Of a stretch of DNA of 64,000 nt, positions 1-64,000 are shown in pieces. The notes under the pieces are model-generated. The model saw only the letters and a program-made list of their open reading frames with translations, did no database searches and was not told the DNA's origin. Both the position numbers and the translations under genes were made by a program. This stretch comes from Rhodocyclaceae bacterium. GTDB taxonomy: Bacteria; Pseudomonadota; Gammaproteobacteria; Burkholderiales; Rhodocyclaceae. Within the stretch, counting starts at the first letter, position 1; every line of letters starts with the position of its first letter. Location of the stretch: contig JAJVIJ010000048.1 of assembly GCA_022072095.1 (NCBI GenBank), positions 1 to 64,000 of the forward strand. The letters run 5' to 3'.

Positions 1-211
1 ATCTTGCCGAGTTGCACATTACAGCGCGCAACAAACTCAAAAGCGCCCAGAAGCGCCCCTCGATCATCGCCGCTTGCTGGATGCAAGCTACGCTGTGGTA
101 ATGTCATGAATTATGGAAGCCTCAATAGGTTAAATAAACCGCCCGATTCGGCCGTTGTTCCGGTGATACCGGCGCTGTGCGCCGGCGAAAATACCGAACA
201 AGGAGAAGCCG
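1..211. other. Leader region upstream of fliL
   Basis: No supported gene. The stretch just upstream of fliL has an AT-richer patch (about 110-140) and a short GC hairpin around 170-190. A good ribosome binding site (AAGGAG, 200-205) serves fliL. I could not match a convincing sigma-28 or sigma-54 flagellar promoter here. Confidence 0.4.
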
Positions 212-748
212 ATGTCAAGCACTGCTGCCGCCACCGCAAGCCCGCCCGAGGAAAAAAAGAAGAAGAGCAAGCTGCCGCTGATCGTGGGTGCAGCCGTGCT
301 GCTGCTCGCGCTGGCGGGCGCGGGGGCCTACTTCATGCTGGCCAAGAATGACCATGGCGGCGACGAGGAGGGCTCCGCCGAGGAAGAGGCCGTCGAAGTG
401 GCCAAGGCTCCGGTGTTCGTGAACATGGAGCCGATCACAGTGAACCTGCGCCCGGAGAATGGCCCCGATCAGTACCTGCAGGCGGTCTGTGTGCTGCGCG
501 TCGACGCCGCCGAAGCCGGTGAGCGAATCAAGCAATTCATGCCCGAGATCCGCCATCGAGCCATCCTGCTGCTTTCCGGCAAATCGGCGGCAGAGATCAA
601 TACCACGCAAGGTCGGGAGCAGCTATCAGAGGCCTTGCGCAGCGAAATCAACGGCATCCTGTCACCGGCCCAGCGCAAGGGAAAGAACGCGGGCAAGGCC
701 GAGGACGTGGTGCAGACGGTGCTGTTCACGTCGTTCATCATTCAATAG
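212..748 (+). CDS. fliL: Flagellar basal-body-associated protein FliL
   Basis: FliL is an inner-membrane protein around the flagellar stator that supports torque generation. The 178-residue product has a short cytoplasmic N-terminus rich in Lys (EEKKKKSK), one membrane segment at about residues 20-42, an acidic linker, and a periplasmic domain with the family's typical VNMEPITVNLRPENG stretch. It ends close to the usual FliL C-terminus (VVQTVLFTSFIIQ). AAGGAG lies 7 bases before the ATG. fliM starts 5 bases after its stop, so the two are co-transcribed. Identity rests on length, topology and its place before fliM. Confidence 0.95.
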   Translation: MSSTAAATASPPEEKKKKSKLPLIVGAAVLLLALAGAGAYFMLAKNDHGGDEEGSAEEEAVEVAKAPVFVNMEPITVNLRPENGPDQYLQAVCVLRVDAAEAGERIKQFMPEIRHRAILLLSGKSAAEINTTQGREQLSEALRSEINGILSPAQRKGKNAGKAEDVVQTVLFTSFIIQ

Positions 749-753
749 GTGCG

Positions 754-1764
754 ATGTCTCAGGACTTTCTCTCCCAGGACGAGGTCGACGCACTGCTGAA
801 GGGCGTCACCGGCGAAGCCGACGATGCGGTGGAATCAGACGAACCGCAAGCCGGTGTCCGAAGCTATGATCTGGCGACGCAGGAACGCATCGTTCGCGGG
901 CGCATGCCCACGCTGGAACTGATCCATGAACGATTCGCCCGCTATCTGCGCCTGGGCCTGTTCAATCTGATCCAGCGCTCGGCAGAAGTCTCGGTCGGGC
1001 CGATCCGTGTGCAGAAATACAGCGAGTTCGTCCGTCACCTGGTCGTTCCCACCAATCTGAATCTGGTCCATATGAAGCCGCTGCGCGGCACGGCGCTGGT
1101 GGTGTTCGAACCCAACCTGGTCTTTCTGGTCATCGACAACCTGTTTGGCAGCGACGGCCGCTTCCACACCCGCGTCGAGGGCCGCGATTTCACCGCCACC
1201 GAGCAGCGCATCATCCACCGCCTGCTGAAAACGGTGTTCGCCGAGTACGAAAAGGCCTGGGCGCCGGTCTACGCCTTGCAGTGCGAATACCTGCGTTCGG
1301 AAATGAATTCCCAATTCGCCAATATCGCGACACCCAGCGAAGTCGTCGTGGCCACGACCTTCCAACTGGAAATCGGCGGCATCACCGCGGAAATGCATAC
1401 CTGCATCCCCTACTCGATGGTCGAGCCTATCCGCGAACTGTTGTACAGCTCGTTGCAGAGCGATCACATCACCTCGGATCAGCGCTGGACCCATACGCTG
1501 ACCCGACAACTGCAGGAAGCCGAGGTCGAGCTGGTCGCCCAATTCGGCCAGAGACGCACGTCGCTGCGCGACATCGCTGCGCTCAAGATCGGTGACATCG
1601 TTCCGATCGAGGTTCCGGACCTCGTCGAGGCCGGTGTCGGCGGCGTCCCGGTGCTTTCGTGCCGCTTCGGCGTCCGCAATGGCCATATGGCCCTGCAGGT
1701 GGACGAAATTCTGGGCGCCGACCCGGGCGCCATGATGTTGCATGCCTTGCCGGCTTCCGACTGA
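754..1764 (+). CDS. fliM: Flagellar motor switch protein FliM
   Basis: FliM is the middle component of the C-ring switch; phosphorylated CheY binds its N-terminus to reverse rotation. The 336-residue protein begins with the CheY-binding peptide (DFLSQDEVDALLKG), continues with the conserved middle domain (YDLATQERIVRGRMPTLELI onward) and ends with a SpoA-type domain that pairs with FliN (IGDIVPIEVPDLVEAGVGGVPVL). Length is normal for the family. It follows fliL by 5 bases and is followed by fliN after 57 bases. Confidence 0.97.
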   Translation: MSQDFLSQDEVDALLKGVTGEADDAVESDEPQAGVRSYDLATQERIVRGRMPTLELIHERFARYLRLGLFNLIQRSAEVSVGPIRVQKYSEFVRHLVVPTNLNLVHMKPLRGTALVVFEPNLVFLVIDNLFGSDGRFHTRVEGRDFTATEQRIIHRLLKTVFAEYEKAWAPVYALQCEYLRSEMNSQFANIATPSEVVVATTFQLEIGGITAEMHTCIPYSMVEPIRELLYSSLQSDHITSDQRWTHTLTRQLQEAEVELVAQFGQRRTSLRDIAALKIGDIVPIEVPDLVEAGVGGVPVLSCRFGVRNGHMALQVDEILGADPGAMMLHALPASD

Positions 1765-1821
1765 GATCTCGGCTGCGGCACGAGCGGACATTGACCTGAA
1801 CCAAGTTGCCAGGAGCACAAG

Positions 1822-2226
1822 ATGGCGGAAGTCGCTGAACAACAGGAAGCCACCACGGACGATGACTGGGCCGCAGCCATGGCGGAACAGCACGAGACCG
1901 AGACCACACCGGCCCAGCCGAACTTCCAGGATTTCGGCGATGCGGCCAACCGCACCAGCGACATGCACGACTTCGACATGATCCTGGACATCCCGGTGCA
2001 GCTGACCGTGCAACTCGGGCGCGCCCGGATCGCGATCCGCGATCTGCTCAAGCTGGCACACGGCTCGGTGGTCGAACTCGAGACCCTGGCCGGCGAGCCG
2101 ATGGATGTGCTCATCAACGGCACGCTGATCGCGCAGGGTGAGGTCGTGGTGGTCAACGACAAGTTCGGTATCCGTCTGACGGACATCGTCACACCCTCCG
2201 AACGCATGCGCAAAGTCAAACACTGA
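1822..2226 (+). CDS. fliN: Flagellar motor switch protein FliN
   Basis: FliN forms the base of the C-ring. The 134-residue protein has a low-complexity acidic N-terminus (about residues 1-50) and a C-terminal SpoA domain ([21 protein letters not shown] through [14 protein letters not shown]). The start is the ATG after CCAGGAGCACAAG. In most proteobacteria fliO, fliP, fliQ and fliR follow; here the next gene is crcB, so the export-apparatus genes must lie elsewhere or the operon was broken at this point. Confidence 0.97.
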
Positions 2227-2314
2227 GCACACCCTGGGGGCGGGTGGCTGCGGGCCGCGGCCGTTGTGGCACCATCGGCATCGTCGATACCTCGCCCCTT
2301 CCTTTTCATTCGCA

Positions 2315-2698
2315 ATGTGGCAATCCGTATCCGGAGTCGCCGTCGGCGCCGCGCTGGGTGCCCTGCTGCGCTGGTGGCTGGGCGGCCGGCTCAACCCGCT
2401 CGTCCCGGCCCTGCCCATGGGCACGCTTGCCGCCAATCTGATCGGCGGCTATGTGGTCGGACTCGCGCTTGCCGGTTTCGCGGCCAGGCCCGAGCTGTCG
2501 GATGGCTGGCGCCTGTTCGTGATCACCGGCTTCTGTGGCGGATTGACGACCTTCTCGTCATTCTCGGCCGAGGTCGTGCATCTGCTTCAGGCCGGCCGGC
2601 AACTGACGGCGGTGGCGGCGATCGCCTTGCATGTCGGCGGCTCGCTCGTCGCCACCCTCGTCGGCATCGCCACGGTCGGCGCCTTGCGCAGCCGCTGA
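2315..2698 (+). CDS. crcB: Fluoride exporter CrcB/Fluc
   Basis: Small four-helix membrane protein that forms dual-topology dimers exporting fluoride. The 127-residue product carries both family signatures: [14 protein letters not shown] near residues 30-45 and [15 protein letters not shown] near residues 73-87. The ATG at 2315 gives the normal CrcB length and starts at MWQSVSG; in-frame codons further upstream would add an atypical N-terminus. I looked for a fluoride riboswitch in the 88 bases between fliN and this gene and did not recognise one. Confidence 0.93.
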
Positions 2699-2715
2699 CC
2701 GGGCGCAGACCCCGA

Positions 2716-3690
2716 TCAGCGCCCGCCGCCGCTGCGATCGGCGCGCAACTGGTAACGTGCTACCGCGCGGTTGTGTTCGGACAATGTGCGCGAAAACTCG
2801 CTGCGGCCATCGCCACGCGCTACAAAGTAGAGCTCGTCGCTGCGAGGCGGATGCAGGACCGCGCGCAAGGCAGCCAGACCGGGTGCGCTGATCGGCGTCG
2901 GCGGCAGGCCGACACGTGTGTACGTGTTGTAAGCGCCATCCTGCCCCAGATCGCGCCGTCTCAGATTGCCGTCGAAGCCGGCACCCAGGCCATAGATCAC
3001 GCTCGGGTCCGTCTGCAGCGGCATGCCCAGCGCAAGCCGATTGAGAAACACCGCCGCGATGCGGGCACGGTCATCGTCGTGACCCGACTCCTTCTCGACG
3101 ATCGAGGCCAGGATCAGCGCCTGATAGGCGTCGCGCAGCGGCAGCCCCGGATCGCGCGCTGCCCACTCGCGATCCAGATGGCGCTGCATGGCCCGGTACG
3201 CGCGCGCGAGCAGCTCCAGATCCGAGGTCCCGCGCGCAACGCGATAGGTATCAGGGAAAAACAATCCTTCAGGATGTGGCTCGGACGCGCCGATGCGCCG
3301 CAATATTTCGTCATCGGTCAGCCCGGCGCTGGCATGGACGAGTTCCGGATGACGGTCCAGCTCCGCCCGAACCTGACGAAACGGCCAGCCTTCGATCAGA
3401 CGCAGTTCGGCGAACAGCACATCGCCGCGCATCAACATATCGAGCACATCCCAGGCCGATACGCCGGGAGGGAAGACATAGCTGCCCGCCTGCACCCTGC
3501 GCTCGGCCCCGGCGATCCGACCCAACAGTTCGAAGATCCAGGCGTCGAAGCCGGCGCCCGCACGCGACAATTCGCGCGCGACCTCCTTGAAAGTCATGCC
3601 CGGACGCACGCTCACCTCGAGCGGGCTGGTCGCCGGCGACAGCGACCGCCAGGCGAACCAGGCCAGCCAGCCGGCGGCAAGCAGTGCCAT
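2716..3690 (-). CDS. mltG: Endolytic murein transglycosylase MltG
   Basis: MltG cleaves nascent glycan strands and is thought to terminate peptidoglycan polymerisation. The YceG domain is clear: LIEGWPFRQVRAEL, the PEGLFFPDTY motif, and the catalytic-region sequence ASIVEKES with its glutamate, then TDPSVIYG and YNTYTRVGLPPTPI. From the ATG at 3690 the protein is 324 residues, close to the usual 330-350. However, its single membrane helix appears to begin upstream of this Met (LGYALSLAFG precedes it in frame), so a non-ATG start further up, such as the GTG at 3846, is possible. It converges with crcB and diverges from ygfZ. Confidence 0.9.
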   Translation of the reverse strand: MALLAAGWLAWFAWRSLSPATSPLEVSVRPGMTFKEVARELSRAGAGFDAWIFELLGRIAGAERRVQAGSYVFPPGVSAWDVLDMLMRGDVLFAELRLIEGWPFRQVRAELDRHPELVHASAGLTDDEILRRIGASEPHPEGLFFPDTYRVARGTSDLELLARAYRAMQRHLDREWAARDPGLPLRDAYQALILASIVEKESGHDDDRARIAAVFLNRLALGMPLQTDPSVIYGLGAGFDGNLRRRDLGQDGAYNTYTRVGLPPTPISAPGLAALRAVLHPPRSDELYFVARGDGRSEFSRTLSEHNRAVARYQLRADRSGGGR

Positions 3691-4042
3691 GCCGAACGCC
3701 AGCGACAGCGCATACCCCAGACAACGCGCTCGCGACCGCCTGGCCCCAACTGGACCGGACCGGACCCTAGCCCGAACAGAGCCCGCCGCGGCATGCGGCC
3801 GGGTGTGACTCGGATAGGCACGGCTACGAAAAAGACGCAACGACACTCCCCATCGACTGGCGCCAAACAGCGGCCGACCCTTGCCGGCATGGCCGGGTAC
3901 GCGGCACGCTATGATAGCTTCCCAAGCCGGTGCGGAGCCGAATCGGACGCCACGCTTGGACCGCTTCCCTGCAGGGAGGACGGGCCGAGATGGCATACCG
4001 AGGGAGTGCACGTATCGCCCCGGGCAGAAAGGACATCCGATC
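3691..4042. other. Divergent intergenic region mltG / ygfZ
   Basis: About 350 bases between the mltG ATG and the ygfZ ATG. Part may encode the extreme N-terminus of MltG if a GTG (3846) is used. On the plus strand a TATGAT hexamer (3910-3915) could be a -10 element for ygfZ, without a convincing -35 box. No gene or RNA recognised. Confidence 0.35.
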
Positions 4043-5086
4043 ATGCATACCGCCTGGCATTTCCTGAATACTCGCAACGCCCGCATCGAAGCCGAAGTCG
4101 TGTGCGATTTCGGCGACCCGACCGCCGAGCTGCGTGCGGCCGAATCGGCGCAGCCCGTCATCGCGCCGCTGGTCGATCGCGCCTCGATCCGGGTGAGTGG
4201 TGAGGACGCCACCTCCTTCCTGCATCGCCTGCTGACGCAGGACATCGAGACGCTGACCACGACCTCGGCGCGCCGTGCCGGATTCTGCACGGCCAAGGGT
4301 CGTCTGCTCGCCAGTTTCCTGGTGTGGCGCGAAAACGCCGCCCCGCCGGCCTACCGGCTCGAATTGCCCGCCGAATTGCTGAGCCCGATCCGGGCGAAAC
4401 TGTCGATGTACGTGCTGCGCAGCGCCGTGAAGCTGAGCGACGGTCGCGAAGACCGCGCACTCATCGGTCTGGCCGGGGTGGATGCTGCGACCCTGCTCGA
4501 TACCTTGGGGCTGTGCTGGCCCGAGGCCGATCTGGCGATATCTACGAACGACGACGTGACGCTGATCCGTCTTGAAAACGCACGTGCGCTGCTGTCGGTG
4601 CCGGTCGCCGGTCTCGAGGCTACCTGGGATCGGCTGAGCGCCGTCGCGCGCCCCGTAGGTACGCCGGCCTGGCATGGATTCGACGTGCGTGCCGGTATCG
4701 CCGATATCGTGCTCGCGACCCAGGACGAATACGTGCCGCAGATGCTCAACCTCGATGCCACGGGCGGCATCAGCTTCAACAAGGGCTGTTATCCGGGGCA
4801 GGAAGTGGTCGCACGCACGCATTACCTGGGCAAGGTGAAGCGACGCATGTGGCGCGCACAACTGGGCACAGCGGCCGGCACGGCGGCACGCATCGGCGAC
4901 CCGATCGTCGCCAGCGCGCTGTCGGGCCAGGTCTGTGGCGGCGTCGTCGCCAGCGCGCCGCGCGCGACCGGTGAGGCCGATCTGCTCGTCGTCATCCAGG
5001 AATCGGGGCTCGCCGGCACCCTGCATCTCGGTAGTGCGGACGGCCCGCCGATCCAGGTCGAGCCGCCACCCTATACGCTTCCCTGA
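4043..5086 (+). CDS. ygfZ: Folate-binding protein YgfZ (iron-sulfur cluster repair)
   Basis: Tetrahydrofolate-binding GcvT-like protein that helps maintain certain [4Fe-4S] enzymes such as MiaB. The 347-residue product carries the diagnostic K-G-C-Y-x-G-Q-E motif (FNKGCYPGQEVVARTHYLG, about residues 248-266) with the family's essential cysteine, and an N-terminal GcvT-like half (LTQDIETL, CTAKGRLLASFLVW). The ATG at 4043 is preceded by AGAAAGGA. It is followed after 2 bases by a DUF4936 gene, a pairing I associate with Betaproteobacteria. Confidence 0.93.
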   Translation: MHTAWHFLNTRNARIEAEVVCDFGDPTAELRAAESAQPVIAPLVDRASIRVSGEDATSFLHRLLTQDIETLTTTSARRAGFCTAKGRLLASFLVWRENAAPPAYRLELPAELLSPIRAKLSMYVLRSAVKLSDGREDRALIGLAGVDAATLLDTLGLCWPEADLAISTNDDVTLIRLENARALLSVPVAGLEATWDRLSAVARPVGTPAWHGFDVRAGIADIVLATQDEYVPQMLNLDATGGISFNKGCYPGQEVVARTHYLGKVKRRMWRAQLGTAAGTAARIGDPIVASALSGQVCGGVVASAPRATGEADLLVVIQESGLAGTLHLGSADGPPIQVEPPPYTLP

Positions 5087-5088
5087 GC

Positions 5089-5397
5089 ATGCGCATCGAT
5101 TACTACATCTACTATCGCCTGAAGCCGGATCAGCATGAAGCCTTCGTCGATGCGCTGAGCGCGATGCAGGCGGCCATGCATGCACGCACCGGCATCCAGG
5201 GACGCTTTCGCAGGCGGCTGGACGATCCGCTCACCTGGATGGAGGTCTACGAGGGTGTGCGCGATCGCCGGCAGTTCGAAATCGAACTCGGCCTGCTGGT
5301 GGAGCATCATGGCTTGACGCGCTTCATCGAGGGCGATGCGATCCGACACATGGAGCGCTTCCGCGCCCTGCCCGACGAATCGACACCATGTGCCTGA
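5089..5397 (+). CDS. DUF4936 family protein
   Basis: Protein of 102 residues with a ferredoxin-like alpha/beta pattern (RIDYYIYYRLKPDQHEAFVDAL; TWMEVYEGV). It matches the small DUF4936 family from Betaproteobacteria, often next to ygfZ; function unknown. It starts 2 bases after ygfZ and overlaps the next gene by 10 bases, so the three form one transcription unit. No signal peptide or membrane helix. Confidence 0.8.
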   Translation: MRIDYYIYYRLKPDQHEAFVDALSAMQAAMHARTGIQGRFRRRLDDPLTWMEVYEGVRDRRQFEIELGLLVEHHGLTRFIEGDAIRHMERFRALPDESTPCA

Positions 5398-6149
5398 TCC
5401 TGCTCGCCTGGCGGGTCCACGCCCGCTACCCGCTCGTCGTCGCCGCGAATCGCGATGAATACCATGAGCGCGGCGCCGCTCCCGCCGGGTTCTGGCCCGA
5501 TCATGGCGACGTCCTCGCCGGTCGCGACCTGGATGCCGGCGGAACCTGGCTGGGCATCACGCGCTCGGGCCGGTTCGCCGCGCTGACGAACTTCCGTGAC
5601 CCGGACAACCGGCTGCCGAATCCGCCCTCGCGCGGCCAATTGGTCGCCGATTTTCTGACCGGAGACGCATCGCCGGCGGATTACTGTCATGCGCTCGACG
5701 CCATCGCCGCAAAATACAACGGCTTCAACCTGCTGTGCGCGGATCGCGACGCGCTGTACTACTGCTCGAACCGCTCGGTGGCGCCGCATGCGCTGCCACC
5801 CGGCGTCTACGGCCTGTCGAACCACCTGCTCGATTCCCCCTGGCCAAAAGTGGTGCGCGGCAAGACGCGGCTCGCCGGCGCGCTCGACGCGCTGTCCGAC
5901 ACGGCGCCCCTGTTCGACCTGCTCGGAGACGACCGCCCCGCCACCGAGCAGGACATTCCGCGTTCGGGTCTGTCGCCTGAATGGGACCGGCTGCTGTCGG
6001 CGGCGTTCATCCGCTCGCCTGGCTACGGCACGCGCTGCTCGACCGTGCTGTGCCGTGGCGCCGACCAGCTGGTGCTGTTCCACGAACGCCGGTTCGCCCC
6101 GGATGGCACCGCCATCGGCGATAGCCGTTTCAGCCTCGACCTGTCGTGA
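5388..6149 (+). CDS. NRDE/TANGO2 family protein
   Basis: The 253-residue protein starts with the family's conserved MCLILLAW and contains the name-giving NRDE tetrapeptide (VVAANRDEYHER, residues 18-29), followed by DLDAGGTWLGITRSGRFAALTNFRDP. This is the TANGO2/NRDE fold, related to Ntn-type hydrolases: the N-terminal Cys2 would be the nucleophile if the initiator Met is removed. Its role is unsettled; eukaryotic TANGO2 has been linked to haem and lipid metabolism. It overlaps the DUF4936 gene by 10 bases (translational coupling). Confidence 0.88.
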   Translation: MCLILLAWRVHARYPLVVAANRDEYHERGAAPAGFWPDHGDVLAGRDLDAGGTWLGITRSGRFAALTNFRDPDNRLPNPPSRGQLVADFLTGDASPADYCHALDAIAAKYNGFNLLCADRDALYYCSNRSVAPHALPPGVYGLSNHLLDSPWPKVVRGKTRLAGALDALSDTAPLFDLLGDDRPATEQDIPRSGLSPEWDRLLSAAFIRSPGYGTRCSTVLCRGADQLVLFHERRFAPDGTAIGDSRFSLDLS

Positions 6150-6176
6150 CGTTCCCGGCACGCCCATCCGATCAGG

Positions 6177-6194
6177 TGTCGGAAAACCTTACAC
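6177..6194 (+). promoter_or_regulatory. PEP-CTERM regulon box, copy A
   Basis: TGTCGGAAAACCTTACAC. Differs at one position from copy C (28159-28176, minus strand) and shares TGTCGG and TTACA with copy B (7773-7790). It begins 92 bp upstream of the TTGC of the -12 element at 6269, a normal distance for a sigma-54 activator site. The assignment as an activator site is inferred from conservation and spacing. Confidence 0.7.
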
Positions 6195-6257
6195 TCCCGG
6201 CCTTGTCGCCGTCGCAACCGACAGATATTCCATTGATTGTCAATGCCTAGTTTTGTT

Positions 6258-6276
6258 GGGTATGGGTTTTGCTTGA
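6258..6276 (+). promoter_or_regulatory. Candidate sigma-54 promoter, site A
   Basis: The -24 GG (6259-6260) and -12 GC (6271-6272) are 12 bp apart as required, but the -24 element is weak (GGGTAT instead of TGGCCT). The -12 region TTGCTTGA is identical to the two stronger sites B and C. Predicted transcription start near 6283, about 25 bases before the ATG at 6308. Confidence 0.6.
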
Positions 6277-6307
6277 ACGAAGCCACCCATATTCGCAGGG
6301 ACGAACC

Positions 6308-7012
6308 ATGCACTTCCGCTGGTTACCAGCCGATCGCAAGCGCGCATGCGCGCTGTCGGCGTCGACACTATCGCTGGCACTCGGCGCCGTAAGCGCTGCA
6401 CAGGCAACCGGGCTCGCCGTCTATCAGACCGACTTTTCGAGCGGGATCGATTCGCAATGGAGCGCGGGCAGCGTGATTTCAGATGCGAGCCTGGGCGAAT
6501 ACCTCGGCAATTTCTCGCTCGATGGTGCGACGACGCTGACGCTTGGCGGACTGCCGTCGCATACGCAGATCACTCTGTCCTTCGACCTCTATTTGTTCAG
6601 CACCTGGGACGGCAACAATGCGGTTTATGGGCTGGACTCCTTCAGCATTTCGAGCAGCGCGCCAGCCATCGGTGGCAGTTGGACCTTCACCAATCACCAG
6701 CCAGAGGGCCAGAGCTATCCGCAAGCGGTACCAACGGAAAATTACGGCGGGCTGGGCAATATGGGCGCGACCTATGTCTACCGCGGCCTTGGACCGCTGG
6801 GTGATGGCGCTTCGTGGACCGCGGCCCACACCGACAGCGCCTTCAGCATCACGTTTGGAGGCCCGACGACACAGACTGACGAATGGTGGGGGATCGACAA
6901 TATTCAGGTGACCGTCACGCCGGTACCGGAACCCGCTGCCGCACTGTTGCTGATCGCCGGCCTGGGTGCGCTGGGCGTGGCGGCAAGACGGCGGTTCGGG
7001 TCGGCAGTTTAG
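6308..7012 (+). CDS. PEP-CTERM sorting domain protein 1
   Basis: Secreted protein of 234 residues with a signal peptide (basic start, hydrophobic stretch, cleavage near AAQATG), a beta-rich globular part (Phe/Gly/Thr-rich, possibly a jelly-roll fold), and a C-terminal PEP-CTERM tripartite signal: VPEP, a hydrophobic helix (AAALLLIAGLGALGVAA), then a basic end (RRRFGSAV). An exosortase would recognise and cleave the tail. The start is the ATG after GCAGGGACGAACC. It has its own box and sigma-54-like promoter and is followed after 30 bases by a second PEP-CTERM gene. Confidence 0.88.
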   Translation: MHFRWLPADRKRACALSASTLSLALGAVSAAQATGLAVYQTDFSSGIDSQWSAGSVISDASLGEYLGNFSLDGATTLTLGGLPSHTQITLSFDLYLFSTWDGNNAVYGLDSFSISSSAPAIGGSWTFTNHQPEGQSYPQAVPTENYGGLGNMGATYVYRGLGPLGDGASWTAAHTDSAFSITFGGPTTQTDEWWGIDNIQVTVTPVPEPAAALLLIAGLGALGVAARRRFGSAV

Positions 7013-7042
7013 CCTCTATCAGCCTGCCCAAAGGATACGCAC

Positions 7043-7738
7043 ATGACATTGCCTCGAATCCTGCTTGCCCTTTCACTCGCTGCCTCGGCGCTGCCCGCCT
7101 TGGCCAACGTCACGCTGTTCGCCGACACTTTCGACACGGGCGCATCCGCCGCCTGGGGCAACGAGCGTGGCCAGTGGCGCGCTGCCGATGGCAGCTACGA
7201 CGCCAGCCTGCCCTCCAACTCGCCCACCACCTACAGCAGCGTCACGACGCTGACCGCATTGACCGACTTCACCGTCGAGGTCGACGTCAACAACTGGAAC
7301 GATGGCGGTGTCTGGCTGCGAAGTTCATTTTCTGGTGGGCTGGCCAGCGGCGTGCTGCTCGTGACCGGAGGAAGCGGCGGCAGCTACAACGGCCTGTATT
7401 GGCACACGGTATCGAACGATGCCTACGCCGCGCCCTCTGGCCACCTGAGCATAGCCGGCATCCAGGGCGGCAACCGGCATCTTACGATCAGCGTATCGGG
7501 CAACCAGTACACGGCCTGCGTCGGCAGTGACTGTTCGACCTTGAGCAGTTCTCTATTCGCGTCCGGCAGCGTGGGCCTCTATGACTTTTCGCCGGTGAGC
7601 AAACAAAGCAGCCCGCGCGGACAGACTTTCGACAATTTCCACGTGACCGTGGTGCCTGAACCCTCGAAAGCCATGCTGACACTGGCCGGACTGGCGCTGG
7701 TCGGGGTCGCGCTGCGGGCATCGCAAGCTCGCGCGTGA
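7043..7738 (+). CDS. PEP-CTERM sorting domain protein 2 (LamG/DUF1080-like)
   Basis: Secreted protein of 231 residues: signal peptide to about ALPALA, a beta-sandwich region (LFADTFDTGASAAWG; WNDGGVWLRSSF; VGLYDFSP) that looks like a concanavalin/LamG or DUF1080-type domain, and a C-terminal sorting tail (VVPEPSKAMLTLAGLALVGVALRASQARA split as PEP, helix, basic residues). Two cysteines in CVGSDC may form a disulfide. It lies 30 bases after the first PEP-CTERM gene with CAAAGGA before the ATG, so it probably shares that promoter. Confidence 0.85.
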   Translation: MTLPRILLALSLAASALPALANVTLFADTFDTGASAAWGNERGQWRAADGSYDASLPSNSPTTYSSVTTLTALTDFTVEVDVNNWNDGGVWLRSSFSGGLASGVLLVTGGSGGSYNGLYWHTVSNDAYAAPSGHLSIAGIQGGNRHLTISVSGNQYTACVGSDCSTLSSSLFASGSVGLYDFSPVSKQSSPRGQTFDNFHVTVVPEPSKAMLTLAGLALVGVALRASQARA

Positions 7739-7772
7739 TGGACCCCGATCCGCGGATCTTGACTGAACAAGG

Positions 7773-7790
7773 TGTCGGGAACTTTTACAT
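7773..7790 (+). promoter_or_regulatory. PEP-CTERM regulon box, copy B
   Basis: TGTCGGGAACTTTTACAT, ungapped match to copies A and C in TGTCGG and TTACA. It begins 91 bp upstream of the TTGC of the sigma-54 -12 element at 7864, the same spacing as copy C. Confidence 0.7.
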
Positions 7791-7852
7791 AATTGTTTCA
7801 GCCTCTTTTCCCATCGGTAATCAAAACCATATATTTCAATATGTTGTATTTA

Positions 7853-7871
7853 TGGCCTGATTATTGCTTGA
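7853..7871 (+). promoter_or_regulatory. Sigma-54 promoter, site B
   Basis: TGGCCTGATTATTGCTTGA. TGGC and TTGC are at exact sigma-54 spacing, and the site differs at only two positions from the site at 28078-28096. The predicted transcript start near 7878 leaves a leader of about 25 bases before the ATG at 7903. The surrounding AT-rich stretch (7795-7890) fits an activated promoter with a bendable spacer. Confidence 0.8.
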
Positions 7872-7902
7872 TTAAATTTATCTCCCCATTCTGGACTTGT
7901 AC

Positions 7903-8628
7903 ATGAATCCTGCCAACTGCTCGAAAACTGCCGCCATGCTGGTCTCGTCGGCGCTGCTGTGGTTCGCGCTGCCGGCCGGCGCCAGCACGATCTACAACTT
8001 CGCCTGTTTCGAGAACTGCGCCAACCTGGCCGCCGGTGCGCCGGCCCTGCTCGGCGCCCAGATGTCGATGGAGGTGGCCGATTACACGGTGACCGGTGCG
8101 ACCAACGACGTGACCTTCACCTTCAGAAACAATGTTGGTGTCGCATCGTCCATCACCGACATCTATTGGGATACAGGTACCACCGCATTGCTTGCGTCGA
8201 TCAACATCCTGAGCCAGTCGAGTGGGGTCAGCTTTGCGATGGGAGCGGACCCATCCAATGTCCCGGGCGCGACGAACATCAGCTTTACCGCGGACCAATC
8301 GGCGGACAGTGCCCCACCACCGATCGCGAGCGGCATCGACAGCAGTACGGAGTCACTGACCTTTCTCGCCACCTTGAGCGCGGGCAAGACCCTGGCCGAC
8401 GTCGTGGCCTCGATGAATTCGGCCACGGCCAGCGACCTGCGCGTCGCACTGCATGTGCAGGCGATCGCGGGCCAGAGCGCCGGCTTCGTCAACGGCAGCG
8501 GCGGTCCGCCACCGAACGGCACGCCGGAACCGGGGAGTATGGCACTGGTCCTCGCCGGACTCGGCGGGTTGGCTTGGGTCGTACGCCGACCGAAAGGGGG
8601 CACGGCCTCGGCGTCGGCCCGGTTCTGA
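7903..8628 (+). CDS. PEP-CTERM sorting domain protein 3
   Basis: Secreted protein of 241 residues: signal peptide to about LPAGAS, a beta-rich body with CFENC near the N-terminus, a Gly/Pro-rich linker (GGPPPNGTPEP), then the sorting helix (MALVLAGLGGLAWVV) and a basic tail (RRPKGG). I use the ATG at 7903; an in-frame TTG two codons earlier is less likely. It has its own sigma-54 promoter and upstream box and is followed by a rho-independent terminator. Function beyond surface sorting cannot be read from the sequence. Confidence 0.86.
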   Translation: MNPANCSKTAAMLVSSALLWFALPAGASTIYNFACFENCANLAAGAPALLGAQMSMEVADYTVTGATNDVTFTFRNNVGVASSITDIYWDTGTTALLASINILSQSSGVSFAMGADPSNVPGATNISFTADQSADSAPPPIASGIDSSTESLTFLATLSAGKTLADVVASMNSATASDLRVALHVQAIAGQSAGFVNGSGGPPPNGTPEPGSMALVLAGLGGLAWVVRRPKGGTASASARF

Positions 8629-8698
8629 GTTCAGCCCCTGAGCTCAATTTCGGACGCGTCTCATCCAGGCAGCCCCGCCCCGGGTGCCTGTTCCTGAT

Positions 8699-8729
8699 AA
8701 CGCCGCCAGCGGGCGGCGTTTTCTTTTTC
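8699..8729 (+). terminator. Rho-independent terminator after the PEP-CTERM gene 3
   Basis: A 9-bp perfect stem (AACGCCGCC / GGCGGCGTT, 8699-8707 and 8712-8720) with a 4-base loop, followed by TTCTTTTTC. It ends the rightward transcript about 70 bases after the stop and insulates it from the convergent mltB. Confidence 0.85.
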
Positions 8730-8759
8730 ACGGGTTCTCTCATCCGCTGGAAGGCCCGA

Positions 8760-9833
8760 TCAGAGCATGCCCAGCGCCCGTGCGAGCTGATGCACCGCCA
8801 TCGCATAGAAACTGCTGCGGTTGTAGCGTGTGATCGCGTAGAAATTGCGGTAGCCGAGCCAGAACTCCGTTTCCTCCCCGGGCGTTTCCAGATCGATCAG
8901 CGCGGCGGGCAAGCTCGGCTCGTTGCGCTCCGCGGTGCGCACCCCGGCAGCCACCAGTTCGGCAGCGGTGTGGCGCGGCTCGATGCCGGCCGCGAGCAAC
9001 CCTGCCACGGCGGCCTGATCGGCGACATCGACCGCTGCGGCGATGGGGCCACCTCGCTGCCAGCCGTGGGCCGCAAGATAATGGCCGATGCTCGCGAGCG
9101 TATCGGGCACGCTGTGATACAGGTCTCGCAAACCATCCTGATCGAAGTCCACGGCATAGCGCCGCCAGCTGCTCGGCAGGAACTGCGGCCAGCCCAACGC
9201 ACCGGCGTAGGAGCCGATGTAGTCACGCGCGACACGACCCTGTTCGCGTGCGAGCAGAAACAGCTCGGCCAGTTCGCGCCGAAACAACTGAGCACGCGGC
9301 GGATAGTGGAAGCCCAGTGTGGCCAGCGCCGACAGCGCCGCGTAACGTCCGGTCAGACGCCCGTAATAGGTCTCGACGCCGAGTATCGCGACCAGGATCT
9401 CGGCCGGGACACCATACGCTGCGCTGACTTCGGCAAGGGTCGACGCGTAATCCTTGGCAAACTCGAGGCCGGCACGAACGCGGCCCTCGTCCAGGAAGCG
9501 CGCGCGATAGCGTGCCCAGGAGCGCACGCCCGGACGCGTCGGCGGCTGGATCGCCCGGATCACGTCAGGCAGATACTCGGCCGCGCGCAATTCGCGCCGA
9601 AGCTGCGCTTCCGGAAAACCGTGCTCGGCCTGGAGCGCGGCGATGAAGTCTTCCACGTCAGGGTTGCCTTCGCTCGCCGCGGCGAGCGGCGGTGATGAAC
9701 GTAGCCGGTGCCGCGCTGCCAAGGCGGTCTGCGGCAACAGGGTGGGCATCGTCACCAGGCCGGCGACGGCTCCGGCCAACAAGCGTCGACGTGAAGGCGC
9801 GAGCGGACCCGCATCAGGACTTGTCGGAAACAT
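8760..9833 (-). CDS. mltB: Lytic murein transglycosylase (MltB family)
   Basis: Periplasmic exolytic enzyme that cuts peptidoglycan to 1,6-anhydromuropeptides. The 357-residue product has a Tat-like signal (SRRRLLAGAVAGLVTM), the catalytic segment ILGVETYYGRLTG with its glutamate, ALGWPQFLPSSWRRYAVDFDQDG and NRSSFYAMAVHQLA. The N-terminus lacks an obvious lipobox. Its start overlaps the end of tgpA by 20 bases, so it is the last gene of the moxR-DUF58-tgpA operon. Confidence 0.9.
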   Translation of the reverse strand: MFPTSPDAGPLAPSRRRLLAGAVAGLVTMPTLLPQTALAARHRLRSSPPLAAASEGNPDVEDFIAALQAEHGFPEAQLRRELRAAEYLPDVIRAIQPPTRPGVRSWARYRARFLDEGRVRAGLEFAKDYASTLAEVSAAYGVPAEILVAILGVETYYGRLTGRYAALSALATLGFHYPPRAQLFRRELAELFLLAREQGRVARDYIGSYAGALGWPQFLPSSWRRYAVDFDQDGLRDLYHSVPDTLASIGHYLAAHGWQRGGPIAAAVDVADQAAVAGLLAAGIEPRHTAAELVAAGVRTAERNEPSLPAALIDLETPGEETEFWLGYRNFYAITRYNRSSFYAMAVHQLARALGML

Positions 9834-11853
9834 CGTTCGATCTTCGCATGTTTGGCGGCAACGCCCGCCGCAGATCCCGAATCGCGCGCGTGGCCGAGCG
9901 GGCGTCGGCGCCGGCGTAGCGTGCGGCGGCATAATGCTTGGCGACCTCGCGCAGCGCCGCGTGGGCTTCGGGCCAATGCCGGCCGGCTCGCTCCGACCAA
10001 GCGAAGGGGCCTTCCCAGGCCGCACGAGCCAGCCCATGCTCAGCCAGCTTCCGCCCCACGCGCGCCCACTCGCGTTCGAGCGGATCGACGGTGCGCCACG
10101 CACTGCGTGTCGCCCACAGCACGTAGGCCAGCATCAGCAATCCGGCGGCCGTACCGAGCACGACGGCCACCTGCCGCCAGTCATTGGCATCGAGGCCGAC
10201 CCGCTGCAGCAGCTCGCGCTGACGTTGCAGGTTATAGCCCAGTACCCACTGGTTCCAGCCGTTGCTGGCCGCCTCGCGCACTTGACGCAGCGCGCGCAGC
10301 CAGGCCATGTCGGGGCGCCACAGGATCGGCATCGGCTCGCCGGCGGGCAGTGCCGCCGACAGTCCGGACTCGATGCGCGAAGGCTCGATCGCCGCTGTCG
10401 GATCGACGCGCTGCCACCCCTGACCGTCGATCCATACCTCCGCCCAGGCATGGGCATCGGACTGGCGCACGGTCACATAGCCGTCGAGCGCATTCAGCTC
10501 CCCCCCCTGGTAGCCGGTCACGACCCGCGCCGGCAGCCCGGCCGCACGCGCGAGCGTCACGAACGCGGCCGCGAAATGCTCGCAAAATCCGCGCCGGGTC
10601 TCGAACAGAAACTCATCCACGGCTTGGTCGCCGAGCAGCGGCGGCGACAGCGTATAGGTATAGGCCTCGCGTCGAAACCGCGTCAGGATGGCGAGCACGA
10701 TCGCGGCCGGCGTGCGCGCTTCGGCCGCCAACTCGCGCCCCAGGGACAGCGTGCGCGGATTGCGTCCGGCCGGCAGCGCCAGGGCCTCGGCAATGAGGCG
10801 CCGGTCTTCGGATGACCACGACACGCGCACGTGCGATTCGAGCCGGTAACGCTGACGCTGCGTGACGGGCAGGCGCGAGAGCAACTGGAAATCCGCGGTC
10901 AATACGCTGCCGGCGATCGCTGCGACGGGCTGCTCGAGCGCGAACAGTCCGTGCTTGTTGTGCGCCTCCATTGTCATCTCATAACGTATCGGCGGTCCGA
11001 GCGGTGCATACGGGCTGTCGGCCAGCACGCGGCGCGATTCGCCCGCACGCCAGACCCGGCCATCGAATCGGGACAGCACCGGCCCCCGCCAATAGAGCTC
11101 GCGTCCGAGCGGAACACGATCCTCGAAGCGCACGCGAAAGGCGACCGATTCGGACAGCACCAGCTCGCTGATCGAACCCGGTTCCATCGTCTCGCTCAGA
11201 CCGCTGCGGGCCATTTGGGCTTCGGTCGGAATGCCCCAGAGCGGCCCGGGCAAGCGTGGGAACAGCACAAAAAACAACAGCATGAATGGTATGGCCTGGG
11301 CCGACATCGCGGCACCCAGGCGCAGCGTTGCACGCCATTCGGCGGCCGGGTGATGCAGCACGATCAATGCACCGGTGACCAGCACGAAGCCGGCGACTAG
11401 CCCGGCACCGGCGAGCATCGATTGCGAATGCAGACAGGCGGCGAACAGCAGAAAGTAGCTCAGCAGTATCGCCGCATACGCATCGCGTGGCCGCTGCAAT
11501 TCGTGCAGCTTCAGTGGCAGGAAGAGCAGCAACAAGGCGATGCCCGGCGCGCGGCCGAACGGGTTGCGAAAATGCGCCACCACCAGAGCGAGGCCGACAA
11601 GCGCGAGTGCGACGCGCACCAAGCGCCCTGCCGGCGGGATTCGCTGCCAGCCGATCAGGAACCGCCAAGCGAGCAGCGCCAGTGCAAGCAATGCAATATC
11701 CGGCGGCACATAGACCGCGTGCAAGAGCATGGCCGACAAGGCCGCGACGGCCAGCCAGGCTTGCTGCTTGCGTGTCGGCGCGGGCGTGATGGAGGGTAGC
11801 GACGTTTGATCCCCCTCCCCCTGTGGCCGACGCTTCGCTCGCAGCCAACTCAT
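9814..11853 (-). CDS. tgpA: TgpA-type transglutaminase-like membrane protein
   Basis: A 679-residue protein: several membrane helices in the first about 200 residues, then a periplasmic transglutaminase domain with the Cys-His-Asp triad (RRGFCEHFAAAF; SDAHAWAEVWIDG; RVDPT), one more helix (VVLGTAAGLLMLAYVLW) and a C-terminal DUF4129-like tail. P. aeruginosa TgpA is essential and thought to act on the cell envelope; its substrate is not settled. It follows the DUF58 gene by 13 bases and overlaps mltB, fitting a periplasmic role. Confidence 0.9.
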   Translation of the reverse strand: MSWLRAKRRPQGEGDQTSLPSITPAPTRKQQAWLAVAALSAMLLHAVYVPPDIALLALALLAWRFLIGWQRIPPAGRLVRVALALVGLALVVAHFRNPFGRAPGIALLLLFLPLKLHELQRPRDAYAAILLSYFLLFAACLHSQSMLAGAGLVAGFVLVTGALIVLHHPAAEWRATLRLGAAMSAQAIPFMLLFFVLFPRLPGPLWGIPTEAQMARSGLSETMEPGSISELVLSESVAFRVRFEDRVPLGRELYWRGPVLSRFDGRVWRAGESRRVLADSPYAPLGPPIRYEMTMEAHNKHGLFALEQPVAAIAGSVLTADFQLLSRLPVTQRQRYRLESHVRVSWSSEDRRLIAEALALPAGRNPRTLSLGRELAAEARTPAAIVLAILTRFRREAYTYTLSPPLLGDQAVDEFLFETRRGFCEHFAAAFVTLARAAGLPARVVTGYQGGELNALDGYVTVRQSDAHAWAEVWIDGQGWQRVDPTAAIEPSRIESGLSAALPAGEPMPILWRPDMAWLRALRQVREAASNGWNQWVLGYNLQRQRELLQRVGLDANDWRQVAVVLGTAAGLLMLAYVLWATRSAWRTVDPLEREWARVGRKLAEHGLARAAWEGPFAWSERAGRHWPEAHAALREVAKHYAAARYAGADARSATRAIRDLRRALPPNMRRSNDVSDKS

Positions 11854-11866
11854 CGCCGGGGACTCA

Positions 11867-12826
11867 TCACGTGACCGCTTCGCCGAACAGTGCGAGCGCG
11901 CGCAAACAGCGTTCGAGCTGCAGGCGCCCACGCCCGCGGGATATCGAATCACCCGGCAGGGACAATGCGTACTCGGCACCCATCGCCTCGGCATCCAGCA
12001 CCCAGCGAGCGAGGCGCGACAGGCGCTGCTCGGCATCCATCTGAGCAGGCAGGTCCGCGTAGTCGAGCACGCAGTCCAGCCCGGCTGCTGCGTCGAAGCT
12101 CTTGGTCAGCAGCGGGCTGCCACGTGCGACCTGCTTCCACGCAACCCGGCGCGGCGAGTCGGCCGCTTGAAAGCGTCGCAAGCCGGCAAAGTCCTCGTCA
12201 CCTTCGACGCGTGCGGGCGCAGTGCCCACAGATGTCGTGCGCCATGGCAGCGGCGGTGCCGATTGTTCGGGCCGCGGGTAGACGAGGCAGCGCGCCGGCA
12301 ACATGGCATAGCCCCAGGCGCGCACCAGGCCGAGCGGGTAGCGCGTTTCAATCGTGATGCGTCCGGCCTGACACCAGCCACGGCGTCGCGTCGTGCATTG
12401 CAGCACCAGCTCGTATTCCGACTCGGCTGCCAGATCGAGCGTCTGACCCGGTTCATCGGCGAAATGCAGCGTAACGGCCGGCCGCACGCGGTTGGCCGGG
12501 TTGCGCACGACCACGCGCAGGCGCGCGGGCTCCCCCAGAAACACCGCGTCTTCGTGCCCGCTGCGCAGCGACAGGCCGAACAGATTGCGGAAGCAGTGCA
12601 GCATGGCGACCATGCCCAGGCCGGCGAGCAGGAAGGTGAGCAGATAAGCCAGGCTGAGCGCGTAGTTCATCGCCCCAACCAGGGCCAGCAGCACCGTGAC
12701 CGCGTAAGCAAGGCCGACGCGCGTGGGCAGCACGAATATCCGCCGCTGCCGCAACTGCACCGGCTCCGTCTCGTAGCCGGACAGGCGGAACAACCAGCGC
12801 GCCAGAAAGCCATCGGCCATGAGCAT
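11867..12826 (-). CDS. DUF58 domain protein
   Basis: Protein of 319 residues with two membrane helices near residues 30-75 (VGLAYAVTVLLALVGAMNYALS; LAYLLTFLLAGLGMVAML) and a C-terminal DUF58/vWA-like region (GDEDFAGLRRFQAADSPRRVAWKQVARG). DUF58 proteins accompany MoxR ATPases and TgpA; the trio is thought to form a chaperone-like module for envelope proteins. The start may be either ATG at 12826 or 12820. Confidence 0.88.
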   Translation of the reverse strand: MLMADGFLARWLFRLSGYETEPVQLRQRRIFVLPTRVGLAYAVTVLLALVGAMNYALSLAYLLTFLLAGLGMVAMLHCFRNLFGLSLRSGHEDAVFLGEPARLRVVVRNPANRVRPAVTLHFADEPGQTLDLAAESEYELVLQCTTRRRGWCQAGRITIETRYPLGLVRAWGYAMLPARCLVYPRPEQSAPPLPWRTTSVGTAPARVEGDEDFAGLRRFQAADSPRRVAWKQVARGSPLLTKSFDAAAGLDCVLDYADLPAQMDAEQRLSRLARWVLDAEAMGAEYALSLPGDSISRGRGRLQLERCLRALALFGEAVT

Positions 12827-12840
12827 GCGCCGTGCGACGC

Positions 12841-13794
12841 TCAGGGGATAGGCACCGCTTGCAGCAGCCGCTTCGCCCGTTCGGCGTGGGTCAGGCCGGC
12901 CAGTTCGGCCGACGCTTGCAGGCGATGCGCCGCGACCGACGGGAAGACCGCCTGCACATCCTCCGGCACGACGAAGCCGCGTCCCGCAAGCAAGGCCCAG
13001 GCGCGGGCCGCAGCCACGAGGCCCAGTGCCGCGCGTGGCGACAGGCCGTGCAGGCAATCCTTCACGGTGCGGGTGTGAGCCACCAGTGCCTGCACATAAT
13101 CGATCAGTGCGTCGGACGCCCGGATCGCACGCGCATCGAGCTGTAGTCGCAGCAGGCTCTCGGTATTCATCACCGCCTGCAGTCCGGACAGCAATTCTCG
13201 CCGGCTGCGTCCCGCGAGCAGCGCGCGTTCCGCGCGCGCATCCGGGTAGCCCAGTTCGATGCGCATCAGGAAGCGATCGAGCTGCGATTCGGGCAGGGCA
13301 AAGGTGCCCAATTGACTGCTCGGGTTCTGCGTCGCGATCACGAAGAAAGGTTCCGGCAAGCGCCGGGTCTCGCCCTCCGCCGTGACCTGGTGCTCCTCCA
13401 TGGCCTCGAGCAGCGCACCCTGGGTCTTGGGGGTCGCGCGGTTGATTTCATCGGCCAGCAAGACCTGCGTGAACACCGGTCCCGGATGGAATCTGAACCG
13501 GCTCTCGCGCCGGTCATATACGGACACGCCGATGATGTCCGCCGGCAGCATGTCGCTGGTGAACTGGATGCGCTGAAAGCGCAGGCCCAGGAGCTGCGCG
13601 AGCGTATGGGCCAGCGTGGTCTTGCCGACGCCGGGAAGATCCTCGATCAGCAGATGTCCGCCCGCGATCAGGCAAGTCATCGCCAGCTTGATCGCCTGCT
13701 CCTTGCCAACGATGATCTCGCCGGCACGCGCCAGCACATCGAGCACCGCACCCGTCGGCTCGGCGGCGGGACTGATTACAATCGCGTCATTCAC
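12841..13794 (-). CDS. MoxR-family AAA+ ATPase
   Basis: 317-residue AAA+ ATPase. Walker A is GVGKTT (LIEDLPGVGKTTLAHTLA), Walker B is LLADEINRATPKTQGALLEAMEE, and sensor 1 is VIATQNPSSQLGTFALPESQLDRFLMRI. MoxR ATPases act as chaperones in metal insertion or complex assembly, usually with vWA proteins. The best start is the GTG at 13794 after GGTGGGACC. It heads the leftward operon and is divergent from the histone-deacetylase-like gene, 76 bases away. Confidence 0.93.
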   Translation of the reverse strand: MNDAIVISPAAEPTGAVLDVLARAGEIIVGKEQAIKLAMTCLIAGGHLLIEDLPGVGKTTLAHTLAQLLGLRFQRIQFTSDMLPADIIGVSVYDRRESRFRFHPGPVFTQVLLADEINRATPKTQGALLEAMEEHQVTAEGETRRLPEPFFVIATQNPSSQLGTFALPESQLDRFLMRIELGYPDARAERALLAGRSRRELLSGLQAVMNTESLLRLQLDARAIRASDALIDYVQALVAHTRTVKDCLHGLSPRAALGLVAAARAWALLAGRGFVVPEDVQAVFPSVAAHRLQASAELAGLTHAERAKRLLQAVPIP

Positions 13795-13870
13795 GGTCCC
13801 ACCCTGTCCTGCCCGGTTCCATCCCGCTACTTCCCATTGCCAACATTCCAACTCATCCTGTCTTCGTGCC

Positions 13871-14794
13871 TTGAACACCGCCCTGATCTCGCACCCCGAC
13901 TGCGCCCGGCACAACATGGGCGACTATCACCCGGAATCACCGGAGCGCCTGCATGCCATCCATGACCGCCTGATCGCCTCCGGCCTCGACATGTACCTTG
14001 CCACGTACGAGGCCCCGTTGGCAACCGAGGTGCAGCTGGCACGCGCGCACGATCCTGCCTACATCCGCCGCATCATGGACGCGAGCCCCGAGCAGGGCAT
14101 CGTCCATCTCGACCCCGATACGGCGTTATGTCCGTACACGGTTATGGCGGCGCTGCGTGCAGCCGGCGCCGGCATACTGGCAGTCGATCTGCTCATGGGC
14201 GGCCGTGCCGAAAACGCATTCTGTCTCGTGCGTCCGCCTGGCCATCATGCGGAACGCAGTCAGGCCATGGGATTCTGTTTCTTCAACAACATCGCCGTCG
14301 CCGCGCTGCACGCGCTGACGATGCACGGGCTGCGACGGGTGGCGATCGTCGATTTCGATGTGCACCACGGTAACGGCACCGAAGACATTTTTTCCAGCGA
14401 CCCGCGCGTACTGATGGTAAGCACCTTTCAACACCCCTTCTACCCCTACTCGGGCACCGACGCGCCGACGCCGAACATGGTCAACGTGCCGCTCGCGGCG
14501 GGCGCGAACGGCGACGATTTCCGCGGCGCGGTCCAGGATGTCTGGCTGCCGGCCCTCGCACGCCACCGTCCCGAAATGATCCTGATTTCCGCAGGATTCG
14601 ACGCGCACATCGAGGACGACATGGCCTCCTTGCGGCTGCGGGAGGCCGATTACGTCTGGGTGACGAGTGAGCTCAAACGCGTCGCACAGGCCCACGCAGG
14701 CGGGCGGATCGTGTCGATGCTCGAAGGCGGCTACGCACTGCCGGCCCTGGCCCGCAGTGTCGAGGCCCACATTCGCGCGCTTGCGGACCTTTGA
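13871..14794 (+). CDS. Histone deacetylase family protein (zinc deacylase)
   Basis: Class II HDAC-like arginase-fold enzyme; bacterial members deacetylate acetylpolyamines or small amides. The 307-residue product has RPPGHHAERSQAMGFCFFNN, zinc ligands in DFDVHHGNGTED and SAGFDAHIEDD, and the C-terminal MLEGGYALPAL. The start is inferred as TTG at 13871, which gives the family's typical MNTALISHPDC beginning; no closer ATG fits and the ribosome binding site is weak. The physiological substrate is unknown. Confidence 0.88.
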   Translation: MNTALISHPDCARHNMGDYHPESPERLHAIHDRLIASGLDMYLATYEAPLATEVQLARAHDPAYIRRIMDASPEQGIVHLDPDTALCPYTVMAALRAAGAGILAVDLLMGGRAENAFCLVRPPGHHAERSQAMGFCFFNNIAVAALHALTMHGLRRVAIVDFDVHHGNGTEDIFSSDPRVLMVSTFQHPFYPYSGTDAPTPNMVNVPLAAGANGDDFRGAVQDVWLPALARHRPEMILISAGFDAHIEDDMASLRLREADYVWVTSELKRVAQAHAGGRIVSMLEGGYALPALARSVEAHIRALADL

Positions 14795-14901
14795 GGCGGA
14801 TCTTCGAGGCACCAGGCCCAGGGCCCGGGCACTGCCACGCGGAACTTGAATTGGTGCCGCACGGCGCCATCTGCATCGGGACAGATCTTCCGGAGAACTC
14901 G

Positions 14902-15330
14902 ATGGAACTCGCCTGCCCCCATTGCGGCACCCGCAACCGTGTACCCGAGCCGCGCATCACCGAGCGCCCGTCCTGCGGTCGATGTCATGGCGAGCTTTGG
15001 CCGGACGCACCGCTCGAACTCGATCGGCCCAGGTTCGAGTCGCTGCTGCGCAAGGATCAGCTGCCGATGCTGGTGGACTTCTGGGCGGCCTGGTGCGGCC
15101 CCTGCCGGGCCATGGCGCCCGTGTTCGCGGAGCTGGCCAGGCCTTACATCGGGCGTGTTCGTTTCGCCAAGGTCGATACCGATGCGGAAACCGAGCTCGC
15201 CGGTCACTATGGAATTCGCAGCATCCCGACGCTGGTATTGTTCGCGCACGGTCGGGAACACGCTCGCATTGCCGGCGCGATGTCCGCCACGTCGCTGCGC
15301 ACCTGGCTCGACACGCAGCTCGCGCGCTGA
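14902..15330 (+). CDS. trxC: Thioredoxin TrxC (zinc-ribbon thioredoxin 2)
   Basis: Cytoplasmic disulfide reductase. The 142-residue protein begins with two CxxC pairs (ACPHCG at residues 4-9; SCGRCHGELW) that bind zinc in thioredoxin 2, then the thioredoxin fold with WCGPC (DFWAAWCGPCRAMAP). The ATG at 14902 follows CGGAGAACTCG. A separate thioredoxin-domain gene, cnoX, lies 135 bases downstream. Confidence 0.93.
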   Translation: MELACPHCGTRNRVPEPRITERPSCGRCHGELWPDAPLELDRPRFESLLRKDQLPMLVDFWAAWCGPCRAMAPVFAELARPYIGRVRFAKVDTDAETELAGHYGIRSIPTLVLFAHGREHARIAGAMSATSLRTWLDTQLAR

Positions 15331-15465
15331 CGGCACCCGGGTGGAGCCGAAAACTCGGGTGTCGGTGGCCGACAGAAGCTTCGTGCCGGTTCGTGCCAAA
15401 ATGCTACGCGTCGTTCAGCCTTTCTGCATGGATCCAACTTCCAAACCTTCCACAAGAGTGCATTC

Positions 15466-16332
15466 ATGAACCCCTACGTGCTCGACGTCTCGCTACAGGA
15501 TTTTCAGGCCAAGGTACTTGATGCTTCGGTCCGTGTTCCTGTGCTGGTGGACTTCTGGGCGTCGTGGTGCGGCCCCTGCCGCACGCTCGGCCCCATCCTC
15601 GACAAGCTTGCCGATGAATATGACGGAAAATTCATCGTCGCCAAGGTCGACACGGACGCGAATCAGGAGCTTGCCGGGCATTTCGGCGTGCGCAGCATCC
15701 CCAGCGTGAAGCTGATCGTGAACGGCGAGCTGGTCGACGAGTTCACCGGTGCACTGCCGGAATCACAGATCCGCGCGTTCATCGAACCCTGGTTGCCTTC
15801 CTCGGCCGAGCCCTTGCGTGCCGAGGCACGCGCAGCGAGCGCCCGCGGTGCACGCGACGAAGCCTTGGCGCTGCTGCAACAAGCGCAGGCGCTGGAACCC
15901 GGCAACGAAGCGATCGCACTCGACCTGACCGAACTGATGCTCGATTCTGGCGCGCTCGCCGACGCCCGCCAGCGCCTCGACCAGCTCACCGATGGCCAGG
16001 ATACGGCGCGCATCGACGCATTGCGGGCGCGCCTTGCGATGGCGGAACGGGTCGGCTCGCTCGGCGAACTGTCGGCCCTCGATGCCGCGGTTCGCGCCGA
16101 CCCCGACAATCTGGATGCTCGACAGCGATGGGCACAGGCCCTCGCGGCCAGCCAGGATTACGCACGTGCCTTCGCCGAATATCTGGAAATCGTGCGCCGC
16201 GACCGCCATTTCGGCGACGATGCCGGTCGCAAGGGCATGATCGAGCTGTTCGATCTGCTCGGCTCGAACGAGCTGTATCACGACCTGGTGCGTCGCTACC
16301 GGCGGGAACTGGCGGCGTTGCTGAACTGCTGA
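15466..16332 (+). CDS. cnoX: CnoX/YbbN-like thioredoxin-TPR protein
   Basis: Protein of 288 residues: an N-terminal thioredoxin domain with WCGPC (DFWASWCGPCRTLGP) and a C-terminal TPR region (about residues 115-280). E. coli CnoX has a non-reducing SxxC active site and acts as a holdase that hands substrates to GroEL; this one keeps the full WCGPC, as I recall for other non-enteric CnoX, so it may combine redox and holdase roles. No signal peptide. Confidence 0.88.
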   Translation: MNPYVLDVSLQDFQAKVLDASVRVPVLVDFWASWCGPCRTLGPILDKLADEYDGKFIVAKVDTDANQELAGHFGVRSIPSVKLIVNGELVDEFTGALPESQIRAFIEPWLPSSAEPLRAEARAASARGARDEALALLQQAQALEPGNEAIALDLTELMLDSGALADARQRLDQLTDGQDTARIDALRARLAMAERVGSLGELSALDAAVRADPDNLDARQRWAQALAASQDYARAFAEYLEIVRRDRHFGDDAGRKGMIELFDLLGSNELYHDLVRRYRRELAALLNC

Positions 16333-16341
16333 GGTCCACGC

Positions 16342-17124
16342 ATGATCCCGTGGCTAGCGCCCGGTCAGCCGTTTCCGGACATTGACCGGGCACTGGCAAC
16401 ACCCAACGGCTTGCTGGCGGCGGGTGGCGAGCTGTCGCCCGCACGCCTGCTCGATGCGTACCGACGTGGCATCTTTCCATGGTTCAACCCGGGCGAGCCG
16501 ATACTTTGGTGGAGCCCGGATCCAAGGATGGTGCTATTTCCGGAGGAGATCAGGATCGCGCGTTCCTTGAAGCGCCGGCTGCGCCGGGCCGATTACACGA
16601 TCGCGTTCGATCGCGATTTCGACGCGGTCGTGCGTGCCTGCGCCGGCCCGCGGCGAGGCGCCCGGGGGACCTGGATCACGCCGGCGATGCGTGCGGCCTA
16701 TGGCCGCCTGCATCGGCTCGGCCACGCGCACTGCATCGAAATGTACGTCGCCGCTACCCTGGTCGGAGGGCTGTACGGTGTCGCGCTGGGTCGGGTATTC
16801 TTCGGAGAATCGATGTTCAGCCACATCCCGACTGCTTCGAAAATCGCGTTGGCACATCTCGCGGCGACCTTGCACCACAAAGGGTTCGTGCTCATCGATT
16901 GCCAGGTCCCGAGTGCTCACCTGGCCAGTCTGGGAGCGCGCGAACTGCCGCGATCGGCCTTCGCGGCCTTGCTGCGGCAACATGTCGACGATAGCCGACC
17001 CGCCGAGCGGACCACATCCTGGCGACATTGGGTGGCTGAACCTGCGGTGCCGAGCCTGACGGACACCACGTCCATGGAAACCTTGCAGACTCCGTACGGA
17101 GACCTTCATGACACAGCTCGGTGA
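16342..17124 (+). CDS. aat: Leucyl/phenylalanyl-tRNA--protein transferase
   Basis: Adds Leu or Phe to N-terminal Arg/Lys, creating ClpS-recognised N-degrons. The 260-residue protein has the family stretches [57 protein letters not shown] and the late [17 protein letters not shown]. It begins 9 bases after cnoX and its end overlaps bpt by 17 bases. The C-terminal about 25 residues beyond the usual domain are not conserved to my eye. Confidence 0.95.
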
Positions 17125-17857
17125 CCCCCATTTCCGTATCCTGCAGTTCTACACCACGGCGCCCTATGCCTGCTCCTATCTCCCGGGCCATAGCGCGCGC
17201 TCACAGGTCGCCACGCCGACGCACCTGATCAACACCGAGGTGTACGGCGAACTGGTCCGCGCCGGCTTTCGACGCAGCGGTGCGTTTACCTATCGACCGT
17301 ATTGCGATGCATGCCAGGCATGTATCCCGGTGCGTATTCCGGTCGCCGCATTCACACCGAATCGCAGCCAGAGGCGCGCCGAACGCCGGCACGCCCGGGT
17401 CGAGGTCCGCGAAGCGCCGTTGAAGTTTCGCGAAGAACACTACGCGCTGTATCTGCGCTATCAGCTCGCACGGCATGCCGGTGGCGGCATGGATCAGGAC
17501 AGCCGTGAACAATATGGCCTGTTCCTGCTGAAAAGTCAGGTCACGACGAGACTGTTCGAATTCCGCGAGGACGGCACGCTATGCATGGTGTCCATCGTCG
17601 ATCAGCTCGATGATGGGCTGTCCTGCGTCTACACCTTCTACGAGCCATCGCTGTCGGCGACGAGTCTGGGGACCTTCGCCATCGTCTGGCATGCGCGGCT
17701 ATGCCACCGACTGGGATTGCCCTACCTGTATCTCGGATACTGGATACCCGAAAGCCGCAAGATGGCCTACAAGTCGCGCTTCCGGCCGCTGGAAGCCCGC
17801 ATGGCGGGCAGTTGGCGACGGCTCAGCGACGCCGAACTCGACACCGGCCTGCTATAG
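17108..17857 (+). CDS. bpt: Aspartate/glutamate leucyltransferase (Bpt)
   Basis: Transfers Leu from Leu-tRNA to proteins with N-terminal Asp or Glu. The 249-residue protein resembles eukaryotic ATE1, with PCSYLPG-like [18 protein letters not shown], the cysteine motif [15 protein letters not shown], and the C-terminal [20 protein letters not shown]. Overlap with aat places both N-degron transferases in one transcription unit. It converges with galE, whose stop is 19 bases away. Confidence 0.95.
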
Positions 17858-17876
17858 CACCCGCACAGGGCATGGA

Positions 17877-18905
17877 TTAGCCAACTGCCTGCTCCGAATA
17901 GCCGTTGGGGTTGGCCTGCTGCCAGCGCCAGGCGTCGCGGCACATCGCCGTCAAATCACGCTCGGCGCACCAGCCGAGCTCGCGTGCGGCCTTGGTCGCA
18001 TCGGCATAACAGGCCGCGACATCCCCCGGACGGCGCTCGATGATCCGGTAGGGCACTGGCCGACCCGTCACGCGCGCAAAGGCCTCGACCACCTCGAGCA
18101 CGCTGTAGCCGCGGCCCGTACCCAGATTCCATACGTGCAGGCCGACATGAGCCCCCAGATATTCCAGCGCGCGCGCGTGCCCGGCCACCAGATCCAGTAC
18201 GTGGATGTAGTCGCGCACACCGGTGCCATCGGGTGTCGGGTAATCGCCACCGAACACCGACAAGGTCGGCCTGCGGCCGACGGCGACCTGGGATATGAAC
18301 GGCATCAGGTTGTTCGGAATGCCGTTGGGGTCTTCACCGATCGATCCACTGGGATGCGCACCGACCGGGTTGAAGTAACGCAACAGTGCGATGCGCCATG
18401 AGGGCTCGGCCGCAGCCAGATCACGCAACATCTCCTCGATCATCAACTTGGTCCGACCATAGGGATTGGTCGCCGTCAACGGGAATGCCTCGGTGATCGG
18501 CACCGTCGCCGGATCGCCATAAACGGTCGCAGACGACGAAAACACCAGCGTCTGCACGCCATGCGCGCGCATCGTTTCCAACAACACCAGGGTCGACTGC
18601 AAGTTGTTGTCGTAGTAGCGCAGCGGCTGAGCAACGGATTCGCCGACCGCCTTGAGTCCGGCAAAATGCACGACACCGGTCGGGCGGTATCGGGCAAATA
18701 CAGCCTCGAGCCCGGCCCGATCCCGCAGGTCCAGCTGGACGAACGGGACGTCCCGTCCGACCAGACGACCGACACGCACGATGGCTTCGCGGTGGCTGTT
18801 CGACAGATTGTCGACGACGACGACATCATGGCCGCCAGCGATGAACTCGACGCAGGCATGCGAGCCGATGTAACCGGCACCGCCAGTAACCAATACGCGC
18901 TGCAC
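17877..18905 (-). CDS. galE: UDP-glucose 4-epimerase
   Basis: NAD-dependent extended SDR that interconverts UDP-glucose and UDP-galactose. The 342-residue product has the nucleotide motif TGGAGYIGSH, the catalytic SSSATVYG and YGRTK (Tyr-x3-Lys), RYFNPVGAHPSG and the GalE-type GTGVRDYIHVLDLVAGH. It lies 61 bases downstream of epsE in the same direction, so it probably supplies UDP-galactose to the exopolysaccharide made by this locus. Confidence 0.95.
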   Translation of the reverse strand: MQRVLVTGGAGYIGSHACVEFIAGGHDVVVVDNLSNSHREAIVRVGRLVGRDVPFVQLDLRDRAGLEAVFARYRPTGVVHFAGLKAVGESVAQPLRYYDNNLQSTLVLLETMRAHGVQTLVFSSSATVYGDPATVPITEAFPLTATNPYGRTKLMIEEMLRDLAAAEPSWRIALLRYFNPVGAHPSGSIGEDPNGIPNNLMPFISQVAVGRRPTLSVFGGDYPTPDGTGVRDYIHVLDLVAGHARALEYLGAHVGLHVWNLGTGRGYSVLEVVEAFARVTGRPVPYRIIERRPGDVAACYADATKAARELGWCAERDLTAMCRDAWRWQQANPNGYSEQAVG

Positions 18906-18966
18906 GGTCCGTGCCTCCCAGGTCGCGATGTGCCCGCGTCAGCGCAAAGGCTTCAGCGAAGCGCCC

Positions 18967-19788
18967 TCAAAACAGGCTCTCGCGCACATAGACCACGTCG
19001 TCGGCCTGGATCGGCTCGTCCAAGGAGGGCTCCAGCATCTGCACCTTGCCGTCGCTCCCCTTGCGATAGATGCGCAGACCCCGCTCGGTGCCGCGCAGCG
19101 TCACGCCACCACCCTGCGCCAGGGCATGTCGGACTGTCATGTCGCGCTCGAGCCGATAGGCGCCCGGACGCTGCGCCTCACCATGGATATAGAACAGCGG
19201 CGCGCGATGCACATAGATCAGATCACCGCCGAGAACAGCGACATTCTGCTCGAGCTTGCCCTGCTGGATCATCGCGGGCAGATCGACCTCGATCCGAGTC
19301 TGCTTGCCGTCGCGCATGCCGATCAGCGTCACCTGATCCGCGCCGGAAGCGGTGATGCCCCCGGCGATCGCCAGCGCGTCGGTCAGCCGGTAATTCGCGA
19401 TCTCGATCGGAAAACGTCCCGGCCGGTTCACCTGACCCAATACCGACACCTGCGAACCGGCGGCACGCACCAGCAGCATCGTGACCTGAGGCTGAGCAAC
19501 GAAGCCGCCGGCCTTCAGTTTCTCGGCAATCAGCTTTTCCGCAGCCGCCATCGACAGTCCGCCGACGGCGACGTTGCCGATCAGCGGAAACGTGATGCTG
19601 CCCGACTCGGACACGCGTACTTCGGTGGTCAGATCGGGAATCTGGAATACGCTGACACGCACGACATCACCGGGGCCCAGCAGGTAATCCGTCCCCGACT
19701 GCTGCTGTGCAGAAGCCACTCCCACACCCAATCCCAGCATCATGCAGAGCAGCCAGACCAGCCATTGCGCCGCGTGAGGTTTCTTCAT
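18967..19788 (-). CDS. epsE: EpsE-type polysaccharide export protein
   Basis: Outer-membrane/periplasmic export protein of the Wza family. The 273-residue protein has a signal peptide (WLLCMMLGLGVGVASA), a Poly_export domain (DYLLGPGDVVRVSVFQIPDLTTEVRVSESGSITFPLIGNV) and two SLBB-type repeats (GSQVSVLGQVNRPGRFPIE; FYIHGEAQRPGAYRLERDM). No lipobox is evident. It sits between epsD and galE; in PEP-CTERM bacteria such a protein is part of the exosortase-associated EPS cluster. Confidence 0.87.
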   Translation of the reverse strand: MKKPHAAQWLVWLLCMMLGLGVGVASAQQQSGTDYLLGPGDVVRVSVFQIPDLTTEVRVSESGSITFPLIGNVAVGGLSMAAAEKLIAEKLKAGGFVAQPQVTMLLVRAAGSQVSVLGQVNRPGRFPIEIANYRLTDALAIAGGITASGADQVTLIGMRDGKQTRIEVDLPAMIQQGKLEQNVAVLGGDLIYVHRAPLFYIHGEAQRPGAYRLERDMTVRHALAQGGGVTLRGTERGLRIYRKGSDGKVQMLEPSLDEPIQADDVVYVRESLF

Positions 19789-19851
19789 GCCTATCCCTTT
19801 CCTATCCGGCGACGCGATCTCGATGCGGTCGCGCCAACGATGTCGAGTGGA

Positions 19852-20823
19852 TCACTTGATCCCCGACAGTCCCTTTTCGATGCTCGAATCGAGCTTGGAT
19901 CCATCGCCGGCTGGCGGGGTCGATACGCCCCCCGATTGCGCCGGCGAGGCCTGCGCGGGCGATGCAGCAGGCGCGGTGAATTCGCCCATGTACTCGACCT
20001 TGGTGGCCTCGCGCAAACGTTTCAGTTCATCGGTACGCAGTTTCGCCCGCTTCTGATTGAGCAGGTACTGATCGATGAGCGGCTTGGCGGCCTGCTCGTC
20101 CAATGGCTGGCTGCGCGATGCCGCAAGCTGCACGATGGAAACGGTGTTCTGACTGCGGATGACGGCGATTTGCCCATCCTTCATCTTGTGGAATTGCGGC
20201 AACACCTCGAGCGGGATCGATTCGGCAGGCCTCGTCACGGTGTTTGCGTTGTAGCGAATGTTTTCGGCCTTGAGCCAGTCCACGACCTCCGAGATGGACT
20301 TCGCCTTGCCGATCACCTCGCTCAACTTCCGGGCCTGATCCTGCGTCGGCTGCAATATCAGCTCATTGATGTTGTAAATCCGCCGTTCTGAAAACAGCTC
20401 GGGATGCTTGGCGTAAAACTCCTTGGCCTCGTCAGCCGTCGGCGGAGGAGCTGCACTCAACACCTGATCCAGATAGGCACGCGCCAGGAGCTCGCGCTTT
20501 GCCGCCTCGATCGACTGCATGACCTTTGGGTCACGGTCGAGCTTTTTCTCGGCTGCCTGCTGCACCAGCAGTTCCTGATCGATCAGACCCTCCAAGATCT
20601 GCCGGCTCGCCGCCTTGCTCTGCTCCGGAGTCAAGGGCTGGCGCGTACGCTCCAGCACATTGTTGATCTGATGAACCGAAATCTCCTCCTTGCCGACTTT
20701 CGCCGCGACCTGGGTGGCCGGCTTCTTGTCGCCGTCCCCTTTTCCGCAAGCGATCAGAAACAAGGGGGCAACTGCCAACAGCGCGGCTCGGACTATGCGA
20801 TCAGGATAAACGTGCTTTGTCAT
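19852..20823 (-). CDS. epsD: EpsD-type peptidyl-prolyl isomerase lipoprotein
   Basis: Protein of 323 residues with a lipoprotein signal (LLAVAPLFLIACGKGDGDKKP; lipobox LIAC), a SurA-like N-terminal part (ISVHQINNVLERTRQPLT, EGLIDQELLVQQAAEKKLDRD) and a degenerate parvulin-type region. This is the EpsD family found with exosortase-linked EPS biosynthesis, thought to help fold or assemble export components. The C-terminus is Pro/Ala/Ser-rich. Confidence 0.85.
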   Translation of the reverse strand: MTKHVYPDRIVRAALLAVAPLFLIACGKGDGDKKPATQVAAKVGKEEISVHQINNVLERTRQPLTPEQSKAASRQILEGLIDQELLVQQAAEKKLDRDPKVMQSIEAAKRELLARAYLDQVLSAAPPPTADEAKEFYAKHPELFSERRIYNINELILQPTQDQARKLSEVIGKAKSISEVVDWLKAENIRYNANTVTRPAESIPLEVLPQFHKMKDGQIAVIRSQNTVSIVQLAASRSQPLDEQAAKPLIDQYLLNQKRAKLRTDELKRLREATKVEYMGEFTAPAASPAQASPAQSGGVSTPPAGDGSKLDSSIEKGLSGIK

Positions 20824-20897
20824 GGATATCTATTTCAAAGTGATGATCAACTCGATCAAGTTGCGGCTGCGAAGGCGGGTGACGAAAAACCTCGCGG

Positions 20898-20903
20898 ATT
20901 ATA
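20898..20903 (-). promoter_or_regulatory. Candidate -10 element upstream of epsD
   Basis: On the minus strand the hexamer reads TATAAT, about 75 bases before the epsD ATG, in a short AT-rich patch between epsL and epsD. No good -35 box at 16-18 bp. It suggests epsD-epsE-galE may have a promoter separate from epsL. Confidence 0.4.
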
Positions 20904-20973
20904 GGCATGTTGTATTACGGCGGCCTTGTCGGAACATTGATCGGTCTGCGTTCCGATCACCCAAAACAACCGC

Positions 20974-22206
20974 CTAAAACACGACCTGGGCGCTGCCGAA
21001 CAGCGTCGTGGCCTGATAAGCAAGCCCGTCAGCGCTCGAAACCCTCTCGTCCTGGGACAGCGACAAACGCAGCGTGGTCGAACGCAGCGGTGCGTACACA
21101 ATACTGGCGGAATACAGATTGGTCGCATCGCGCCGCACCGGTATGGCCAAGGGCAGCGCGAAAAAACCCGGGTCGCCGAGAAAATAGCGTAACCGACGCT
21201 CAAAGCTCGCCTCGATCTGGGTCTTGCCGCTGATCACCCATCGCGGCGCGACACTCAGCGCCTTGGTGACATCGTAGCTGCTGAACAATTGCTCATCGGC
21301 GACGAGCTCCCGCCGCGCCGTGGTGGTCACGCTCCAGCCACCTCGTAGCACCCAGGTCCACGCCAGTCGCGCGCTCGGCCCGCTGAAATCGCGGGCCGAC
21401 AGGTTGGGGTACGAGCGCCGGACATGTGCGAGCCGCGCCTCGACACGGCTCAAGCCGTCATAGGGATGCGTGAACGTGAGCTCGGTTTCTTCCTGTTCGA
21501 AGCGTGTATCGGCGGTTGCAAACGGACCGATCGCCCGGTTCGGGTAACTGCCGTCACGGTTACGCAGCGTCAGGCCCAGGACGCCACCCCAGGGTGCCCG
21601 GTATTGGATCCCGCCCTCATGCGTGACCGACTTGGCATCCAAGGAGCGGCGTGCGGCGGTTGAGTTGCTCGTCTCGGACGCCGAGACACCGGCAAGCAGC
21701 CACCATCGAGAATCGACCCGATAGTTCACGAACAGCGAGCGCGGCCGCCGCGTCTCCAGATTGCGCGTCGGCGAACGAAAATCGCCGAATGATGTGAGCG
21801 CCTTGTCTCGCGACCAACGTCCCTTGATCTGCCAGTCATTGCCGATCTCGCCATCCCAGTTCAAACGGTAGGCATTGACGTCGTAGTTGAGAAAATCGAA
21901 TCGCCGGTAGCGGACCAGCGTACGCGTCGCGTCACCAAACAAGCGCTGCCGACCGATACGCTTGTCGACCAGAATACCGACCGTGGTCACGGTGCTGAAG
22001 TCGTCCTTGTCGCTGCGGCCGATGACCGCATTGGGGTCAACCGTGGGCGCCAGCCGGAACACATTGCTGTCGTGCGTGAGGTTTTGCGCCGCAAGAAAAT
22101 TGAACACATCACCCTCGTCGGCGACGGCATCACTCATCCGACATATCAGCCCGAGGCATGCGATCAGGCCGGCGGCGAACCGGTGCTTCGGGCTAGTCAC
22201 GGCCAT
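20974..22206 (-). CDS. epsL: EpsL-type outer-membrane beta-barrel protein
   Basis: Protein of 410 residues with a signal peptide (GLIACLGLICRMSDAVADE) and a body of alternating aromatic/charged strands ending in Phe (GSAQVVF), the sign of an outer-membrane beta barrel. The mature N-terminus LAAQNLTHDSNVFRLAP matches the exosortase-associated EpsL family, believed to form the outer-membrane part of the EPS exporter. It starts 253 bases from the divergent sugar transferase. Confidence 0.83.
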   Translation of the reverse strand: MAVTSPKHRFAAGLIACLGLICRMSDAVADEGDVFNFLAAQNLTHDSNVFRLAPTVDPNAVIGRSDKDDFSTVTTVGILVDKRIGRQRLFGDATRTLVRYRRFDFLNYDVNAYRLNWDGEIGNDWQIKGRWSRDKALTSFGDFRSPTRNLETRRPRSLFVNYRVDSRWWLLAGVSASETSNSTAARRSLDAKSVTHEGGIQYRAPWGGVLGLTLRNRDGSYPNRAIGPFATADTRFEQEETELTFTHPYDGLSRVEARLAHVRRSYPNLSARDFSGPSARLAWTWVLRGGWSVTTTARRELVADEQLFSSYDVTKALSVAPRWVISGKTQIEASFERRLRYFLGDPGFFALPLAIPVRRDATNLYSASIVYAPLRSTTLRLSLSQDERVSSADGLAYQATTLFGSAQVVF

Positions 22207-22422
22207 AAGGGCAATGGGGCAATGAAACTGAAACGATGAGTGATTGACTGAGGATGGCAGGAGTCCGAGCTAAACCGGATGGTACGTTCCTGCAGGCAGC
22301 GAAATCGCTTTCCCAGTAGGCATGGCCCGCCAATGCTAGCAGAAAGAACGCGGTGACAGTGTGACAGCCGATCATCCTGCCGATCGTGGCGTTTGTCGGG
22401 GCAAATCGTCACAGTTCGTTTT

Positions 22423-22428
22423 TATAAT
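22423..22428 (+). promoter_or_regulatory. -10 element for the EPS sugar transferase gene
   Basis: A consensus TATAAT, in an AT-rich patch, about 32 bases upstream of the ATG at 22460. The -35 region is poor, so an activator is likely. A TGTCGGGGCAAATCGTCACA stretch (22394-22413) just upstream loosely resembles the PEP-CTERM box but without sigma-54 spacing. Confidence 0.5.
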
Positions 22429-22459
22429 GTAGTCTGTCGCCCTGAATTATCTTGTCATC

Positions 22460-23854
22460 ATGATGGAAGCCTTGAGCCCTCCCAATCAACTACTCAAATC
22501 CAGTCTGTCCCTGAACTCCCTGGTCGGGATACTGCTGGACCCCCTGGTGATCGTGGCCGGTCTGCTGGTGAGCGTCTGGTGGCTGGATGACCAGTTCGAC
22601 CCGCCTTATGTAATCCTCGGCCTGATCGTGTTTTCATTGTCATTTCCCGGGACACCGCACTTCAATGCTCCGCGCGCGCGCACCGTCGTGCGCGAAACGG
22701 TGCTGCACTGGCTGATCCTGAGCGCCATTCTGCTGCTGTTCGGCTGGGCCAGTGGCTATCTGCGCGAATTTCCGGAAGGCGTGCTGCAAACCTGGTTCGT
22801 CGTCACCGCGTTTGCGCTGCCCATCGCACATCTGGGCGCTCGCTGGGGACTTCCGCGCATGCTGGTGCAGCAGGGTCTTCGCCGGCGCGCCGTCATCGTC
22901 GGCATGAACGAGATCGGGCTGCAGCTCGCCGAACGCGTGCGCGCCAACCCCTACTTGGGCGTACAGCTGGTCGGTTTTATCGACGATCGCGCGCGCGCGC
23001 GCATCGGCCACGCGACGGAGCGCCTAATCGGACGACTTGAAGAACTGGCCGAGATCGCCAAACACGAACACATCGATCTGATCTACGTTTCGCTGCCGAT
23101 GGCCTCGCAGCCACGGATATTGAAAATCCTCGATGACCTGCGCGACACCACGGTATCGACCTACTTCGTGCCGGACATCTTTCTGACCGATCTGATCCAG
23201 GGCCGCATGGACGAGGTCGGCGGCATCCCCGTCGTCGCGGTCTGCGAAACACCCTTCGTCGGGGCCAGCGGCCTGATCAAGCGCGGCAGTGACATTGTGC
23301 TGTCTTTACTGATCCTGACGCTGATCTCGCCGCTCCTAGCAGCGATCGCGCTCGGGGTGAAGATGAGCTCGCCGGGGCCGATCATTTTCAAACAGCGGCG
23401 TTACGGCCTGGACGGCAAGGAAATCATCGTCTACAAATTCCGTTCGATGACAGTCATGGAGGATGGCGGCGATATCCGCCAGGCCCGCCGTGACGACCAG
23501 CGCATCACGCGGTTCGGCGCGTTTCTGCGTCGCAGCTCGCTTGACGAACTGCCGCAGTTCGTCAATGTATTGCAGGGCAGGATGAGCATTGTCGGTCCGC
23601 GCCCGCACGCCGTCGCCCACAACGAGCTGTACCGAAAACTGATCAAGGGCTACATGGTCCGCCACAAGGTCAAGCCCGGCATCACCGGCTGGGCGCAGGT
23701 CAACGGCTATCGCGGCGAAACCGAGACCGTCGAAAAAATGGAAAAGCGCATCGAATTCGACCTGGAATACCTGCGCAAATGGTCGCTCGCCTTCGACCTG
23801 TGGATCATCGCAAAAACCGTGTGGGTGGTCTTTAGCGACCGCAACGCGTACTGA
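22460..23854 (+). CDS. Undecaprenyl-phosphate glucose/galactose phosphotransferase
   Basis: Initiates exopolysaccharide repeat-unit assembly by moving a sugar-1-phosphate from UDP-sugar to undecaprenyl phosphate. The 464-residue protein has four or five N-terminal helices, a CoA_binding_3-like Rossmann domain (RRRAVIVGMNEIGLQLAERV), one helix (SDIVLSLLILTLISPLLAAIAL) and the catalytic sugar-transferase domain (SSPGPIIFKQRRYGLDG; YKFRSM; FLRRSSLDELPQFVNVLQGRMSIVGPRPH). The usual WcaJ/EpsB layout. It is divergent from epsL. Confidence 0.92.
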   Translation: MMEALSPPNQLLKSSLSLNSLVGILLDPLVIVAGLLVSVWWLDDQFDPPYVILGLIVFSLSFPGTPHFNAPRARTVVRETVLHWLILSAILLLFGWASGYLREFPEGVLQTWFVVTAFALPIAHLGARWGLPRMLVQQGLRRRAVIVGMNEIGLQLAERVRANPYLGVQLVGFIDDRARARIGHATERLIGRLEELAEIAKHEHIDLIYVSLPMASQPRILKILDDLRDTTVSTYFVPDIFLTDLIQGRMDEVGGIPVVAVCETPFVGASGLIKRGSDIVLSLLILTLISPLLAAIALGVKMSSPGPIIFKQRRYGLDGKEIIVYKFRSMTVMEDGGDIRQARRDDQRITRFGAFLRRSSLDELPQFVNVLQGRMSIVGPRPHAVAHNELYRKLIKGYMVRHKVKPGITGWAQVNGYRGETETVEKMEKRIEFDLEYLRKWSLAFDLWIIAKTVWVVFSDRNAY

Positions 23855-23909
23855 CCGCTCGCATTGCGGACCGACGTCCCATATAGAGGGAGGGAGAGAG
23901 GGAGCTGGA

Positions 23910-23934
23910 GGGCGCCTCGTCTCTCGAGGCGCCC
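23910..23934. terminator. Hairpin between convergent EPS and cohesin genes
   Basis: Perfect 10-bp inverted repeat (GGGCGCCTCG / CGAGGCGCCC) with a 5-base loop. On the minus strand it is followed by a C/T-rich tract, so it could terminate the leftward cohesin operon; a polypurine run (23884-23909) lies on its plus-strand 5' side. It lacks a true U-run, so the call is tentative. Confidence 0.5.
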
Positions 23935-24023
23935 TGGGCCTGCAATCTGGGCCGGCAGGTTCCGCCTTCCGCAAGGCCATCGCCCCAATATGGCGACCCA
24001 TCCGGGGGCTTCGCGCTACAGCC

Positions 24024-24050
24024 CCCCCGGGGTAATACAGTCCCCGGGGG
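24024..24050. terminator. Second hairpin downstream of the cohesin-like gene
   Basis: CCCCCGGGG / CCCCGGGGG, a 9-bp perfect inverted repeat around the loop TAATACAGT, 15 bases beyond the stop of the cohesin-like gene. Very stable, but without a U-run. Together with the hairpin at 23910 it probably separates the two convergent units. Confidence 0.45.
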
Positions 24051-24064
24051 TAAACATCGCCCGC

Positions 24065-24628
24065 TCAGACGATCTTGCGCCGAGTTCCCCACCATGCCGC
24101 CACGCCCGCCAAGGCGACCAGTGGTAGTGTGCCCGGCAGCGGCACCTGCGTGGGAATGATGACCTGATTATTGAAGCCTTTCACGTCCTGGCCCGGCCCC
24201 CAGATCAGGCCGAAGCTGAGCTGACCGTCTGCCGTTGCCAGAAACTCGAGGTCGGCCAGATGCACCGTGTCACCTGGCTGCAGGACATCGAGGTCGGCAT
24301 CGGCCAACAAAGACAGCTCGGCCAGATCGACGACGCCGGATGACTCCGAGGAATCCTGCAGCGATTCGAACAACGACGGGTCGCCCAGCAAACCGCCGAA
24401 CAAGGTCTGCGTCCAGGACAGAAGGCCGGCGGAGAAGCCGACGTCCAGATCGTAGGCCGACACGATCTGGCCACCGAGATCGGTCACGTCCACCGAAACG
24501 GTGACGGTTTGGCCCGTGGTCACATTCGTCACCGACGGCGTCAATTGCACCGCGGGCAGCGCCCAGACCGGCGCCGACAGGCTGGAAGCGATCGCCAGAC
24601 CAATCAACTTGCGAGTAGTGTCATTCAT
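24065..24628 (-). CDS. Cohesin-like domain protein with PEP-CTERM-like tail
   Basis: Protein of 187 residues: signal peptide (IGLAIASSLSAPVWA), a cohesin-type beta sandwich of about 125 residues (VTNVTTGQTVTVSVDVTDLG, then SAYDLDVGFSAGLL, typical of cohesins), and a C-terminal VPLPGTL + helix (PLVALAGVAAWW) + basic end (GTRRKIV). The tail is the VPLP variant of the PEP-CTERM signal. Cohesins bind dockerins; the gene 27 bases upstream in the same operon ends in a dockerin-type repeat pair. Inferred role: a surface-sorted receptor for that protein. Confidence 0.82.
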   Translation of the reverse strand: MNDTTRKLIGLAIASSLSAPVWALPAVQLTPSVTNVTTGQTVTVSVDVTDLGGQIVSAYDLDVGFSAGLLSWTQTLFGGLLGDPSLFESLQDSSESSGVVDLAELSLLADADLDVLQPGDTVHLADLEFLATADGQLSFGLIWGPGQDVKGFNNQVIIPTQVPLPGTLPLVALAGVAAWWGTRRKIV

Positions 24629-24655
24629 TGCCAGAGCCCTCTTCGTAGGTATGCA

Positions 24656-26479
24656 TTACTGCGTTGCACAATTGGTCCGGGTGCATTTCAGCACGCAGGC
24701 ACGGCCATCGTTGACCGTGATCAGCCCATCGTTATCGATATCGCGCGGATCGCCCGACTGGACGCGGGTGCCACGGGCGGCGAAGATCGCGTTCACATCG
24801 TTGCGATCGACATCGCCATCGCCATCGATATCGCAAACGAGCTGGCCGATACTGGTGACGGTGACGTCCTGCACGATCGGCGACTGATTCTGCGTATTGG
24901 CAGTAAGCCGCACCCTGACCTGGATGTAACGTCCGAGCTGATTGAAATCGACCCCGTTCGCGACCGGCGTGTAGGCCAACAGCGGCAGACCGGCTTCGGT
25001 GTCTGCAGTGCGGACTTCAGCGATCACGTTGGCCCCGGTCGGCACCGTCGCGCTCCACGACACCTTGCCCCACTTCGTGCCGGCCGTGCCACCATCCTGG
25101 ATCACGGTCCAGGTGCCGGTACCGGTGGTGATCGTGCGCGCCGCCGAGCCGGAGGCGTCCGAATAGGTGTAAGGCGACAGGCCCGAATTCAGCACACCGA
25201 GCGCGGTACCGTCGGTGCCCTTGAACTTGGAAATCTTGCTCGCGCCCAGATGCACCTGCCAAACATCGTTGTTGGCATCCGGCATGATGCCGCGCGAATC
25301 CGAGGCGGTGCCGGACTGCGCCGGCTTGTCCCAGATCACCGAGCCATCGGCGGGGCGAAACTTGACGACGCCACCGCTACTCTTGCTGACCACGATGTTG
25401 CCTTCACCATCGACGTTGACGCCCAGCGACGAATAAAAGACGTCCGCAGGCGACGAGAACGTATTCGTCACCGAATTGAACTCGGTATAACTGTTGCCGG
25501 AACCACCGAGGTATACGCGCGTCGTGTTATCCGCCGCGCGTCCCAGCGCGATGCCGTAATTGCTCGGTCCGTCGAAATGCGAAACGGTGTAGGGACCGCC
25601 ATTGCTCTGCGTGTTGGTTATTTTTCCCAAGCGGCCGGACAGGGACGCGCTCCACAGCACACCATCGCGATCGATCAGGCAGCCGTAGGGCGACCAGGTC
25701 ACCGCGACCGGGCCGGCTAGCGTATGACCGTCGGTGGCGCTGACTTTGTAGTATGCACCCCCGCTATACAGGCCGACCCAGAGATTGCCGTCGGTGCCGA
25801 TACACAGCGACCGCCCGAGCTGCCCGGGCTTCAGCGGAAAACCCGTCGTGCCATCGGGCACGCGCACCGCCCAGGCGATGCGTTCGTCCTTGATCTCGCT
25901 GTCGTCGATGACGCCGTTGCTGTTGGTGTCGATCAGGTCCAGCATCTCCGAAGCCTGGATCGCACCGTCGTTGTTTGCGTCCTGAGACGTGTCCATGATG
26001 CCGTTGGAGTTGCGGTCGACGAAGCCGTCGGCGAGGATTTTGAAAAGGAGCGCCGGCCTGCCGTCGAAATGCCGGTTGAGCACATAGGCATTGCCGTTGA
26101 TATCGACCGCGGTACGCGAAGGCGCCGGACCGCTCCAGGCGTCGTGGTTGCCGGTGCTGTTCACGCCGGTGTTGAACCAGGTGTGGTAACGGGCAACCTC
26201 ACGGCCCGGCGAGGCGCCGCTTTGCGTCGTATCGAATTTGGACAAGGTGTCCTCACCCGCATTGGCGATCCACAACACCGGGAAGGTCGTGCCGGTCACA
26301 TTGAGCTGCAGCTGGTTGTTGTTCGGGGCCGCATGGTTGACACCATCCAGAACGCCGACGTCGAACTGCGCATCCAGCGTGTAAGTGGTGCTGCCGGCAA
26401 GGGCCGGCGCAGCCATGACCCCGATCGACAGCGCAATCGGCGTAAGCCTGAGCAAGGGTGCCCGACTGAAATTGTTCAT
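24656..26479 (-). CDS. Secreted beta-propeller-like protein with C-terminal dockerin
   Basis: Protein of 607 residues: signal peptide (to about PALAGS), a long NHL/propeller-like region (residues about 60-430; LWIANAGEDTLSKFD, GNAYVLNRHFDG, GTDGNLWVGLYSGG), an insert with three tandem EF-hand-like loops (155-193), a beta-rich region, and from residue 549 a dockerin type I pair (DIDGDGDVDRND and DIDNDGLITVND) ending with three cysteines. It has no PEP-CTERM tail of its own. The start is the ATG at 26479 after AGGAGAACGC. Probably displayed by binding the neighbouring cohesin-like protein. Confidence 0.82.
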   Translation of the reverse strand: MNNFSRAPLLRLTPIALSIGVMAAPALAGSTTYTLDAQFDVGVLDGVNHAAPNNNQLQLNVTGTTFPVLWIANAGEDTLSKFDTTQSGASPGREVARYHTWFNTGVNSTGNHDAWSGPAPSRTAVDINGNAYVLNRHFDGRPALLFKILADGFVDRNSNGIMDTSQDANNDGAIQASEMLDLIDTNSNGVIDDSEIKDERIAWAVRVPDGTTGFPLKPGQLGRSLCIGTDGNLWVGLYSGGAYYKVSATDGHTLAGPVAVTWSPYGCLIDRDGVLWSASLSGRLGKITNTQSNGGPYTVSHFDGPSNYGIALGRAADNTTRVYLGGSGNSYTEFNSVTNTFSSPADVFYSSLGVNVDGEGNIVVSKSSGGVVKFRPADGSVIWDKPAQSGTASDSRGIMPDANNDVWQVHLGASKISKFKGTDGTALGVLNSGLSPYTYSDASGSAARTITTGTGTWTVIQDGGTAGTKWGKVSWSATVPTGANVIAEVRTADTEAGLPLLAYTPVANGVDFNQLGRYIQVRVRLTANTQNQSPIVQDVTVTSIGQLVCDIDGDGDVDRNDVNAIFAARGTRVQSGDPRDIDNDGLITVNDGRACVLKCTRTNCATQ

Positions 26480-26501
26480 GATGCGTTCTCCTGTGCGCGG
26501 G

Positions 26502-27644
26502 TTATTTCGAGTTCGCCGCGATGATCGACGTAAGCGGCGCCACCGCAGACTTACCGGCGGTGCGATTTGATGCCAGAAAAGGAACGGGCGCTTGGTCCTG
26601 ACTGCCACCGGCGCTCAGCCGCATCGCTTCACCACCGGAAAGCGACATGCGGTAAATCTGTGAGATGCCGTCACGCAGGCTCAGAAAATAGAGACCGGAC
26701 CCGTCCGCCGCCCAGGCCGGCGTGTCGTCATGCTTAGGGTGGCGCGTCACATTCGTGACCCCGGTGCCATCCGCATTCATGACGAAGATGTCACCGTGGG
26801 CGCGGTCGAGCTTGTCCTCACCGCGGCCGGAAACGAAGGCTATCCGTTTGCCATCCGGCGACCAGACCGGCATCGAATTGATATAGCGATTGTCCGTCAG
26901 GCGTACCGGATTCGTGCCGTCGGCATTCATCGTGTAGATATTGATCGAATAGTTCTTTTCGGCGGCGAACAGGATCTTGCCACCGTCCGGTGACCAGGAT
27001 GGGCTCGACTTCGGGTCATCGGAGAGCACGCTGGTCAAATCCTTGAGCCCGGTGCCGTCCGCGCTGACCACGAGCACCTGACTACGGATGCGCCCCCCCT
27101 TGCCGTCGACGAAACCGAGAAAGACGAGCTGTCGGCCATCGGGCGACCAGATCGGCGGACCTTTGTCGTAAGACGTATCGGTCAGGCGTTGCAGCCCGCT
27201 GCCATCGGCATTCATCACGAACAGGTTCGCGTGACGATCCCGGTAGGAGCGGAATGCGATCCGGCGGCCATCGGGTGACCAGGACGCCGCATTGTCCGGA
27301 CGTCGCTCGTTGGTCAAACGTTTGACGTTCGAGCCATCAGCGTCCATGACGTACACCTCCATGTTGCCGTCACGCTGCGAGGTAAACAGCACGCGGGCAC
27401 CATCGGGCGACCAGGCAGGCTCGACGTTGTCCCCCGGCCCGCTGGTCAGCACGCGCAAACTCGAGCCGTCGCCACTCATCGCATGAATCTGGCTCCCACC
27501 CTCCTTGGTCGCTACGAACAGCAGCCGCTCGCCATGGAGTTTCGGTCCAGCCCCATAGGCCATGCCGGACAGCGACGTCATGCCGAAAACCCCGACTGCC
27601 CCAATCGCCAAGTACAAACTCTTTGCTATAGCGACTTGTCTCAT
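26502..27644 (-). CDS. Secreted TolB-like PD40 beta-propeller protein
   Basis: Protein of 380 residues with a signal peptide (IGAVGVFGMTSLSGMAYGA) and six PD40 repeats, each with a WSPDG-type turn (PAWSPDG, ASWSPDG, PIWSPDG, PSWSPDG, PVWSPDG, PAWAADG) and a VMNADGSGLxRLT-type strand. This is the TolB C-terminal propeller without the TolB N-terminal domain, so it is not tolB; no tol-pal genes are nearby. Inferred to be a periplasmic or secreted protein-binding scaffold belonging to the surface operon. Confidence 0.83.
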   Translation of the reverse strand: MRQVAIAKSLYLAIGAVGVFGMTSLSGMAYGAGPKLHGERLLFVATKEGGSQIHAMSGDGSSLRVLTSGPGDNVEPAWSPDGARVLFTSQRDGNMEVYVMDADGSNVKRLTNERRPDNAASWSPDGRRIAFRSYRDRHANLFVMNADGSGLQRLTDTSYDKGPPIWSPDGRQLVFLGFVDGKGGRIRSQVLVVSADGTGLKDLTSVLSDDPKSSPSWSPDGGKILFAAEKNYSINIYTMNADGTNPVRLTDNRYINSMPVWSPDGKRIAFVSGRGEDKLDRAHGDIFVMNADGTGVTNVTRHPKHDDTPAWAADGSGLYFLSLRDGISQIYRMSLSGGEAMRLSAGGSQDQAPVPFLASNRTAGKSAVAPLTSIIAANSK

Positions 27645-27656
27645 GCCTGACCTCGC

Positions 27657-28004
27657 TCAGCGCATATGCAGAAAATGACCGCCACCGATACGCTTGTCCG
27701 CCGCATCGAGAACGTCAACCGCATACTTGCCCGCCACACCAGGGCGCACCTCCACGGCCAGCGATCCGTCCGCCTTGGCTACTTCCGACTGCACATGCTT
27801 CTGCCCGGCCGGATCCGTAACCAAAACCTTGATGGCTTGGCCCGGAGCCAAGCCTTGCCCCGTCACCTGCAGCGTCGTGCCGGTGCTGGACGAGGGTACC
27901 GATACCGATAAAGGCGCCGCCACGGCCATCGAGTGAAGCGCCCCCCCGACGATCAGGCTGAGGAAAACGTTCCGAACCATGAAACGCGTTGAGCTCGTGA
28001 TCAT
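27657..28004 (-). CDS. Small secreted Ig-like domain protein
   Basis: Protein of 115 residues; signal peptide (FLSLIVGGALHSMAVAAP) then about 80 residues that look like a single immunoglobulin-like or invasin-type beta sandwich (TGTTLQVTGQGLAPGQAIKVLVTDPAG, GKYAVDVLDAADKRIGGGHFLHMR). I do not recognise a named family. It is the first gene of the operon, 67 bases after the predicted sigma-54 transcription start and 12 bases before the PD40 gene. Confidence 0.72.
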   Translation of the reverse strand: MITSSTRFMVRNVFLSLIVGGALHSMAVAAPLSVSVPSSSTGTTLQVTGQGLAPGQAIKVLVTDPAGQKHVQSEVAKADGSLAVEVRPGVAGKYAVDVLDAADKRIGGGHFLHMR

Positions 28005-28077
28005 TACTGCCTCCCTAACGTATCAATGACATATCCCAAGAACATCGTGGAGCACTATATAGTCGCGCACTTTGACA

Positions 28078-28096
28078 TCAAGCAAGAATGAGGCCA
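28078..28096 (-). promoter_or_regulatory. Sigma-54 promoter of the cohesin/dockerin operon, site C
   Basis: Read on the minus strand: TGGCCTCATTCTTGCTTGA. It has TGGC and TTGC at exact sigma-54 spacing and differs from site B (7853-7871) at two positions in the spacer. Predicted start near 28071. It drives the four leftward genes from 28004 to 24065. Confidence 0.82.
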
Positions 28097-28158
28097 AATT
28101 TACAACCATCTGTTTTTATGTGATTCGTTGGCATTTGTAAGTCATGTTTGGCCACCAT

Positions 28159-28176
28159 GTGTAAAGTTTTCCGACA
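28159..28176 (-). promoter_or_regulatory. PEP-CTERM regulon box, copy C
   Basis: Read on the minus strand: TGTCGGAAAACTTTACAC, 17 of 18 identical to copy A at 6177. It starts 91 bp upstream of the -12 TTGC. Flanked by TTGGCC/GGCCAA repeats (GTGGCCAAAA at about 28180 and GGTGGCCAAAC at about 28150). Confidence 0.75.
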
Positions 28177-28482
28177 ACATTTTGGCCACTCATTAAATAG
28201 GAATGAAATTGATTATCCTTTATACAAAATAGATTGGATGCCTGTTTGCTGCGTTAGTGACCAGCCGAACAGCTCGGCGAAGGGCCTGCCTCCGATGGTA
28301 GCCGCGACAGGTGGCCGGAACCTCGACGAATCGGCCATCAAGTCCCCCGGCCGGATGAGATCGGCGAGGCCCCAAGGACCGTGGGCTGCGACGTATAGCC
28401 GGACATGCGGCGGTCCACGAACGTATGGCTGCGTGTGGAACGCCTTCGAATCAACCGCGACCAACAGGGCGCGTTGCCCTGC
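28177..28482. other. Unassigned stretch between the surface operon and recR
   Basis: About 300 bases. The first 60 are AT-rich; the rest has the window's normal GC. Open frames exist on both strands (for example 28213-28464 minus), but I see no ribosome binding site or family match. It might hold the recR transcript terminus or a decayed gene. Confidence 0.3.
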
Positions 28483-29082
28483 TCACACCACTGGCTGTCT
28501 CGCCTGAAAAGCCTGTGCGATGGTGCCGGTGTCGGCGTGTTCGAGTTCACCCCCGACCGGGAGACCCCGGGCGATGCGGCTGACGGCCAGGCCGTGGGCG
28601 CGCAGACGCTCGGCCAGGAAGTGGGCCGTGGTCTCGCCCTCGTTGGTGAAGTTGGTGGCGAGGATGACCTCGCGCACCTGGCCGTCGCAGGCGCGCGCGA
28701 TCAGCTTGTCGAATTGCAGTTCTTTTGGCCCCACCCCCCGCAAGGGTGCGATGCGCCCCATCAGGCAGTAGTAGAGGCCGTGATAGAGGTGGGTCTGTTC
28801 GACGCGGTTCAGATCGGCCGGAGTTTCCACGATGCACAACTGGCCGGCATCGCGCTGGGACGACGCGCAACGCGCACACAGCTCGGTCTCGCTGAAGTTG
28901 TTGCAACGCGCGCAGTGCGTGAGCCGGCCCAGGGCGACGTCGAGCGCGCGGGCCAGGCGGGCAGCGCCACCGCGGTCGTGTTGCAACAGGTGGTAGGTCA
29001 TGCGCTGCGCGGAGCGCGGCCCGACGCCGGGCAGGCAGCGCAGCGCGGCGATCAGCTCGGTAAGCGCCTCGGGTGCATTCAC
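28483..29082 (-). CDS. recR: Recombination mediator RecR
   Basis: Loads RecA with RecF/RecO at gaps. The 199-residue protein has the helix-hairpin-helix ([17 protein letters not shown]), the four-cysteine zinc site ([16 protein letters not shown]) and a Toprim domain ([37 protein letters not shown]). Third gene of the classical dnaX-ybaB-recR operon, 19 bases after ybaB. Confidence 0.97.
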
Positions 29083-29101
29083 GGCGACGTCGCGGCCCCG
29101 C

Positions 29102-29428
29102 TCAGAATGGCAGTTTGAAGCCGGGGGGCAGCGGCAGGCCGCTCGTCATGCCGGACATTTTCTGGCTGACGGTGTCGTCGATACGGCGTACGCAGTCGTT
29201 GATGGCTGCGACCAACAGGTCTTCGAGCATTTCCCGATCTTCCTGCAACAGACTGGGCTCGATCGTGATGCGGCGCGCCTCATGCTTGCAGGTCATGACG
29301 ACCCTGACCATGCCGGCACCGGACTGGCCCTCGACTTCGAGCTGCGCAAGCTCATCCTGCACGCGCTTCATGTTTTCCTGCATCTGCTGGGCCTGTTTCA
29401 TCAGTCCGGCCAACTGGTTTTTCATCAT
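29102..29428 (-). CDS. Nucleoid-associated protein YbaB/EbfC
   Basis: Small DNA-binding protein of 108 residues, with the family's [19 protein letters not shown] coiled segment, the beta-sheet [21 protein letters not shown] and the acidic-hydrophobic [18 protein letters not shown]. It lies 12 bases after dnaX and 19 before recR, the usual arrangement. Confidence 0.95.
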
Positions 29429-29440
29429 CTCGCTTGCTCC

Positions 29441-31060
29441 TTACAACGGTCGAATGCTATCGGGATCGATACGGGCATCGAACTGCTCGCGCAGACCACG
29501 CACAAGCGGATCCTGCTCGATCGACTCGATGGCGCGGGCACGCTGGTTCGATTGCATGTCGGCACGGCGCCGTGCCGGCGTATCGGCTTGCGGCGGCGTG
29601 ATGTCGATTTGCAGGCGAAGCGGACGGTTCAATGCGCGCGCCAGTTCGGCCTGCAATTTCTGCTGGCTGGCGCCCGACATCATCGGCCGATGCGCTGGCG
29701 CCAGCCGCAGCTGCAAGACCTCACCAGTCAGCGAAACCCATTCGAGGTGATGGGCCAGCTCGCGTACCAGGCCAGTGAGCGCCAGACGCTCGATCAGGTC
29801 ATGCCAGCTCGCGGCATCGGTGGGCGCTGCGGTGGCAGGTGACGAAGACTTTGCAGTCGCCACCGGCGGTGGCGATTCAACGGCAGCGGCGGCGACAGCT
29901 TCGGCGGAGCGGTTCACCAGGGGCTCCGGCCCGGTTCGCTGTTCCGGCTCGACGAAGCGGGCCGGCAACGACGGCGGCTGCACGGGCTGGAATGCGACCA
30001 GGCGCAACAGCGTCATCGAAAAACCGGTGGCTGGATCGGGCGCATGGGGCAGATCGGCCGCACCCCGGATCACCATCTGGTAGGCGAGCTGCACGTATTC
30101 CGCATCCCAGCTTCGTGCGTAGGGGTCCAGCGTGGCGCGCTCGGCCTCATCCAGGATCGCGCCGGGTGCGACCTGGCAGGCCGCGATGCGGTGCAGCCAG
30201 CGCGCGAGCCGCGCGAGCGCGTCGCCGAAGTCGGCGCCGGTCGCGGCCAACTCGTCCGCAATGCGCAGCAACGCGGGCGCGTCGGCTGCGACCAGCGCAT
30301 CCAGAATCGACCGTATCTGCTCCTCAGCGGTATTGCCCAGTAGCGCGCGGACATCCGCGGTCGCCAGCCTGCCGGCACCATGCGCTATGGCCTGATCGAG
30401 CAGCGACAGCGCGTCGCGCATGCTGCCGGCAGCGGCGCGCGCGACCTCGCGCAGCGCGCCAGGCTCGTGACTCAGACCTTCGGCCGCCAGCACGTGATCC
30501 AGATGCGCCTCGATGCGTTCAGGCGGCATCGGCCGGAGGTTGAATTGCAGACAGCGCGACAGCACGGTCACCGGGATCTTCTGCGGATCGGTGGTCGCCA
30601 GCACGAACTTGATGTGCTCGGGCGGTTCCTCGAGCGTCTTCAGCATCGCATTGAAGGCATGCGGCGAGAGCTGGTGTACCTCGTCGATCGTAAGCACCTT
30701 GTAGCGGCCGCGCGTCGGCGCATACTGCGCCTGCTCGAGCAGCAGCGCCATCTCGTCGACGCCACGATTGGTCGCGGCATCGACCTCCAGATAGTCGATG
30801 AAGCGCCCGGCATCGATTTCCTGGCAGGCGGCGCAACGACCACATGGACTCGGTGTGACGCCAGTCTCGCAGTTCAGTGCCTTGGCCAGGATGCGCGCCA
30901 GCGTGGTCTTGCCCACGCCACGCGTGCCGGTAAACAAGTAGGCATGGTGCAGCCGCCCGGTTTCCAGCGCGTGGCACAAGGCACGCACGACATGCTCCTG
31001 TCCGACCAGCGCGGAGAAATCGCGGGGCCGCCACTTGCGCGCCAATACCTGATAGCTCAT
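29441..31060 (-). CDS. dnaX: DNA polymerase III subunit tau/gamma
   Basis: Clamp-loader ATPase of 539 residues. Walker A is GTRGVGKTT, the zinc site has four cysteines (CETGVTPSPCGRCAACQ), Walker B is LTIDEVHQLSPHAFNAMLKTLEEPPEH, and sensor 1 is FVLATTDPQKIPVTVLSRCLQF. A Pro/Ala-rich linker (about residues 375-420) precedes a tau-type C-terminus. I did not find a clear A-rich slippery site for gamma production, so only tau may be made. Confidence 0.96.
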   Translation of the reverse strand: MSYQVLARKWRPRDFSALVGQEHVVRALCHALETGRLHHAYLFTGTRGVGKTTLARILAKALNCETGVTPSPCGRCAACQEIDAGRFIDYLEVDAATNRGVDEMALLLEQAQYAPTRGRYKVLTIDEVHQLSPHAFNAMLKTLEEPPEHIKFVLATTDPQKIPVTVLSRCLQFNLRPMPPERIEAHLDHVLAAEGLSHEPGALREVARAAAGSMRDALSLLDQAIAHGAGRLATADVRALLGNTAEEQIRSILDALVAADAPALLRIADELAATGADFGDALARLARWLHRIAACQVAPGAILDEAERATLDPYARSWDAEYVQLAYQMVIRGAADLPHAPDPATGFSMTLLRLVAFQPVQPPSLPARFVEPEQRTGPEPLVNRSAEAVAAAAVESPPPVATAKSSSPATAAPTDAASWHDLIERLALTGLVRELAHHLEWVSLTGEVLQLRLAPAHRPMMSGASQQKLQAELARALNRPLRLQIDITPPQADTPARRRADMQSNQRARAIESIEQDPLVRGLREQFDARIDPDSIRPL

Positions 31061-31085
31061 GGAGGCGATGTTAGCAGGCGAACCC

Positions 31086-33383
31086 TCAGGCCCGATGTGC
31101 CGACAGGACCCCGGTGACCGCAGCGATCTGCGTCATGATGCGTTCGAGCTGAGCCAGACCGGCCACTTCGATTGTGAAAACCATGTAGGCGCGCGCACCG
31201 CGCGATTGTGTCTGCGTGCCGGTGACGTTGATCTTCTCGCGCGCCAGCACGTCCGAAATGTCGCGCAACAGGCCCTGTCGATCCTGCGCAACCACGCGAA
31301 TGTCCACCGGGAACAGGTCGGGCGGCTGGTCGCCAGCATGAGCCCGGGCCATGGTCGTCGTGACCTCGTCGGTGCCGACAGTCGCCACACTCCAGGCAGT
31401 CTCGATGATTCGTTCCGGATGCCGGCGAACGAGTTCGCGGAAGTTGTGGCAGTCCAGCCGATGTATCGACACGCCGTGGCCGCGCGTAACGAAGCCGGAG
31501 ATCGTATCCGGCGGCACGGGCTTGCAGCAGCCGGCCAACTGGATCAGCAGTTTCCCCACTCCGGAGACCAGTACCGGATCGCGCCGCTGCCCGCTCGGCG
31601 CACGCTTCGGCAAGGCGCCGTATGCGTGCGCCGCGGCGGCGGCGCCCTCTCTCTCTGGCGCGCCGGGTCCGGCTTGAGGGATCCCGTCCAGGCGCAGACC
31701 GATCTCGAGCGCACGCGGACCGACCTGGCCGCGCCCTGCGGCGAGGAACAAGGCGTTCGCGTCCTTGTAGTCCATGCGCCGCGCCAGCTCATCGAGATTG
31801 GCTCGGGTCGCGCCGACCCGCTGCAGTTCGCGCATCACGGTCGCGCGTCCTGCGGTCATGGTGGCCGCCTCTTCTTCGGCCGCAAAAAATCGGCGCACCT
31901 TGGCGCGCGCGCCAGCGGTAGCGAGATAGGCCAATTGCGGGTTCAGCCAGTCGCGCGAGGGTGCGCCCTGCTTTGCGGTGAGGATTTCGACCTGCTGGCC
32001 ATTTCGCAGCGGGGTGTTCAGAGCAAGCAACTGGCCATCGACCCGCGCACCACGACAGCGATGGCCCAACTCGCTGTGCAGACGATAAGCGAAGTCGATC
32101 GGCGTCGCACCCCGCGGCAGATCGATGATGCGCCCCTGCGGGGTGAAGACGTAAATGGTGTCGTCCAGCTCGGCATGCCGAATCTGTCGCGCCCACTCGG
32201 CATGGTCGGTGATCTCGTCCCGCCACGACAACAGTTGCCGCAGCCAGGCGATCTTCTCGTCGTAATCCCGGTTGGCCAGGACCGACGCGCCCGCCTCCTT
32301 GTATCGCCAGTGTGCCGCGACGCCGAGCTCGGCGTCGCGATGCATCGCATGCGTGCGGATCTGCACTTCCATCGGCTGGCCATCATCGGCACGCACCGCC
32401 GTGTGCAGCGAGCGATAGTTATTGCCCTTCGGGCTGGCGATGTAGTCGTCGAACTCCCCCTCGATCGCCGGCCACAGCGCGTGTACGACACCCAGCGATG
32501 CATAACACGCATCGACGGTATCGACCAGCACGCGCAGCCCGCGCAGATCGTGGAGCTGATGGAATTCCAGGCCCTTGTTTTGCATCTTGCCGACGATGCT
32601 CTGGATGTGCTTGGGGCGGCCGCGCACCTCGGCGCGGATGCCCTGTGCCGCAAGCGCCGACTGGAGGCGTGCGCTCGATGCGGCGACGAAGGCCTCACGT
32701 TCCCGCCGACTGCCCTCCAGCAGGCCGGCCACACGGTGATAGGTGTCGGGATCGAGGATGCGCAAGGCCAGATCCTCGATTTCCCATTTGAACTGCCATA
32801 CCCCGAGCCGATTGGCGAGCGGCGCATACACGTCGCGCGCCTCGCGCGCGAGCGCGGTGCGCAGCGCATGCGTCCTCGGTGCGAGCCAGCGCAGCGTTTG
32901 CAGGCTGGACGCGAGTCGCAGCAACACCACGCGCAGATCGGAGGACATGGCCAGGATCATCTTGCGCAGGGTCTCGAAGCCGGCCCTGATTTCATTCGCC
33001 GAGCCGCTGGTCGAAGAGGTCCCGAAATCGAGCGCGCGCAAGCGGACGAGCCGGTCCAGCTGGGCAACCATATCCGCGACCAGGGTACCGAAGTGCTCGC
33101 GTAGGTGATCCTGCGCACGCTCCAGATGGATCGGCACGGCAAACAACAGGGCCGCGATGCAGGCATCGCGACCGACGCGAAGTCCGGCCGCAAGCCGCGC
33201 CACGCCGGCTGCATGATCGAGCAACGGCTCCCCGGTCGGCAGTGTCTGGCCAGCATAGACCGATGCGGCGAGCGCCCAGGCCTGGCTGACAAGCGCGCGT
33301 TCGTCGGGCGTCAGGTCCAGCTCCGGCAGTGGTGGTGGCGATGTCTGGGTATCCGGCCCGGTGGCGGCCGAGGGCGTTGTCAT
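31086..33383 (-). CDS. relA: GTP pyrophosphokinase RelA ((p)ppGpp synthetase)
   Basis: Makes (p)ppGpp on starved ribosomes. The 765-residue protein has an N-terminal HD-like region in which the HDxxED hydrolase motif is absent (ALLFAVPIHLERAQ at that place), the synthetase motif EFDDYIASPKGNNYRSLHTAV with the acidic EFDD typical of RelA rather than SpoT, the MEVQIRTHAMHRDAELGVAAHWRYKE motif, a TGS domain (IYVFTPQGRIIDLPRGATPIDFAYRLHSELGH) and a C-terminal ACT domain. Call: monofunctional RelA. It lies 21 bases after bioA. Confidence 0.93.
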   Translation of the reverse strand: MTTPSAATGPDTQTSPPPLPELDLTPDERALVSQAWALAASVYAGQTLPTGEPLLDHAAGVARLAAGLRVGRDACIAALLFAVPIHLERAQDHLREHFGTLVADMVAQLDRLVRLRALDFGTSSTSGSANEIRAGFETLRKMILAMSSDLRVVLLRLASSLQTLRWLAPRTHALRTALAREARDVYAPLANRLGVWQFKWEIEDLALRILDPDTYHRVAGLLEGSRREREAFVAASSARLQSALAAQGIRAEVRGRPKHIQSIVGKMQNKGLEFHQLHDLRGLRVLVDTVDACYASLGVVHALWPAIEGEFDDYIASPKGNNYRSLHTAVRADDGQPMEVQIRTHAMHRDAELGVAAHWRYKEAGASVLANRDYDEKIAWLRQLLSWRDEITDHAEWARQIRHAELDDTIYVFTPQGRIIDLPRGATPIDFAYRLHSELGHRCRGARVDGQLLALNTPLRNGQQVEILTAKQGAPSRDWLNPQLAYLATAGARAKVRRFFAAEEEAATMTAGRATVMRELQRVGATRANLDELARRMDYKDANALFLAAGRGQVGPRALEIGLRLDGIPQAGPGAPEREGAAAAAHAYGALPKRAPSGQRRDPVLVSGVGKLLIQLAGCCKPVPPDTISGFVTRGHGVSIHRLDCHNFRELVRRHPERIIETAWSVATVGTDEVTTTMARAHAGDQPPDLFPVDIRVVAQDRQGLLRDISDVLAREKINVTGTQTQSRGARAYMVFTIEVAGLAQLERIMTQIAAVTGVLSAHRA

Positions 33384-33404
33384 GGCTGCCGTACCGATTG
33401 CGAT

Positions 33405-34724
33405 CTATGGAGAAGCGACGCGGTCGAGCGCGCGGCAGGTGGCATCCACCATGTGGTCGGCGTCGGCTTCCGACAGCACGTAGGGCGGCATCCAGTACAC
33501 GGTATTGGCCATCGGACGCAGCAACAAGGACTGCTCGAGCGCGGCGGCGAACAGGCGCTGCGCAAAATCGGGGCCAGCCGAGTCGACCTCGAAAGCCCAG
33601 ATCATGCCGCAGCGGCGAAAGTGGCGGACGTCGGCGCGGGCACGCAGCGCGCGCGCGCGCTCATCGATGTGGGCGCCGATGCGCGCATTGTCCGCCAGCA
33701 CGTCGCGCTCGGCGAACAGGTCCAGCGTCGCCAGCGCCGCCCGACAGGCGAGCGGATTGCCGGAGTAGGAATGCGAATGCAGGAAGCCGCGCGCGACATC
33801 GGTATCGTAGAACGCGCGGAAGATGTCATCGGTCGCGAGCACCACCGACAGTGGAAGAAAGCCGCCGGTGATGCCCTTGGACAGCAGCATCAGGTCCGGC
33901 CAGATGCCAGCCTGCTGACAGGCATAGAAACTGCCGGTGCGCCCGAACCCGACCGCGATCTCGTCGGCGATCAGAAGAACATCGAAGCGATCGCACAGGC
34001 TCCGCGCCCCGCTCAGGTAGGCGGGCGAATACATCGCCATGCCGCCCGCACCCTGCACAAGCGGTTCCACGATCAGCGCCGCGATCTCGGCATGATCGCG
34101 CGCGAACAGCTCCTCCAATGTCCGCAGGCAGCGCGCAGTTTGCGCCTCGGCGGTCTCACCGGGCAGGGCGTATCGCGGGTCGGGCACCGGCACCTGCATG
34201 CCAGGCCGCAGCAGCGGCGCGTATTGATCGCGGAACAGCGCGACATCGGTGACCGACAGCGCGCCGAGCGTCTCGCCGTGGTAGCTTCCCGCCAGACTCA
34301 CATAGCGGTGTTTGCCTTCGTGTCCGCGGTTGCGCCAGTAGTGGAACGCCATTTTCAGCGCGATCTCCGTCGCCGACGCACCGTCCGAAGCGAAGAAGGC
34401 ATGCCCCAGTCGGCCCTCACACCGCGCCGACAGGCGTTCGGCGAGCTCGACCGCCGGCGCATGCGCAAAGCCCGCGAGCATCGCGTGCTCGAGCCGTCCC
34501 AGTTGCTCGTTCACGGCGGCGACGATCTTCGGTTGGCAGTGCCCGAACAGATTCACCCACCAACTGCTGACGGCATCCAGGTAGCGGCGTCCGTCGTAAT
34601 CGAACAGCCACGCGCCCTCTCCGCGCGCGAGCGGCACGAGCGGAAAGCGCTCATGGCGCTGGATCTGTGTGCACGGATGCCAGACGGCGGCGAGGCTGCG
34701 TCCGACCCAGTCACGGTTGCTCAT
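33405..34724 (-). CDS. bioA: Adenosylmethionine-8-amino-7-oxononanoate aminotransferase
   Basis: PLP enzyme that makes 7,8-diaminopelargonate in biotin synthesis. The 439-residue protein has WHPCTQ (residues about 14-19), SSWWVNLFGHCQPKI, SDGASATEIALKMA, the HGETLGALSVTD stretch, LLIADEIAVGFGRTG and the PLP lysine in LLSKGITGGFLPL. Its ATG overlaps the bioD stop (ATGA), so the two are translationally coupled. Confidence 0.96.
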   Translation of the reverse strand: MSNRDWVGRSLAAVWHPCTQIQRHERFPLVPLARGEGAWLFDYDGRRYLDAVSSWWVNLFGHCQPKIVAAVNEQLGRLEHAMLAGFAHAPAVELAERLSARCEGRLGHAFFASDGASATEIALKMAFHYWRNRGHEGKHRYVSLAGSYHGETLGALSVTDVALFRDQYAPLLRPGMQVPVPDPRYALPGETAEAQTARCLRTLEELFARDHAEIAALIVEPLVQGAGGMAMYSPAYLSGARSLCDRFDVLLIADEIAVGFGRTGSFYACQQAGIWPDLMLLSKGITGGFLPLSVVLATDDIFRAFYDTDVARGFLHSHSYSGNPLACRAALATLDLFAERDVLADNARIGAHIDERARALRARADVRHFRRCGMIWAFEVDSAGPDFAQRLFAAALEQSLLLRPMANTVYWMPPYVLSEADADHMVDATCRALDRVASP

Positions 34725-35410
34725 CGATGGAGTTCCCGTAATGGCCCGGCATTCGTCAGCCAGTCGTGGCCCAGGCCCGCGCCGAAATGGGGGAGCACAC
34801 CTAGCAGTGGCGCCCCGATTCGATGCCTGAGGTAATCGATATTGGCTTCGCGGCTGGGCATGGCCGGATCGAGCGTGTTCGCGACCCAGCCGATCAACGC
34901 ACGCCCATGCCGGCGCACCGCGTCGGCCGTGAGCAGGGCGTGGTTCAGGCAACCCAGACGCAGGCCCACGACCAGCACCACCGGCAGGTCGAGCGCCGAG
35001 GCGAGATCCGCCATGTCGCGCCCGCCGTCGATCGGCGCGCGCCAGCCACCCGCGCCCTCGACGACGACGAAATCGGCACGCCCGGCGAGTGCCGCAAGGC
35101 ATTGCCGCAGGAATTCAAAGTCGATCACGGTTCCGGCTTCGGCTGCGGCCAGGTGTGGCGACACGGGTGGCGCAAACGCATAGGGATTGACCTCGCGATA
35201 GTCGAGCGCAAGGTTGCCGGCGGCAAGCAGGCGCTCGGCGTCTTCATTGCGCAGCCCGGCCGCGGTGGCGCGGCAACCCGAGGCGATCGGCTTCATACCG
35301 GCGACGCGCAGCCCGGTGACGGCCAGCGCCCCCAGCAGCGCGACCGCGACTTCGGTTTTGCCGACCCCGGTGTCGGTGCCGGTGACGAAGACAGCGCCCG
35401 TTCCCGTCAC
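34721..35410 (-). CDS. bioD: Dethiobiotin synthetase
   Basis: ATP-dependent carboxylation and ring closure of diaminopelargonate to dethiobiotin. The 229-residue protein has the P-loop GTDTGVGKTEVA, KPIASG, the VEGAGGWRAPI motif and a late DYLRHRIGAPLLGVLP. Start codon is GTG at 35410, with GGGAG just upstream inside the end of bioF. It overlaps bioA by 4 bases and abuts bioF. Confidence 0.95.
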   Translation of the reverse strand: MTGTGAVFVTGTDTGVGKTEVAVALLGALAVTGLRVAGMKPIASGCRATAAGLRNEDAERLLAAGNLALDYREVNPYAFAPPVSPHLAAAEAGTVIDFEFLRQCLAALAGRADFVVVEGAGGWRAPIDGGRDMADLASALDLPVVLVVGLRLGCLNHALLTADAVRRHGRALIGWVANTLDPAMPSREANIDYLRHRIGAPLLGVLPHFGAGLGHDWLTNAGPLRELHR

Positions 35411-36571
35411 TCAACACTCCCGCGCACAGCGCCGCAAGGCGCGAATCAGTAGGTCGACATCGTCGCTCGTGTGCGCTGCCGACAGGGACACCCGCAAGCG
35501 GGCACTGCCAGCTGGTACGGTCGGTGGGCGGATTGCCGGCACCCAGATGCCCTGCTCCCAGAGCGCCTGGGCAATGGCCATGACGCGCACCACGTCGCCG
35601 ACCACGAGCGGCTGGATGGGCGTGATCGAAGGCAGGAGCGTCCACGGCAGGCTGTCGCAGCCTTTGCGGAAGCGTTCGATGTTGGCCGCCAGACGCTGCC
35701 TGCCATCTTCGTCGGCAAACAAGCCGAGGCTCGCATCGAGCGCCGCCGCCAAAGCCGGCGGCATGGCTGTCGAATAGACATAGCTGCGCGCACGCTGCAC
35801 CAGCCAGGCTACGACCTCGGCTTCCGCACACAGCGCCGCACCGGCAACGCCCGCGGCCTTGCCGAAGGTGCACAACTGGATGATGCGCGAACTGTCGAGA
35901 CCGAAATACGCCGGCGTCCCCCGTCCCCCCGCGCCCAGCACGCCGAAAGCATGCGCGTCATCAACATACAGCCAGGCGTCATGGCGCTCGGCAAGTTCGA
36001 GCAAGTCTGGCAACGGGGCGAGATCGCCATCCATGCTGTAGACGCCGTCGACGACGATCAGCTTGCGCCGTGCCGACACGCTCCCGAGACGGTGCCGCAG
36101 ATCCGCCATGTCATTGTGCGCAAAGCGCTCGATCCGGGCTCGCGACAGCCGCGCGCCGTCGATCAGCGATGCGTGGATCAGCGCATCGCAGAAAAGGACG
36201 TCCCCCGCATCCGCGAGCGCAGGCAGCGCGCCGGTATTGGCCGCATAGCCACTGGAAAAAACCAGGCACGGACGCCCAAGATAAGCCTGGAGCCGCGCTT
36301 CCAGACGCGCATGCGAGGCATGGTGGCCGCTGATCAGGTGTGACGCAGTGCCGCCGACGCCGAACTCGCGCAAGGCCGTCGTCGCGGCGTCGATGAGTGC
36401 GGGGTGTTGCGCCAGACCCAGGTAATCATTGCTGCAGAACGCCGTGCGTTGAACGCCATCGACCTCGATACGCGTCGCCGGCGCGGACGCCACCACGCGC
36501 CGCGTGCGCAACAACCCTTGGGATTCCAGTTCCGCAAGCTGCGCGGCGAAGGACGGTGCACGGCCGGTCAT
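35411..36571 (-). CDS. bioF: 8-amino-7-oxononanoate synthase
   Basis: PLP enzyme that condenses pimeloyl-ACP/CoA with alanine. The 386-residue protein has FCSNDYLGLAQHP, GVGGTASHLISGHHASHARLE, DALIHASLIDGARLSR, VDDAHAFGVLGAGGRG and the PLP lysine in TFGKAAGVAGA. First of the bioF-bioD-bioA set; bioB, bioC and a named bioH are not in the window, though a alpha/beta hydrolase lies 2.4 kb away. Confidence 0.95.
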   Translation of the reverse strand: MTGRAPSFAAQLAELESQGLLRTRRVVASAPATRIEVDGVQRTAFCSNDYLGLAQHPALIDAATTALREFGVGGTASHLISGHHASHARLEARLQAYLGRPCLVFSSGYAANTGALPALADAGDVLFCDALIHASLIDGARLSRARIERFAHNDMADLRHRLGSVSARRKLIVVDGVYSMDGDLAPLPDLLELAERHDAWLYVDDAHAFGVLGAGGRGTPAYFGLDSSRIIQLCTFGKAAGVAGAALCAEAEVVAWLVQRARSYVYSTAMPPALAAALDASLGLFADEDGRQRLAANIERFRKGCDSLPWTLLPSITPIQPLVVGDVVRVMAIAQALWEQGIWVPAIRPPTVPAGSARLRVSLSAAHTSDDVDLLIRALRRCAREC

Positions 36572-36587
36572 CGGCGGCCCAATCCGG

Positions 36588-37124
36588 CTATTCGTAACGA
36601 ACAGCGAGGATATCGACCGCGCGCCAGCCCATTGGGATCTGGAAGCGCACCTGCTCCCCGATCGCGGCACCGATCAGCGCGCGCGCGAGCGGTGCGACAT
36701 AACTGATCCGCCCCACCGTGACGTCGGCCTCGTCCAGGCCGACGATTTGCAGCTCGCGCACGGTGTCGTCGTCGATATCCTGGATGGTGACGAAGGCGCC
36801 GAAATAGACGCGGTCGAGATCCTGCTGCATCGCAGGGTCCACCACGATGGCTGACTCCAGGCGCTTGAGCAGGAAACGGATGCGTCGATCGATTTCGCGC
36901 AGCCGCTTTTTCCCATAAAGATAGTCGCCGTTTTCCGAACGGTCACCGTTACCGGCCGCCCAGGACACGACCTCCACCAAGGCCGGGCGCTCGCGTTTGA
37001 CCAGATGCTCCAACTCGGCGCGCAAAGCGGCATGGCCGCGTCGGGTCATGTAGCCCGCCGCCGGCACCGGCTGCTCCGAATCGAGCGGATCGTCCTCGGT
37101 TTCTCGAATGAATGCCTTGCTCAT
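36588..37124 (-). CDS. greB: Transcription elongation factor GreB
   Basis: Rescues backtracked RNA polymerase. The 178-residue protein has the N-terminal coiled coil with the GreB signature WAAGNGDRSENGDYLYGKKRLREIDRRI and a C-terminal FKBP-like domain (ADVTVGRISYVAPLARALIGAAIGEQV). The N-terminal extension of about 24 residues is normal for GreB. It lies 16 bases upstream of bioF and starts the long leftward run down to recR. Confidence 0.94.
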   Translation of the reverse strand: MSKAFIRETEDDPLDSEQPVPAAGYMTRRGHAALRAELEHLVKRERPALVEVVSWAAGNGDRSENGDYLYGKKRLREIDRRIRFLLKRLESAIVVDPAMQQDLDRVYFGAFVTIQDIDDDTVRELQIVGLDEADVTVGRISYVAPLARALIGAAIGEQVRFQIPMGWRAVDILAVRYE

Positions 37125-37169
37125 ACCCCACCCCAGCTTCGGTTCAGATTAGCACAGGCGGGCGGCCAC

Positions 37170-37203
37170 GAAGTCCGCCCAGTGGGGGCCCCGCTGGGCG
37201 GGG
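37170..37203 (-). terminator. GC-rich hairpin after the DUF3567 gene
   Basis: Near-perfect inverted repeat CCCAGCGGGG / CCCCACTGGG (minus-strand reading) directly after the stop at 37205. No U-run; possible rho-independent or mRNA-stabilising structure between the DUF3567 gene and greB. Confidence 0.35.
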
Positions 37204-37204
37204 C

Positions 37205-37438
37205 TCAGTGATACACGGTGCGCTGAGTCATCAGCGCGCCATAGTGATCGATCAGATCATCCAGTTGATCGGTGCCCGCATTCGACTGCGCGAGCTCGAT
37301 GAATTCGCGGCGAAAGCGTTGCGCGGTTTCATCGCGCAAAAAGGTGCTCAGGCCGCTGCGCTTGTCGATCACCTCGATGCCATCGAGCATCGGATAATCG
37401 GCGATGTAATAACTTTGACTGTCGAACACGATTTGCAT
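37205..37438 (-). CDS. DUF3567 family protein
   Basis: Protein of 77 residues starting MQIVFDSQSYYIADYP, with IEVIDKRSG, an amphipathic helix (TAQRFRREFIEL) and the typical end DDLIDHYGALMTQRTVYH. It matches the small DUF3567 family that I know only from Betaproteobacteria; function unknown. The internal Met at 37438 fits the family start better than codons further upstream. Confidence 0.75.
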   Translation of the reverse strand: MQIVFDSQSYYIADYPMLDGIEVIDKRSGLSTFLRDETAQRFRREFIELAQSNAGTDQLDDLIDHYGALMTQRTVYH

Positions 37439-37655
37439 GGACAACCTCGTCTTCACGGCGCACCAGGGTCTGCAATGTCGGCACCAGGCAGGCCAGGTCA
37501 CTGGCCCCCGACTCGGGGACCGGTATGTTGCTTATCTGCGGTTGCCGCGTCTGTTTTCAAGTATCGGCGAACAGGGCGTTGTCTTGATCGCTGGTCCGCC
37601 CTATCATCGCCCGCGATTCCCCCGGCGATGATGGTCTCCCAGGAAAGAACTCCTC

Positions 37656-38993
37656 GTGACGACCCCCGACCCCCGACCCGATACCGAGATCATGACCGAC
37701 GCCATGGCGGCTTTCGCCACCGACACGCTGGCCTTGCACGCCGGGCAGCTCGTCAGCCAGGACCGCGGCGCGCGTGCCGTGCCGATCTACCTGTCGAATG
37801 GTTTTGTCTACCCTGAAGCCGATGCCATCGCCGCTCGGCACGGCCTGATGCGAGGCGGCTACCGAGACAGCGGTATCGCCAATCCGACCAACGCCGTCCT
37901 CGAGGAACGCATCGCCGCGCTCGAAGGCGGGGTCGGCGCGATCGCGGCCGCCAGTGGCGAAGCGGCGCTGTTTCTGGCCATCGCGACACTGATGGGCACC
38001 GGTAGCCACGTCGTCGCGAGCGACTCGCTGTGCGGAGGGCAGCGCCAGTTGCTGCGCGCGGCACTGCCCCGCTTCGGCATCGACACGAGCTTTGTCCCGA
38101 CCCGGGATCCGGCCTCATGGCGTGCGGCGATCCGACCCGAGACACGCTTGCTGATCGGCGAGGCCATCGGTCTATCGTGCCTCGAAGTCCTGGACATTCC
38201 GGTCATCGCCGAAATCGCCCATGATCACGGCCTGCCGCTGCTCGTCGAGGCGACGCTCGCGACGCCAGCCTTGTTGCGGCCGATCGCTCATGGTGCCGAC
38301 CTGGTCGTGCATGCTGCCTCCGGATTTCTCGGCGGCCACGGCGTGGCGCTGGGCGGGCTCTTGATCGACGGTGGCCGCTTCGATTGGCAACGAGGTGGCC
38401 GCTTTCCCCTACTCACCGAGCCGGCCGGTGATATGCAGGATATCGATTGTTCGGACATGTCGCCGATTGCGGCCTTTCTGTTGCGCGCCCGCTATCAGGG
38501 TCTGCGAGATTTCGGCGCGGCGCTCAGTCCGATGAACGCTTTTCAGATCCTGCAAGGGATGGAGACGCTGGGCCTGCGCATGGCTCGCCACGTCGACAAT
38601 GCAAGAGCGGTCGCCGCATGGCTCGCGAACTGTCCGGAAGTCGCATTGGTCTCTCACCCCGAGCGCGCAGACCATCCGGACCACGCCTGCGCGCAACGCC
38701 TGCTTCCCAATGGGGCAGGCGGTGTGCTCAACTTCGTGCTACGCAACGGCCCTGGGGCCACACAAGCCTTTCTCGACGCGCTGCGGCTGTTCACGCTCCA
38801 GGACCAGGTCGGTGACGCCAAGTCGATCGCGCGCCACCCGGCGAGCATGGGCTGGGCTCACGCGGAAGCGCCGCGAGCCGCTGACCAAACGGCCTGGGCG
38901 GCGACGATACAGCTGTCGGTCGGCCTCGAAGATGCGGCCGACTTGATCGAAGACCTGGGCCGAGGCATGCAAGCCGTCCGCCGCGGCCGCTGA
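37656..38993 (+). CDS. MetY/CGS-like PLP-fold protein lacking the catalytic lysine
   Basis: Protein of 445 residues (GTG start after AGGAAAG) that aligns along its length with O-acetylhomoserine sulfhydrylase / cystathionine gamma-synthase enzymes: TLALHAGQ, NPTNAVLEERIAALEGG, ATLATPALLRPIAHGADLVVHAA and FLGGHG are recognisable. However, the Lys that binds PLP (VVHSxTKxxGGHG in the family) is Gly223 (VVHAASGFLGGHG), the cofactor Asp region reads VEAT instead of VDNT, and the YxR phosphate-binding segment is altered (YRDSGIANPT). So it is probably not a normal PLP enzyme. It is 5 bases ahead of an alpha/beta hydrolase gene. Confidence 0.85.
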   Translation: MTTPDPRPDTEIMTDAMAAFATDTLALHAGQLVSQDRGARAVPIYLSNGFVYPEADAIAARHGLMRGGYRDSGIANPTNAVLEERIAALEGGVGAIAAASGEAALFLAIATLMGTGSHVVASDSLCGGQRQLLRAALPRFGIDTSFVPTRDPASWRAAIRPETRLLIGEAIGLSCLEVLDIPVIAEIAHDHGLPLLVEATLATPALLRPIAHGADLVVHAASGFLGGHGVALGGLLIDGGRFDWQRGGRFPLLTEPAGDMQDIDCSDMSPIAAFLLRARYQGLRDFGAALSPMNAFQILQGMETLGLRMARHVDNARAVAAWLANCPEVALVSHPERADHPDHACAQRLLPNGAGGVLNFVLRNGPGATQAFLDALRLFTLQDQVGDAKSIARHPASMGWAHAEAPRAADQTAWAATIQLSVGLEDAADLIEDLGRGMQAVRRGR

Positions 38994-38998
38994 GACCA

Positions 38999-39811
38999 AT
39001 GGTGGCTCACGCCAATGCATTCGTCGATACCGGCGGTTGCCCGACGCGGATCGGACGACCGACGCTGGTGTTCGTGCATGGCGCGCTACAGGATCACGCC
39101 TGCTGGCTGCTGCAAAGCCGCTGGTTCGCGCATCATGGCTACAACGTTATCGCGCCGGACCTCCCCGGACACGGACGTACCGCGGGCCCGCCGCTGGCGG
39201 ATGCGACGACCGCGGCCGATTGGCTGATGCAGCTCGTCAGTGAACACACCGAGTCCGAAATAGCGCTGATCGGCCATAGCATGGGCTCGCTGATCGCGCT
39301 GAGCGCGGCCGCGCGGAATCCGCGGCGCGTGCGGGCGCTGGCGCTGATCGGCACGGCTCATCCGATGCAGGTGTCCGAGGCGCTCAGGACGGCTGCGCGC
39401 ACGCATGCGGCGCAGGCGGTCGGGCTGGTCAATCGCTGGTCGCATTTCCGCGGCCATTTCGGCGGCAGCGCCTTGCCCGGGCTGTGGCTGTATGGTCTCA
39501 ATCAGCGACTGATGGAACGTGCAGAATCGGGCTTGTTGGCGGTCGATCTCGATGTCTGTCACAGCTACTGCGGCGACGACGCGCTCGCCGCGCTCGTCGA
39601 GGCGCGCACGCCGACGCTGATCATCGCCGGGCAACGCGACCAGATGACCCCGGCTCGCAGCGCTCGCGCGCTCGCCCGCCAAATTCCCGAAGGCCGTTAT
39701 GTCGAGCTGAACGGCGTCGGCCACGCGTTGATGACCGAAGCGCCCGACTCGGTCCTGGACACGCTGCGCGACTTCTTGACTGCGGCGTTGCCGCCCGCTT
39801 TCGGCGGCTAG
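38999..39811 (+). CDS. Alpha/beta hydrolase
   Basis: Protein of 270 residues with the full hydrolase triad: nucleophile in GHSMGS, acid in GQRDQMTP and histidine in GVGHALM; oxyanion segment VFVHGALQDHACW. No signal peptide, so cytoplasmic. It follows the MetY-like gene by 5 bases and the two are probably coupled. Because the bio genes in this window lack bioH, a role as pimeloyl-ACP esterase is possible but not shown; general esterase is the safer call. Confidence 0.85.
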   Translation: MVAHANAFVDTGGCPTRIGRPTLVFVHGALQDHACWLLQSRWFAHHGYNVIAPDLPGHGRTAGPPLADATTAADWLMQLVSEHTESEIALIGHSMGSLIALSAAARNPRRVRALALIGTAHPMQVSEALRTAARTHAAQAVGLVNRWSHFRGHFGGSALPGLWLYGLNQRLMERAESGLLAVDLDVCHSYCGDDALAALVEARTPTLIIAGQRDQMTPARSARALARQIPEGRYVELNGVGHALMTEAPDSVLDTLRDFLTAALPPAFGG

Positions 39812-39914
39812 TTCAAGGCTGGGAACCGCGGTACCTTGCGCCGCCGCCCGGCCCGTCCCGCTCGTTGCCGATGTCGCAGCAGATAGCGGGCAGCCAGTCG
39901 ATCAGGCTGAAATG

Positions 39915-39940
39915 GAAGGGCCTGCCACGCCAGGCCCTTT
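39915..39940 (+). terminator. Hairpin between hydrolase gene and tcdA
   Basis: AAGGGCCTG / CAGGCCCTT (39916-39924, 39931-39939), 6-base loop, followed by TCGG after a short T run. Moderate rho-independent terminator for the two-gene unit ending at 39811. Confidence 0.5.
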
Positions 39941-39973
39941 CGGAACGGTTCCTGTTTAACGTAAAATTCACCA

Positions 39974-40825
39974 ATGGAACAGGACAACCCGGATAGCCGC
40001 CGATTTGGCGGCATCGAGCGTCTCTATGGGCCGGGGGCGCTCGCAACCTTCAACTCGGCGCACGTCATGGTGATCGGCCTTGGCGGCGTCGGGTCGTGGG
40101 CCGCGGAGGCCTTGGCCCGCAGCGGTATCGGCGCCTTGACCCTGGTCGATTTCGATCACGTGTCCGAATCGAACACAAATCGTCAGATTCATGCCCTCGA
40201 AGGTGAATACGGGCGCGCCAAGGTCGCTGCGATGCAGGAACGTGTGCTCGCCATACAGCCCGACTGCACCGTCACCTGCATCGACGAATTTGCCAAGGCC
40301 GAAAACTTGCCGAGCATCTTGTCCGCGCCGCCTGATTTTGTCGTCGACGCCATTGACAGCGTGCGCGACAAGACCGCACTGCTCGCATATTGTCACGCGC
40401 ACGATATCGCGATGATCACGACCGGTGCGGCAGGAGGGAAACGTGATCCCACGCGTTTGCGCATCGCGGATCTGGCGATGACGGAGCACGACCCGCTCCT
40501 CGCACGGGTGCGTGCGAACCTGAGAAAGCTGCACGGCTTCCCGCGCGAGCGTGGCATACCGTTCGGCATTCAGGCCGTCTATTCCGTCGAACCGGTGCGC
40601 ACCCCCGATCAGGTTGCAAGCTGCGCGGTGGAGGATCTGCCGACCGTGCGTTGGCTCGCCGGCCTGTCCTGTGCGGGCTACGGCTCCAGCGTCGCCGTGA
40701 CCGCGAGCTTTGGGCTTTGGGCCGCCGCACGTGCGCTGGAAGCGATCCTCGCAGCCGACCATGACGCGGCATCACCTCATCTCCAAACCGCTCGCACGCG
40801 CGCGGCACTGGTGGAGCCGGCGTAA
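39974..40825 (+). CDS. tcdA: tRNA threonylcarbamoyladenosine dehydratase TcdA
   Basis: E1-like ATP-dependent enzyme that cyclises t6A37 to ct6A in tRNA. The 283-residue protein begins RRFGGIERLYGPGALATF, has the nucleotide motif VIGLGGVGSWAAEALARSGIG, DFDHVSESNTNRQIHAL, VDAIDSVRDKTALL and GKRDPTRLRIADLAMTEHDPLLARVR, all typical of TcdA (CsdL/YgdL). No sulfur-transfer partner gene is adjacent. Confidence 0.94.
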   Translation: MEQDNPDSRRFGGIERLYGPGALATFNSAHVMVIGLGGVGSWAAEALARSGIGALTLVDFDHVSESNTNRQIHALEGEYGRAKVAAMQERVLAIQPDCTVTCIDEFAKAENLPSILSAPPDFVVDAIDSVRDKTALLAYCHAHDIAMITTGAAGGKRDPTRLRIADLAMTEHDPLLARVRANLRKLHGFPRERGIPFGIQAVYSVEPVRTPDQVASCAVEDLPTVRWLAGLSCAGYGSSVAVTASFGLWAAARALEAILAADHDAASPHLQTARTRAALVEPA

Positions 40826-40890
40826 TGACCTGCATCAAGGCGGCGGCCGGCGAAAGCCGCTAGATTTCCTCCAGCTGACTGGAGGGGATC

Positions 40891-41298
40891 ATGCCGGATG
40901 TGCTGGCCTGGCGGTCCGAGTTCGAACTCGGACTCGATGAAATCGACGATACACACCGCGATTTCGTCGCGCTGGTTTCCGCATTGCAAACTGCGACGGA
41001 CGACGAACTCATCGAACGTTTGGGTGCGCTGCGCACGCATACGCAAAGCCATTTCGCCATGGAGGACGAGTGGATGCGCGAAACCGATTTTCCCCCCGTC
41101 GGTTGTCACAGTGGCGAGCACGCACGCGTGCTTGAGGTCTTTGACGGCGTTCTGGATCGTGCCCGGCAGGGCGACCTCAAGCTCGTACGCCGTTTGGCCG
41201 AAGAGCTGACGCCATGGTTCGAGCAACATGCCGCAACCATGGACCGCATGCTGGTTTTCTGGATCAAGTCGAAGCAAGCCGTGCCCACGAGTCCTTGA
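40891..41298 (+). CDS. Bacteriohemerythrin
   Basis: Single-domain O2-binding protein of 135 residues. The diiron ligands are all visible: His in DDTHRDFVALV, His and Glu in HTQSHFAMEDEW, two His in CHSGEHARVL, and His plus Asp in EQHAATMDRML. Probably an oxygen store or sensor in the cytoplasm. Its end overlaps the convergent glnS stop by 35 bases, so the two messages can pair. Confidence 0.9.
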   Translation: MPDVLAWRSEFELGLDEIDDTHRDFVALVSALQTATDDELIERLGALRTHTQSHFAMEDEWMRETDFPPVGCHSGEHARVLEVFDGVLDRARQGDLKLVRRLAEELTPWFEQHAATMDRMLVFWIKSKQAVPTSP

Positions 41299-43102
41299 GC
41301 GTGACCGTGCGGTTGAACAGTGGGCGTCCCGGCCGGCCGTCGGTGCGGTCGACCATGAAATATCCGTGCCGTTCGAACTGGAAAACACACCCCGCCTCGG
41401 CCTCGGCGAGCGCCGGCTCGCACATCGCAGAGATGACATGGACGGAATCGGGATTGATGTCGTCCAGAAAACTGCGCATGCCACCCTCGGTTTCATCCGC
41501 GACGCGCGCGCCGGGCAAGGGCACGCGGAACAAGCGATCGTAGAGGCGCACTTCGGCCTGATGGGCATGTCGCACCGAAACCCAGTGCAGGTTGCCCTTG
41601 ACCTTGTACTGATCTGCGCCCGGGGTACCCGACCTGGAGTCCGGCAGATATTCGCAGAGTACCCGTAGCACGCGGCCCTCGCCATCCTTCTCGCAACCCG
41701 TACAGCGCACCACGTAGCCATAGCGTAGCCGGACCAGGTTTCCCGGGTACAGCCGATGGAAGCCCTTGATCGGAGCCTCCATGAAATCTTCGCGCTCGAT
41801 CCAGAGTTCGCGCGCAAACGGCATCGCCCGCTGACCCTGATCCGGCTTCTGGGGATGGTTGGGCGCGAAGCAATCTTCGACGCCGACATCAGGGTAGTTC
41901 GTGATCACCAGCCGAAGCGGATCGAGCACCGCGACGCGCCGGGGCGCTTTCTCGTTGAGCACTTCGCGCATGCAGTCCTCCAGCACCGCATAGTCGATCA
42001 AGGATTCCGACTTGGCGACCCCGATGCGCTCGGCAAACAACCTGAAACCTTCCGGCGGATATCCGCGGCGCTCGGCACCCGCCAGGGTCGGCATGCGCGG
42101 ATCGTCCCAGCCGGACACGTGGCCTTCTTCGACTAGCTGTATGAGTTTTCGCTTCGAAAGTACGACATAGGTCAGGTTGAGACGGGCGAACTCGATCTGC
42201 TGCGGCAGCGGCCGCTGAAGCAGCCCCAGCTCGGCCAGTCGTTCCAGTAACCAGTTGTAGAACGGGCGCTGGTCCTCGAACTCCAGCGTGCAGAGCGAAT
42301 GGCTGATGTTTTCCAGTGCATCCTCGATCGGGTGCGCATAGGTGTACATCGGATAGACACAGAAACGATCGCCGGTGCGATGGTGTTCGACATGGCGTAT
42401 CCGATAGATCACCGGGTCGCGCAAGTTGATGTTCGGACTCGCCATGTCGATCCTGGCACGGACGACATGGGCGCCGTCCGCGAATTCCCCCGCCTGCATT
42501 CGGCGGAACAGCTCGAGATTTTCATCCGGGCTGCGTGAACGGAACGGGGATGGCCGACCCGCTTCGGTCAGTGTGCCGCGGTTCCGCCGTATCGTCTCGG
42601 CACTCTGACTATCCACATAAGCGTGACCCGCAAGAATCAGCGCTTCGGCAAATGCAATCATCCAGCCGAAGTAATCCGAGGCGAAATACAGATTGTCCTC
42701 GCCTTCGTCCTGGAACGAATAACCCAGCCAGCGCACGGCGTGGATGATGGCATCCACGTAGGCCTGCTCTTCCTTCTCCGGGTTGGTATCGTCGAAGCGC
42801 AAGTGACAGCGGCCGCCATATTCGGCAGCGAGGCCGAAATTCAGACAGATCGACTTGGCATGGCCAAAATGCAGGTAGCCATTGGGCTCGGGTGGGAAGC
42901 GCGTGCGCAACCGAGCCGGGTCGATGGCCGCGAGGGCATGCTGTGCCTGCGGTCCCGGGCGGCCGGACCAGCGCCGTTCCCGATAGGTCCCTGCCGCCAG
43001 ATCCGCCTCGATCTGCTGGCGAATGAAATTGGACGGGCGATCAGGGTGCGGATCGCCGCGAAACTGGCTGGGGGGGGGATTCGATTTACGACCGGAATTC
43101 AC
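41264..43102 (-). CDS. glnS: Glutamine--tRNA ligase
   Basis: Class I synthetase of about 612 residues. HIGH motif reads NGYLHFGHAKS, followed by CHLRFDDTNPEKEE; the KMSKS region is VVLSKRKLIQLV. The anticodon-binding barrels are in the C-terminal half. I prefer the GTG at 43102 because the conserved SNFIRQQI follows after about 25 residues, as in relatives; a GTG at 43165 is also possible. A run of nine Cs (43070-43078) encodes Pro-Pro-Pro in the N-terminal linker. Confidence 0.93.
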   Translation of the reverse strand: MNSGRKSNPPPSQFRGDPHPDRPSNFIRQQIEADLAAGTYRERRWSGRPGPQAQHALAAIDPARLRTRFPPEPNGYLHFGHAKSICLNFGLAAEYGGRCHLRFDDTNPEKEEQAYVDAIIHAVRWLGYSFQDEGEDNLYFASDYFGWMIAFAEALILAGHAYVDSQSAETIRRNRGTLTEAGRPSPFRSRSPDENLELFRRMQAGEFADGAHVVRARIDMASPNINLRDPVIYRIRHVEHHRTGDRFCVYPMYTYAHPIEDALENISHSLCTLEFEDQRPFYNWLLERLAELGLLQRPLPQQIEFARLNLTYVVLSKRKLIQLVEEGHVSGWDDPRMPTLAGAERRGYPPEGFRLFAERIGVAKSESLIDYAVLEDCMREVLNEKAPRRVAVLDPLRLVITNYPDVGVEDCFAPNHPQKPDQGQRAMPFARELWIEREDFMEAPIKGFHRLYPGNLVRLRYGYVVRCTGCEKDGEGRVLRVLCEYLPDSRSGTPGADQYKVKGNLHWVSVRHAHQAEVRLYDRLFRVPLPGARVADETEGGMRSFLDDINPDSVHVISAMCEPALAEAEAGCVFQFERHGYFMVDRTDGRPGRPLFNRTVTLKDSWARLAST

Positions 43103-43200
43103 TTTTTCAAGGACCTTGGGCAGCGTTGAGAACTGGATTGACGATTCTAGCAATCGTTGCTGCACCGCCGCTCAAGCTTGCCCACCGCTGATCGTTATCG

Positions 43201-44148
43201 ATGAGTCGAGATTGTCAGCGAGTCACTTGCGTGGCAGGCCTTACAGGTGGATTGGGAAATCATCGCGGACAGTATGTTCGGTGGGCGCGCACGATCAGCC
43301 CGGCCGTCATGCGCATTGTCCGGTCCGTATTGCCGGTGGGGTTCATGCTGGTGGTACCGCTTGCGCTGTTTTTCGGATTGGATGTGCCCTTCACGAAAGA
43401 GAACCTGGTACTGGGGCTGGCGCTGGCCTCGGTACCCGCTGTCATCTTCACATTGCACCTGAGCGAGCCGCTGCTACGCGGCCCGCAAATCAGCGTTGCC
43501 TCGGAAGCGAACGCCTGCGCCGCTGCCTGTCGATCGTCAAGTCGTGGCGACCCCGCTGAAAGGCTCGGCATCCTTGGAATAGCGCGTCGGGCCATATCAG
43601 AACGCACCAACCACTGGGCGATTTCCGCCGACAGGCTGGAAACCGATGTCCTGGTTGTCGATCCTGCCCGGATGTTCGCCATCATTTCCCAGATCGCCGG
43701 TTTCATCGAACGTGCAGCGCCGGGCACCGCCCGTACCGTCGAATTGCTGAGCCCCAAGGTCGACGCCCGCGCCCACCCCGAACTCGTGCTGATTCACATG
43801 CGCTTCAGTGTTGACGGGGGCGGCATGATCCCGCCGATGCGCGATCGGCTTACGGAATTTCTGAACTCAGGCGAGCATGCCGACCAATTTCCCGAACTGG
43901 CGATCGCCCACTCATTTCTGCATCGTTGCTCCGGGCAACTCGGCTGCGAGCACTTCGATACGGGCACGCTGTTGTGGGTGAGCATCGCGCTGCCACGCGT
44001 CGTCCGGGCGGTGAATCCGGCATTTCGGACCGATCACATCACCGAGTTCGGCTATCGCCTGCGCCGCCTGGTTTTTCCCAATGCGTCCGGTGCGGCGTTG
44101 CTGAGCGCTCGCCTGAGCGAACTCACACCGCATGGAAAGCCCGTCTGA
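43201..44148 (+). CDS. Degenerate histidine-kinase-like membrane protein
   Basis: Protein of 315 residues with two membrane helices (about residues 36-58 and 68-88) and a cytoplasmic region that retains the pattern of a HATPase_c domain: DPARMFAIISQIAGFIER at the N-box place, SVDGGGMIPPMRDRLTEF at the G1 box, and ELAIAHSFLHRCSGQLGCEHFDTGTLLWVSIALP at the end. The N-box Asn and the G2 glycines are lost, and no phosphoacceptor His box is seen. Inferred: a non-catalytic sensor, 44 bases ahead of a c-di-GMP gene and likely co-transcribed. Confidence 0.65.
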   Translation: MSRDCQRVTCVAGLTGGLGNHRGQYVRWARTISPAVMRIVRSVLPVGFMLVVPLALFFGLDVPFTKENLVLGLALASVPAVIFTLHLSEPLLRGPQISVASEANACAAACRSSSRGDPAERLGILGIARRAISERTNHWAISADRLETDVLVVDPARMFAIISQIAGFIERAAPGTARTVELLSPKVDARAHPELVLIHMRFSVDGGGMIPPMRDRLTEFLNSGEHADQFPELAIAHSFLHRCSGQLGCEHFDTGTLLWVSIALPRVVRAVNPAFRTDHITEFGYRLRRLVFPNASGAALLSARLSELTPHGKPV

Positions 44149-44192
44149 TTCGCCATCTGAACCAAGGCCCCCCCCGAATAGAGACTCACGAC

Positions 44193-46016
44193 ATGACACA
44201 CAATGCTCCCTCGTCGCTATGCGTTCGCGAGCGCCCGAAACCCCCGAGCCTCGCGGATGAGCTCGAGCTGGAACGTGCGCGGCGGGATGCGCTGGAACAG
44301 CGATCCGGACTGGGCAGTTGGTATTGGTGGCCGGCAGAGGGCCGATTCGAAGTCACGCCCGGCATGCGTCGCCTGTACGGCCGGCTCGACCCCATGGACC
44401 GAATCGAGGACTTGCTGGTGTCCGTGCATCCGGACGATTGCACTCGCCTGCGATCGGCCAGAGCGTGGCTGCGCGATGGCAGCGAGTACAGCATGTTGTT
44501 CAGGGTCGCCACAAACTGTGGAACGTGGCGCACGCTGCACGAGCAAACGGAAATCGAATTCGATCACACCGGCAAGCCCTTCCGCGTGCTCGGAATTGCG
44601 GAAGACGTCTCCGAACGCCTGGCCATGGAGGATCGCATCGGGTTCCTGACGCACCGCGACAGCCTGACGGGGCTACTCCAACTGCATTCCTTCCGCGAGC
44701 AGTTGGCTACGAGTCTGGCGCGCTCCGCGCGCATTCAGGCGCATAGCGCGCTGATGAGCGTGAAGCTGATCGGCCTGAAACGCATCAATGACGGTCTCGG
44801 ACACGCGGTCGGCGATCGCGTGCTCGCGGCTGTGGCCGATCGCATGACTGCGTGCGTGCGGTCCGCCGATCTGCTTGGCCAGGGCCCGACCCACGCGAAA
44901 CATCCGATCGGGCGTTCGGGCTCCGACGCATTTCTGGTGTGCCTGTCGGACTTGCGCCGCCCGGAAGATAGTGCGCGCGTCGCGGAACGGATGACCTCGG
45001 CGCTGACCGAGCCGGTCGTGATAGATGGGCATCAGCTGTGCCTGAGCAGCCATATCGGCATCGCACACTTTCCGGACAACGGCGAGGATGCCGACACGCT
45101 GATGCGGCATGCCGAGGCTGCCTTGCAGGACGCCAGGCAACATGCGCCAAACAGTTTCTCATTTTTCACCGACGCAATGAATGCGCTGTCGCAGGATCGC
45201 TTGCAACTGGAAGCCGATCTGCGCGAGGCGCTGTCCTGCGATCAGTTGCGGCTGGTCTATCAGTCGAAAGTCGATTTTCTGATGCGTCGCATCGTCGGGG
45301 CCGAGGCCTTGTTGCGTTGGCAGCACCCGACACGCGGCATGGTTTCACCTGCGGTCGTGATTCCCGTCGCAGAAGAAACAGGCCTGATCGTTCCGATCGG
45401 TGCATGGGCTATACGCACGGCCTGCGCACAGTTGTGCGCCTGGCGCGACGCCGGGCTTCCGGAAAGCCAAGTGTCCGTCAATCTGTCTGCGCCCAGTTTC
45501 GCCGACGCACAACTGATTCCGATCATCGACGCTGCCCTGGCCGACTTCGCCATAGCACCGGGCCAATTGTGCATAGAAGTTACCGAAAGCACGCTGATGG
45601 GCGACAGCCACCAAGTACTGGATGTGCTGCTCGCGCTCAAGGCGCGCGGCGTCTCCTTGTCGGTCGACGATTTCGGTACCGGCTATTCCTCGTTGTCCTA
45701 CCTGAAACGACTGCCTCTGGATGAACTCAAGATCGACCGTTCATTCATCATGGACCTGCCCGCCGACGGTCACGGCGCCGCGATCACGGCAGCGATCATA
45801 GGCCTGAGCCGGGTTCTGAACTACGATGTCGTCGCGGAAGGCGTCGAAAACTCGGATCAAGCCAACTTTCTGGTGGCCCACGGCTGCACGAACATGCAGG
45901 GCTTCATGTTTTCTCGCCCTGTCGATGCCGACGAAATGGGCCGGTTTCTCGCCGACCCCGGTCGCCTGTTCGGCATCGATCATCGTCCTGGTATGGGAAC
46001 GAGACTCGACATCTGA
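44193..46016 (+). CDS. PAS-GGDEF-EAL protein (c-di-GMP phosphodiesterase likely)
   Basis: Cytoplasmic 607-residue protein. A PAS-type domain (about residues 30-150) with SWYWWPAEGRFEVTPG and EDVSERLAMEDRI is followed by a GGDEF domain whose active loop is degenerate (RSGSDAFLVCL in place of GGDEF) and by an EAL domain with the catalytic set intact: EALLRW, VSVNLSAPSF, CIEVTES, DDFGTGYSSLSYLKRLPLDELKIDRSF and VAEGVE. Net activity is therefore probably c-di-GMP hydrolysis. The start is the ATG at 44193. Confidence 0.9.
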   Translation: MTHNAPSSLCVRERPKPPSLADELELERARRDALEQRSGLGSWYWWPAEGRFEVTPGMRRLYGRLDPMDRIEDLLVSVHPDDCTRLRSARAWLRDGSEYSMLFRVATNCGTWRTLHEQTEIEFDHTGKPFRVLGIAEDVSERLAMEDRIGFLTHRDSLTGLLQLHSFREQLATSLARSARIQAHSALMSVKLIGLKRINDGLGHAVGDRVLAAVADRMTACVRSADLLGQGPTHAKHPIGRSGSDAFLVCLSDLRRPEDSARVAERMTSALTEPVVIDGHQLCLSSHIGIAHFPDNGEDADTLMRHAEAALQDARQHAPNSFSFFTDAMNALSQDRLQLEADLREALSCDQLRLVYQSKVDFLMRRIVGAEALLRWQHPTRGMVSPAVVIPVAEETGLIVPIGAWAIRTACAQLCAWRDAGLPESQVSVNLSAPSFADAQLIPIIDAALADFAIAPGQLCIEVTESTLMGDSHQVLDVLLALKARGVSLSVDDFGTGYSSLSYLKRLPLDELKIDRSFIMDLPADGHGAAITAAIIGLSRVLNYDVVAEGVENSDQANFLVAHGCTNMQGFMFSRPVDADEMGRFLADPGRLFGIDHRPGMGTRLDI

Positions 46017-46041
46017 GTCCCGGCTGCATCGGGCAACCGAT

Positions 46042-46965
46042 TCAGCGGCGAGTCAGCAGCCCGGAAAGCTCCCCGACCACCCCCTTGCGGAACAACAACA
46101 CGCACGCGACGAAGACGCAGCCCATGATGATCGTCACCCACGATCCAAAGCCTGACAGATAGTTCTGCATCGTGACAATGATGAAGGCGCCGGCCAGGGG
46201 CCCGTAAATGGTGCCCACGCCCCCCACCAGCGCCATCAGCACGACCTCGCCCGACATCTGCCAATGAACATCGGTCAATGATGCCAGCTGAAACACCAGG
46301 GCCTTGGTTGCGCCCGCCAGCCCCGACAGGCCGGCCGAAAGAACGAACGCGATCAGCTTGAACCTGTCCGTGTCGTAGCCGAGCGAGATCGCTCGTGGTT
46401 CGTTCTCCCGTATGGCCTTCAGCACTTGGCCGAACGGCGAATGCACGACGCGGTAGATGAAGAAGAAACCTATCAGGAACACAGCCAGGACGAAGTAGTA
46501 CATGGTCAGCGTATCCGACAGATCGATCGCGCCGAAAAGCCGGCCTCGGGGTATGCCTTGCAAACCGTCCTCACCACCCGTCTCCTTGATCTGAAGACAC
46601 AGAAAGAAGACCATCTGCGCCAGCGCCAGCGTGATCATCGCGAAATAGATGCCCTGCCGCCGGATCGCGAGGCTGCCGAAAATCAGACCCAATCCCAGAC
46701 CGAGCAGCGTACCGATCAGGATTCCGACTTCCGGGGGAACGCCCAATTCCTTGATGACGTGTCCGGACAGATAGGCGGCCGACCCGAAAAATGCCGCATG
46801 ACCAAACGATAGCAGTCCGGTATAGCCGAGCAGCAAGTTGAATGCGCACGCAAACAGCGCGAAACACAGCCCCTTCATCAGAAACACCGGATAGATCAGA
46901 TAGGGCGCGACCAGGCCGGCGGCGACCAGAGCGATGAAACCAAGACGGGTACGATCAAAGGTCAC
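46042..46965 (-). CDS. livM: Branched-chain amino acid-type ABC permease LivM
   Basis: Membrane permease of 307 residues with about eight helices and the LivM family stretches NLLLGYTGLLSFGHAAFFGSAAY and ENEPRAISLGYDTDRFKLIAFVLSAGLSGLAGA. It overlaps nothing and abuts livH, ending the leftward transporter set. In catabolic clusters such transporters usually import aromatic or dicarboxylic acids rather than amino acids. Confidence 0.93.
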   Translation of the reverse strand: MTFDRTRLGFIALVAAGLVAPYLIYPVFLMKGLCFALFACAFNLLLGYTGLLSFGHAAFFGSAAYLSGHVIKELGVPPEVGILIGTLLGLGLGLIFGSLAIRRQGIYFAMITLALAQMVFFLCLQIKETGGEDGLQGIPRGRLFGAIDLSDTLTMYYFVLAVFLIGFFFIYRVVHSPFGQVLKAIRENEPRAISLGYDTDRFKLIAFVLSAGLSGLAGATKALVFQLASLTDVHWQMSGEVVLMALVGGVGTIYGPLAGAFIIVTMQNYLSGFGSWVTIIMGCVFVACVLLFRKGVVGELSGLLTRR

Positions 46966-47853
46966 TTACTTTTCCTTGCCAAACAGGCCTGCGGGGCGGA
47001 CGATCAGCACGATGGCCATGATGACGAAGATGACGACGGACGAACCCTCCGGATAGAACACCTTGGTGAGCCCCTCGATCAGGCCCAACGCAATGCCGGT
47101 GACGATCGAGCCGATGATCGATCCCAGGCCGCCGATGACGACCACGGCAAAGACGATGATCAGGATGTTCGAGCCCATCACGGCATTGACCTGAAAGATC
47201 GGCGCCGCCAATACCCCCCCGAAGGCCGCGAGCGCTGCACCGAGTCCGTAGGTCAGCGTGACCATGACGGGTACATTGACACCGAAAGCCTGGAGCAGCT
47301 TGGGGTTCTCGGTCCCGGCCCGCAGATACGCGCCCAGCTTGGTACGCTCGATCACCAGCCAGGTCAGCAGACACACGATCAACGACGCCGCAACGACCCA
47401 GCCGCGGTATTTCGGCAGGAACATGAACCCCAGGTTGAAGGCCCCGTTCAGCGCCTCCGGAATATCGTAGCGCTCACCCGATATGCCATAGGCCTGACGG
47501 AATCCGCCCTCGATGATCAGCGCCAGCCCGAAAGTCAACAGCAAACCGTACAGGTGATCGAGCTTGTACAGTCGCCGCAGCAAGGTCAATTCGAGCAGTA
47601 TGCCGACCAGTCCGACCGCGAGCGGCGCCAGGATCAAGGACCACCAGTAGTCGATGCCCAGATAGTTCAGGCCCATCCAGGCGACGAAGGCGCCCATCAT
47701 GTACTGTGCCCCATGGGCGAAGTTCACGATGTTGAGCAGCCCGAAAATGACCGCGAGCCCAAGGCTCAAGGTCGCGTAGAAGGCCCCATTGATCAGGCCG
47801 ACGAGAAGCTGTCCGAACAAGGCCTGCTGACTGATCCCCAACCACTCGAACAC
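46966..47853 (-). CDS. livH: Branched-chain amino acid-type ABC permease LivH
   Basis: Permease of 295 residues with GLAVIFGLLNIVNFAHGAQYMMGAF and a late VIGGLGSIIGSIVTGIALGLIEGL, diagnostic of LivH. Its stop directly precedes the livM start, so the two are translationally coupled. It forms the membrane channel with LivM. Confidence 0.94.
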   Translation of the reverse strand: MFEWLGISQQALFGQLLVGLINGAFYATLSLGLAVIFGLLNIVNFAHGAQYMMGAFVAWMGLNYLGIDYWWSLILAPLAVGLVGILLELTLLRRLYKLDHLYGLLLTFGLALIIEGGFRQAYGISGERYDIPEALNGAFNLGFMFLPKYRGWVVAASLIVCLLTWLVIERTKLGAYLRAGTENPKLLQAFGVNVPVMVTLTYGLGAALAAFGGVLAAPIFQVNAVMGSNILIIVFAVVVIGGLGSIIGSIVTGIALGLIEGLTKVFYPEGSSVVIFVIMAIVLIVRPAGLFGKEK

Positions 47854-47916
47854 CGCTAGCTACCTCCCTGGTCGCACGAAGGGCACCCTCGATCGACGGT
47901 CCTGCGTCCGCCCGGC

Positions 47917-49140
47917 CTATTTCTTGTTCAGAGGGCAGACGCTCTTCGAGACCGGCATATAGGCCTGATCACCCGGAATCACCTTGAGCACCTTGTAATA
48001 ATCCCATGGGTACTTCGATTCGGCCGGCGACTTCACCTGCGTCAGCAGCATGTCATGCACCATGCGGCCGTCGGCGCGCACCTTGCCGTTCTTGGCAAAG
48101 AAGTCGTTGACCGGTGTGGCCTTGATCTTCGCCATCACCGCCCCGGCTTCATCGGTACCGGCCGCCTTGATCGATTTGAGGTAGTGCAGTGTTGCCGAGT
48201 ACACACCGGCCTGAATCATCGTCGGCATGCGCTTGTGGCGCTCGAAGAAGCGCTTGCTCCATGCGCGTGTCTCATCGTTCAGATCCCAGTAGAAGCCGTC
48301 GGTTGACAACAGACCCTGGGCCGTCTTCAAACCCATCGCATGGATATCGGTGATCATGACGATCATGCTCGCCAGACGCTGTTTCGGCGAGATACCGAAC
48401 TCATTGGCCTGCTTGATCGTGGTCATCATGTCGGAGGCAGCGTTGGCGAGCCCGATGACCTTGGCGCCCGAGCTTTGCGCCTGCAACAGGTAGGTGGAGA
48501 AATCACTGCCCGGGAACGGATGCCTGACTGATCCCAACACCTTGCCGCCCGCCGCCTTGATCGCCTCGCTCGCATCCTTTTCCATCGAATGGCCGAACGC
48601 ATAATCCGGCGTGATGAAGAACCAGGTGTCACCGCCCTGCTGGGTCACGGCACGCGCCGTGCCGTTCGCCAACGCGTAGGTATCATAGGCCCAGTGTACG
48701 GTGCGGTCGGTGCAGTCCTCGTTCGTCAGGCGCGTGGTACCCCCCGACGAAACCATCGCGATCCGGTTCTTTTCCTTGGCGACCTTGACGGCAGCCAGCG
48801 CCGCCGCCGAGCCCGGCAGGTCGACGATCATGTCGACCTTGTCCTCGTCGAACCAGCGGCGCGCCATGTTCGACGCCACATCCGGCTTGTTCTGGGTGTC
48901 CCCGGCGATCACCTCGATCGGCACGCCGTTGACCTTGCCGCCAAAATCCTCGGCGGCCATCTTGGCCGCCAGGACTGACCCCTGACCAGCGAGGTCCGAG
49001 TAAATTCCGGAGAGATCGGTCTGCACGCCGATCTTGACGACGCCATCGGACATTTTTCCGGACTGCGCAATGGCCGATGGGGCAAGCCAAGCCGACGCCG
49101 CACCGGCAAGCGCCGCAGCCACCACTTTGAATTTGAACAT
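47917..49140 (-). CDS. ABC transporter substrate-binding protein (Liv type)
   Basis: Periplasmic binding protein of 407 residues with a signal peptide (MFKFKVVAAALAGAASAWLAPSAIAQ) and the type I fold: VKIGVQTDLSGIYSDLAGQGSVLAAKMAAEDFGG, AMVSSGGTTRLTNEDC and DTWFFITPDYAFGHSME. An AGGAGG lies just before the ATG at 49140. The ligand is not predictable, but this subfamily is common in catabolic operons for aromatic or related acids. Confidence 0.9.
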   Translation of the reverse strand: MFKFKVVAAALAGAASAWLAPSAIAQSGKMSDGVVKIGVQTDLSGIYSDLAGQGSVLAAKMAAEDFGGKVNGVPIEVIAGDTQNKPDVASNMARRWFDEDKVDMIVDLPGSAAALAAVKVAKEKNRIAMVSSGGTTRLTNEDCTDRTVHWAYDTYALANGTARAVTQQGGDTWFFITPDYAFGHSMEKDASEAIKAAGGKVLGSVRHPFPGSDFSTYLLQAQSSGAKVIGLANAASDMMTTIKQANEFGISPKQRLASMIVMITDIHAMGLKTAQGLLSTDGFYWDLNDETRAWSKRFFERHKRMPTMIQAGVYSATLHYLKSIKAAGTDEAGAVMAKIKATPVNDFFAKNGKVRADGRMVHDMLLTQVKSPAESKYPWDYYKVLKVIPGDQAYMPVSKSVCPLNKK

Positions 49141-49168
49141 CGACGCCTCCTCTAGACTCTGCAACACC

Positions 49169-49879
49169 TTATACGCTCAGATAGCGCTCCAGCAGGCCGG
49201 CCTTGGCCTGCAACTCGTCTGCGGCAACCGTCTCCACGACTTGGCCCTGCTCGATGACGTAGTGACGGTCGGCCAACGACTCGACGAAACGAAAATTCTG
49301 CTCGACCATGACGATGGTCAGATCGCGCGACTTCAACTTCGCGATCGCCCGTCCCAGTGTCTGGACGATCACCGGCGCCAGCCCCTCGGTGATTTCATCG
49401 AGCAGCAACAAACGCGCGCCCGTCCTGAGCACGCGCGCAAGTGCTAGCATCTGCTGCTCGCCGCCAGAGAGGCGCGTGCCCTGGCTGCGCCGCCGTGTAG
49501 CCAGATTCGGAAACATCTCGTAAATCTCGTCCAGGCTCATGCCACCGCTGCCGACCACCGGTGGCAGCAGCAGATTCTCTTCTGCGCTCAGCGACGAGAA
49601 GATGCCGCGCTCTTCGGGACAGTAACCGACGCGCAGACGAGCAACCCGATGGGCAGGAAGATGGATCGCTTCGGTTCCATTGATCATGATCGATCCGGTC
49701 CGGCGATCGGTCAGACCCATGATCGCCTTGAGCGTCGTCGTGCGACCAGCGCCGTTCCGTCCGAGCAGACTCACCAGTTCGCCACGACGCACCTCGAAGT
49801 CGATGCCATGCAGGATATGTGATTCGCCGTAGTAGGCGTGTAACCCGGCAACACGCAGATATTCTGTCGCTGCGTTCAT
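49169..49879 (-). CDS. livF: ABC transporter ATPase LivF with altered Walker A
   Basis: ATPase of 236 residues. Walker A reads GRNGAGRTTT, with Arg46 (CGC) in place of the essential Lys; the signature LSGGEQQMLALARVL, Walker B LLLLDEITEGLAP and switch His (VEQNFRF has Gln-Asn rather than His) are LivF-like. A K-to-R change in Walker A usually blocks ATP hydrolysis. With LivG it would form an asymmetric pair. It starts 37 bases after the end of livG. Confidence 0.9.
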   Translation of the reverse strand: MNAATEYLRVAGLHAYYGESHILHGIDFEVRRGELVSLLGRNGAGRTTTLKAIMGLTDRRTGSIMINGTEAIHLPAHRVARLRVGYCPEERGIFSSLSAEENLLLPPVVGSGGMSLDEIYEMFPNLATRRRSQGTRLSGGEQQMLALARVLRTGARLLLLDEITEGLAPVIVQTLGRAIAKLKSRDLTIVMVEQNFRFVESLADRHYVIEQGQVVETVAADELQAKAGLLERYLSV

Positions 49880-49916
49880 GATCCGGCTCCGGTCGCCATG
49901 CGGCGGATCGCTTTCG

Positions 49917-50669
49917 TCACGCCGCGTTCCCCATATATGCCTCCATCACCTGGGGGTTGCTCGATATCTCGGCATAACTGCCCTCGGCAAGCACCGATCC
50001 GTGTTGCAGGACGGTAATCCTGTCGGAGAGGTTCGCGACCAGACTCAGGTTGTGTTCCACCATCAACACCGTGCGCTGCTGGGCGACACGCCGGATGAGC
50101 TCGGTCACACGGCCAACATCCTCGTGTCCCATACCCGAGGTCGGTTCATCGAGCAACAGCAATTCCGGATCCACGGCCAGCGTCGTCGCCAGTTCGAGCG
50201 CGCGCTTGCGACCATAGGGCAACTCCACCGTCACGACATCGGCGAAGGAGCGCAGATCGACCTCGTCGAGCAAGGCCATCACCCGATCATTGAGCCCATC
50301 CAGGCTGCGCTCGGACCGCCAGAAATGAAACGACTTGCCACTGGCGCGCTGGAGGGCGACACGGACATTGTCGCGCACACTCAGATGCGGGAACACGGCG
50401 GAAATCTGGAACGAGCGCACGAGCCCCATGCGCGCCACCTGCGCGGGTCGTCTCCAGGTGATGTCCTGGCCCCGGTAGACAATCGCGCCCCGTGTCGGCT
50501 CGAGAAACTTGGTCAACAAGTTGAACACGGTCGTCTTGCCGGCGCCATTCGGTCCGATCAGGGCATGGATACTGCCTCGCCGGACCTTCAGATCGACACC
50601 CGCTACCGCCGTAAACCCCTTGAATTCCTTGACCAGGCCGCGCGTTTCCAGAATATATTCCATGTTCAT
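49917..50669 (-). CDS. livG: ABC transporter ATPase LivG
   Basis: ATPase of 250 residues with intact Walker A (GPNGAGKTTVFNLLTKF), signature region ELPYGRKRALELATTLA (LivG-type), Walker B ELLLLDEPTSGMG and switch EHNLSLVANLSDRI. The start is ATG at 50669 or the next Met (50663). It pairs with LivF, whose Walker A Lys is replaced. Confidence 0.92.
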   Translation of the reverse strand: MNMEYILETRGLVKEFKGFTAVAGVDLKVRRGSIHALIGPNGAGKTTVFNLLTKFLEPTRGAIVYRGQDITWRRPAQVARMGLVRSFQISAVFPHLSVRDNVRVALQRASGKSFHFWRSERSLDGLNDRVMALLDEVDLRSFADVVTVELPYGRKRALELATTLAVDPELLLLDEPTSGMGHEDVGRVTELIRRVAQQRTVLMVEHNLSLVANLSDRITVLQHGSVLAEGSYAEISSNPQVMEAYMGNAA

Positions 50670-50784
50670 CGTGCGCGGCTGTCTCCAACCTGGTTGTCGT
50701 TATCGAGGGCAACATCCGTTCAGCATAATATTCCGGGACCCTGCCGATGCGGATGATAATTCAACATCGCCGATTCGTGTCAAA

Positions 50785-51738
50785 TCAGTCTGCGCGCAGG
50801 CCGGCTGCCTTGATGATCTGCGACCATTTGTCCGTTTCGGTGCGCACGAAAGTGGCGAGATCAGCGGGGCTGCCGCTGGCGGGATCGAAGCCGATGCTCG
50901 CCATACGCGTGCGAACCTCCGCAGTCTGCACGACCCTGTTGACCTCGGCATTCAGGCGCTGGACGATTTCCGGCGGCGTACCGCGGGGCGCGAACAGCGC
51001 GTTCCACCCGACCACCTCGTAGGACAAGCCCGATTCCTGCACGGTCGGCACATCCGGCGCGAGCTGGGTGCGTTTGCTGCTGGTGACGGCAATGGCCTTG
51101 ATTTTGCCCGCCTTCACATGCGGCAGGACCGTTGCCACCGTCTCGGCCGCGTACTGGATCTGGCCGCCCATCAGATCGGTGAGCACCGCCGTCGCCCCCC
51201 GGTATGACACCGGCACGACGTCGACGCCCGCGTTGCGCTTGAACAGCTCGATCGCAACCCGGCCGCTGGTGCTGCCGAAGCCGAAGTTGAGCCCGCCCGG
51301 CCGAGCTCTGGCCAAATCCACCAGTTCCTTCGGACTCGATGCCGGTGCCGACGGGTGCGCCACGATCATCAGCGGCAACGTACCGACCAGCGCTACCGGG
51401 GCGAAATCGCGTATGTGGTCGAACGGCACGCTCGAATACAGGCTTGCGTTCATGGCATGCGTCGCGTTGGTGCCCATGATGAGCGTGTAACCGTCCGCCG
51501 CAGCGCGCGCCGCGACCTCGGTGCCGATGTTGCCGCCCGCACCCGGACGGTTGTCGACCACCACCGGCTTACCCAGCGCCTCCGCCAGCTTGTCGCCAAT
51601 CGCGCGCGCCATCACATCGGTGCCCTGCCCCGCCGGATAGGGCACGACGAGCCGAATCGGCTTGCTCGGATAGGTATCGGCCAGCACCAGTGAGCTGACC
51701 ACAAGCAAGCAAGCTCCAAACCAGTGAATCGCTTTCAT
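50785..51738 (-). CDS. Bug/TctC-type extracytoplasmic solute receptor
   Basis: Periplasmic receptor of 317 residues: signal peptide (FGACLLVVSSLVLA), DTYPSKPIRLVVPYPAGQGTDVMARAI, VVVDNRPGAGGNIGTEVAARAAADGYTL, and YRGATAVLTDLMGGQIQYAAE, all typical of Bug receptors abundant in Betaproteobacteria. There is no TctA/TctB membrane partner next to it; many Bug genes are orphaned this way. AGGAGGAGGG precedes the ATG. Confidence 0.92.
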   Translation of the reverse strand: MKAIHWFGACLLVVSSLVLADTYPSKPIRLVVPYPAGQGTDVMARAIGDKLAEALGKPVVVDNRPGAGGNIGTEVAARAAADGYTLIMGTNATHAMNASLYSSVPFDHIRDFAPVALVGTLPLMIVAHPSAPASSPKELVDLARARPGGLNFGFGSTSGRVAIELFKRNAGVDVVPVSYRGATAVLTDLMGGQIQYAAETVATVLPHVKAGKIKAIAVTSSKRTQLAPDVPTVQESGLSYEVVGWNALFAPRGTPPEIVQRLNAEVNRVVQTAEVRTRMASIGFDPASGSPADLATFVRTETDKWSQIIKAAGLRAD

Positions 51739-51849
51739 GTTCCCTCCTCCTGAGGATGATTCGAGCCAGCCGTCCGTGCATGACTTATTGAATGGATGTC
51801 TGTCTACAACACGGACGGTGTGAATGGGCAGGAAAACGCCCCGAACCGC

Positions 51850-52974
51850 TTACTTGGGTTTGCGCGGCAATATCGCTTCGGCCTGGCCCTCGCAGGACAG
51901 TTCACCATCCTGATTTTCCGCGCGCAGTGCCACCACGACGTGACCCGCGCCGTCGCGCTCGAACAAATCGGTGACGCGACCGGTGATCGTCAGCAAATCG
52001 CCTTCCGGATTGTGGCGGCGGATGTTCGCCTTGAGCCGGTACAGCCAACCGTCATCGCCGATCCAGTTGGTCATGATATGGCTCATCCACGATATGCGCT
52101 CCGGGCCGTAATCGTAAGGTGCCGGTGCACCGACACGGGTCGCGAGCGCCTCCTCCCAGTGAACGCGCTCGGGCACGTCGGGGATATTGCGGTCATTACG
52201 GATCGCCGATGCCGGCGCGGACTTGAACAGTTTGTACGCGAGCTTGTGGGCGCGAATGAAGATTCCACCCCAGCCCTGCACGAAAGAGATGAAACCGGTG
52301 ATGGTCATCGGGCCCTTCAGGATGGAGGGTAGCTCCTGTCCGAGACGCACATCCTCCCAGTACAGGGTGTCCCTGCCGCGTACGTATTCGTTGTTGTAGG
52401 CCTCGGTGATGCGGTCGATTTCGGCGTCGGTGTACACCTTGGCAGACTTGAAGTGCTTGTATTTGGTGCCTTTCTCGCGGGCCGTGTCGCGCTCGGTGCG
52501 GAATGCCCATTGCTCGCATTCGGCAACCTTGTCGCCATGTTGATTGAAAAAGTCGTAGTGCAGGATCTGCTGGATCGAGCGTCCGGAAAAGCGGGTTTCG
52601 CGCTCGACCAGCTCCTTGAGATAGGTTTCGTTGCGGATGGTGTCGCCGGCACGCATCGGCTTGTGCCAGGTCCAGTCACTACCGGCGTACATGGCATGGA
52701 TACCGGGTAAGCCCTGGAATGCATTCATCGGCGACATGGCGTACAGGATCGACGGCGGCGCGATGGAGCCGCCGTAACGCGTGCCACCACCATACTCGGG
52801 ATCGTTCCACAGGGGGTTGTCATCTCCGATCCCATGTGCGTAATGACGGATGGCGTCCTGATTGCATTCGGTCAGCCAGACCACGGGGCGGGCTATGCGC
52901 TGACCAATCTTGCTGCGCAACTCGGCAAGTGCAGCTTCGGTGATGACGGGAAATCGTTCGTCGTTTGCAGCCAT
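51850..52974 (-). CDS. MaoC-like double-hotdog acyl-CoA hydratase/dehydratase
   Basis: Protein of 374 residues with two hotdog segments: an N-terminal one (LTECNQDAIRHYAHGIGDDNPLW, GGSIAPPSILY, WTWHKPMRAGDTI) and a C-terminal one (YDYGPERISWMSHIMTNWIGDDGWLYRLKANIRR, LLTITGRVTDLFERDG). Related to MaoC/(R)-specific enoyl-CoA hydratases and FAS1-like dehydratase domains. Likely hydrates an unsaturated acyl-CoA in the pathway of this cluster. It ends the group with the two CoA-transferases, 9 bases after the second. Confidence 0.78.
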   Translation of the reverse strand: MAANDERFPVITEAALAELRSKIGQRIARPVVWLTECNQDAIRHYAHGIGDDNPLWNDPEYGGGTRYGGSIAPPSILYAMSPMNAFQGLPGIHAMYAGSDWTWHKPMRAGDTIRNETYLKELVERETRFSGRSIQQILHYDFFNQHGDKVAECEQWAFRTERDTAREKGTKYKHFKSAKVYTDAEIDRITEAYNNEYVRGRDTLYWEDVRLGQELPSILKGPMTITGFISFVQGWGGIFIRAHKLAYKLFKSAPASAIRNDRNIPDVPERVHWEEALATRVGAPAPYDYGPERISWMSHIMTNWIGDDGWLYRLKANIRRHNPEGDLLTITGRVTDLFERDGAGHVVVALRAENQDGELSCEGQAEAILPRKPK

Positions 52975-52983
52975 GATGGTTCC

Positions 52984-54246
52984 TCAGTAAATGACCTTCT
53001 CTTCGCGCAGACGCTCGATGCTTTGTGCGTCCAGACCCAGTATCTGCCCATAGACATAGGCATCGTGCGCACCCAGCTCGGGAGATGAGGCCGACAACGT
53101 CAGGTCGGTAGCGATCATCCGCCAAGGCAGGCGATACAACAGCTCCTCACCCATGATCGGGTGGGAAACGGCTTGGCGCACACCACGCGCCGCATAGTGC
53201 GCATCATCGAATTGCTCCTCGACGCTCAGCACCGGCGTCGCCGGCACGCCTAGCGGAACGAGCTCGGCCAACACCGATTCCCGACTCCGGCCCGCCGTCC
53301 ACTCGGCAAGCCGCGCCTCGATCTCGCCACGCGCCGACATACGGCCGGCTTGGCCAGCGAGATCGGCGCGATGCGCCCAGTCGCCCTTGCCGATGGCCAT
53401 GCACAGCGCTGGCCATTGCCCGTCGTCCTCGATACTGATCGCGACCCACGAATCGTCGCCGGCGCAAGGGAATATGCCGTGCGGGCAATGGCGTCTGTGG
53501 CCATTACCGGCAGGCTGCGGCGCCTGGCCAGAAAACTGGAAGTCGAGCATGGCTTCGGCGAGCGGTGCCGCACCGACCTCCATTTGCGACAGATCGATAT
53601 ATTGACCCTGCCCGGTCTGCTCGCGATGCCAGAGCGCGACCAGCAGCGCAAACAACGCATGAACGCCGGAGCTGGAATCGTTCAAGCCGAAATTCATCAT
53701 GCCGTTCGGCGCCTCGTTCTCATATCCGATCAGCGCCTCGAGGCCGCAATAGGCCGATATCACCGGCGCGTAGCCGCGCAAGTCCGCGATCGGGCCAAAC
53801 TGGCCGGCTGTAGACAGCGAAATCATGATCAGCTCGCCATGCTCGCGCGCCAGCGCCATGTAGTCGAGCCCGAGTGCGGCGAGCGTGCCGGGCGTAAAGT
53901 TTTCCAACACCACGTCACTCTTCGCGGCCAGTTGGCGGAACAGGTCGGCGCCGCGTTCATCACGGATGTTCAGCCGCACTGAAAGCTTGTGCCGGTTCAA
54001 ATTGTGAAACAGTGGCACCAGTTCGATCGACTTGCCCGGAATGCGCAGCTTCTTGCCATCGACGATCGGCGCACCGCGCAAGCGGGAGTTGTCCAGCCGC
54101 TCACTGTGTTCGATCTTGATCACTTCCGCGCCGAGATCGGCCAGGAACGCAGCCGCCATCGGGCCAGCCCAAACCCAACCCAGGTCGAGCACCCGAACTC
54201 CGGAAAGCGGCTTCGAATGCGCTTCGGGGGCTTGCGACATGCTCAT
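52984..54246 (-). CDS. Family III CoA-transferase (CaiB/BaiF), second copy
   Basis: Enzyme of 420 residues; DLGWVWAGPMAAAFLADLGAEVIKIE is the N-terminal CoA-binding motif and LNDSSSGVHALFALLVAL contains the likely catalytic Asp. Its ATG at 54246 overlaps the stop of the upstream transferase (ATGA), so it is coupled and may form a hetero-oligomer with it. Substrate unknown; it would move CoA from a donor thioester onto a carboxylic acid. Confidence 0.87.
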   Translation of the reverse strand: MSMSQAPEAHSKPLSGVRVLDLGWVWAGPMAAAFLADLGAEVIKIEHSERLDNSRLRGAPIVDGKKLRIPGKSIELVPLFHNLNRHKLSVRLNIRDERGADLFRQLAAKSDVVLENFTPGTLAALGLDYMALAREHGELIMISLSTAGQFGPIADLRGYAPVISAYCGLEALIGYENEAPNGMMNFGLNDSSSGVHALFALLVALWHREQTGQGQYIDLSQMEVGAAPLAEAMLDFQFSGQAPQPAGNGHRRHCPHGIFPCAGDDSWVAISIEDDGQWPALCMAIGKGDWAHRADLAGQAGRMSARGEIEARLAEWTAGRSRESVLAELVPLGVPATPVLSVEEQFDDAHYAARGVRQAVSHPIMGEELLYRLPWRMIATDLTLSASSPELGAHDAYVYGQILGLDAQSIERLREEKVIY

Positions 54247-55406
54247 TGCGAGGCTCCCAATTCCTCCCTTACCGCGACCGTGTGCTGGCCCAGAGATGGC
54301 GGCGACGCAAACGCACGCTGCGGTATGGCCGAGTAGCGAAAAGGCAGGCGCGGCAGTTTGACGCAACCGATACCCGGCAAATCCACGTCGACGAAGAATC
54401 CGCGCGCGGCGAAATGCGCATCATCCAGCGCATCGCCGACCTGCCGCACCGGCGCACAGGGAAACTCCCATTTGCGCGCCATCGCGAAGAGTTCGGTCTG
54501 CGTGTAGCGCGCCAGCTCGCCGATCACCAGTGCATCCACCTCGTCCGGGTAATCGTGACCCATGGCGATCTGATCGCGGTAACGTGGGTTGTCACCCCAT
54601 GCCGGCGATCCGACGGCCTTCAGAAATTGATCCCAGTCGCGCGGCGTGCGCGCGATCAGCACGACCAGGCCATCCTTGCACGGAAATATTCCGCAGGGAT
54701 AAGGCCCCATCGAGCCGGCAGCTCGCCGGCCTTCGCGCCGCCACGGCAGTCCGTAATTGATGAACAGTGTCGCCCCGATACCGGCGTAGGCGGCAAGAAT
54801 GTCCGCCATGGCGATGTCGATGAACTGGCCAACCCCGCTCCGGCGTCGGGACAACAGTGCTGCGAGGATGGCAGCCGCGGCATGAACACCAGCCTGAAAA
54901 TCGGTCTGCGCAAGCGGCAGGGACAAGGGGGGACGGCCGGGCGCGCCGATCGCCCAGGCCACCCCCGACAAGGCCGCGGCGTGCAGACTACCGCCAGACC
55001 GGTCGGCATAGGGGCCGGTGCGGCCAAAAGTACTGAGCACACAGTACACCAGCCGCGGGTTGAGCGTGCGCAGCGTCTCCTCGTCCGCACCGATATCGAG
55101 CAGCGCGCGCCGGGGCCGATCGCTGATCCAGACATCTGCCCGGCGGGCCGCACAGGCAAGAAACGAACGCGATCCGGTATCTCGCGGATCCACAACCACG
55201 GACTCCTTGCCGGCATTGAGGAACGCAAACAATCCGGAGGACTCCAGGCCAGCCTTGCCGGGCGGATACGGGCCGTGACGCCGCGCGATGTCACCTTCGG
55301 GCGGTTCGATCTTGATGACGCGAGCACCGAGGTCGGCAAGCAGGCGCGCGCAATAGGGCACGGCGACGAAGCCGCCCTGCTCGACGACCGTCAGTCCAGA
55401 CAGCAT
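54243..55406 (-). CDS. Family III CoA-transferase (CaiB/BaiF), first copy
   Basis: Enzyme of 387 residues with VVEQGGFVAVPYCARLLADLGARVIKIEPPEGDIAR and the catalytic Asp region LAQTDFQAGVHAAAAILAALLSR. Followed by a second family III member with which it overlaps by 4 bases. Two adjacent non-identical copies suggest a heteromeric transferase, as in benzylsuccinate CoA-transferase BbsEF; this is an analogy, not an identification. Confidence 0.88.
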   Translation of the reverse strand: MLSGLTVVEQGGFVAVPYCARLLADLGARVIKIEPPEGDIARRHGPYPPGKAGLESSGLFAFLNAGKESVVVDPRDTGSRSFLACAARRADVWISDRPRRALLDIGADEETLRTLNPRLVYCVLSTFGRTGPYADRSGGSLHAAALSGVAWAIGAPGRPPLSLPLAQTDFQAGVHAAAAILAALLSRRRSGVGQFIDIAMADILAAYAGIGATLFINYGLPWRREGRRAAGSMGPYPCGIFPCKDGLVVLIARTPRDWDQFLKAVGSPAWGDNPRYRDQIAMGHDYPDEVDALVIGELARYTQTELFAMARKWEFPCAPVRQVGDALDDAHFAARGFFVDVDLPGIGCVKLPRLPFRYSAIPQRAFASPPSLGQHTVAVREELGASQ

Positions 55407-55407
55407 T

Positions 55408-57012
55408 TCAGGCGCCGGCCCGCGTCGCTGCTTCGCGATCGCGCAACACCTTGCGGTTGATCTTGCCCGCAGGTGTTTTCGGCAGCTCGGTCACGTACTC
55501 GATATGTCGTGGGTATTCATGCTGGGACAACTGCGTCTTCAGAAACTGCTGGATCTCCGCGACGGTCGAACCGCCCGACTCACGCCGCACCAGAAACGCC
55601 TTCGGAACCTGACCGCGCACCGCATCCGGCACGCCGATCACGGCGGCCTCGAGTATGTCGGGATGGCGGAGCAGCGCATTCTCGATCTCGACCGCACTCA
55701 TCGTCCACCCGGCCGAGATGATGACGTCGTCGGAACGGCCCTCGTGGTAGAAATAGCCGTCGCCATCGCGCCGTCCACGATCCTTGACAAAGAACCAGCC
55801 ATCCTTGCGCGCCAGCGCGATCTCGCCGGTTTCACCAGCGGGCAGGATGCGGCCGTCCCGGTCCACGATGTCGACCCGCTGCCCCGGAGCAGCCTGGCCC
55901 AGCGCACCCCGGCGGACCTTGTGGTCCGGATAACCGGGAAAATTGACGATGAGCACGCCGACCTCGGTGCTGCCATACATGCTCGCCGGCGCGACACCGA
56001 AGGTTCTCTCGACCCAGTCGAACGTCGCGTCGTCCATCGGTTCGCCGGTAAACGAGATCTTTTTCAGGTCGATCCGGTATCGATCCGCCATCCCGGCGTT
56101 ACGCAGCATCCGGAACACGGTCGGCGCTGCGGCGAAATTGTCGACCTGAAAATTCTGCAGTGCCTCGAAAATGCGCTGCGCCTCGAACCTGCCCGAATAT
56201 GCGCCGATATGAATGCCTAAAACCAGCGGCGAAATGGTCCCGTGCCATAGCCCATGCCCCCATGCCGGGGACGACGGACAGAAGTAGCGGTCGCCGGGCT
56301 TGAGTCCGACCCCATAGAGCGCCGCAATCATCACCGTGACCGCCGAACGGTGGGTATGCTTGACCGCATCGGGGAGCTCGCGCGTGGTACCGGACGTGTA
56401 TTGAAAGATCGCCAGATCGTTGGCCGCGGTAGTCGGCACATAGTCCGACGACATCGCCGCCAGTTCATTCCAGAACGCCCCGTCGGCGCGGACGACCGGC
56501 AAGTCCGGAAACCGCTCCCTGACCAAACCTTCCTGGTCCAGCGTCACGATCAGGCTGGGCCGGCAATCCTCGATGCGCAACGCCAAGCCTTCGGGGCCGA
56601 ACAATGTAAACAGGGGTACCGCGATGGCACCGCGCTTCACCGCGCCGAACAGTGCCGTGTAGAACGCCCTGCCCGGTTCGAGCATCACCGCAACGCGCTC
56701 ACCGGGACCGACGCCGCGCTGCTCCAGCCAGTTCGCGAAGCGGCTGCTCGAATCGGACAGTTCGGCGAACGAGTAATGCTCGGCGTGGCCATCGGCAAAC
56801 TGCACGCTGACCGCCTGGCCGCGCTCGCGGTGCCTGTCCAGACACTCGTGCGCGAGATTCATGCGCTCGCGGTCACCGTCGAACAGTTGCCACAAGGAAT
56901 CCCAGGAAAACTTCGATCTCGCTTCCTGGGCCGTCGTGATCGCGAGTATCGGCGCATCGAGGCCACGCCCGGCCGGTCGCTGTCTATCCTGCATGTCTCC
57001 ATCCCCCGTCAT
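55408..57012 (-). CDS. AMP-forming acyl-CoA ligase
   Basis: Adenylate-forming enzyme of 534 residues. Core A3 motif is YTSGTTRELPDAVKHTH (residues 205-221), in which the usual PKG of the phosphate loop is PDA; A5 is YGSTEVG; A8 region is GRSDDVIISAGWTMSAVEIE; the C-terminal catalytic Lys is in LPKTPAGKINRK. Related to acetyl/propionyl- and medium-chain acyl-CoA synthetases. Likely activates the cluster's substrate acid. The start is ATG at 57012 or, with a better ribosome binding site, 56994. Confidence 0.88.
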   Translation of the reverse strand: MTGDGDMQDRQRPAGRGLDAPILAITTAQEARSKFSWDSLWQLFDGDRERMNLAHECLDRHRERGQAVSVQFADGHAEHYSFAELSDSSSRFANWLEQRGVGPGERVAVMLEPGRAFYTALFGAVKRGAIAVPLFTLFGPEGLALRIEDCRPSLIVTLDQEGLVRERFPDLPVVRADGAFWNELAAMSSDYVPTTAANDLAIFQYTSGTTRELPDAVKHTHRSAVTVMIAALYGVGLKPGDRYFCPSSPAWGHGLWHGTISPLVLGIHIGAYSGRFEAQRIFEALQNFQVDNFAAAPTVFRMLRNAGMADRYRIDLKKISFTGEPMDDATFDWVERTFGVAPASMYGSTEVGVLIVNFPGYPDHKVRRGALGQAAPGQRVDIVDRDGRILPAGETGEIALARKDGWFFVKDRGRRDGDGYFYHEGRSDDVIISAGWTMSAVEIENALLRHPDILEAAVIGVPDAVRGQVPKAFLVRRESGGSTVAEIQQFLKTQLSQHEYPRHIEYVTELPKTPAGKINRKVLRDREAATRAGA

Positions 57013-57166
57013 TCACTCCAAGATTAGTGATGGACACGCTCGGATGACAGCTTGCAGCGCTGTGTGCGCCGCAACAAGTTTTACATAGTGAAATTGTGTT
57101 TGGCGGTCAAAACCTGCCATGGTCGCGGCGGGCGACGTTACGCTCGCGAAACGGATTACACGCGGG

Positions 57167-58027
57167 CTAGCGCGCCGCAGCCGAAATCCCGCTGGGCCGG
57201 TCTCCGGCCAAGGTAATGCGATGCATGACTCTGCGGAAGCCGTGGTAATCATTCACCGGGTTGTGCTGCGCGCAGCGGTTGTCCCAGAACGCAATGGAGC
57301 CGACGCGCCAGGAAAAACGGCAGGTCAACTCGGGCCGGATCTGGTGCGCATAAAGATACTCCAGCAGTGGCCGACTCTCCTCTTCGGTCATGTCGCGAAA
57401 ACGTACCGTGTGCGCGACGTTGACGTAGAGTGCTTTCCGCCCCGTTTCCGGATGGACGCGCACGGCCGGATGTTCGGCAAGATACTCCTCGCGCACATCG
57501 TCCCGTGCCGAATCCTGCATTCGATCCTCGCGCGTCTTGGTGGTATCGGCCTTGGCCGAGCTATAGACCGCGTGCAGACCATCGAGCAGCCGTTGCAGTC
57601 CCGGCGACAGCGTTTCGTAGGCCAGATATTGATTCGCGAACAAGGTATCGCCACCATAAGGAGGAACTTCGCGCGCCAGCAGCGTGGTCGCCATCGGCGG
57701 CTTGTCCTGGTAGGTGGTGTCGGCATGCCAGATGCCGCCGAAATTCACGCGTTCATGCTCCAGTTTCTTGATCTCGATGATTTTCGGGTAGCCCTCGAGA
57801 CCGCGCACGAACGGGTACTCGACCGGTTCGCCAAACTGCTGCGCGAACGCCATGTATGCCGGCAGATCCAGCGGCTGATCCCTGAAGAACAGCACCAGAT
57901 GGTCCAGCCAGGCGCGCCGGATTTCGTCGGTCACCTCGGCGGACAAGGGTCGCGCAAGATCGACGCCATGAACCTCGGCGCCGAGCGCCCCAGCGATACG
58001 GCGCACTTCGATGTGTCGGTAAGCCAT
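57167..58027 (-). CDS. TauD/TfdA-family 2-oxoglutarate dioxygenase
   Basis: Fe(II)/2-oxoglutarate oxygenase of 286 residues. Fe ligands: His and Asp in GGIWHADTTYQDKP and the distal His in WDNRCAQHNPVNDYHG; the 2OG Arg is in GFRRVMHRITLAGDRP. Start is the ATG at 58027 after AGAGGGGGA. Substrates of the family range from taurine to aryloxyacetates; here the neighbours point to an initial hydroxylation of an acid. It is divergent from the HMGS-like gene, 232 bases away. Confidence 0.9.
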   Translation of the reverse strand: MAYRHIEVRRIAGALGAEVHGVDLARPLSAEVTDEIRRAWLDHLVLFFRDQPLDLPAYMAFAQQFGEPVEYPFVRGLEGYPKIIEIKKLEHERVNFGGIWHADTTYQDKPPMATTLLAREVPPYGGDTLFANQYLAYETLSPGLQRLLDGLHAVYSSAKADTTKTREDRMQDSARDDVREEYLAEHPAVRVHPETGRKALYVNVAHTVRFRDMTEEESRPLLEYLYAHQIRPELTCRFSWRVGSIAFWDNRCAQHNPVNDYHGFRRVMHRITLAGDRPSGISAAAR

Positions 58028-58259
58028 GTCCCCCTCTTTCGTATTCGATTGCAACATCGATCTGAAATTCGGCCACGAATGGGCCAGACTGACGCTGACA
58101 TGTTACCCGGACTGGCCGACCCGAAAAGTTGATCTCGATCATGGCAACTCGCGTCCCGCCGTCCAGTCAGTGGCGTTGGCATCGCCGAAGCGCTAGCATC
58201 CGCAGCGGGACCACACCCGGAGCCGGACTGGAAGTGCCCGGCGCAACAGGAGGAGAACG

Positions 58260-59723
58260 ATGCTAGGCATTACATCTTTTGGTGCGTATATCCCCAGGTT
58301 ACGTTTGGTGCGTGCGGTCGGCGCCCAGGCGAATGCCTGGTTCAATAGCGCGGTGCTCGCGCAGTCCCGTGGCGAACGCGCCATGGCCAACTGGGACGAA
58401 GACACGCTGACCATGGCCGTCGAAGCCGCGCGTGACGCGCTTTCCGGGCGCGCGCGCGACGACATCGGCGCCGTATTCTTCGGCTCGACGACACACCCCT
58501 TCGCCGATCGGCAGAATGCCGGCCTGCTCGCCGGCGCGCTCGATCTGCCCGAGGCAATCGTCGCCAGCGATCTGGCCGGCTCCCAAAAAGCCGGCACGGG
58601 CACGCTGCTCGCCGCGCTGAACCATGCCGCGGCCGGCCACCGGGGCGAATCGCTGGCGGTCGCCGGCGAGCATCGCCGGGCGCGCGCAGGCAGCGTCCAG
58701 GAATTGCTGTACGGAGATGCGGCGGCCGCTTTTTCGATCGGCCGCGATCAAGTCATCGCCGAATTTCTCGGCAGCCATTCGACCTCGGTCGACTTCGTCG
58801 ATCATTACCGGCGTGCCGACAGTGACTTTGAATACCACTGGGAGGAACGCTGGATACGCGACGAAGGCTATATGAAGCTCGTGCCGGCGAGCATCGCAGC
58901 CGCACTCGCCAAGTTGGAAATCGATGGTGCGAGTGTGGATCATTTCATCCTGCCGGAAAACACCGCGAAATTGGCCGCCGCCGTGGCCAAACGCTGCGGC
59001 ATAGCGGAGTCATCGGCGCGCGACGGCCTGTTGGGCAATGTCGGTCTTACTGGTGCCGCACACCCATTGTTGTTGCTTGCGCATGCGCTCGAAGATGCCC
59101 GGCCGGGGCAGACTCTCATCGTCGTCGGCTTCGGCCAAGGCTGCGATGTGCTCGCTTTCCGCACCACCGAGGCACTGGACAGGCTGGCTCGGCGCCATGC
59201 CGTGAGCGGCAGCCTCGCGCGCCGGAAGGAAGAGAGGAACTATCAGAAATTCATGGCATTCAACGAAGTGCTCGTGATGGAGAAGGGCTTGCGTGCCGAA
59301 TCGAACCCTCAGACCGCGCTGACGACCCAGTATCGGCATCGGCGCATGCTGCTCGGTCTGGTCGGCGGGCGCTGCACGCAGTGCGGCACCCCGCAGCTGC
59401 CGCCGGCCGATGTCTGCGTCAATCCGGCGTGTCAGCACACCGGGCCGATGTCGCCCTATCGATTCGCGGATGAGCCGGCACGGATCAAGACCTGGTCTGC
59501 CGACAATCTGACCTTTACCCCCGATCCGCCAGCCCATTACGGCATGGTCGAGTTTGAACGTGGCGGACGCTTCATGGCCGACATCACCGACTACGACGTC
59601 GGCGCGGTGAGCGTCGGACAGGCCGTACGCATGGTGTTCAGGGTGCGTGGCCGCGACCCGGTCAGGGGGATCACCCGTTACTTCTGGAAGGCAGCGCCCG
59701 TCTACGGCGCGAAGGAGGCTTGA
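58260..59723 (+). CDS. HMG-CoA-synthase-like/DUF35 fusion without catalytic residues
   Basis: Protein of 487 residues. Residues 1-310 follow HMG-CoA synthase (FGAYIPRLRL, DEDTLTMAVEAARDAL, AGTGTLLAAL, GNVGLTGAAHPLL, VVGFGQGCDVLAF), but the catalytic Glu, Cys and His positions read Thr77 (GSTTHP), Gln109 (GSQKAGT) and no His (DHFILPEN, 227-234). Residues about 355-487 are a DUF35 zinc/OB domain with C372, C375, C386, C391. In archaea separate thiolase, DUF35 and HMGS proteins form a complex; here two are fused and the thiolase is the next gene. Confidence 0.85.
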   Translation: MLGITSFGAYIPRLRLVRAVGAQANAWFNSAVLAQSRGERAMANWDEDTLTMAVEAARDALSGRARDDIGAVFFGSTTHPFADRQNAGLLAGALDLPEAIVASDLAGSQKAGTGTLLAALNHAAAGHRGESLAVAGEHRRARAGSVQELLYGDAAAAFSIGRDQVIAEFLGSHSTSVDFVDHYRRADSDFEYHWEERWIRDEGYMKLVPASIAAALAKLEIDGASVDHFILPENTAKLAAAVAKRCGIAESSARDGLLGNVGLTGAAHPLLLLAHALEDARPGQTLIVVGFGQGCDVLAFRTTEALDRLARRHAVSGSLARRKEERNYQKFMAFNEVLVMEKGLRAESNPQTALTTQYRHRRMLLGLVGGRCTQCGTPQLPPADVCVNPACQHTGPMSPYRFADEPARIKTWSADNLTFTPDPPAHYGMVEFERGGRFMADITDYDVGAVSVGQAVRMVFRVRGRDPVRGITRYFWKAAPVYGAKEA

Positions 59724-59725
59724 TC

Positions 59726-60931
59726 ATGGCGAGTGGCATCAAGGACAAGGTGGTCATTCTGGGCATGGGTTGCACACGCTTCGGCGAACGCTGGGACGCC
59801 GGGGCGGAAGAGCTGATGGTCGAGGCATTCGACGAGGCGCTCGGCGACGCCGGCATAGGCCGGAAGGAAATTGGCGCGGCCTGGCTCGGCTCCTGCATGG
59901 ATGAAGTCAATATCGGCAAGTCGGCGCTGCCGGCGTCGATTGCGCTGCGTCTCGACAACATTCCGGTGACCCGCGTCGAAAACTATTGCGCCACCGGGAC
60001 CGAGGCATTCCGCGGTGCGGTTTATGCGGTGGCCGCCGGCGCTTGCGACATCGCCCTCGCGATCGGTGTCGAGAAGCTCAAGGACACCGGCTATGGCGGA
60101 CTTCCCGGTCTCGACATCGGCACCATGCCACCCTTGTGGTGGCCGAACCTGTCGGCGCCCGGCGTCTTCGCCCAGGTCGCCTCGGCCTACATGAAGAAAT
60201 TCAATGTCTCACGCGACGAACTCAAGCGCGCGCTCGCCGAAATCTCGGCGAAGAGCCATGTGAATGGTGCAAAGAACCCGAAGGCGCATCTGCAGAAGGC
60301 CGTTTCCTGCGACGCCATCCTAGCGGCGCCGATGATCGCCGAGCCGCTCGGCCTGTTCGACTGTTGCGGGGTGTCGGACGGGGCTGCCTGCGCGATCGTC
60401 ACGACACCGGAGATCGCGCAGTCGCTGGGCAAGAAGGCGGACGAGCTGGTGGCCATCAAGGCGTTGCAGCTTTCGTTGTCGAACGGTGCGGAAGGCGGCT
60501 ACAACGCCTGGGACGGGGCCTACATCCCGACAACGCGCAAGGCGTCCTCCCGTGCCTACGCCGAAGCCGGCATACGCGATCCGCGCAAGGAATTGAGCAT
60601 GATCGAGGTGCATGACTGCTTTTCGATCACCGAGCTTGTGACCATGGAAGATCTCGGCATCTCCGCCGAAGGCGGGGCCATCCGCGACATCATGGATGGC
60701 TTCTACAACGCCGACGGCAAAATCCCCTGCCAGATTGACGGCGGGCTCAAGTGTTTTGGCCACCCCATCGGCGCCTCGGGGATCCGCATGGTGTACGAGA
60801 TGTACCTGCAGCTGAGTGGTCGGGCCGGCGCCCGGCAGCTGCCGGCCCCAGTTTATGGGCTGACACACAATCTCGGCGGATTTCCCCACCAGAACGTCGT
60901 CGGCATCTCCGTCGTCGGCCGCTATCGCTGA
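59726..60931 (+). CDS. SCP2-type thiolase/acyl-CoA acetyltransferase
   Basis: Thiolase of 401 residues with active-site Cys in VENYCATGTEAFRG, His in IEVHDCFSITELVTMEDLG and GGLKCFGHPIGASG, and the SCP-x-like end LTHNLGGFPHQNVVGISVVG. GAAGGAGG precedes the ATG at 59726, which is 3 bases after the stop of the HMGS-like/DUF35 gene. Close coupling suggests one complex, comparable to thiolase-DUF35 pairs such as BbsAB in anaerobic toluene degradation or Ltp2-ChsH2 in steroid side-chain breakdown. Confidence 0.88.
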   Translation: MASGIKDKVVILGMGCTRFGERWDAGAEELMVEAFDEALGDAGIGRKEIGAAWLGSCMDEVNIGKSALPASIALRLDNIPVTRVENYCATGTEAFRGAVYAVAAGACDIALAIGVEKLKDTGYGGLPGLDIGTMPPLWWPNLSAPGVFAQVASAYMKKFNVSRDELKRALAEISAKSHVNGAKNPKAHLQKAVSCDAILAAPMIAEPLGLFDCCGVSDGAACAIVTTPEIAQSLGKKADELVAIKALQLSLSNGAEGGYNAWDGAYIPTTRKASSRAYAEAGIRDPRKELSMIEVHDCFSITELVTMEDLGISAEGGAIRDIMDGFYNADGKIPCQIDGGLKCFGHPIGASGIRMVYEMYLQLSGRAGARQLPAPVYGLTHNLGGFPHQNVVGISVVGRYR

Positions 60932-61084
60932 CCCGCGTACGCCGCGATCGGCGGCACTCCGCTTCGGGCTTGGGTAGCCTCGCGCAGGCTGCTCAGCCTT
61001 GACACAGCGAGCGAAGACTGAAAGACTTTGTCAGGACAAATGCGCGCCCGACAAGGGCGACTACACGAGGAGAGGGGCGTAATC

Positions 61085-62266
61085 ATGACCATGTTTCAAC
61101 TGGACCCGGAAATCGAATCGTTCCGGGCAGACGTACGCAAATTTGCCGAAAAGGCCTTCAAGGAAAAGGCCGCGTACTGGGATGAGGAGGAATTGTTTCC
61201 CACCGAAAACCGCAACCTGCTTGCCGAGCTGGGCTATCTCGGGCTCGTGATCCCCGAGCAGTACGGGGGCTCCGGTGCATCGGTCATCCAGGGTACGGTG
61301 TTTCTCGAAGAGATTGCGCGCGTGTGTTTCAACACCGGGTTGGTGTGTCAGTTGGCACTCAATGGCCCGTCACGAGCCATCACCATTCTGGGCACGGACG
61401 AGCAGAAGAAGCGCTGGCTGCCGAAAACGGTCAGCGGCGAGTACATGTTCGGCATCGGCATCAGCGAGCCGCACGCCGGCTCGGGCATGACCGACATGAC
61501 GACGACGGCGCTGCCCGATGGCGATCACTATGTGCTCAAGGGCGAGAAAGCCTATTGCACGGGTGGCCATCTGGCCACGCATATTCTGGTGTTCGCGCGC
61601 TTCGCGAAGGATACCGAAGGTCCGCGCGGCATCGGCGCCCTGATCATCGAAAAGGATACCCCCGGGTTCACGGTGAGCAAGCCTGCTCGCAAGATGGGCG
61701 GCCGTGGCATGCCAGAGGTCGAGCTGTTTTTCGACAACTGTCGCGTACCAAAGGAAAACGTGCTGGTTCCGGGCGACCCGAACAGCACGAAGAGTTTCAA
61801 GATCCTGATGAGTTCGTTCGGTCCCGAACGTGTGGGCAACGCCGCCATGTGCCTGGGTGTCGCGCAAGCTGCGTACGAGAAGGCCATGTCCTACTCTCAG
61901 GAACGGCATCAGTTCGGCCGCCCGATCTGCGAATTTCAGGGCATCCAGTGGAAGATAGCCGACATGGCGGTGCAGATCCACGCCGCCCGCATGATGATTT
62001 ACCGCGCGGCGACCAATCTGAAGAATGGCTTCCCGGACCCGCTGGATGCCGCGATTGCGAAGTTGTATGCGAACGAGATGGTCCAGCGTGTCGCCAACGA
62101 AGGCTTGCAGATCCATGGGCACCTGGGCTTTACCCGCGACTGCCCGATGGAGCGCATGGTGCGCGACTCCCGCGGCTTTGCGCTGGGCGGTGGCACGACG
62201 GAAATCCTGCGCAACACCATTTCGTCGATGGTGCTCGGTCGTAGCTTCGATCAGCGCCGGGGCTGA
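61085..62266 (+). CDS. Acyl-CoA dehydrogenase 1
   Basis: FAD-dependent dehydrogenase of 393 residues; GIGISEPHAGSGMTDMTTTA and YCTGGHLATHILVFAR are the FAD/substrate segments, ERHQFGRPICEFQGIQWKIADMAVQIHAARM is the helical core, and the C-terminus has GLQIHGHLGFTRDCPMERMVRDSR. The usual Glu at the C-terminal xEGT site is Gly (ALGGGTTEILR), so the base may come from elsewhere, as in isovaleryl-type enzymes. GAGGAGAGGGG precedes the ATG at 61085. Confidence 0.92.
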   Translation: MTMFQLDPEIESFRADVRKFAEKAFKEKAAYWDEEELFPTENRNLLAELGYLGLVIPEQYGGSGASVIQGTVFLEEIARVCFNTGLVCQLALNGPSRAITILGTDEQKKRWLPKTVSGEYMFGIGISEPHAGSGMTDMTTTALPDGDHYVLKGEKAYCTGGHLATHILVFARFAKDTEGPRGIGALIIEKDTPGFTVSKPARKMGGRGMPEVELFFDNCRVPKENVLVPGDPNSTKSFKILMSSFGPERVGNAAMCLGVAQAAYEKAMSYSQERHQFGRPICEFQGIQWKIADMAVQIHAARMMIYRAATNLKNGFPDPLDAAIAKLYANEMVQRVANEGLQIHGHLGFTRDCPMERMVRDSRGFALGGGTTEILRNTISSMVLGRSFDQRRG

Positions 62267-62386
62267 AAGCCGCAGTCCGGGAAGGCCGCGACGAGCCAGA
62301 TCGCGGCCATTTTGTTCGTCCGTTGAAAGTCTGGCCGTTTGCGAATAGAACGAAGGGTTGCCAAACAACCCTCGTAGGAGACACCC

Positions 62387-63538
62387 ATGGATTTCGAATT
62401 CAGCGAAGAACAGCGCATTCTGCGTGAAAGCGTGCGCAAGATGCTCGATCGAGTCGCGCCCGCGGAATACGTGCGGCGCGCCGATGTCGAGGGGCGTTAC
62501 CCGGAAGAGCTTTATCAGGCATTCATCGATCAGGGACTGCTGCGCATGCCCTTCCCGGAGCAATATGGAGGGTTGGGTGGCGGCATCATGGATTTCGTCG
62601 TCATCGCCGAAGAACTCGGCCGAAAAAGCTACGATTTCCTCGGCGCCTATGGCACCTGTGTGTTCAATGGCCTGAATATCGCCCACAACGCCAGCGAGCA
62701 TCAGAAGCAATATTGGTTGCCGAAGCTGCTGTCCGGCGAGATCCGCATGTCGATTTCGATGACCGAGCCGAACGCCGGCTCCGATGCGGGTGCGATGCGC
62801 ACCGTTGCACGCAGGGAAGGCGACGAATGGGTCATCAATGGCCAGAAAGTGTTCTCGACCGGCGCCGGCATCAAGAACAACGTCATCAATCTGTACGCCA
62901 AGACCGATACCGGGGTGCCGTTCCAGAAAGGGACCTCGCTGTTTCTGGTGGACAACACCACACCGGGCGTGCGTCTGCGCAAACTCGATACGCTGGGACG
63001 GCGCGCGCTCGGCACCTACGAAGTTTTCTTCGACAACGTCCGCATTCCGGCCGACCGGATCGTGGGCGAGCCCAACAAGGGTTGGGATTACATGCTCTCC
63101 GGCCTGCAACTCGAGCGCATCATGACCACCGCCGGTTATGCCGGAGCTGCCCAGGACGCGCTCGACCAGGCACTCGCGTACGCCAAGGAGCGCCAGCAGT
63201 TCGGCCGACCGATCGGCACGTTTCAGACCATTGCCCATACGCTCGCGGACCTGCAGACCGAGGTCGATGCTGCCCGACTGTTGATGCTGCGCGCAGCCTG
63301 GCAGCTCGCGCAAGGCCAGGACGCACTGATGGCCATTTCGCAGGCCAAGCTGTTTGGCTCGGAAACCTACGTCAAGGTCGCAAACCAGGGCATGCAGATC
63401 ATGGGCGGTTATGGATACATCATGGAATTCGACATGCAGCGGCATTTTCGCGACGCTCGCGTCACCACCATCACGGCGGGAACCTCGCAGATGCAACGCA
63501 ATCTGATCGCCGGCCGCCTCGGCCTGAAGACCAAGTAA
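62387..63538 (+). CDS. Acyl-CoA dehydrogenase 2
   Basis: Enzyme of 383 residues with MSISMTEPNAGSDAGAMRTVARREGDEWVINGQKVFSTGAG (FAD/substrate region), ERQQFGRPIGTFQTIAHTLADLQTEVDAARLLML and MQIMGGYGYIMEFDMQRHFRDAR. The C-terminal catalytic place reads TITAGTSQMQRN, with Ala instead of Glu. It is 120 bases after the first dehydrogenase and 13 bases before the alcohol dehydrogenase; the two ACADs may form a heteromeric enzyme or act at different steps. Confidence 0.92.
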   Translation: MDFEFSEEQRILRESVRKMLDRVAPAEYVRRADVEGRYPEELYQAFIDQGLLRMPFPEQYGGLGGGIMDFVVIAEELGRKSYDFLGAYGTCVFNGLNIAHNASEHQKQYWLPKLLSGEIRMSISMTEPNAGSDAGAMRTVARREGDEWVINGQKVFSTGAGIKNNVINLYAKTDTGVPFQKGTSLFLVDNTTPGVRLRKLDTLGRRALGTYEVFFDNVRIPADRIVGEPNKGWDYMLSGLQLERIMTTAGYAGAAQDALDQALAYAKERQQFGRPIGTFQTIAHTLADLQTEVDAARLLMLRAAWQLAQGQDALMAISQAKLFGSETYVKVANQGMQIMGGYGYIMEFDMQRHFRDARVTTITAGTSQMQRNLIAGRLGLKTK

Positions 63539-63551
63539 TAGGGGGCGCCCG

Positions 63552-64000
63552 ATGAAAGCCATGATTCTGAAGGGCTACGGCGGCCTTGAGCAATTCGAAA
63601 TGCAGGATGTGCCAGACCCAAGCCCGAAAGAGGGCGAGGTGCTGGTGCGCATTCGCGCCAATGGCGTCTGCTTCCACGACATCCTCGCCCGCCAGGGCCA
63701 TTTTCCGCGCACCAAAACCCCAGGCATCATCGGCCACGAGATCGCCGGCGAGGTGGCCGGACTGGGTCGCGGCGTCACCGATTTCAAGATTGGTGAGCGC
63801 GTCGTCGTGGTCATGAAGGACCACTGCGGCCACTGCCGGCTGTGCTTGAAGGGGCACGACAACCTCTGTCAGAACACCGGCGGTCTGTTCGGCGAGGAAA
63901 TTCCGGGTGGCTATGCCGAATACATCAGCGTTCGCACCCATGCCGTGGTGCGCATACCCGACGGTGTGTCGTTCGAACAGGCTGCGGTCGTCCCCTGTGC
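63552..64000 (+). CDS. Zinc-dependent alcohol dehydrogenase, partial (runs off the window)
   Basis: First 149 codons of an MDR-family enzyme: MKAMILKGYGGLEQFEMQDV, catalytic zinc ligands Cys40 (GVCFHD) and His62-Glu63 (IIGHEIAGEV), and structural zinc cysteines 91, 94, 97 and 105 (CGHCRLCLKGHDNLC). The Rossmann half lies beyond the end. It starts 13 bases after the second acyl-CoA dehydrogenase, so it would oxidise a hydroxy-acyl intermediate or an alcohol of the same pathway. Confidence 0.88.
   Translation, partial: MKAMILKGYGGLEQFEMQDVPDPSPKEGEVLVRIRANGVCFHDILARQGHFPRTKTPGIIGHEIAGEVAGLGRGVTDFKIGERVVVVMKDHCGHCRLCLKGHDNLCQNTGGLFGEEIPGGYAEYISVRTHAVVRIPDGVSFEQAAVVPC

Follow-up and report, generated by a model that had tools for sequence, protein, structure and literature searches.

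A predicted cohesin-dockerin operon behind the PEP-CTERM box and sigma-54 element, and the stepwise spacing of that pair

Genes for PEP-CTERM proteins in proteobacteria are often preceded by a pair of motifs, in which a 17-nt motif ending in TTTACA (motif 1) is followed, after a spacer with a mean of 62.8 nt, by a −24/−12 sigma-54 site (motif 2) (Haft et al., 2006; PMC1569441). PrsR was proposed as the activator, its binding having been deduced from phylogenetic co-occurrence; a few sites were found before genes other than PEP-CTERM genes, and the spacing was given solely as a mean, a spread and a range (PMC1569441). In a DAP-chip experiment, the five PEP-CTERM targets predicted for a PrsR homologue of Desulfovibrio were recovered with that protein (PMC3333781). 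In Aquincola tertiaricarbonis, RpoN-dependent transcription of the PEP-CTERM gene pepA has been measured and its −24/−12 start site mapped, and an enhancer upstream of this promoter has been predicted (PMC9850573).

The window analyzed here, namely the whole 64,000-nt stretch of a Rhodocyclaceae contig, contains such a pair in front of a four-gene operon on the minus strand, and two further copies on the plus strand. The features are as follows.

28159..28176, minus strand: PrsR-type box (Haft motif 1), TGTCGGAAAACTTTACAC
28080..28096, minus strand: sigma-54 −24/−12 element (Haft motif 2), TGGCCTCATTCTTGCTT
27657..28004, minus strand: gene 1, 115 aa, with a signal peptide and an Ig/filamin-like domain; a GGGAGG ribosome site precedes the ATG
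26502..27644, minus strand: gene 2, an exported TolB-like (PD40) beta-propeller
24656..26482, minus strand: gene 3, a propeller that carries two dockerin-like Ca-binding loops at its C-terminus (DIDGDGDVDRND ... DIDNDGLITVND)
24065..24628, minus strand: gene 4, a predicted cohesin domain with a PEP-CTERM-type tail (VPLPGTLPLVALAGVAAWWGTRRKIV)
6177..6273, plus strand: copy A, box and sigma-54 element, preceding a PEP-CTERM gene that ends at 7012
7773..7869, plus strand: copy B, box and sigma-54 element, preceding a PEP-CTERM gene at 7903-8628

The site before the operon agrees with the element of Haft et al. (2006; PMC1569441) in its sequence features: the 17-nt box ends in TTTACA, the downstream element carries the GG and GC of −24/−12, and the gap of 62-63 nt (62 from the box at 28159-28176, 63 from the 17-nt box) falls within the described spacers of 32-92 nt. 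The sigma-54 element, which in its longer form spans 28096-28078 on the minus strand (TGGCCTCATTCTTGCTTGA), has its −12 GC about 76 nt before the ATG of gene 1. As in the published cases, the upstream non-coding region is large, with 478 bp separating gene 1 from recR, its upstream neighbor on the same strand, and PrsK and PrsR are encoded in the genome. They lie in tandem on contig 2 (TIGR02916, 794 bits, and TIGR02915, 721 bits, respectively), both above cut-off, and an exosortase is encoded in the same genome. Since the pair matches the element of Haft et al., the element itself is already known; judged by its sequence, the box/sigma-54 architecture is the published PEP-CTERM cis-element, and the operon is a new member of the group that it precedes. 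Two differences stand out. The pair here precedes a four-gene operon whose last gene is of the PEP-CTERM type, rather than a single PEP-CTERM gene, and its spacing proves to be quantized, as described below. The operon site shares with pepA of Aquincola the −24/−12 element and a predicted upstream enhancer, and would share its RpoN dependence, whereas pepA is a single PEP-CTERM gene for which no cohesin or dockerin has been described (PMC9850573).

The sequence-only reading, from which this analysis started, had noted that the box is identical to that of copy A at 17 of 18 positions and that the sigma-54 element differs from that of site B at two positions; both comparisons were borne out (TGTCGGAAAACTTTACAC versus TGTCGGAAAACCTTACAC at 6177-6194, and TGGCCTCATTCTTGCTTGA versus the element at 7853). 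The distance of 91 bp that it gave between box and element is counted from where the box begins and extends to the −12 TTGC; taking the −24 TGG as the end point makes it 80 bp. Its description of box, element and spacing as identical at three sites is slightly overstated, because box B matches at 14 of 18 positions, the −24 of site A is weaker (GGG) and one spacer is off by 1 nt (counted from the 17-nt box, A 64, B 63 and the operon site 63); the sites are near-identical. Its argument against a chance origin of the box stands, three matches having been found against 0.01 in shuffled windows. A third near-match to the box alone, at 53892, lies within an ORF without a sigma-54 site and was rejected. 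Two direct copies of GTGGCCAAA flank the operon box, one on each side (28147-28189, minus strand).

When the whole 2.8-Mb genome was searched with the composite pattern, copies A and B, the operon site and a single weaker match on contig 18 (TGTGGGCAAGGGTTACA) were recovered, and the reversed control gave zero matches; the contig 18 match has a poor box and is probably due to chance. Broader patterns yielded nine box and sigma-54 sites, seven of which lie directly upstream of genes with VPEP/VPAP/VPVP-type tails. The other two precede the operon and a cluster of HprK-related kinase A (TIGR04352, TIGR04353) that contains no PEP-CTERM gene. The latter site (L038:2924-3040; contig 10 of the same genome, 34923, plus strand) has a spacer of 84, and its cluster is a candidate for a PrsR target outside the PEP-CTERM genes.

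The four genes are separated by gaps of about 12-27 nt. It had been claimed that two of the products have no sorting tail; in fact three have none, and the fourth ends in a PEP-CTERM-type tail, which is the reason for placing the operon in the PEP-CTERM regulon. The tail reads VPLPG instead of VPEP and scores 17.7 bits, just under the Pfam cut-off of 20.7, and most orthologues have clear VPEP-type tails. By sequence, the cohesin domain of gene 4 falls below the Pfam cut-off, but its fold is supported by an AlphaFold model (pLDDT 71), for which the best 50 PDB matches are all cohesins (top E 6e-6, TM 0.6). The assignment of the gene 3 tail as a dockerin is weaker and draws on two loops, both present and mostly conserved; Pfam Dockerin_1 stays below cut-off, with an E of 0.59 in one of five. 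Like the anchoring scaffoldins of cellulosomes, the predicted products would combine a surface-anchored cohesin with a dockerin protein. They differ in that the anchor is a PEP-CTERM-type/exosortase tail, where scaffoldins use SLH domains or sortase, in that the dockerin is borne by a propeller and not by a glycoside hydrolase, and in that the host is Gram-negative. No hydrolase was assigned among genes 1-4, which contain a single cohesin, so that the operon shows neither the dockerin-bearing plant-wall-degrading enzymes nor the multi-cohesin scaffoldin of a cellulosome. The cohesin-dockerin pair, best known from cellulosomes, would be placed under the switch of exosortase-sorted matrix proteins, an arrangement by which proteins that lack a sorting tail might be retained in the matrix of a biofilm or floc. 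In the literature searched, no paper was found that names PEP-CTERM alongside cohesin. Genes for EpsL (XrtB/PEP-CTERM-associated) and an undecaprenyl-phosphate glucose phosphotransferase adjoin the operon (20974-23854).

Relatives of gene 3 were taken from 79 loci. Those in proteobacteria mostly retain the dockerin-like tail and belong to the same operon, whose gene order is usually 1-2-3-4, with gene 1 found in most of the orthologous operons, and at almost every locus the product of the gene that follows gene 3 has a PEP-CTERM tail. In more distant relatives, the match reaches only to about residue 545, and genes 1, 2 and 4 were not found next to them, save for one match to gene 2 (L071). 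At about ten loci, the PEP-CTERM partner downstream of gene 3 belongs to another family that ends in FEQRFSQT-VPEP or a close variant (L042, L044, L045, L049, L061, L065, L067, L073, L081 and L085). No cohesin match was obtained in the tested members of this family; thus, the gene 3-type dockerin may also have partners of a different kind.

The box and sigma-54 pair is kept before a majority of these operons. In a leave-one-out analysis of 35 testable upstream regions, one truncated region having been set aside, 21 (including that of the window) scored 22-44 bits (p<=0.01, each above 100 of its own shuffles), and the remaining 14 scored 4 bits or less. A strict consensus had missed L036, L037 and several gammaproteobacterial sites, which were recovered by the model built from more loci. 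The expectation raised by the sequence-only reading, that the box would stand upstream of orthologous operons, therefore holds for 21 of 35 and fails for a minority, mostly in Sphaerotilaceae. In a 22nd operon (L086), which is split, one copy of the pair precedes the PEP-CTERM gene and another the unit formed by genes 2 and 3, strong evidence that the pair has been selected for expression of these genes. Over about 965 kb of relatives' sequence, scanned on both strands and consisting of the loci fetched for the operon, sites of at least 27 bits lie nearly all at operon promoters, the exceptions being the site before the HprK-related cluster and some additional ones in L075 and L086. Of 41 operon-bearing genomes, 38 encode a PrsR above cut-off, as do 56 of 150 relatives, figures that are indicative only because the two samples were drawn differently.

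The proposed link between the operon and the PEP-CTERM regulon is supported by the match to the published element, the presence of PrsK and PrsR, the seven of nine genome sites before PEP-CTERM genes and the conservation before orthologues. We consider it likely, at a probability of roughly 85%, that the operon site serves this regulon as an enhancer-dependent sigma-54 promoter, activated by PrsR, and that genes 1-4 encode an exosortase-sorted cohesin holding a dockerin propeller. A signal received by PrsK would lead to phosphorylation of PrsR, which would then bind the TGTCGG...TTTACA box and contact sigma-54 RNA polymerase at −24/−12, about six helical turns downstream. A single transcript of genes 1-4 would result, and its products would be exported. 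The gene 4 protein would be sorted by the exosortase via its C-terminal tail, and its cohesin may hold the gene 3 dockerin propeller by a Ca-dependent bond, either on the cell surface or within the EPS matrix.

The box might instead be occupied by a different enhancer-binding protein, or by a regulator other than PrsR that is common to EPS genes, leaving PrsR a bystander. At least four other NtrC-type regulators of this genome match the PrsR model at length, and the binding proposed by Haft et al. rests on co-occurrence (PMC1569441); however, PrsR alone among the regulators exceeds the curated cut-off, it is present in nearly all operon-bearing genomes, and the DAP-chip result for its Desulfovibrio homologue supports direct binding to PEP-CTERM targets (PMC3333781), so we regard this alternative as improbable. 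We think it just as improbable that transcription of the operon stems mainly from recR readthrough or from a sigma-70 promoter that is constitutive, with the sigma-54 site as an auxiliary: recR does lie upstream on the operon strand, and the box-less operons evidently use another promoter, but within the 478-bp gap between recR and gene 1 there is a sigma-54 site close to consensus, some 76 bp ahead of the start codon. That the box arose by local duplication within a PEP-CTERM/EPS locus and exerts no control over the operon is very improbable, for although copies A and B and the operon site all lie within 22 kb, the three sites have unrelated sequences between box and sigma-54 element, orthologous operons of distant species keep the pair in the same place in diverged sequence, and the split operon has two copies.

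Several observations speak against the favored explanation. The gene 4 tail, the cohesin and the dockerin all score under their Pfam cut-offs, and about ten loci have a PEP-CTERM partner of another family. A further observation is that 14 orthologous operons, all from Burkholderiales and mostly from Sphaerotilaceae, have no pair though their genomes encode PrsR. Absence of PrsR from the genomes with box-less operons was rejected as an explanation on this ground. Descent of the box-less state along a single gene lineage was rejected too, since at least eight changes are required on the gene 3 tree; the lack of a box follows the host family better than the gene 3 lineage. A C4-N-G4 palindrome, CCCC-N5-9-GGGG, lies before gene 1 in 11 of the 14 pair-less loci (L046, L047, L048, L052, L063, L064, L067, L070, L074, L081 and L102) and in none of the 21 box-bearing ones, with fewer than 0.5 expected under a Markov model at each spacing. 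It was first noticed on the same sequences on which it was counted, and thus serves as a lead rather than a test; as such, it suggests a change of regulator in Sphaerotilaceae.

What is new here is that the box-to-promoter spacing steps by about one helix turn. A strict pattern applied to 399 genomes of the order (Burkholderiales) returned 207 sites, with almost no matches to the reversed pattern. The distances from box to TGG cluster near 52, 63, 74, 85 and 96 nt, and the troughs between them are nearly empty; the resultant length is 0.77 at a period of 11.1, compared with 0.22 for the largest value under a smoothed null. The same spacing groups appeared when the class was sampled without the order: among the matches listed, at least 140 sites from 68 genomes gave a period of 11.3 (11.1-11.5 by bootstrap over genomes), and one site per genome gave an R of about 0.66 (p about 1e-13). 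One site was entered in the spacing counts at two spacings. No report of quantized spacing for PrsR was found in the literature searched. Read most simply, these distances indicate that PrsR has to occupy a single helix face with respect to the polymerase, and the phasing also speaks for the proposed PrsR/sigma-54 control of the operon. A wider proposal, which we hold to be rather likely although less so than PrsR control of the operon, is that the PrsR box has to be on one helix face, so that natural promoters arise only at whole-turn spacings (about 52, 63, 74, 85 and 96 nt) and record in their evolution an in-vivo repeat near 11.1-11.3 bp, that the same switch would control an undescribed exosortase-anchored cohesin-dockerin assembly, and that Sphaerotilaceae have been rewired to a C4-N-G4 operator. 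The stepwise spacing turns a loosely described pair of motifs into a precise promoter rule by which members of the regulon can be found. A repeat of about 11 bp rather than 10.5 bp agrees with data on looping by the lac repressor in vivo.

Follow-up and report, generated by a model that had tools for sequence, protein, structure and literature searches.

A fused HMG-CoA-synthase-like/DUF35 protein that lacks the catalytic residues of HMG-CoA synthase is probably a non-catalytic subunit of the adjacent thiolase

Organization of the locus

The window (the whole stretch of 64,000 nucleotides that was analysed) contains a gene for an HMG-CoA synthase (HMGS)-like protein fused to a DUF35 domain, followed on the same strand by genes for a thiolase and two acyl-CoA dehydrogenases.

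58260..59723, plus strand: HMGS-like/DUF35 fusion, 487 amino acids (ORF, Pfam and NCBIfam matches, PDB sequence matches, AlphaFold2 model)
58260..59198, plus strand: HMGS-like domain, about residues 1-313, boundary approximate (alignment with 5m3k_A over 2-313 and with 6esq_I over 2-333; structural match with Z 46.0)
58488..58490, plus strand: T77, position of the catalytic Glu of archaeal HMGS (alignment, codon checked)
58584..58586, plus strand: Q109, position of the catalytic Cys (alignment, codon checked)
58839..58853, plus strand: W194-E-E-R-W198 loop (W194, E195, R197 and W198 each in 80/80 relatives, the best 80 of 194; codons checked)
58953..58955, plus strand: P232, position of the catalytic His (alignment, codon checked)
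59199..59324, plus strand: linker, about residues 314-355 (mean pLDDT 57 around 341-350, where the model is least confident)
59325..59705, plus strand: DUF35, residues 356-482, zinc ribbon (C372, C375, C386, C391) and OB fold (Pfam, 6esq_E, Cys codons)
59711..59718, plus strand: putative ribosome-binding site of the AAGGAGG type for the thiolase, within the final codons of the fusion gene (sequence)
59726..60931, plus strand: thiolase, family PRK06157 (NF004810), 401 amino acids (666.1 bits; catalytic residues C88, H296, C298, H346, codons checked)
61040..62266, plus strand: acyl-CoA dehydrogenase, start uncertain, probable pathway partner (Pfam)
62387..63538, plus strand: second acyl-CoA dehydrogenase, probable pathway partner (Pfam; context not conserved)

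The fusion gene ends with TGA at 59721-59723 and the thiolase gene starts with ATG at 59726, which leaves 2 bases between them and not 3 as given in the preliminary description. The longer reading frame returned by the ORF finder, with TTG at 59720 as the thiolase start, is unlikely, the PRK06157 model aligning from model position 1 at 59726. The flanking genes in the window include CoA-transferases, a ligase, a dioxygenase and acyl-CoA dehydrogenases, and they are compatible with carboxylic acid catabolism.

Of 194 confirmed loci, the best 80 were analysed as relatives. Neighbour proteins were scanned in two sets (55 and 36) and the results were read as family counts. For the acyl-CoA dehydrogenase at 61040..62266 no relative with at least 45% identity was found in the other loci (best 80 of 194), and none of 14 other window ORFs tested had a relative at this level in more than 2/80 of them. 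A conserved pathway context was rejected, since the neighbours vary between loci with the exception of the thiolase.

Fold and catalytic positions of the fusion protein

The fusion protein scored above the Pfam cut-offs for zf-ChsH2 (23.8 bits, cut-off 23.2), OB_ChsH2_C (36.3, cut-off 27.1) and ACP_syn_III_C (33.9, cut-off 26.6), and the first two matches together with the four zinc cysteines place it among the DUF35 proteins. Residues 2-333 aligned with the archaeal HMGS 6esq_I and residues 356-481 with the DUF35 partner 6esq_E (3.1e-9), and in the region around the linker (residues 311-355) the mean pairwise identity was 0.552. The best match among PDB sequences was PhlA (1.7e-33), followed by Chromobacterium PhlA, 6esq_I (1.6e-28) and MucA. 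The AlphaFold2 model (53 sequences, mean pLDDT 90.4, pTM 0.92) was structurally closest to 6esq_I (rmsd 1.8 over 334 residues at the Z of 46.0), and lower scores were obtained for PhlA (Z 44-45 overall; for 5mg5_A Z 44.4, rmsd 2.5, 346 residues) and MucA (Z about 41.5). By this structural match the HMGS-like domain has the fold of archaeal-type HMGS (TIGR00748 / NF003274), and the fusion scored under the cut-offs of both of these models (139.6 versus 353.35 and 187.9 versus 244 bits, respectively). The statement in the preliminary description that the HMGS fold motifs and a four-cysteine DUF35 domain are intact was supported. Eight of the best 80 of 194 relatives retain only the first zinc cysteine, so the zinc ribbon seems to be dispensable in some members.

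Alignment with archaeal HMGS confirmed that the catalytic Glu, Cys and His are all replaced, by T77, Q109 and P232, respectively. Among the best 80 of 194 relatives the Glu position was occupied by T (77), S (2) or N (1), the Cys position by Q (67), L (12) or M (1) and the His position by P (72), A (7) or S (1). In 100 fused proteins, comprising the window protein, these 80 relatives, 17 proteins from plasmids and 2 others, the Glu and the Cys were found in none (L137 is gapped at the Cys column) and the His in 3 (L100, L140 and L142). The possibility raised beforehand that the residues are supplied at shifted positions was not borne out, as within 3 residues on either side Glu/Asp occurred in 0/81, Cys in 2/81 and His in 0/81 sequences (the window and the best 80 of 194 relatives). 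In 47/81 of the same sequences a Cys is present one residue past the lost His, and a new catalytic role is therefore conceivable in part of the family. FabH (KAS III) keeps the Cys and the His and likewise carries Thr in the column of the Glu, and for this reason the Glu may have been ancestrally absent and only the Cys and the His lost.

The conserved residues of the domain include a loop that we refer to as WE-x-RW, of which W194, E195 and R197 were present in 38, 39 and 40 of 40 rows of the bacterial fusion alignment, respectively. W194 and E195 were absent from active HMGS and from PhlA in the alignment. From its alignment position the loop is predicted to lie over the former active site. 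The invariance of the four loop residues and the presence of H268 in 79/80 relatives (best 80 of 194) exceed the needs of a scaffold and would be in line with an enzyme of other chemistry, e.g. a thioesterase, a Cys-to-Gln (KSQ) decarboxylase or a second thiolase. The Gln found at the Cys position in 67/80 points in the same direction, as does the thiolase-like activity which the authors of a study of Novosphingobium tardaugens suggested for the homologue (PMC7793797). Nevertheless, we regard such chemistry as unlikely, given that the Cys position holds Leu in 12/80 and Met in 1/80 (best 80 of 194), that the His is missing in 97/100 fused proteins and that the window protein has Leu in the column of the FabH Asn. 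His and Asn have catalytic roles in KSQ and FabH, and because of these replacements no KAS III or KSQ triad is left. The KSQ-like decarboxylase was rejected on the 13/80 relatives (best 80 of 194) whose Cys position holds Leu or Met and on the altered His and Asn columns.

The thiolase is intact

The thiolase scored 666.1 bits against NF004810 (PRK06157, cut-off 403), which places it in this family, and its predicted structure had a pLDDT of 82.9. It has the nucleophilic Cys (C88), the HDCF motif (H296, C298) and the GHP His (H346) of SCP2/archaeal-type thiolases, and in the alignment these residues match the catalytic residues of the archaeal thiolase 6esq_A. All four were invariant in 47/47 aligned proteobacterial partner thiolases and were kept in 16/16 plasmid partners (the 17th, L147, was omitted as a partial ORF) as well as in the unfused system of genome G339 described below. 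The earlier impression of an active-looking thiolase is thus well founded as regards its catalytic residues.

Ltp2 and Sal are thiolase-fold aldolases that likewise bind a DUF35 domain (PMC12329534), and the partner could by analogy be a retro-aldolase. The same source gives Tyr302 and Cys304 as the residues used by Sal and paired Tyr residues for Ltp2, whereas the partner examined here keeps C88, H296, C298 and H346, and a retro-aldolase is therefore highly unlikely.

The fusion and the thiolase occur together

A full-length fusion was found in 10/398 genomes of the window's phylum and a thiolase over the cut-off in the identical 10, which span 9 families. In the remaining 388 genomes there was no instance of either gene without the other, and genome G191 carries two fusions and two thiolases. 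Thiolase scores were cleanly separated in this set, with 642-724 bits in genomes with the fusion and 288.8 bits for the next best match. In 41 genomes of relatives both genes were present in the same 4, the lowest thiolase score being 422.7 and the next, in a genome without the fusion, 291.2. When the sets were pooled into 433 distinct genomes (398 + 41, of which 6 are shared), both genes were present in 13 and neither was present alone. The chance of the observed agreement of 10 in 398 is 4e-20 under the assumption of independent genomes, which these are not fully. The 13 positive genomes are non-independent draws.

Seven of the 17 phylum genomes with a match gave partial matches only (42-75 bits) and were excluded from the fusion count. 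By coordinates, those in G204 and G027 correspond to HMGS genes (L105 and L107) with E, C and H kept, and G339 has the unfused version. Searching with the HMGS model gave matches in 132/249 genomes, none over the cut-off, and most of them were taken as FabH frames.

The thiolase was located at most 165 bases downstream of the fusion in 64/80 loci (best 80 of 194). In the remaining loci of this set it was found 1.5-6.6 kb downstream on the same strand in 9, a contig end was reached in 3 and it was absent from the available 1.2-5.3 kb downstream in 4/80. The pairwise distances of fusions and thiolases from 47 loci were correlated (r 0.80), with a maximum of 0.21 in 2000 permutations. In genome G285 the two genes are on two contigs, in both cases near contig ends. 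In G147 they are on separate contigs and away from the ends, the sole other thiolase match being under the cut-off, and hitch-hiking in an operon fails to explain this genome, in which the genes are unlinked and yet both present.

For 10/10 close pairs the dN/dS of the HMGS-like part was 0.05-0.24; DUF35 gave 0.03-0.32 and the thiolase 0.02-0.15. The inert HMGS-like domain is under purifying selection. The loss of all the catalytic residues is what would be expected if the fusion were a decaying HMGS and a mere bystander retained through its operon position. This is extremely improbable in view of the low dN/dS of the HMGS-like part in every pair and of the thiolase accompanying the fusion in each searched genome that has the fusion, even where unlinked as in G147.

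Taken together, co-occurrence, linkage and distance correlation provide strong comparative evidence that the fusion and the thiolase behave as one unit. Of the coupling suggested in the preliminary description, the association of an inert fusion with an intact thiolase is thus upheld, and the co-inheritance may stem from a common pathway and not from contact.

Distribution and evolutionary relationships

Fusions were found in records labelled as Alpha-, Beta-, Gamma- and Deltaproteobacteria and SAR324, and plasmids of Rhodococcus, Mycobacterium, Streptomyces, Sphingobium, Novosphingobium and haloarchaea carry more distant ones. The fusion is thus a widespread family and occurs in many bacteria. 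In the plasmid sample (17 of 44 records) a thiolase adjoins the fusion in 17/17 loci, including the partial ORF of L147, and it follows the fusion in bacteria and precedes it in four haloarchaeal loci. In the annotated plasmid loci many neighbours are genes of acyl-CoA metabolism or beta-oxidation. Genome G339, which belongs to the window's phylum, contains a thiolase, a 315-amino-acid HMGS-like gene and a separate DUF35 gene, and by eye the first two catalytic positions of the HMGS-like protein are Thr and Ala. Judged by gene content, the same set is present here in split form.

The phylogenetic tree contained three starred clades, namely the bacterial fusions (98/92), PhlA with MucA (98/95) and HMGS (96/87). 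The haloarchaeal fusions were unplaced, and the tree requires 2 changes for the fused forms, although a single fusion clade was not rejected (AU p 0.417). The family may have diverged before HMGS chemistry arose, given that the position of the HMGS Glu is Thr in KAS III.

These relationships bear on the idea that the unit is a biosynthetic acyltransferase like PhlACB or MucABC, which would make carbon-carbon or other acyl bonds. PhlA is the nearest solved sequence, and the window fusion shares with it the absence of the Cys and the Glu in the HMGS-like subunit. However, the fusion is placed outside the PhlA/MucA clade, the annotated plasmid loci are rich in beta-oxidation neighbours, and PhlC has Tyr298 in its active site where the thiolase has C298 of HDCF, the two positions presumably being equivalent. 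A sister relation, i.e. a single clade of all inert forms, was not rejected (AU p 0.231). We consider an acyltransferase of this type to be quite unlikely.

Proposed function

The most probable reading, which we hold with fairly good confidence, is that the fusion is an obligatory non-catalytic subunit of the adjacent catabolic thiolase. The unit probably has a role in the breakdown of unusual acids and is not the HMG-CoA synthase of the database labels. We infer that the two proteins would form a complex like the archaeal thiolase/HMGS/DUF35 complex and PhlACB, in which DUF35 would act as the bridge between two dimers, one of the thiolase and one of the HMGS-like domain. The HMGS-like domain would perform no chemistry. 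Its former substrate cavity, together with the WE-x-RW loop, would form the opposite wall of the thiolase reaction chamber and may help to hold CoA or a bulky acyl chain. Cleavage of a 3-oxoacyl-CoA with CoA by the thiolase would then be the final step of side-chain or ring beta-oxidation.

A broader and distinctly more tentative proposal is that bacteria and haloarchaea possess a large and mostly misnamed class of catabolic thiolases with two subunits, one of them an inert HMGS-DUF35 protein, whose WE-x-RW loop reaches the thiolase site and selects bulky 3-oxoacyl-CoA substrates, ring-opened estrogen intermediates in edc clusters among them. Databases list such proteins as HMG-CoA synthase, KAS III or OB-fold protein, and they are found in steroid and aromatic degradation clusters. 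If the proposal is correct their annotation should be changed to thiolase subunit, thiolases of the PRK06157 family would need the co-expressed fusion for activity as PhlC needs its operon, and the edc gene EGO55_13555, to which its authors could not assign a step (PMC7793797), would gain a candidate role. It would also add to the theme, known from ChsH2, of DUF35 bearing an inert enzyme domain.

Comparison with known systems

A close parallel is PhlACB (Pseudomonas, Chromobacterium; PDB 5m3k, 5mg5, 9skh), which like the window combines an inert HMGS-like subunit, a DUF35 protein and a thiolase-fold subunit with an active Cys. According to the structural study (PMC6392133), PhlA lacks the HMGS Cys and Glu, PhlB is the DUF35 protein and acyl transfer involves residues of PhlC only. 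The assembly is Phl(A2C2)2B4, with PhlB bridging the dimers and a cavity common to all three subunits, PhlC activity is obtained only upon expression of the whole PhlACB operon, and the CoA-binding residues of the archaeal complex are absent (PMC6392133). PhlACB differs from the window in being encoded by three genes, in its separate clade, in CoA-independent acyl transfer and in the Tyr of the PhlC active site. At the three catalytic positions its HMGS-like subunit has Cys, Gly and Gln, whereas the window protein has T, Q and P.

The archaeal thiolase/HMGS/DUF35 complex (PDB 6esq, 6et9) resembles the window in its three components, its thiolase catalytic residues and the closest HMGS-like fold, but has an active HMGS, is encoded by three genes and is biosynthetic. 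MucABC (Streptococcus macacae, PDB 9vbo) likewise has an HMGS-like subunit without Glu, Cys and His together with a thiolase-like subunit, but is distant (22-23% identity) and belongs to the other clade.

Among degradative systems, the nearest case to the fused form is the edc cluster for estradiol degradation of N. tardaugens, which contains an adjacent thiolase (EGO55_13550) and 'HMG-CoA synthase' (EGO55_13555); the authors could not assign a step to the latter and suggested 'other activities (e.g., thiolase)' (PMC7793797). At locus L133, on a plasmid of Novosphingobium ES2-1, the same gene order is seen (P450, OB-fold protein at the position corresponding to ChsH2, lipid-transfer protein, hydratases, thiolase, fusion, SDR and acyl-CoA dehydrogenase), and the fusion lacks all three HMGS residues and is 33% identical to the window protein. 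EGO55_13555 is likened to this fusion on the basis of the shared gene order. In ChsH2-Ltp2 and Shy-Sal, which act on steroid side chains, the thiolase-fold enzyme is bound by a DUF35 domain that is attached to a hydratase domain, and the hydratase domain of ChsH2 itself lacks catalytic residues, comparable to the inert HMGS-like domain. These systems differ from the window in having MaoC in place of the HMGS-like domain and an aldolase in place of the thiolase.

BbsAB is a thiolase with a DUF35 partner. BbsB of this benzoylsuccinyl-CoA thiolase (PDB 7pxp) matches the window thiolase (2.5e-38), and to our knowledge BbsAB has no HMGS-like domain.

The earlier view that the arrangement has no characterised counterpart needs to be narrowed, as PhlACB is a known case of an inert HMGS-like partner (PMC6392133). 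It stands for the fused form with a degradative thiolase, of which no characterisation was found in the literature searched, most subscription journals lying outside it; searches of the same scope for PRK06157 and for a thiolase/OB-fold/HMGS fusion were empty. While an inert HMGS-like partner is itself already known, novelty lies in the fusion, its association with a degradative thiolase, a clade of its own and the conserved WE-x-RW loop.

Catalytic and zinc-ribbon residues of the fusion

A cysteine was found within three residues of the lost catalytic histidine position (P232 in the window fusion) in 47 of the 81 fusion sequences (80 relatives and the window), lying one residue after it in the sequences displayed; in the window fusion the residue following P232 is a glutamate. 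In eight relatives (loci L067, L070, L072, L075 and L077-L080) only the first of the four zinc-ribbon cysteines is retained and the motif reads CTSD or CTSN. Given that the other three are gone, the DUF35 domain of these eight proteins probably functions without zinc.

Divergent copies of the fusion/thiolase pair, in genome G191 (C10; L100, L164) and at L140, form a separate branch in the tree, with arginine at the catalytic cysteine position and the histidine kept. A split version of the set was also observed in genome G339 (L093 326-2906 / L160), in which the thiolase is accompanied by an unfused HMGS-like protein (315 aa), with threonine at the glutamate position, and a DUF35 domain encoded by its own gene.

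Gene neighbourhoods

Three coding-looking ORFs in the window, at 43201-44145 (+), 24659-26479 (-) and 20977-22206 (-), had no Pfam match at 1e-5. The window also holds this block:

46045-58057, - strand: divergent catabolic block

It includes a branched-chain-type ABC transporter and a TctC receptor, together with a MaoC-like protein, two class III CoA-transferases, an AMP ligase and a TauD dioxygenase.

On a Paraburkholderia sp. PGU19 plasmid (L147) the thiolase ORF adjoining the fusion matched only over residues 2-288, which is attributed to a frameshift or sequencing error. The loci of the nearest relatives, L004-L007 (Polycyclovorans, Nevskia and Solimonas), each carry an additional thiolase-like gene, in L004 as follows:

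L004 12706-13881: second thiolase-like gene, directly downstream

A wax-ester synthase gene lies upstream in L004 and L005.
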